Shown here one piece after another: positions 1 to 20,332 of a DNA stretch of 20,332 nucleotides (position 1 is its first letter; every line of letters starts with the position of its first letter). The DNA is from a virus. A program made the position numbers and the translations under genes. The notes beneath the pieces were generated by a model. It was not told the origin of the DNA, ran no database searches, and saw nothing but the letters and a program-made list of their open reading frames with translations. The stretch lies in IMG/VR virus record IMGVR_UViG_3300022707_000037, positions 1-20,332 of that record; one strand, written 5' to 3'.

Positions 1-720
1 AAAGAAGTAAATTTACCTATATTTGAAGAAGCAATTAGAAAAATTAAAGGAGATATAATATTAGACGGAGAAATTGTAATAGCTGCTGGAAAATTAGAAG
101 ATAGAACTAAAGTATCAGGAATGATTAATTCTGCTATTCATGGGGGTTGTATAGATGAATATTTATTAAATTATAATATATTTGATGCTATGATTTTAGA
201 TCATTGGGAAGCTTTAAAATGCCCTATAATTTATATTCATAGATTAAAAATGGTAAGATTATTTGTAGAACAAATAAATAGTTGTTTAATAGATGTAGCT
301 TTTACTTTTAAAGCTATGAATAGAAAAAGTTTAGAAGCTAGATATGATATGTTTATAGAATTAGGATATGAAGGTCTTATATTAAAAGATGAAAATCATT
401 TATATACTTTTAAAAGATCTAAAGACTGGATTAAACTTAAAGAAATAAAAACAACAGATCTTATTTGTTATGGAACTGAAGAAGGAGAAGGAAAATATAA
501 AGGTATGATTGGTTCTTTAATTTGTAAAGGAGAAGTAGAAGGTAAAAATGTTATTGTTAAAGTAGGATCAGGATTAACTGATGAAGATAGAGATTTACCT
601 TATGAAGCTTTTATAAATGAAGTAATAGAAGTTAAGTATAATTCACTTATTATAGATCAAGTAAGTAACTTATATAGTTTATTTCTTCCTCGCTTTGTCT
701 GTATACGTTATGACAAATAA
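1..720 (+). CDS. ATP-dependent DNA ligase, 5'-truncated by window edge
   Basis: The frame is open from base 1, so the N-terminus, including the adenylated-lysine KxDG motif, lies upstream of the window. The 239 visible residues carry the later nucleotidyltransferase motifs of T7-like ligases: LDGEIV (visible residues 21-26, motif III), an IIIa-like YNIFDAMILDHW (58-69), EGLILK (124-129, motif IV) and KRSKDWIKLK (138-147, motif V with its two lysines). An OB-fold follows (GKYKGMIGSL at 164-173) and the end is the typical LPRF..IR.DK. The enzyme should seal nicks with ATP during phage replication or repair. The gene is followed by a small nuclease gene on the same strand, so a replication/recombination module is inferred. 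One oddity: the last about 11 codons (CCT CGC, GTC, CGT) differ from the AGA/TTA-rich rest of the gene. The family call is firm; the exact role is inferred. Confidence 0.93.
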   Translation, partial: KEVNLPIFEEAIRKIKGDIILDGEIVIAAGKLEDRTKVSGMINSAIHGGCIDEYLLNYNIFDAMILDHWEALKCPIIYIHRLKMVRLFVEQINSCLIDVAFTFKAMNRKSLEARYDMFIELGYEGLILKDENHLYTFKRSKDWIKLKEIKTTDLICYGTEEGEGKYKGMIGSLICKGEVEGKNVIVKVGSGLTDEDRDLPYEAFINEVIEVKYNSLIIDQVSNLYSLFLPRFVCIRYDK

Positions 721-820
721 AAATCATCCATATTTGATCCGTGGACGCGATGAAATATTTTGGCTTAGGATACATCAAAAAATGTTTCAAAACGTGCACA
801 CGAATCAGGTTTGGAGATAA
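710..820 (+). CDS. Possible 36-aa protein overlapping ligase stop
   Basis: This small ORF begins at an ATG inside the last codons of the ligase, shifted in frame, and ends at TAA 818-820. Its product starts MTNKNHPYLIRGRDEI and ends in VHTNQVWR. No family is recognised. The codon use (CGT, CGC, CTT, CCA, GTG, CAC, ACG) is unlike the surrounding AGA/TTA-rich phage genes, and the shift begins in the ligase's final codons. It could be a translationally coupled small gene, a remnant of a larger inserted gene, or plain untranslated spacer. There is no clear Shine-Dalgarno sequence immediately upstream, so translation would depend on ligase termination. Confidence is low. Confidence 0.3.
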   Translation: MTNKNHPYLIRGRDEIFWLRIHQKMFQNVHTNQVWR

Positions 821-856
821 TCGTATGAATTTTTGATATATTTATGGAGTAATATT

Positions 857-1147
857 ATGAGCGAAAGTAAACTACAAACTAAAAGTATAAAATTACTACA
901 ATCTGCAGGATGGTATGTAATAAGAATTATAGCAGCTAGTAAAGCTGGAGTTCTTGATTTAGCATGTTGTGATCCTAAAGGATTATTTGTAGCTATAGAA
1001 ATAAAATTTGGTAATAATAAAACTTCTAAATTACAAGACTATAATATAGAACAAATACAACAAAGAAAAGGTTTTACTTATGTAGTTTATGATACTGATA
1101 GAATAAAAGAAATTATTTATATTCATTCAGTACAAGAAAAAGTATAG
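857..1147 (+). CDS. VRR-NUC domain nuclease (small standalone)
   Basis: This 96-aa product matches the standalone VRR-NUC (PD-(D/E)xK superfamily) layout of phages. An N-terminal helix (KLQTKSIKLLQSAGW, residues 5-19) is followed by the catalytic aspartate in GVLDL (D34), the IEIK core (E48, K50) and a downstream glutamine (Q60 in SKLQDYN), then a closing beta strand (FTYVVYDT). The family usually reads G-x-P-D-L; here leucine replaces the proline before D34. The ATG at 857 is chosen because TGGAG lies seven bases before it; an upstream TTG at 833 would add eight residues with no better site. Such proteins cut branched DNA or replication intermediates; Holliday-junction or flap processing with the adjacent ligase is inference. 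Its 3' end overlaps the oppositely directed o-spanin candidate by 25 bases. Confidence 0.82.
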   Translation: MSESKLQTKSIKLLQSAGWYVIRIIAASKAGVLDLACCDPKGLFVAIEIKFGNNKTSKLQDYNIEQIQQRKGFTYVVYDTDRIKEIIYIHSVQEKV

Positions 1148-1335
1148 TATATTAAAGCTCTTTCTATACATTGTGGATATTCAGCAGTTTCCATATAATC
1201 TGCTACACATAAATCCATTTCAGCAGAAGGTTTAGCTCTTAGTGTTCTTTCTGTTTGCCCTGTCTCGCAATTGTTTAATAGCATCAGAGGCAGTAGATAA
1301 AATAGCATTAGCATTTTTCTTTGCTTGCTTACCAT
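1123..1335 (-). CDS. Candidate o-spanin (Rz1-like outer-membrane lipoprotein)
   Basis: The 70-aa product has a basic N-region (MVSKQRK), a hydrophobic stretch (residues 8-20) and a cysteine at position 23 in LLNNC, which fits a lipoprotein signal peptide, although asparagine before the cysteine is an unusual lipobox. The mature part would be about 48 residues with further cysteines and, unlike lambda Rz1, is not proline-rich. The start has AAAGG about nine bases upstream. The gene begins inside the i-spanin candidate in a different frame and runs past its end, the nested/overlapping arrangement typical of Rz/Rz1 pairs. It would bridge to the inner-membrane partner and disrupt the outer membrane in the last step of lysis. 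The call rests on architecture and position, not on sequence similarity. Confidence 0.6.
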   Translation of the reverse strand: MVSKQRKMLMLFYLLPLMLLNNCETGQTERTLRAKPSAEMDLCVADYMETAEYPQCIERALIYYTFSCTE

Positions 1336-1453
1336 AAGCTTTAGCCTTTTCTTTATAATCTTTAGAACTAGTTGAACGCCATCGAAAGTATGCTATAAGC
1401 ACACTCCCAATGACAGTCAACAAAGGAATAATAGTAACTAAGAAAGTAATCAT
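1232..1453 (-). CDS. Candidate i-spanin (short Rz-like inner-membrane protein)
   Basis: The 73-aa protein has one N-terminal membrane anchor (about residues 2-23, ITFLVTIIPLLTVIGSVLIAYF-like) followed by a basic, alanine-rich, probably helical tail (DYKEKAKAYGKQAKKNAN and onward) that would lie in the periplasm. This fits a type II inner-membrane spanin subunit, though it is much shorter than lambda Rz (153 aa). Its start overlaps the holin stop as ATGA, implying translational coupling, and the o-spanin candidate is embedded in its second half in another frame. The position directly after holin and endolysin supports the assignment. An alternative is a second small membrane protein of the holin/antiholin class. 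Confidence 0.58.
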   Translation of the reverse strand: MITFLVTIIPLLTVIGSVLIAYFRWRSTSSKDYKEKAKAYGKQAKKNANAILSTASDAIKQLRDRANRKNTKS

Positions 1454-1668
1454 GGTAATAGAGATAGTTTCTTAGTTGCTTTTATACGACCATATATAGC
1501 TAACATAGCTCCACCATTAACCATAAATGCAACTAAAGCATCTGATATTTCAACTTGTAAAGCTAAATCAATATTAGTACCAAAATATTTATTAATAAGT
1601 GGTGCAAGCATTACCATTAAAGCACCAATTACAGTTTTTGAAGTAAGAGCAAATTTTGAGTCTTCCAT
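1450..1668 (-). CDS. Holin, two transmembrane segments
   Basis: The 72-aa protein has a short polar N-terminus (MEDSKFALTSKT), a first hydrophobic helix (about 13-26, VIGALMVMLAPLIN), a polar linker with acidic residues (NIDLALQVEISD), a second helix (about 44-59, ALVAFMVNGGAMLAIY) and a basic tail (GRIKATKKL). The pattern SKTVIGA...GGAMLAIYGRIKA is recurrent in small phage holins. It should form inner-membrane lesions that release the endolysin, which has no signal peptide of its own. The start follows AAGGAG with good spacing, and its stop overlaps the i-spanin candidate start. Placement directly after the endolysin gene reinforces the call. Confidence 0.8.
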   Translation of the reverse strand: MEDSKFALTSKTVIGALMVMLAPLINKYFGTNIDLALQVEISDALVAFMVNGGAMLAIYGRIKATKKLSLLP

Positions 1669-1679
1669 AAGTTTTCTCC

Positions 1680-2153
1680 TTATAAAACTATATTAATAGA
1701 AACCTGAAAATATTCTTTAGTTTTTTCAGGATCTGATTTACCAAGATTGGTATTATAATGATCTTTATGATATTGTGCCATACCTTCAGGATCATTAACT
1801 AAAGGTAAGGCTTGTTTGACACGTCTATAATGAACTCGTGCCATTGCTGTAGCATAATATAAATTACCTTTTAATTGTTCTGGTCTTAATATTCCAGATA
1901 CCATAAATTTTGTAATAATATTAGCTAAATCTTCTCTATATTTTAAATAGTTCTCCCATATATCAAAATCAGTATTAGGTTCCATTTGATATAAACCTAA
2001 TGCAGGACCATTATTATATTGTTTTAAAGCACTTAAATTACTTTCATTTAATGCAGTTCCTAATAATAATACTTCTGCTTGTTTTCCTCCCATATCTAAA
2101 CAATTTATTACAGGACGAATAACAGAACTTAGAAAATGTTTTTTATTTATCAT
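1680..2153 (-). CDS. Endolysin, transglycosylase-like muramidase
   Basis: The 157-aa product carries a lytic-transglycosylase-like core: a putative catalytic glutamate in LLGTALNESNL (E37), then GPALGLYQMEP (residues 49-59), where the G-[LF]-x-Q element follows the glutamate as in goose-type/Slt folds. MARVHYRRVKQALP (104-117) and YHKDHYNTNLGK (128-139) resemble the conserved end of small podovirus endolysins. No signal peptide or SAR domain is seen, so release should depend on the holin encoded next. The ATG overlaps the stop of the preceding membrane-protein gene as ATGA. Cleavage of the peptidoglycan glycan strand is inferred from fold motifs; lysozyme versus transglycosylase chemistry cannot be told apart here. 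Confidence 0.8.
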   Translation of the reverse strand: MINKKHFLSSVIRPVINCLDMGGKQAEVLLLGTALNESNLSALKQYNNGPALGLYQMEPNTDFDIWENYLKYREDLANIITKFMVSGILRPEQLKGNLYYATAMARVHYRRVKQALPLVNDPEGMAQYHKDHYNTNLGKSDPEKTKEYFQVSINIVL

Positions 2154-2377
2154 CCGCCATGCCCATCTCCACCTATAAAATGCTTAAAAGCTGCAAAAGT
2201 ACTTCCTCCCCCTATACTTGCTGAAAATAAACCTATAAACCATGAACGAAACATCTCACTTTTACTAATACGTTTTTCATGGTTTTTTAATGTATCTTTA
2301 ATTTCAATTAAAGTTTCAGACACACCTTCCATTATAGTATGTGTTGCAATAACTTTATCTCTAATTTCTTGGTCCAT
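2150..2377 (-). CDS. XhlA-like membrane protein (coiled coil plus C-terminal TM)
   Basis: This 75-aa protein has a polar, heptad-like helix (about residues 8-41, including ETLIEIKDTLKNHEKRIS) followed by one hydrophobic segment (about 45-66, RSWFIGLFSASIGGG...) and a glycine-rich tail. That is the layout of XhlA-type lysis accessory proteins and of several small holins or antiholins. It is the first gene of the lysis cassette and is coupled to the endolysin by an ATGA overlap. The upstream sequence is very AT-rich and has no clear Shine-Dalgarno sequence, so initiation may be weak. A role in setting lysis timing or membrane association is inferred. Confidence 0.55.
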   Translation of the reverse strand: MDQEIRDKVIATHTIMEGVSETLIEIKDTLKNHEKRISKSEMFRSWFIGLFSASIGGGSTFAAFKHFIGGDGHGG

Positions 2378-2436
2378 AATATTAACTATAATTTAAAAGT
2401 TTTAAATAATATCTTTTGTTAGTATTTGCTGTTTCA
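2378..2436 (-). other. AT-rich gap with 14-bp direct repeat
   Basis: This is the longest gap between the fibre-tip gene and the lysis cassette. ATTAACTATAATTT (plus-strand sense) occurs at 2382-2395 and again at 2437-2450, where it spans the stop codon of the tip-like gene. Read on the minus strand, an ATG overlaps that stop (TAATG) and opens an 11-codon ORF. The arrangement looks like a small 55-bp-period duplication. No terminator or promoter is evident. Confidence 0.5.
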
Positions 2437-2910
2437 TTAACTATAATTTCCTTTAAAATCCCCGTACATATTTATTCCATCATAATAAAATTCAATTTTA
2501 TCTATTGCATTTGCTCCTGTGGAAAGAGTAGGTGCGCCCCCTGGAAATATATATACATTCCCATAAGTTAATGTACGGTTTCCAGTTGCATCTTGTTTAA
2601 TAATTAAAGTATATACACAATCAGCTACTAAATTTGTTGGATTATCAAGTGTTCTATTACCTCCTAATGTAATAGTACATATTGGTTTAACTAAAGAATC
2701 CCATGAAATATTAGCAGCATCTATTAATATTCTAATATTAGAAATCTCAGCATCATATACAACTTGTTCATCCGTCAATTCTTGCCATGTAGGTTTTGTT
2801 GTAGCATCATTCCAAGTAATAGCATTATACGCAGTTTCAGTATTAGCTGTTAAACTACCTATATAATCAGCATTAGGAACTAATCTATTTGTCATCATTG
2901 CAACATCCAT
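2437..2910 (-). CDS. Fibre-tip-like virion protein, unknown
   Basis: The 157-aa product ends in a domain common at the tips of phage fibres and spikes: TITLGGNRTLDNPTN (79-93), YTLIIKQDATGNRTL (100-114), FPGG.PTLSTGANAIDKIEF (122-141) and DGINMYG (144-150). The first half contains a WNDATTKPTWQELTDEQV segment (33-50) seen in various tail-fibre or assembly proteins. It starts two bases after the fibre gene, with its AAAGG site inside the fibre's stop region, so the two are probably co-translated. It may form a separate receptor-binding tip or cap that mounts on the fibre. That interaction is inference; only the C-terminal family resemblance is visible. Confidence 0.55.
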   Translation of the reverse strand: MDVAMMTNRLVPNADYIGSLTANTETAYNAITWNDATTKPTWQELTDEQVVYDAEISNIRILIDAANISWDSLVKPICTITLGGNRTLDNPTNLVADCVYTLIIKQDATGNRTLTYGNVYIFPGGAPTLSTGANAIDKIEFYYDGINMYGDFKGNYS

Positions 2911-2911
2911 T

Positions 2912-5131
2912 TTATAATACCTTTCTTATTTCTATTTGTGTATAAACTTCAACTTCACCGAAACCAGTTGCTCGTCCGAAACCATCATCTGTTTGTGTTG
3001 AATCAGCTTCATGCTGTACTTCAATAACCTTTGTATCTGCTAAAGTAAATTTATCTATACCAACTGATATAGTAGTATTTCTACTGCCAGAATCACTTGT
3101 TGCTTGAGTACTTGTACCTGCCGCTATTAATACTGCATCTGTTACATTAAATAAATATGATTGATGTTCTTCAGTTCTATGTGCAGGAGCACTCCATGAA
3201 ACTTCGTAATCCCCGGCTGGTAATGTAATCTGATTACTTGTAACTGATGCACCTGTTATTTCATTAATACGAATTGTATTCAAATCTCTAGTACGTTTAG
3301 CACCAGAAGTAAATGTGCCGCCATCTGTATCCGACGCTTTTTCATCTACGACAATCAGAAGTTTTTCTGTTAATATATCTAATATTGCTCTAGCTTCAGT
3401 AGGGGATAATGTGCCAGCATTGCCAGTATCTTTTCGTCCCACGAAAGTACTAGCTGCTATTGTCAAGGGTAAAGGTGTATCATCTGCAACTGCTAAAAGA
3501 ATAGTTTGTGCATTAAAATCTGTCTCCATAACAGCACCAGCAGCATCAACATTTGCAGTATCTGTTACATCAGCTGCAGTTTCTATTCCAGCTAATTTAG
3601 TTTGTTCAGCATCTGAAAACTCATTTGTATTGGCATTATTTTCATAAGCTGTTTTTATTTCAGCATCTGTTTGATCTGCAGTAGCTGCAGTTTCTATTCC
3701 AGCTAATTTAGTTTGTTCAGCATCTGAAAACTCATTTGTATTGGCATTATTTTCATAAGCTGTTTTTATTTCAGCATCTGTTTGATCTGCAGTAGCTGCA
3801 GTTTCTATTCCAGCTAATTTTTCTATTCCAGCTAATTTAGTTTTTTCTGTATCAATAAAAGGATTATCATCCTGAGTAGCAACTTCAAAAGCTTCAACTT
3901 TATCTATTGTATTATTTAATATATATAAAGTTGCACCATGCTTTTTAAAGAATAAAGAAATTGCCGACGATCCTGTTGACACATCAACAGATATATTATC
4001 GAAAGAAGCTGTGCTGATATCCCATGCAACAGTTAAAGTATATTGAAATAGTTCACCTGTATCATTAGCTAAGACAAACATCTTCAAGCCATCATCCTTG
4101 AAGTATACATCACTCATTTCGATCATTTCTGATGTAGTAGAAAAGGATACAGAATCATAAGTAGCTGTACTAAGATCATATGCGATAGTTAAAGTATATG
4201 ATTCGATAGAAGTAGTGGCACCTGCGTCATCAGCAATAAACAATTTCAAACCATCTTCTCTGAAAAACAGATCCCTAGCATTACTTATTTCTGCTCCAAA
4301 AGTAAGTTTCACAGCGTTATGAACAGCAGTTGTTAAATCAAATGCCACACTAAGATCATATTCAAACAAACCCGTAGTGCCACCAGATACAACAAACATT
4401 TTTAAACCATCAGGACTTAACCAAACACCTTGACCAAAAATTACTTGTGTAGCAGTAAAAGTTTGTCCTATATCAAAAGATGCTGATGATACATCCCATG
4501 CAATACTTAAAGTGTACCGAAAAACTTTTTTACTTGTAAAATCTATAATAAACATTTGTAGGCCGTCATCTCTTATGAAGATACCAGCAGGGACTGTTGA
4601 TTGTGCTGATACATCAAAATCATTTTTAACAATGACATTACTTAATGTCCATGGTTCAGAAGCCAACCTATTTAAAGCATCAGAAACAAAAGTTCCAGTT
4701 ACATCACTATCATTATCAACTTGAGAAGCATCATAATCCGAAGCCTCTGCAACAACCGCACCAGTTCTTGTGAATACTGAAGTTAATGTATTAACTTGTG
4801 CTCCTGCTTCTATACCAGTTAATTTATCAAATAATGTATCTGTAAAAGCTTTAACTTCAGCTTCGTATAAAGCTTTAATCTCGGCTCCCGTTTGATCAGC
4901 AGTAGCATTAGCTTCTATACCAGCTAATTTAGAACGTTCAGAAACAGTCATAAGTAATTTTACTATTCCTTCTGTTATATCATCAGAAGTATCAGTCGTT
5001 AAATTAAAATCACTATCTACAGCGTCTTCTAATACTTGACGTACTCGTGTAGCTGTTATATCTCTATTACCATTAGAAGTAATAAGAGCAGTAATTTGTG
5101 CTATTAATGCAGCTCTTGCTTTTGAAGCCAT
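2912..5131 (-). CDS. Tail fibre with propeller-like repeats and C1q/TNF-like tip
   Basis: The 739-aa protein is modular. Residues 60-115 hold two KLAGIE/KLTGIE coiled fibre repeats, and SVFTRTGAVVAEASDYDASQ (118-137) is a common fibre linker. Residues 180-418 contain five related repeats of about 50 aa, each with F..DGL.MFV...... and YTL..AWD.STASFD, matching beta-propeller blades. Residues 429-520 return to KLAGIE...TDAEIK repeats, two of them identical. The C-terminal about 140 residues (VDEKASDTDGGTFTSGAKRT from 596 on, ending in an EVEVYTQIEI segment) match the jelly-roll tip found on many podovirus fibres. AGGAG precedes the start. It is probably a trimeric receptor-binding fibre; sugar or protein specificity cannot be read from sequence. 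Confidence 0.85.
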   Translation of the reverse strand: MASKARAALIAQITALITSNGNRDITATRVRQVLEDAVDSDFNLTTDTSDDITEGIVKLLMTVSERSKLAGIEANATADQTGAEIKALYEAEVKAFTDTLFDKLTGIEAGAQVNTLTSVFTRTGAVVAEASDYDASQVDNDSDVTGTFVSDALNRLASEPWTLSNVIVKNDFDVSAQSTVPAGIFIRDDGLQMFIIDFTSKKVFRYTLSIAWDVSSASFDIGQTFTATQVIFGQGVWLSPDGLKMFVVSGGTTGLFEYDLSVAFDLTTAVHNAVKLTFGAEISNARDLFFREDGLKLFIADDAGATTSIESYTLTIAYDLSTATYDSVSFSTTSEMIEMSDVYFKDDGLKMFVLANDTGELFQYTLTVAWDISTASFDNISVDVSTGSSAISLFFKKHGATLYILNNTIDKVEAFEVATQDDNPFIDTEKTKLAGIEKLAGIETAATADQTDAEIKTAYENNANTNEFSDAEQTKLAGIETAATADQTDAEIKTAYENNANTNEFSDAEQTKLAGIETAADVTDTANVDAAGAVMETDFNAQTILLAVADDTPLPLTIAASTFVGRKDTGNAGTLSPTEARAILDILTEKLLIVVDEKASDTDGGTFTSGAKRTRDLNTIRINEITGASVTSNQITLPAGDYEVSWSAPAHRTEEHQSYLFNVTDAVLIAAGTSTQATSDSGSRNTTISVGIDKFTLADTKVIEVQHEADSTQTDDGFGRATGFGEVEVYTQIEIRKVL
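3573..3838 (-). repeat. 111-bp perfect tandem duplication plus 18-bp duplication in fibre gene
   Basis: Two adjacent 111-bp units (3573-3683 and 3684-3794) read as identical base for base, and a third partial copy covers 3795-3820. Directly beside it an 18-bp unit (TTCTATTCCAGCTAATTT) is duplicated at 3803-3820 and 3821-3838, producing KLAGIEKLAGIE. All periods are multiples of three, so the fibre frame is kept and shaft length changes by 37 or 6 residues. Perfect identity at synonymous sites implies a recent event. Confidence 0.93.
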
Positions 5132-5140
5132 AATATTCTC

Positions 5141-5248
5141 CTATATATTGAAATCATCATTAAAATCATTATTAAAATCAGCAGCATTAAGAAATATTTG
5201 CTTTAAAATTGGGCTAAGTAATTGATCTAATATTACACTTTGTGTCAT
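5141..5248 (-). CDS. Small protein, 35 aa, unknown
   Basis: A 35-codon ORF fills the space between two virion genes. It starts MTQSVILDQLLSPILKQI and ends in a short asparagine/aspartate repeat (DFNNDFNDDFNI) encoded by near-duplicated AT-rich DNA. AGGTGA stands about seven bases before its ATG, and its stop lies within the leader of the fibre gene, where the next AGGAG follows at once. That spacing fits a real cistron in this tightly packed operon. The N-terminal half could form an amphipathic helix. No family is recognised. It may be a genuine mini-protein or a leader whose translation assists the fibre gene. Confidence 0.5.
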   Translation of the reverse strand: MTQSVILDQLLSPILKQIFLNAADFNNDFNDDFNI

Positions 5249-5255
5249 AAATCAC

Positions 5256-5579
5256 CTATTTAATTAAAGCCAAATATAAAGATCCAGGAACTGTAATTAA
5301 AGCTCCAGCAACTGCTCCAATTCTATACTCCATAGCTGAAGTTAATTTAGACTCTCCAGCTTCTTCATCATCTATAGTATATCGTCTAACAACACCTATA
5401 TTTGTATCACTTTCTTCATTACGTCTTTGAACAACTACTTCGCCAGTAAACTGTCCTCCAGTACTAACTATACGAGCTGTAAATTTATCATTTATTGAAA
5501 ACCAATCTGTAAATTTTCCGGCCGCAATATCTGCTGCTGTAAGAGTTACTTCTTGAATATTATTTAGTGAGTGAGGCAT
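5256..5579 (-). CDS. Small virion-type protein, unknown
   Basis: The 107-aa product is beta-rich in appearance: VTLTAADIAAGKFTDWFSIN (11-30), KFTARIVSTGGQFTGEVVVQ (32-51), then RRYTIDDEEAGE and a YRIGAVAG...PGSLYLALIK ending. This alternation resembles small head or tail decoration proteins encoded among phage structural genes (a beta-sandwich with an 'EYRIG...G' edge), but no named family can be assigned. It has a clear AGGAG site and sits between two other small genes in the host-recognition section, so a role as an accessory of the spike or fibre is inferred. Confidence 0.6.
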   Translation of the reverse strand: MPHSLNNIQEVTLTAADIAAGKFTDWFSINDKFTARIVSTGGQFTGEVVVQRRNEESDTNIGVVRRYTIDDEEAGESKLTSAMEYRIGAVAGALITVPGSLYLALIK

Positions 5580-5591
5580 TTTATTCTCCTG

Positions 5592-5861
5592 TTATGTTTT
5601 AGGTCTTGCTGCTTTAATAGCATCACGATCTGCTTTAACAGCAGCATTTCCTCGTTCAAGAATATCATCAATTAAATCATAAATACTTAACCAACCTTTT
5701 AATTTATAATCTTCTTGTCTAAGTTGTCTCCATGTTTTAGGTGGATTTATAAATGCTTGTAATTCAGGGTCATTATCAGGAATACTTTCTAATGCAAATT
5801 CTTGTTGTCTAGCAAAACTTCCTGTAATATTTCCATTTTGATTTCTACTTATATATCTCAT
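5592..5861 (-). CDS. Small protein with tail-accessory-like organisation, unknown
   Basis: The 89-aa product begins with a short beta-like N-terminus (MRYISRNQNGNITGSFARQQ), an acidic linker (ESIPDNDPELQAFINPPKTW) and a helical second half (RQLRQEDYKLKGWLSIYDLI onward, ending AIKAARPKT). An N-terminal 'residue-G-x-I-x-x' hairpin followed by a D-D-P-E-hydrophobic segment recalls XkdW-like or tail-fibre-assembly-like small proteins next to fibre genes. It lies just after the tailspike with a GAGGTAA site before its ATG. Function is not established; a chaperone or attachment role for spike or fibre is inference. Confidence 0.55.
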   Translation of the reverse strand: MRYISRNQNGNITGSFARQQEFALESIPDNDPELQAFINPPKTWRQLRQEDYKLKGWLSIYDLIDDILERGNAAVKADRDAIKAARPKT

Positions 5862-5863
5862 AA

Positions 5864-7819
5864 TTATTTACCTCTTATATCTTTCCAACCTAGTGTTGCT
5901 ATTTTTGTTTGATCCATAGTACTAACATTAGCTCTAATACGAATTTGACCAAGTGTATTAGTCCTTACAAAAATTAAATGTGAATTTTTACCTGCTGAAG
6001 AAGCTCCATCTGTATCTGTTGTGATACTTCCTAAAGGAGCAGCAGTAACAGAAGCAATTTCATCATTTACATCAGGTGATGAAACATATAAAGTAACATC
6101 AACTGTAGCATCATTAGCAAAAATATTCATTCTAGCTTCAACTTTAATATCTTCTGGAACTGATAAAACATATAATATCGCAGTAGTTGATTGCGATCCA
6201 GTATCCACATCTAAAATTGGACTTTTCAATAAAAAATCATCTCCTAATTGTACAAAATTTATAATATTAGCAGAAGCATCAGTAATAATTGAACCAATTC
6301 TACGAAACTTTGTAAATCCTACTGGAATATTTGCTGCTATAACTGAAGTATCAAATCCTATATCTATAGAACTATCACTATCTTTTTCAATAATAAATAC
6401 ATGATAAGTAGTACTAGCAGCTATAGTACCAGAAAAAAGACCTCCAGCATCATCCCCTACAGCAAATGTAGCATCTAATTGTTTAGTTATTTCAGAAGTT
6501 AAAGTAAGACTTGAAGTATTTGTACTATCTATTGCAGAACCATTAGTAATATTTATATCATGAGCTGTATCAGTATCATTAGACAAAATAAGACCAGAGA
6601 TTTGTGAGAAAACACCTGCAACACTAACAGGGAGAGCTAACCAAGCAGGAAGACCTGTACCATCAATAGTAAGAACAAATCCAACTGCACCTGCAGGCAA
6701 TAAAATAGGTGCTCCTGTAGCATCAAAAGTAATTATATCTCCTGCAGTTGCATTAGCTAATTTAGCAATAGTTACTGCCCCATCAGCTAATTTAGCTGTA
6801 GTTATTGATCCATCAGCAAGTCCTCCAGAAGGAACTAATGAACTAAAATCATTTTCATAGAAATGAGTTTCATTATTAAATGAAGTATAATCATCACTAA
6901 CAAAAGCTAAAGTATTATCTATATTAAAGAATATTGTTCCTACATTAGGACCGGGTGATACATGTCTTGCATAAGAATCAGTAATTGTTACACCTCTAAC
7001 ATCTTTAGTATGTAAAGGAAATTTCCAACCATCTGCAGCAGTAAGCCCAATAAATAATAATCTAGTAAAATAAGCTGATCTAGTAATATCAGTAACTAAT
7101 GCTGTACTTGTAATATCAATAGCGGTTAAAGTAGTTTGATCTGTACGCATTGTAAAGTCCATACCCATTACAAATTGTGCAGCTTCATCAATTTCAGCAC
7201 CTGTATCAAATAAGAATAAAGGACCAACACCACCAGTATGATTAATGATAGTATTTTGTATACCATCACCTCTGACTATAACCATATCTGCTGCAGTCAT
7301 ATCTAATGATACATTTACATTATAAATACCTTCAGGAAAATAAAGAATTGCTTTCAATCTGGTATTAACTGCAGCAACAGCTAGTAATAAAGCAGCAGTA
7401 TCATCTACTATACCATCTCCTACTGCACCAAAATGTTTAACATTTATAATTTTATCATCTGTAAATCTTCTCCATGCACCTAGTGCTGTAACTACACCAC
7501 TAGCAAATATATGACCACCATCTGCTGATGCAGGAGCTAAGGTAGGATCAAAATAAAATATTCCTCCACCTTCATCACCTAATAGACTATACCCTTCAAC
7601 TAATACAGTAGAATGAAGAGTAGGATCTACATATTCACTAACTGTAGGATCAAGAGCAGTAGTATTATTAGCAAATATAGAAACATCTGTAATAACTTTA
7701 GAAATACTGATACTTTGTAAATCTAAAGTTACACCTCCTCTATTTTGTTGAACATTACCTTTTCCTAAACGAAGATCTTGTTCTACAGCTAATTCTTTAG
7801 TTATAACTCTTGTTGTCAT
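5864..7819 (-). CDS. Tailspike with pectate-lyase-type beta-helix
   Basis: The 651-aa protein starts with a short virion-anchor-like N-terminus (KELAVEQDLRLGKGNVQQNR, 8-27). It then shows the pectate lyase superfamily signature INVKHFGAVGDGIVDD (125-140) and YFPEGIYNV (160-168), opening a right-handed beta-helix of about 170 residues. A linker with repeated LADGSITTAKLADGAVTIAK (334-353) and TFDATGAP...TIDGTGLPAW (364-393) leads to a C-terminal domain (about 400-651) containing YHVFIIEKDSDSSIDIGFDT and FRRIGSI, which recur at the ends of many phage fibres. AAGGAG precedes the ATG. The protein should bind, and possibly cleave, a host surface polysaccharide; catalytic residues cannot be assigned, and the short helix leaves open that it only binds. 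Confidence 0.83.
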   Translation of the reverse strand: MTTRVITKELAVEQDLRLGKGNVQQNRGGVTLDLQSISISKVITDVSIFANNTTALDPTVSEYVDPTLHSTVLVEGYSLLGDEGGGIFYFDPTLAPASADGGHIFASGVVTALGAWRRFTDDKIINVKHFGAVGDGIVDDTAALLLAVAAVNTRLKAILYFPEGIYNVNVSLDMTAADMVIVRGDGIQNTIINHTGGVGPLFLFDTGAEIDEAAQFVMGMDFTMRTDQTTLTAIDITSTALVTDITRSAYFTRLLFIGLTAADGWKFPLHTKDVRGVTITDSYARHVSPGPNVGTIFFNIDNTLAFVSDDYTSFNNETHFYENDFSSLVPSGGLADGSITTAKLADGAVTIAKLANATAGDIITFDATGAPILLPAGAVGFVLTIDGTGLPAWLALPVSVAGVFSQISGLILSNDTDTAHDINITNGSAIDSTNTSSLTLTSEITKQLDATFAVGDDAGGLFSGTIAASTTYHVFIIEKDSDSSIDIGFDTSVIAANIPVGFTKFRRIGSIITDASANIINFVQLGDDFLLKSPILDVDTGSQSTTAILYVLSVPEDIKVEARMNIFANDATVDVTLYVSSPDVNDEIASVTAAPLGSITTDTDGASSAGKNSHLIFVRTNTLGQIRIRANVSTMDQTKIATLGWKDIRGK

Positions 7820-7829
7820 TATTATCTCC

Positions 7830-10649
7830 TTATTTATAGAGTATTATATCATCACCAATTTGATAACCTAAATAACCTTTTTTTAATAATTCTTTTCTAA
7901 CATTAAAATCATCTTCTTTTAATCTAGATACAGTAGCTGTTTTACCTAATAAAATAGTTAATATATCTTCTTTAGCTATTCTATATCCATGTACTTTTCT
8001 TTCTTTAACTCTTTGAGTTGCTGAAGTTAGTTTTTTAACTGCTTTTGATCTACTTGTATTATATTGAAATCCTGAACCAAAAGAACCTATTTTTTCAGTA
8101 ACTTCTTTTCCTAATTTAGAAACTCCAAATATAGTTTCTACAGGAATACTAGATATATCTAAACCTTCTTTAATATTTTGTATCTGAATATCTCTTAAAT
8201 CTTGACCTATACGACTAGTCATAAGTTCATCAGTACTTTTAAAATCTAATATTCCCATTAACTCTTTAATAGCTTTATCATCTAAAGGTTTTTCTAGAAC
8301 TCTTATTAATGTAGTTCCTAAAGTAACTTCTTTAGCTTTTCTAGTACCTATAAAAGAAAAAGCCCTTTGAAATATATTAGAACTCATTGCGACTCTCATT
8401 CTATATGCTAAATCTGTTCCTATTCCTGAAGATACTCCTGTTGTTGTTGGTCCTCCTCTTAATCCTGCTAAAACTGGATCAATAGTATATACTTTACCCA
8501 TTTGATTAACTAATTGTTTTATATTTTTAGCTTGTGAAGATTTAAATTTTTGTCTTGAAATCTCTTCAGATAATGTAACAAAATTTATACCTAGAATTTC
8601 ATTAGTAATAGGATCTTTAATAGCATGTCTACCTATTAAATTATTAGCAACTTCTACTTCTATAGCTTCTGCAGCCCAAGGTATTCTTTTTATTACTCTT
8701 TCATATACCTTATCTCCAGTACTTAAATAATCTATAAATATTTTACTTTGTTCTTCTTTATTAGCTCTACGTAATTTTAAAGCACTAACTAGAATATCCT
8801 CTTTATTTGCAAACATATCTTCTCTAATATTAAGAGATATTTTATATCCTTCATGCCAACTAGTTAATAGTTCATTAGATTCTCTTTTTACAACATCAGC
8901 TATTTTTCTGTCTAAATTTCTTATTGATGCTTTTACAGCACTTTTTTGACCTTCTGCTAATTCTTCTTTTCTTAAAAAATCTGCTATTACTGTTCTAGTA
9001 TCTGCTAAATCTTTAATAGTAGTTTTACCTGTTAATTTATCTACAGGTATACGAGCTAAAAATTCTTTTATAATTCTATCTTTAATAGGATTTTCTATGT
9101 TAATTTTTAATGCTCTATTTAATGGACCTATAATTGATAAATTATAATTAAATTTAATGCCTAAAGGTATTAAATTTGGTCCAATATCTCCTATTATTTT
9201 TTTTGTACTTGCATAAGAAGCCTCTGAGTCTGTAATATAAGTATCTAATTTCTTTTGAAATTCTGTTACTGCTGAAGGATCTCTTAATTGATTCATCTCT
9301 CTTTTAAGTTCTTTAGCTCTTTTACTAGCTTCGTCAGCCATTACATTAGCTGCTTTCATATTTTGACTACCAGCTAATAATACAAGAGGTGAAATTCTTC
9401 CTGTTCTTGCAGGTTCTCCAGTTTGAGATAGAATTCTAATTTTATCATCAACAGAAATTTTAGTTATATTATTTATTTTCATATAAGTTGTAAATATTTG
9501 ATCTGCTTGTTTTTCTGTAATATTCATCATATTAATCATTATAGGAACAGATCTATTAGCTTGAAGTTTACTTATAGCTCCTTTACCTATATTAAATATA
9601 CTTTTAGTTGTTCCAATACCTGCTTTTAATATTCCTGCGCCACCAATAGTAAATAATACATCAGTAAATGCAGCATCTGCCATTTGATTAATAACTCTTA
9701 ATTCATCTATATCTTCTTTAAGTTCTAAAGAGTTAAAAATTATATCTGCAGCACGACCTGTTCCTGCCCCAGTAGCACCACCAATTAAAATTGATGCTCC
9801 AAATACTCCTAATTTAGCTAATGCTGTAGGAGGTGTAGCAGCAGGAATAAATTGAGAAGCTAGTTTTGTTCCTATCGCTAAACCTCCAAATGCTCCTCCT
9901 ACTGCACCTACTGTTTCAAATTTAGCAGCAGAAATAGATTGCCATAAACTAGGAGTTAAAATATCAAATATTTTAGGATCATTAGGATTTTGTATAACTA
10001 ATTCTGCATTAGGAATAGCTATATTAAATAAAGGATCTTCTGGTCCTATAAATTGTTGCTTTTCAGTACCTATATTTAATACTTTACGAATTTCAAGATC
10101 AGGAAGTAATCTTTGTAAACCTATTAAAACATTTTGAGTTACATCAGCACTATCTTGTGCCATTTCTATTCTAGAAATAGGATCTCCAAGTAAAGCTTGA
10201 CCTAATTTAATAGGTTGATATTTAATATGAATATTTTCAAGTTTAGCAACTATCTCAACAGGATCTAATGGTCTATCTGGTAATATAAAACGAGTAAAAA
10301 ACTCTCTTTGTACAGGATTTAAACTACTTAAAAGTTCTGACTCAGGATTATCTAATTCATTTAATATTAATTCTTTATTCTCTTCAGTTTTTACAGGTGT
10401 AAAAGTTTCTTCAGAAACTAATTGAGTATCAAATTCATCAGGTCTAAGAGGAGTAGATACTTCAATAGGTTCTAAAGGTTCAATTAATTGTTTTTTAGTA
10501 ATAGAAGGTATTTGTACTGAAAGTGACTCTACTGCAGATGAAGCTTCTAAAGAATCAATACCTTGATTAACCATAGAATTTATAATATCGTTTGGATTTA
10601 GTCCATCATCCAAAGCTTGCTGTACTGCTTGTGTATTTATATCAGCCAT
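7830..10649 (-). CDS. Large internal virion (ejection-type) protein
   Basis: This is the longest gene in the window (939 aa). The first about 20 residues resemble a UBA-like helix pair (INTQAVQQALDDGLNPNDII), followed by an acidic, proline-containing stretch to about residue 130. Three glycine-rich hydrophobic segments (about 247-265, 279-300 and 331-345, such as GAVGGAFGGLAIGTKL) could insert into a membrane; the remainder is mainly helical and basic. Length, composition and position fit the large ejected core proteins of podoviruses (role analogous to T7 gp16 or P22 gp16), which form a conduit for DNA across the envelope. No lysozyme motif is seen. The ATG overlaps the portal stop (TAATG), so the two are translationally coupled. 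Function is inferred. Confidence 0.6.
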   Translation of the reverse strand: MADINTQAVQQALDDGLNPNDIINSMVNQGIDSLEASSAVESLSVQIPSITKKQLIEPLEPIEVSTPLRPDEFDTQLVSEETFTPVKTEENKELILNELDNPESELLSSLNPVQREFFTRFILPDRPLDPVEIVAKLENIHIKYQPIKLGQALLGDPISRIEMAQDSADVTQNVLIGLQRLLPDLEIRKVLNIGTEKQQFIGPEDPLFNIAIPNAELVIQNPNDPKIFDILTPSLWQSISAAKFETVGAVGGAFGGLAIGTKLASQFIPAATPPTALAKLGVFGASILIGGATGAGTGRAADIIFNSLELKEDIDELRVINQMADAAFTDVLFTIGGAGILKAGIGTTKSIFNIGKGAISKLQANRSVPIMINMMNITEKQADQIFTTYMKINNITKISVDDKIRILSQTGEPARTGRISPLVLLAGSQNMKAANVMADEASKRAKELKREMNQLRDPSAVTEFQKKLDTYITDSEASYASTKKIIGDIGPNLIPLGIKFNYNLSIIGPLNRALKINIENPIKDRIIKEFLARIPVDKLTGKTTIKDLADTRTVIADFLRKEELAEGQKSAVKASIRNLDRKIADVVKRESNELLTSWHEGYKISLNIREDMFANKEDILVSALKLRRANKEEQSKIFIDYLSTGDKVYERVIKRIPWAAEAIEVEVANNLIGRHAIKDPITNEILGINFVTLSEEISRQKFKSSQAKNIKQLVNQMGKVYTIDPVLAGLRGGPTTTGVSSGIGTDLAYRMRVAMSSNIFQRAFSFIGTRKAKEVTLGTTLIRVLEKPLDDKAIKELMGILDFKSTDELMTSRIGQDLRDIQIQNIKEGLDISSIPVETIFGVSKLGKEVTEKIGSFGSGFQYNTSRSKAVKKLTSATQRVKERKVHGYRIAKEDILTILLGKTATVSRLKEDDFNVRKELLKKGYLGYQIGDDIILYK

Positions 10650-12532
10650 TAAAATGCACCTTCATTAGTATTTTGAGGTAGTTTTAATTCTTGACTTAAA
10701 GGTTGTCCTGTATTATCAGTAGGTCTACCTGCAACTATTCTTTCTTGAACTGATCCACCTTCAATAAGAGAAGCAGTATTTTCTAATATAGTTCCTATTT
10801 CTTTAGAATATCTAGTTTTCATAGTTTGTAAAGATAATCCAGCTATTTTAAAGAAACCAGCAGGATTAACAGCTAATAAAGATTGACCTATATTACCTGA
10901 TAATACTGTTTCTATCATAAGTTGATTTTTTTCATCTTCATCATTAAAAGCAGTAGGTATAACTTTTACGTCAACTTTTGTAAATGCTACTTCAGTATCT
11001 TTTTCAGGAATAGGAGCAATAATTAAATTACCTTCATCATCAATTAAATTTTCATTTGTAGCAGGATCTTTTACTTCTTCGAACAAAAATTGTACTTCAG
11101 GTTGACCAGTTAAAGGATCTATTTCTCCTGTAAGAACAGTCATAGGTTTATTAATTTCTGCCCATCTAAATCCAGTAAGTTCATCTGCAATTCTTAAAAC
11201 TTGATGAGCAGTATAATATTGACGAACTAAATTAATAACATCTTGACCAAGTAATTTATAATATTGTTGTATTCTTTTTGTTAAATATCTTAAAGCTAAT
11301 ATAGTAGCATTTTGTTGAAGTTTAACTTTTCTTCCACTATCAGAAGCAAAAGCTAATCCAAGAAAACTATCATTTATTCCTAAAACTCTTTGTATACGAT
11401 CTAAACCTTTATCAATAATAGTATATTGGTCTAAAATATCTTTAGACATACTTTCAACTTTAATTCCTGCTAAACTAGTAACTTCAATAACACCATTAAT
11501 TCTATTAACCATGTTAGAAAATTTACTTATATCTTCTACTGCAGTAGTTTCTACGAAAACTTTTTCTGTATTTACTAATAATTGAAGTTTAATAACAGCT
11601 TGGTTAATAGCTTTCTGAGATTCTTTAACCTCTCTAAATACACCATAATATTCTGAACGATCTGATGTATGAATACGTTGTACTCTATAAGGATTTTTAA
11701 CATCTTTATGGCTTACTTCTTGTCTACTAATTTCTATATCTCCAGACCAATGTATAGACCATGTTTTTTCATCTTCATCAGTAATAATAGTATGACATAT
11801 TAAATAATTATTAAATATTCTAAAATGACCACTAAACTGTCCTGAAGAAGAAGTTCTAAAATCATTTCCATTTAAAAAATGTCTTCCGCTACTATGTTGA
11901 AAATCAAATTCAGCTTCTTCTACCTGTAAAAAATTATCGTAAGCTGTAAGCTTAGCTAAAATTTCTTCTCCGTATAAAGTTCTAACTACATCTTCAGGAA
12001 GCCATTTAAATCTATGAATATATCTACCGTCTGAATAATCATCTTTTACACTCATAGGATCAAGAACAATTTCAGAAGAAGGAATATAATCTATTGTTAC
12101 TTTTCTTATAGGACGACCAAACTGATCTTTTTCTCCTGTTTCTATTACATCTATAAAAGAAACTATTATTCCATTTATTATAGCTGATAATTTTAATTTA
12201 TCTCCTAAAGATTCAAGATCATTATCTTCAAAAATATTATCGACAACATCATTTAGTAAAGAAGCAATTTCTATATCTTCTCGTTGAGTAGGAAAAACTG
12301 TAACAGTATTAATAACTGTTGAATAATAACCTACCATCATTCGAGAGAATAATTTTATAACATTAAAAGTTTCTTTTGGTTGACCTCTAGCTTCTAAAAT
12401 ATTCTCTTGTTCAATAGTATACTGACGATTATGAAACATATTCCAGATCTCTTCAGCTTCAACTCTAGATCCAAAAAAGGTATCATAACCTATTTTAAAA
12501 GTATCTTTTAATGTTTCAATATCAGCTTTCAT
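10649..12532 (-). CDS. Portal protein, P22-like family
   Basis: The 627-aa product has the layout of P22-type portal proteins: an N-terminal helical region with TFNVIKLFSRMMVGYYST (55-72), IDYIPSSEIVLDPMSVKDD followed by SDGRYIHR (147-174), the stem region YYGVFREVKESQKAINQAVI (295-314), GINDSFLGLAFASDSGRKVK (385-404) and a long helix with a basic/aromatic pattern (RYLTKRIQQYYKLLGQDVIN). P22 gp1 is about 725 aa, so this is a compact member. It would form the dodecameric ring at the capsid vertex through which DNA is packaged and ejected. It lies after the adaptor, nozzle and two internal-protein genes rather than ahead of scaffold and capsid, which is unusual. A weak GAGAAA site precedes the start. 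Confidence 0.85.
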   Translation of the reverse strand: MKADIETLKDTFKIGYDTFFGSRVEAEEIWNMFHNRQYTIEQENILEARGQPKETFNVIKLFSRMMVGYYSTVINTVTVFPTQREDIEIASLLNDVVDNIFEDNDLESLGDKLKLSAIINGIIVSFIDVIETGEKDQFGRPIRKVTIDYIPSSEIVLDPMSVKDDYSDGRYIHRFKWLPEDVVRTLYGEEILAKLTAYDNFLQVEEAEFDFQHSSGRHFLNGNDFRTSSSGQFSGHFRIFNNYLICHTIITDEDEKTWSIHWSGDIEISRQEVSHKDVKNPYRVQRIHTSDRSEYYGVFREVKESQKAINQAVIKLQLLVNTEKVFVETTAVEDISKFSNMVNRINGVIEVTSLAGIKVESMSKDILDQYTIIDKGLDRIQRVLGINDSFLGLAFASDSGRKVKLQQNATILALRYLTKRIQQYYKLLGQDVINLVRQYYTAHQVLRIADELTGFRWAEINKPMTVLTGEIDPLTGQPEVQFLFEEVKDPATNENLIDDEGNLIIAPIPEKDTEVAFTKVDVKVIPTAFNDEDEKNQLMIETVLSGNIGQSLLAVNPAGFFKIAGLSLQTMKTRYSKEIGTILENTASLIEGGSVQERIVAGRPTDNTGQPLSQELKLPQNTNEGAF

Positions 12533-12534
12533 AA

Positions 12535-14001
12535 TTATTTCTCAAGAGTAAAGATACGTTCTGATGCAGGAGTAACTTGCAATTCAATTTGCCCAGTACT
12601 CTCTTCATCTTCTCCAGTAAGTAAAAATCCTTGTATAGCATTTAATCTACTATCAATACCACTTATTAAATTATCCACATCTTCTACTGATGTTCCAACT
12701 CTAAATTTGACTACATCAGGATCTTCAAGATTTAATACAGTATCTATATCTGATCTTAATGTTTGTAAACTTACTTTAAATTGCTCTAATACTGGACCTA
12801 ATTGTTGTTTAAGATCTCCAAATGCTTCTCTAAAAGATTGTATTTCAACTTTAGTTAAAGCAGTACCAAATAAAACATGCCTAATTACATTTCTATATGC
12901 TCCATAAGCAGTTCTTCCTTTAAGTCCTCCCACATTATCAGAGAAATATTTTCTTACATTTATAAATGCACTATCAATAAAACCAGTAGATTTTGCTTTT
13001 AATTCAGTAGAAGCTATATTACCTAAAGAAACTAGTTTATTTAATGCAATTATTCTTTTTTCATTCGCTGAACTAATAGCAAGTTGTTTATCTATTGCTA
13101 TCATTTCAGAAACTAATATACTACCTTTTCTTCTTTGTTTAGGATCTTTAGGATCTAATTGATCTAATTGATCTCTAATTTCTGCGGTTGCTCCAGCTTT
13201 TCTTTCAAATACTCTAGGTCTTTGTGCTTTTGCAGAAGGAATTAATCCTGCTTCTCTACCTACTGTAGCAGCACTTATAACAACTTGTCTTTGCTCATCT
13301 GTCATTTCTGATAAAGCTACTGCAGTTTGAAAAGCTTGTGTAGTGTTAGCTCCTGCAACTTTAGACCCTCTTAATATATTTGTAATATCAGCTTCAGTTT
13401 TTCTAATTTTAACTTTTCTTTCTAATTTAGTTAGTTCAGCATCTTCTAATCTTTCAAATAAACCAGTAGCTGTAAATGCAGGAAGTAAATCAATAATTTC
13501 TGTTTGTCCTGCACTATTAGTAGTTTTTATATATCTTTTTACACTTTCTTCTTCAGCAAATAAATCAGGATCTATAATACCTCTTTGTATTGCTTGATCT
13601 ATAAGTATTTTATCATTAACCAAATCTATTTTTTGGAATGAAACAATTTCTGGTCCTCCTGCAGCTTCTGCTTTCCTTATTCTAGGATTATTCCTAAACA
13701 AATCATTTAAAAATCTAGGATCTCCAGTTTTTAAATAAGGTTTATAAGCTTGAAATGAAGTTTCTTTATCTAATGCACTTCTAGTAGTACGTAATTCTTC
13801 TGACATTATTTCAAATTTTAAATCGTTTAATTCTTCTTGTGTTTCAAATTGAGCTTCAGCACGTTCTTCTCTACTTGATCTACGTTCTTCTTCTCTACGA
13901 TCTTGTTCTGCTTTATTACGAGTAGTAATAATAGCTCGTGTTGTTTCACCAGCAACTGCTTGTCTTCTTAATCTATTAGATAATGTAAATGCGTCTGCCA
14001 T
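12535..14001 (-). CDS. Helical internal virion protein
   Basis: The 488-aa protein is almost entirely charged and helical. Residues about 25-75 (RNKAEQDRREEERRSSREER) form a strongly charged coiled coil, and the last third holds a region (AYGAYRNVIRHVLFGTALTK, then EIQSFREAFGDLKQQL and FKVSLQTLRSDID) that recurs in ejection-type proteins of podoviruses. No signal peptide or membrane segment is present. It lies between the glycine-zipper protein and the portal with two-base spacing, so it probably belongs to the set packaged around the portal and delivered with the DNA. The assignment rests on context and overall character. Confidence 0.6.
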   Translation of the reverse strand: MADAFTLSNRLRRQAVAGETTRAIITTRNKAEQDRREEERRSSREERAEAQFETQEELNDLKFEIMSEELRTTRSALDKETSFQAYKPYLKTGDPRFLNDLFRNNPRIRKAEAAGGPEIVSFQKIDLVNDKILIDQAIQRGIIDPDLFAEEESVKRYIKTTNSAGQTEIIDLLPAFTATGLFERLEDAELTKLERKVKIRKTEADITNILRGSKVAGANTTQAFQTAVALSEMTDEQRQVVISAATVGREAGLIPSAKAQRPRVFERKAGATAEIRDQLDQLDPKDPKQRRKGSILVSEMIAIDKQLAISSANEKRIIALNKLVSLGNIASTELKAKSTGFIDSAFINVRKYFSDNVGGLKGRTAYGAYRNVIRHVLFGTALTKVEIQSFREAFGDLKQQLGPVLEQFKVSLQTLRSDIDTVLNLEDPDVVKFRVGTSVEDVDNLISGIDSRLNAIQGFLLTGEDEESTGQIELQVTPASERIFTLEK

Positions 14002-14010
14002 CTTTATTGC

Positions 14011-14781
14011 CTATGATATAATATCTGGTTTACGTCCTGGTATAGGTATTCTATTAGGATCAAAAGTACGTCCGAAATCTTCAACTCCAGAACCTCCAAA
14101 ACCTCCTGCAAAAATACCTCCAAGATCTTCAATAGCTGCTCCAAATTCTCCTTGTATAACTCCAGCAGATGTTGCAGCAGTTGCAGCAGCTTCAGTTGCT
14201 CCAGTTGCAAAACCTAGAAGAACATTAGCTTTGGCTCTTAAAGCATTAGTAACTCCTTGTTGGATAGGTAGTTTTTGACCTATACCTAAAGCTAAAAATT
14301 TAGATGTTGCTTCAGCAACTTTAAATGGTGCATCTGTTCTAATTTGTGCTCTACCTTTAGCTCTTTGAGCTTCTAAAAGTATATCAGTAGATATTTCTAT
14401 ACCACTACCAGAAATACCTCTTTGTGCAAATTCTGCTCCTAATCTTTGTCTTGTTATTTGAAATTCTTTTTGCAAATTCTGTAATCCTAAAGCAACAAAT
14501 CTTTCAGGTGTTAAACTAGAAAAGAAACTTGATAAATTATCTTCTATACCTCCATATATAGACTCCCAATCAGATAAAAATTCTTTAGCAACATCCACAC
14601 CTTCTTTTGCTGCTTTTAATGCTCTTGCTCTATCTGCAGCTGCCGCTGCAGAAGCAGCTTCTGAAGCTCCTGCTGCTTGAGATGATTCTATACCTGCTCC
14701 TACTGCACCACCAATAGCTGCACCTACAGGACCTCCAACTACTCCTCCTAATGCACTACCTATTGAACTAAATATTCCCAT
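14011..14781 (-). CDS. Glycine-zipper ejection protein (P22 gp7 / T7 gp14-like role)
   Basis: The 256-aa product opens with MGIFSSIGSALGG and a glycine-zipper run (9-30, GxxxG-spaced small residues such as GGPVGAAIGGAVGAG), followed by an alanine-rich helix (35-62). A second, less regular hydrophobic glycine/alanine region occupies about 190-235. The middle (FQITRQRLGAEFAQRGISGS) is the part most often shared with small DNA-transfer proteins of podoviruses. Glycine zippers promote membrane insertion and oligomerisation, which suits a protein that opens the outer membrane during ejection. It is followed by another internal-protein gene in the same run. The role is inferred from architecture and context. 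Confidence 0.68.
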   Translation of the reverse strand: MGIFSSIGSALGGVVGGPVGAAIGGAVGAGIESSQAAGASEAASAAAAADRARALKAAKEGVDVAKEFLSDWESIYGGIEDNLSSFFSSLTPERFVALGLQNLQKEFQITRQRLGAEFAQRGISGSGIEISTDILLEAQRAKGRAQIRTDAPFKVAEATSKFLALGIGQKLPIQQGVTNALRAKANVLLGFATGATEAAATAATSAGVIQGEFGAAIEDLGGIFAGGFGGSGVEDFGRTFDPNRIPIPGRKPDIIS

Positions 14782-14782
14782 A

Positions 14783-15238
14783 TTAAACCTCTATAATATC
14801 AGCATTTCTTAATGCAGTTAAAATTTCATTTATTTTAGAAGCATTATTATCAACACCATCATCAACTGTAATAGCCTCACTTTGAACATAACCAACACTT
14901 GGATTTGCTTTAATATACGATGTATCGGTTATTGCTGATTGTTCTTCATTATTACTACTATTTTCATTTAAAAAACCAACATCAATTATATCTCTATCAT
15001 TTTGTAAATTAAATTCTTCACTATATCTTTTAATATTATCAAAAACTTGTCCTGCAAAAGTTTGAGCAGATACTGCATTAGATATTCCTGCTGCTTCTGA
15101 ACTTCCTATAAATCCTTGTTGTCCTCTATTTCCAAAAGCAATATCTAAATTTTCAAGTAATTGTAATAAAAATCTACGAAGAATCAAAGGATCATCAACA
15201 TTAGGTGGAACTTCCATGAATGTTACATTATCTGCCAT
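14783..15238 (-). CDS. Small conserved podovirus virion protein, unknown
   Basis: The 151-aa reading uses the ATG at 15238 because GGGAG stands five to six bases upstream; an upstream ATG at 15271 would add 11 residues deep inside the nozzle gene. The N-terminus (FMEVPPNVDDPLILRRFLLQ) shows the PP-x-hydrophobic-DP-x-x-LRR-x-L pattern seen in small proteins encoded beside nozzle genes in many podoviruses, followed by a helix (LLENLDIAFG). The C-terminal half is acidic and asparagine/serine-rich with a final helix (ASKINEILTALRNADIIEV). It overlaps the nozzle stop by 11 bases. A minor tail or ejection-complex role is inferred only from position. Confidence 0.6.
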   Translation of the reverse strand: MADNVTFMEVPPNVDDPLILRRFLLQLLENLDIAFGNRGQQGFIGSSEAAGISNAVSAQTFAGQVFDNIKRYSEEFNLQNDRDIIDVGFLNENSSNNEEQSAITDTSYIKANPSVGYVQSEAITVDDGVDNNASKINEILTALRNADIIEV

Positions 15239-17063
15239 TTTGTCTCCCGTATACTTTATTCTCCCATTCAAATATAATGCCAGTTCCTGTAACTTCTAAT
15301 TGAAGAGAATAACCTCTATGTTGTTCATGAAGTACTTTAATTTCTCTAGTATCTTTTAGACCACTAAAATCAACTTCTTGAGCTAAATCATTATCAATAA
15401 ATACTTTTATATTAATATCACCTTCACAATGAACATAAATATTTTTATATATTTTATGTTCTGAATAACCATCCTCTATAAATTTTTGACTTTTATAACT
15501 TATAATTTCATTATCAGGTTCTGTAAATAATGTATGTAGAGTTCCATTTTCTATTCCATATAAAATATCTTCAGCAATAAATACTTTTTCTGTACCAAGT
15601 TTAAATCTTTTAAAAACTAAATCTAATCTAGCATCAAGAGCTATTATACTATCTCCTACTTCTTGAAGATAATAAACTTCATCATGTACTACTGCATTTA
15701 CAGGATTAAGATTAACTTTACCTAATTTATCTTTAGATTTTACTTCTACTCTACCTCCATTAGATCCACATATACCATCATTTGAAACCCAAAGTAAAGT
15801 ATCAGAAATAGAAGCTATACTATCATGATTTTTACAACCTTGATCTCTTGATAAAATAAATCTTGTAAATACTGAACTATCTGTCCCAGAAACAATCCAA
15901 GTTTTAAATTCATCAAAAATTAATAATCCATTAGGAGTTACACCAATTCCTGTAATATCTCTTTGAAAATCAATAAAATTAAGGTTAGGCCAAATATTAG
16001 GTTTATCTATATTTGTAAAATGTAATCTACGTCCTACTACTCCAAAGAAAATAGAATTATTCTCAATTAAAAATCTTAATCCATCTGGTGCTGGTCCTGT
16101 ATTTAAAGTTTCTAAAATATCTCCAGGTATTTCTGTATCACCTAAAGAATCAGTAAAAGTTGTAGTAGCATTAGTTATAGTAGCAACTAGAGATATCTCT
16201 GTTAAATTTCCACCAATACGATAAATTTTCTTCTCATCAACTTGAGGATCTGAAGATACTTCTAATGCAGTTAAATCAATTTCTCCACCTAAATCTACAA
16301 CTATATCATCACTTAAAGGAGCTGATCCACTTTCTGTTCTATCTGAAGAATTAAAAAATGTGTATGTATATTGATATGTTCCTATAGGATGTTGTTCAAA
16401 TGTTGATGGAGCTTCTTGATTTCCAGATATATCTAAAATATTGTCAACTAAAGTTCCTGTAGGAGTAACAATTGTTCCAACTAAAAAGAATACTCCTTGG
16501 AAACGTCTATATACTTCTAATTTGTTATCAAAATTCTCTACTTCTTTTATAGTAATATCGGTATCATTAGCTAATTTAGTTTTTATAGTTTTTGTAAAAG
16601 TTTTAGAGAAAATACCACTAGCTGTTACATTAACTAATTTATATTCAATTAAAGAATTTAAAGGTAATGCACCATTAACTAATGTTGTATTAAATCCTGT
16701 AGGTGCTACAGGAGCACTTTCTTTTATTGCTACAGTAGATTTAGTAGTTGGAACTTCAATTCCTAATCTAAAATTAGTTATTCCATCTAATGTCTTTTTA
16801 GGAAAAGAAGAAGGTTCACTAAAATATAATCTTTTATCATATTCTACATAATGTCTTTCATCATTAGAACTAACAAATAATCCTTGTTCAATAAAAAAGA
16901 AAGGAAAAAGACCGACAGTTATAGCAGTATCAGTTTTCTTTTTAACTGGAGTCATAGAACCTTTAAAATTATCAATATTCTCATATATAACTGCTTCATT
17001 AGATCCAATTAAATGAGGATCTAATCTTGTACTTAACCCACCTGAAAACGCTCTATTTTTCAT
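15228..17063 (-). CDS. Tail nozzle / stabilisation protein (P22 gp10-like)
   Basis: The 611-aa protein begins with AFSGGLSTRLDPHLIGSNEA, the 'G-G-L..R..P..I...EA' opening of podovirus nozzle proteins, and continues with many short beta strands expected of a propeller. YRIGGNLTEISLVATITNAT and FTDSLGD (about 282-310) and a region with RDQGCKNHDSIASISDTLLW are typical of the family. Six copies would form the distal tube below the adaptor ring and hold or release DNA. The ATG overlaps the adaptor stop as ATGA, so adaptor and nozzle are translationally coupled, in the usual order. The C-terminus has a beta-sandwich-like tail. The family call is supported by several matching segments and by position. 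Confidence 0.78.
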   Translation of the reverse strand: MKNRAFSGGLSTRLDPHLIGSNEAVIYENIDNFKGSMTPVKKKTDTAITVGLFPFFFIEQGLFVSSNDERHYVEYDKRLYFSEPSSFPKKTLDGITNFRLGIEVPTTKSTVAIKESAPVAPTGFNTTLVNGALPLNSLIEYKLVNVTASGIFSKTFTKTIKTKLANDTDITIKEVENFDNKLEVYRRFQGVFFLVGTIVTPTGTLVDNILDISGNQEAPSTFEQHPIGTYQYTYTFFNSSDRTESGSAPLSDDIVVDLGGEIDLTALEVSSDPQVDEKKIYRIGGNLTEISLVATITNATTTFTDSLGDTEIPGDILETLNTGPAPDGLRFLIENNSIFFGVVGRRLHFTNIDKPNIWPNLNFIDFQRDITGIGVTPNGLLIFDEFKTWIVSGTDSSVFTRFILSRDQGCKNHDSIASISDTLLWVSNDGICGSNGGRVEVKSKDKLGKVNLNPVNAVVHDEVYYLQEVGDSIIALDARLDLVFKRFKLGTEKVFIAEDILYGIENGTLHTLFTEPDNEIISYKSQKFIEDGYSEHKIYKNIYVHCEGDINIKVFIDNDLAQEVDFSGLKDTREIKVLHEQHRGYSLQLEVTGTGIIFEWENKVYGRQNGR

Positions 17064-17890
17064 ACGAAACCTTGATAATCTGTATGATGATCTCCTATAC
17101 TATAACCCATAGCAGCATCTTTTTTAGCTTTAAATATTTTAGCAGCATACATACTTAAATATTTTTCACTCATTCTATTATCCATTGTATCTTGATCTGC
17201 AGCAAAAGCCATATGAATAGTATAATATTTTAAAGCTATATCAAAATTACTATCTATCTCAATAATTGAATTAATATCAGTTAACTCACCTGGTTTCCGA
17301 TCAAAAAATACTTTAATAACTCCTCTATCATCTGCATTTGCAGCTACACCAAATGGAGGAACTATAAAACCATCTTCTTTTGCACTATCATCAACATTAG
17401 CAATTACACCAAAAGGATTACCTGTACTAACTGTACCTATTGTTAAAAGAACACCTAAAGTATTAGGATTAAAAGTATAAGGTGTTTTAGTTATATCTCT
17501 TAATATAGGATATATAGTAGCATTACGTCTATCTTGTAAATCGAATATTAATGCTAAAGGATCTGGACCTTCGTCACATTCCCAAAACCTAGAAGGATGA
17601 TGTTCTTCATGTTGACCATCTAAATCTTGATGTGTCAAGAATGAAATTTTAGTTCCATTATATAAAACACGAGTAGGTAGAAAAACTTCATTAGGAAGTA
17701 AAAGAAATCTTACGTCATCATCTATAAAAAATTCTATATCTCCTTTTAAAAGTTTATTACTAATTACTGCTTCTTTATAACCTTCATTTAAAAAACGAAT
17801 TAGTTGTTCAGTCGTCCAACGAGCTGATGGAAGTGCATCTGCTAGTAAGTCTCTAGCACCTTCTAATATATCTTCTATACGAGTAGGCAT
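17060..17890 (-). CDS. Head-tail adaptor protein
   Basis: The 276-aa protein begins with an adaptor-type helical hairpin (ILEGARDLLADALPSARWTT then EQLIRFLNEGYKEAV, about 8-38), the 'RW(S/T)..EL..(W/F)LN.G..E' pattern of podovirus adaptors. A beta-rich middle (FFIDDDVRFLLLPNEVFLPT and onward) follows, and a C-terminal helical part (IALKYYTIHMAFAADQDTMD, then YLSMYAAKIFKAKKDAA) matches the adaptor-family end with its Y-x-x-x-x-A-x-x-x-D spacing. A ring of these proteins would dock under the portal and receive the nozzle. Residues about 140-190 hold two similar segments (NPFGVIANVDDSAKEDG and PPFGVAANADDRG) that look like an internal duplication. It follows the 43-aa basic gene directly. Confidence 0.77.
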   Translation of the reverse strand: MPTRIEDILEGARDLLADALPSARWTTEQLIRFLNEGYKEAVISNKLLKGDIEFFIDDDVRFLLLPNEVFLPTRVLYNGTKISFLTHQDLDGQHEEHHPSRFWECDEGPDPLALIFDLQDRRNATIYPILRDITKTPYTFNPNTLGVLLTIGTVSTGNPFGVIANVDDSAKEDGFIVPPFGVAANADDRGVIKVFFDRKPGELTDINSIIEIDSNFDIALKYYTIHMAFAADQDTMDNRMSEKYLSMYAAKIFKAKKDAAMGYSIGDHHTDYQGFV

Positions 17891-18022
17891 TTATTTCTTT
17901 CTAGATTTACCTGCTTTGCGTAATGCAATAGCTATTGCTTGTTTTCTAGGTTTACCTGCTTTAATCTCTGTTTTTATATTTTTAGATATTACTTTTTTAG
18001 ATTTACCTTTTTTAAGAGGCAT
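17891..18022 (-). CDS. 43-aa basic protein, DUF6496-like
   Basis: This short gene is complete: its stop abuts the adaptor start with no gap, and its ATG lies one base after the stop of the preceding basic gene. The product begins [20 protein letters not shown] and continues [18 protein letters not shown], a pattern I recognise from very small phage proteins of the DUF6496 type ('MPLKKG.S.K.ISKNIKT...G.P.KQA.AIA...AG'). It is highly basic. AGGA lies upstream at a reasonable distance. The molecular role is unknown; nucleic-acid binding, in the virion or during packaging, is inferred from charge. Confidence 0.8.
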
Positions 18023-18023
18023 A

Positions 18024-18209
18024 TTATTTTTTCCTTTTATGACCACTTTTACCTTTTGCTTTGATTTTAGCTTTTGCAGCTCTACCTTTAGCCTTAGCTT
18101 TATTTAATGTTTTAAGTCCAGCTTTAATTTTAGTTTTACTTTTTGTTTTAAATGCTTTTACTATATTTCTTTTATTCTTTGCTTTTTCTTTAGGTGTATG
18201 ATCGGGCAT
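18024..18209 (-). CDS. Lysine/alanine-rich small basic protein
   Basis: The 61-aa product is almost entirely lysine, alanine, glycine and arginine after a short start ([20 protein letters not shown]); the second half has histone-H1-like [20 protein letters not shown] runs and ends GHKRKK. There are no hydrophobic segments or acidic patches that would suggest an enzyme. Its start module (AAAGGATAAAATA before ATG) is identical to that of the preceding gene. Together with the following 43-aa gene it forms a pair of extremely basic proteins between head and adaptor genes. A DNA-condensing or packaged role is inference; no named family is assigned. Confidence 0.7.
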
Positions 18210-18222
18210 TATTTTATCCTTT
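18207..18222 (-). promoter_or_regulatory. Repeated ribosome-binding/start module
   Basis: The 16-base string CATTATTTTATCCTTT (plus sense) occurs here and again at 18442-18457. Read on the minus strand each gives AAAGGATAAAATAATG, a Shine-Dalgarno sequence and start for the 61-aa and 69-aa genes. Identical initiation modules suggest matched expression or copying of a small gene cassette. Confidence 0.7.
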
Positions 18223-18234
18223 ATAATTAAACTA

Positions 18235-18444
18235 TTAATCTCTATGTAGTAATTCCATATCTTTTATATTTAAACAATAAGCTTCAGCAACAGGTCGTAA
18301 TTTTATTGTATCAACATAACCATTACATGTATCGCTACCAGGCATAATATCACGAAGACGACCAATTACTATATCTCCATTATGATCTATTGCTTTAACA
18401 TAATCTCCATCTTTTGCTTCTTTTCCGTCTTTAAAATGTGGCAT
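18235..18444 (-). CDS. Small beta-barrel-like phage protein, unknown
   Basis: The 69-aa product reads MPHFKDGKEAKDGDYVKAID, then NGDIVIGRLRDIMPGSDTCN, and ends AEAYCLNIKDMELLHRD. The G-D-x-V-K and V-I-G-x-(L/V)-x-x-I-x-P-G-(S/T)-D-(T/S)-C spacing suggests an SH3/KOW-like barrel and recalls small proteins encoded near capsid genes in other podoviruses. Two cysteines (about positions 40 and 57) are present. It is the first gene after the terminator-like hairpin, with AAGGA upstream. No function is assigned; a minor virion or regulatory role is possible. Confidence 0.62.
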   Translation of the reverse strand: MPHFKDGKEAKDGDYVKAIDHNGDIVIGRLRDIMPGSDTCNGYVDTIKLRPVAEAYCLNIKDMELLHRD

Positions 18445-18470
18445 TATTTTATCCTTTTAATCAGGGAAAT

Positions 18471-18496
18471 GGATTAGGCTAATTAAAGCCTAATCC
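18471..18496 (-). terminator. Terminator-like hairpin after capsid genes
   Basis: GGATTAGGCT (18471-18480) and AGCCTAATCC (18487-18496) form a perfect 10-bp stem with a six-base loop. It lies in the gap after the capsid and small head-protein genes. The tract that follows on the minus strand is only ATTT then CCC, so intrinsic termination may be partial. It could reduce read-through or protect the 3' end of abundant capsid mRNA. Confidence 0.62.
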
Positions 18497-18519
18497 TAAT
18501 TTCCACAAGGTTAGATGAT

Positions 18520-18927
18520 CTAGATAATTGAAGTTAGATCACCAATAGCAAGATCCCATTCAGTATATTCAACAACTGCTACTAATTTGCCTTGGGTGAC
18601 ATCACCTGACAAATTAATAGTTACAGTTTGTCCAGTACCTGTATTGAGATTAATATCATTTGACGCAACGACTGCAACAACATCTACAGCGCCGGCTGAA
18701 ATAAGTTCAGACCCACCTGCAAATCCCATATCAGCAGTAACTGCCGCATCGAATGCTTCGAGAACGTCAAGAAAAGAATCAGTAATGATTGCATCTTCTG
18801 GTAGATTAAACAATTGATAAACATCTGCCGTAAGAGGAATATCTGAAAAATCTAGTACAGCAGTTGCTACACTCTTGGACTTCTTTTGACTATGTTTTCT
18901 ATCACGAGTTAAATTTACGTCAGCCAT
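18520..18927 (-). CDS. Small capsid-associated (decoration-type) protein
   Basis: The 135-aa product has a basic start (ADVNLTRDRKHSQKKSKSVA), then DFSDIPLTADVYQLFNLPED and a probable beta-sandwich with ITDSFLDVLEAFDAAVTADM, ending in IGDLTSII. The '(Y/F)QLF.LP.(D/G)A.I......V..AF' layout resembles small structural proteins encoded next to N4-gp56-type capsid proteins. A very strong AAGGAGG site precedes it, directly after the capsid stop, implying high expression. Codon use and base composition are richer than in the rest of the window, as in the capsid gene. A head decoration role is inferred; direct family identity is uncertain. Confidence 0.62.
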   Translation of the reverse strand: MADVNLTRDRKHSQKKSKSVATAVLDFSDIPLTADVYQLFNLPEDAIITDSFLDVLEAFDAAVTADMGFAGGSELISAGAVDVVAVVASNDINLNTGTGQTVTINLSGDVTQGKLVAVVEYTEWDLAIGDLTSII

Positions 18928-18940
18928 AATTTAGTCCTCC

Positions 18941-20074
18941 TTACTGAACTTCTAGATCAACAGCAACTACACCCCAGTCCATATTGGCGACTTTGGCTTC
19001 AGTATAATCTGTATCTTCAGAAGTCATATTTGTTTTTTTGATTTCATACCAAACTTCTAAAGCACTTTCAGAAGTAATATCAAAGTCCATAGACTCTTTA
19101 AAGTGATATTCAGGCATTTTACCAAAAGCCATTTGAACTGCTCCTGCTCCCATAACTAAACCACGAGAATGTAGATCTCCTGATAAAAGATCAAAACCTA
19201 CTTGACCAGTCCAAGGGGCAGTTGTCGGATCAACACCGTCATATTGACGTAGACCTGATATTTCAACATCACTTTCTTCCAAATTAAATCCAGCAGTTGT
19301 GCCATCAGTAACTCCAAAGAAAGTATCTGCTTCAACAATCATCAATTGACCAATTTGAGCAAGAACACCTTTAATCAAACGGTTATTATTTCCACGTACA
19401 TCTGCGGATCTCATAATAGTTTGAAAAGCGGCATCTTGTTTCAAAACATTAGCCATATGGGTATCAAGAACAAGCAACCAGATTTTACGACCATCATCCA
19501 TTTTAAAAGGGTCCAAAGGACGTCTTTTAGTAGCTCCAGCTTGGAAACCATTAGATGTTTTAATCGTTCTCTCAATATCTAGTAATGAATTATAAGTAAA
19601 TGTAGATCCTAGATCAATAATATGAGATGGTGCTTGACCAAGATTACCTTGACCAGCATCAAATACAGATTGATCTTTCCACCTTACAAATAAATCTGCA
19701 AGTTTACTTCGAGAATCAAGATGCTCATTAATAGTAAGATCTCCAATATTCACACCGTCAAAAGTATCTCCATTGTCAACAGGAAAACGGAAACGATCAA
19801 CAGTGATTTTATCAGAGAACTTTTTCTTTTGTTCACCTTTACCAAAGGCAGTATTTTTACCTCTAATGGCTCGATTTACGATATTACCACTAAAGTCAAA
19901 TACTACTGTATGGCCTTCAGATGCGTTTGTATCATTACGTTGATACACAATAGCGTCCTTTGTGAGACCCGTAAAAGGACTCCAAAAGGATTTGGAAGCG
20001 GCTTGGAGAAGACCTTCTCTAACCCATTTCCTACGCTCTAGGTCTGACCCTAGTGCTACTAATGCTGTAGGCAT
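18941..20074 (-). CDS. Major capsid protein, N4-gp56/DUF4043-type
   Basis: The 377-aa protein shows the organisation of N4-gp56-type capsids. Residues 40-100 (DAIVYQRNDTNASEGHTVVF, then KFSDKITVDRFRFPVD) give the N-arm and E-loop area with the conserved 'G..V.F' strand. LADLFVRWKDQSVF (125-138) forms the spine-helix region. GRKIWLLVLDTHMANVLKQD (195-214), then RGNNNRLIKGVLAQIGQLMI (227-246) and VEADTF match the P-domain core motif 'R...LVL......LK.D....(9-12)..RG..N.LI.G.......I.I.E...'. It assembles the HK97-fold head shell. AAAGGAG precedes the ATG. The scaffold-like gene lies upstream and the decoration-type gene downstream, the usual high-expression head order. Confidence 0.85.
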   Translation of the reverse strand: MPTALVALGSDLERRKWVREGLLQAASKSFWSPFTGLTKDAIVYQRNDTNASEGHTVVFDFSGNIVNRAIRGKNTAFGKGEQKKKFSDKITVDRFRFPVDNGDTFDGVNIGDLTINEHLDSRSKLADLFVRWKDQSVFDAGQGNLGQAPSHIIDLGSTFTYNSLLDIERTIKTSNGFQAGATKRRPLDPFKMDDGRKIWLLVLDTHMANVLKQDAAFQTIMRSADVRGNNNRLIKGVLAQIGQLMIVEADTFFGVTDGTTAGFNLEESDVEISGLRQYDGVDPTTAPWTGQVGFDLLSGDLHSRGLVMGAGAVQMAFGKMPEYHFKESMDFDITSESALEVWYEIKKTNMTSEDTDYTEAKVANMDWGVVAVDLEVQ

Positions 20075-20106
20075 TTTCTAGCTCCTTTCAATAGTTAAAA
20101 TCTAAA

Positions 20107-20332
20107 TTAATAGACTTCTGTTTCATATTGTGCTTCATCACCTAATTCAACACTTTTTGTGCCAGGTTCTGAACCACCCCCAACATCACTTAAGTTGGGT
20201 TGACCATTTTCGAGGTTATCTTTCTGAATTACCTTGCCCTGAGATAAGTATATTTTCACATCTTCTAAAAATTGTTCAAATGTTACTTCTCCAGCTTCAA
20301 GCCTCTGTTTATACCTCGGAGGTATATCGTTA
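20107..20332 (-). CDS. Probable scaffolding protein, C-terminal part only
   Basis: The gene runs off the right edge; only the last 74 codons are visible, ending at TAA 20107-20109. The tail reads NDIPPRYKQRLEAGEVTFEQ, then FLEDVKIYLSQGKVIQ and a flexible acidic end (GGGSEPGTKSVELGDEAQYE). A '(D/N)(D/E)(I/L)PxRxxxR(L/I)...E.TF.(Q/E)(F/Y)L' helix followed by a polar tail is typical of scaffolds encoded directly before podovirus capsid genes. The position one gene ahead of the capsid supports it. Low-complexity charge and lack of hydrophobic segments also fit. A full-length protein would be needed to be certain. Confidence 0.6.
   Translation of the reverse strand, partial: NDIPPRYKQRLEAGEVTFEQFLEDVKIYLSQGKVIQKDNLENGQPNLSDVGGGSEPGTKSVELGDEAQYETEVY

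Follow-up and report, generated by a model that had tools for sequence, protein, structure and literature searches.

Position of the portal gene in the late operon of a podovirus related to Kafunavirus

Portal placement in described phages and in the window

PMC8472413 names KF1 as the only phage officially classified in the genus Kafunavirus, and states that the phages attributed to this genus would split into four genera at 70%. Our literature search, for which many subscription papers were beyond reach, included PMC3569283, PMC8472413, PMC10232697, and PMC10386132 and returned no discussion of portal position in this group. The original prediction held that in most podovirus late operons the portal comes before scaffold and capsid, and we compared 12 described phages (picked by similarity or by hand, not at random). 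The claim holds for nine of them, in which the portal precedes the capsid: P22, Pan3, Mwe-JY07 (its capsid recognised by its place in the tree of major capsid proteins, MCPs), Parlo, POI1126, LASTA, HMO-2011, BPP-1 (in this phage and HMO-2011, the gene annotated as head-tail adaptor was taken as the portal), and N4. Two phages go against it, Helicobacter phage KHP30 and Bacillus phage phi29, in which the portal follows the capsid; the arrangement described below is therefore not unique. The remaining phage, PBC5, is undecided: upstream of its portal stand the gene for the terminase small subunit and two further genes, and no capsid is annotated in the stretch read.

The window, i.e., the whole stretch of DNA that was analysed, is a virus record of 20,332 bases carrying podovirus late genes, all on the minus strand. 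The features are listed here from the scaffold end, with the evidence for each.

20107-20331, minus: scaffold-like ORF, 3′ part; open ORF that runs off the window end, named by position only
18941-20074, minus: major capsid protein, 377 aa; phrog_334 (E 1.5e-62), PF13252 (E 6.5e-10)
18520-18927, minus: small head protein, 135 aa; position after the capsid, phrog_20969 (E 2e-14)
between small head protein and adaptor, minus: two small ORFs; from the ORF listing
17060-17890, minus: head-tail adaptor, 276 aa; phrog_399, PF24175 (SU10_adaptor, E 4.5e-08, above the cut-off)
15228-17063, minus: tail hub protein ("nozzle"), 611 aa; phrog_511 (E 1.5e-71)
14783-15238, minus: small protein, 151 aa; ATG at 15238 with Shine-Dalgarno (SD)-like GGGAG before it (162 aa from TTG at 15271 in the ORF listing)
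14011-14781, minus: ejection-type protein, 256 aa; phrog_21132 "DNA ejection" (E 1.2e-30), glycine-rich N-terminus read from the sequence
12535-14001, minus: internal protein, 488 aa, directly upstream of the portal; phrog_21081 (E 6.5e-50)
10649-12532, minus: portal, 627 aa, P22-type; PF16510 (E 7.2e-77), phrog_156 (E 2.2e-75)
10659-10663, minus: GAAGG, SD-like sequence for the 939-aa gene, in the last codons of the portal gene; duplex energy -6.2 kcal/mol
10647-10651, minus: TAATG, one-base overlap of portal stop and 939-aa start; read from the sequence
7830-10649, minus: large internal (ejection-type) protein, 939 aa; phrog_21759 (E 6.5e-33)
5864-7819, minus: tail spike/depolymerase-like protein; PF12708 (E 7.4e-12), phrog_4250 (E 1.7e-12)
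far left of the window, plus: part of a DNA ligase gene and a small nuclease gene

The original prediction placed the portal after the capsid, adaptor, nozzle, and two internal proteins; the coordinates, the reading frames, and the PF16510 match all confirm this, and the score of that match (259.7 bits, with a curated cut-off of 26.1) assigns the protein to the P22-type portal family. The TAATG overlap that it described is likewise exact, with TAA at 10651-10649 and ATG at 10649-10647 sharing one base.

Several of the names in the list rest wholly or partly on position. The scaffold-like ORF occupies the place of the ORF that precedes the capsid in PH1, KF-1, VPMS1, and Amaethon. The small head protein has, besides its main family match, a weak match to a virion structural family (phrog_486, E 0.014). 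Its main family, phrog_20969, is labelled "Rz-like spanin", a name also carried by the RefSeq records NC_019420, NC_031908, and NC_021776; since the gene stands in the head block, this label is likely a misannotation of a head protein. Compared with solved structures, the adaptor profile matched 26fb (E 2.1e-13), 8jov (E 5.3e-05), and, weakly, 7wmp ("adaptor protein gp12", E 0.017). The nozzle is so named for its place after the adaptor and for the "phage stabilization protein" label of its homologue in MW202744; the description of phrog_511 itself is "internal virion protein", and the family profile matches the 8jov structure ("virion-associated phage protein", E 2.6e-26). For the small protein at 14783-15238, searches with family profiles gave E values of 0.055-0.08 at best. 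A glycine-zipper stretch was read at about residues 246-300 of the 939-aa protein, and another in the 256-aa protein. AlphaFold models of the 488-aa protein (helical, mean pLDDT 72) and the 939-aa protein (mainly helical, mean pLDDT 68) found no Foldseek match at E ≤0.001, and comparison of the profiles of the three internal proteins with solved structures gave nothing convincing.

Beyond the spike, the minus strand holds tail-fibre ORFs and small ORFs of a lysis region. A perfect 111-bp tandem repeat (2.2 copies, 3572-3820) lies within the tail-fibre gene at 2912-5131. At 1123-1453 (minus strand), two small overlapping ORFs in different frames resemble an embedded spanin pair, one with an N-terminal membrane-like stretch and the other with a lipobox-like LMLLNNC; the family search gave a weak result for the former and none for the latter.

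The scaffold, capsid, adaptor, gp10 (called nozzle here), ejection proteins, and spike of P22 follow one another in the same sequence as in the window, and the portals belong to one family. The difference lies in the portal gene: P22 has the order terminase-portal-scaffold, the placement that characterises P22-type (Lederbergvirus-like) phages, whereas in the window the portal has its place after the second internal protein and before the largest one. By position, the window order is thus that of P22 with one gene moved, the portal lying between the proteins at the places of gp20 and gp16. This positional equivalence is backed by the assignment of the 256-aa protein to a "DNA ejection" family and by the glycine-zipper stretches in that protein and the 939-aa one. 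A profile comparison of P22 gp7, gp20, and gp16 with the three internal proteins gave no match; since the same method also missed the P22 portal, nozzle, and adaptor, it has little power, and its result does not show that homologues are absent. Compared with P22, the portal gene would have moved once, from between terminase and scaffold into the block of ejection genes, a direction suggested by a few distant outgroups with long branches.

The likeness to phi29 noted here is one of gene order. Its portal (gp10, annotated as upper collar connector) also comes after scaffold, capsid, head fibre, and tail protein, but it is followed by gp11 and an appendage gene and is not among ejection proteins.

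Gene order and gene trees among relatives

We searched 50,697 phage records with the portal and capsid proteins (tblastn), keeping matches with coverage of at least 80%. The portal matched 12 records at 47-53% identity: PH1, KF-1, and VPMS1 (two records each), IW-1, ETP-1, ZHX, Amaethon, and two Manatee Spring genomes. The capsid, 52-61% identical to KF-1 and its relatives, recovered the identical set of 12. The window therefore shares with KF-1 and its relatives full-length homologues of both proteins, and it also shares their late gene order (scaffold, capsid, adaptor, nozzle, ejection proteins, portal, large internal protein), two features of the Kafunavirus-like lineage; a third, terminase genes upstream of the scaffold and usually divergent, would lie beyond the window, which ends inside the scaffold-like ORF. 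At the nucleotide level the relationship is distant: megablast of the 20-kb window against the phage records gave no match, and short-word blastn with a 7.4-kb stretch matched 2-14% of it at 66-72% in 10 records, with KF-1 covering 2% and VPMS1 absent. As far as an incomplete genome can be judged, the window thus falls outside the genus-level similarity to KF-1 (70% intergenomic, as used in PMC8472413). In sum, its sequence places it in the Kafunavirus-like lineage as a new and distant member that nucleotide similarity sets apart from the genus itself.

As the original prediction suggested, we compared gene order in the genomes with the nearest portal and capsid proteins, and found the same order in annotated relatives and in metagenomic loci. 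All six records read, i.e., Edwardsiella phage KF-1 (Kafunavirus), Vibrio phage VPMS1, Pseudoalteromonas phage PH1, Dickeya phage Amaethon, and the two Manatee Spring genomes MW202744 and MW202665, match the gene order of the window all the way from the scaffold position to the large internal protein, portal included. Past the late block, KF-1, VPMS1, and Amaethon also resemble it in carrying genes for a nuclease and a ligase in the opposite sense. The portal genes of MW202744, MW202665, and KX365747 were deposited as "putative terL".

Two sets of loci from viral contigs extended this comparison. The portal-selected set consisted of the best 80 of 139 confirmed loci together with the six records (86 loci, with 81 distinct portal DNA sequences). 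Within this set, the MCP lies upstream of the portal on the same strand in all 33 loci that reach the capsid (29 distinct), the nozzle lies upstream in 67/67, and ejection proteins lie upstream in 82/82, the other four loci having <700 bases before the portal. The large internal protein lies downstream on the same strand in 62/63 loci of the set, and on the opposite strand in one (L083). The capsid-selected set, the best 80 of 179 confirmed loci, was chosen independently of the sequence or place of the portal: none of its 80 loci has a portal upstream of the capsid, and 24 reach the portal. The terminase large subunit gene (terL) is upstream of the MCP in every one of the 71 of these best-80-of-179 loci that contain it; 65 have it divergent and six co-directional. 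These six (L191, L202, L203, L204, L208, and L213), with terL before the scaffold, show the P22 order minus the portal; a portal was looked for between their terL and scaffold and was not found. In every relative where it could be read, then, the late block runs from the scaffold-position ORF through capsid, (small head protein), adaptor, nozzle, and ejection proteins to portal and large internal protein, with terminase before the scaffold and mostly divergent. One genome scan for prophage relatives gave three loci, on 37-44 kb contigs of metagenome-derived assemblies.

A second portal upstream of the scaffold was looked for in the relatives, since the window itself ends inside the scaffold-like ORF, and was not found there: exactly one PF16510 match is present in each of the 47 related records >22 kb. 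A capsid family match is present in 43 of the 47, on the strand of the portal in 43/43. The MCP lies upstream in 37 of the 43 as the record is written, and in the other six only if the record is circularly permuted; in five of these six, the small head protein or adaptor comes after the capsid in the fetched stretches and reads in the expected sense, and the sixth, G018, has the capsid at one end of the record and the adaptor at the opposite end.

Quick maximum-likelihood trees of the portal and the MCP were built from the window and 26 loci holding both genes (27 rows). The two trees share 14 of 24 splits and differ in 10; label permutations, which ignore relatedness, gave a mean of 0.16 shared splits and a maximum of 3 in 2000. 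The path distances in the two trees correlate with r 0.73 (permutation maximum 0.28), and the main division of the clade is among the shared splits, with support of 99 and 99. The trees, whose comparison the original prediction had also proposed, thus agree, so the portal and capsid genes were largely co-inherited within the sampled clade. The separation of the portal from the scaffold-capsid block might also be read as the trace of a horizontal transfer, by which a capsid module lacking its own portal recently acquired one. We consider this highly improbable, given the 14 shared splits against a permutation maximum of 3 and the recovery of the same 12 phage records at >80% coverage for portal and capsid. 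Within the clade, recent acquisition is contradicted by the trees; only an acquisition that predates the ancestor of the clade would fit them.

Constant gene order and congruent trees indicate a stable character of the lineage, not a misassembly or a recent swap. The portal place in the window very probably reflects nothing more than the ordinary late operon shared by a lineage of Kafunavirus-like podoviruses. The order would have been fixed in or before the ancestor of the clade, probably once. The original prediction proposed a distinct lineage or a rearranged late module: the lineage stands, by the constant order in the clade that includes Kafunavirus and the congruent trees, and rearrangement is plausible, as nine of the compared phages, P22 included, have the portal before the capsid, but KHP30 and phi29 also have it after. 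Its view of the order as unusual falls by the test that it had set for itself, namely that the order be standard for a described genus, because the order is standard for the group that includes the ICTV genus Kafunavirus. The observation is true and its explanation is ordinary.

Junctions around the portal gene

In the window, the portal start is 2 nt past the stop of the 488-aa gene, and the portal stop overlaps the next start by the TAATG described above. Among the best 80 of 139 loci and the six records, 46 of 73 distinct portal downstream junctions overlap (42 of the 73 by the same -1 type as TAATG) and 24 more are ≤3 nt apart; upstream of the portal, 54 of 70 distinct junctions overlap. 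An SD-like core precedes the downstream start in 70/73 (any of six tetramers, a permissive criterion applied without a chance control). We counted overlaps at the junctions of the other late genes by one rule, under which the portal count is the 46/73 above: scaffold 1/23, capsid 2/30, nozzle 7/59, 256-aa protein 23/67, large protein 21/45, adaptor 30/41, and 488-aa protein 47/63. A start codon is found ≤15 nt from the stop in 73/73 portal junctions, whereas none is found at 15/23 scaffold, 7/30 capsid, and 45/59 nozzle junctions. Special coupling at the portal is rejected by these counts, the adaptor and 488-aa junctions overlapping at similar or higher rates; the portal belongs to a tightly packed part of the operon and does not stand out there.

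An extra or split ORF stands between the portal and the matched frame of the large protein in 7 of 53 loci; the coupling is therefore common but not essential. Examples of an extra ORF or a split large internal gene right after the portal are L009:6112-8822, L011:9128-13335, L052:10856-15200, and L023:11839-17090. In L009 the first ORF after the portal itself matches phrog_21759, and in L023 that ORF is a phrog_1645 virion protein.

We also examined expression signals. The SD sequence of the window portal is weak (-2.7 kcal/mol), with a median of -6.8 over 81 portal starts in related loci (not deduplicated); being weak in the window and ordinary in relatives, SD strength was dismissed as a mark of special portal regulation. 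Scans of 5000-20332 gave 62 promoter-like sites (shuffle mean 81.2) and seven terminator-like sites (shuffle mean 4.5), and lend no support to a separate portal transcript.

Overlaps on both flanks of the portal in most distinct loci, the close starts at every portal junction, unlike those of scaffold, capsid, and nozzle, and a gene order that is constant wherever visible might be taken to mean that joint nucleation of portal and internal core keeps the portal gene next to the ejection genes, with coupling fixing their ratio or promoting assembly at the ribosome. Portal and ejection core may plausibly assemble together, but as an explanation of the gene order we think this reading unlikely: the portal junction is no tighter than the adaptor and 488-aa ones, extra or split ORFs interrupt it in the loci counted above, and in KHP30 the portal precedes the terminase instead. 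Under the ordinary late operon of the lineage, the portal most likely functions as an ordinary portal, and no new mechanism would be needed. Tight packing on a shared stretch of mRNA would help to keep the translation of portal and internal core, the low-copy vertex proteins, roughly in step; the weak SD sequence of the window portal, set beside the median in relatives, counts against such matching.

KHP30 and the history of the portal place

KHP30 (Schmidvirus) shares with the window the portal family (phrog_156), the MCP family (phrog_334), and a portal downstream of the capsid; weaker matches link the beginning of its adaptor to phrog_399 (E 2.4e-05) and a portion of its large protein to phrog_21759 (E 3e-07). 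The last of these matches is found in a 1633-aa protein (L088:7994-12895), over about 120 residues. The gene order is different: large protein, adaptor, scaffold-position ORF, capsid, two ORFs, portal, and terminase.

The families in common could reflect a single ancient change, in which the portal came to stand after the capsid before the two lineages split, each then building its own order. In the portal tree rooted on P22, the Kafunavirus-like phages and KHP30 indeed form one group (100/98), but with long branches that drew a warning from the tool, and the MCP tree disagrees, placing KHP30 elsewhere, which implies two changes of portal place (one change is obtained in 4% of bootstraps). The context also differs strongly, as the large protein and adaptor of KHP30 precede its capsid. 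We regard the shared change as possible, though somewhat doubtful. It is compatible with the ordinary late operon of a Kafunavirus-like lineage, which remains our preferred explanation, and only dates the move of the portal.

A fuller scenario, which we offer as speculative and consider distinctly improbable as a whole, would place a single move of the portal, out of the packaging genes and into the vertex/ejection block, in a common ancestor with the KHP30-type phages. In the Kafunavirus-like phages, coupling to the core proteins would then have followed, with matched amounts of these proteins, joint building of the special vertex, and a nucleation that depends less on the synthesis of scaffold and capsid than it does in P22.

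The late gene order described here can be used as a marker for Kafunavirus-like phages in metagenomes, and could help to spot portal genes that carry the label "terL" or "hypothetical". Set beside P22, it also gives a natural contrast in which one may ask whether the operon position of the portal affects assembly of the special vertex.
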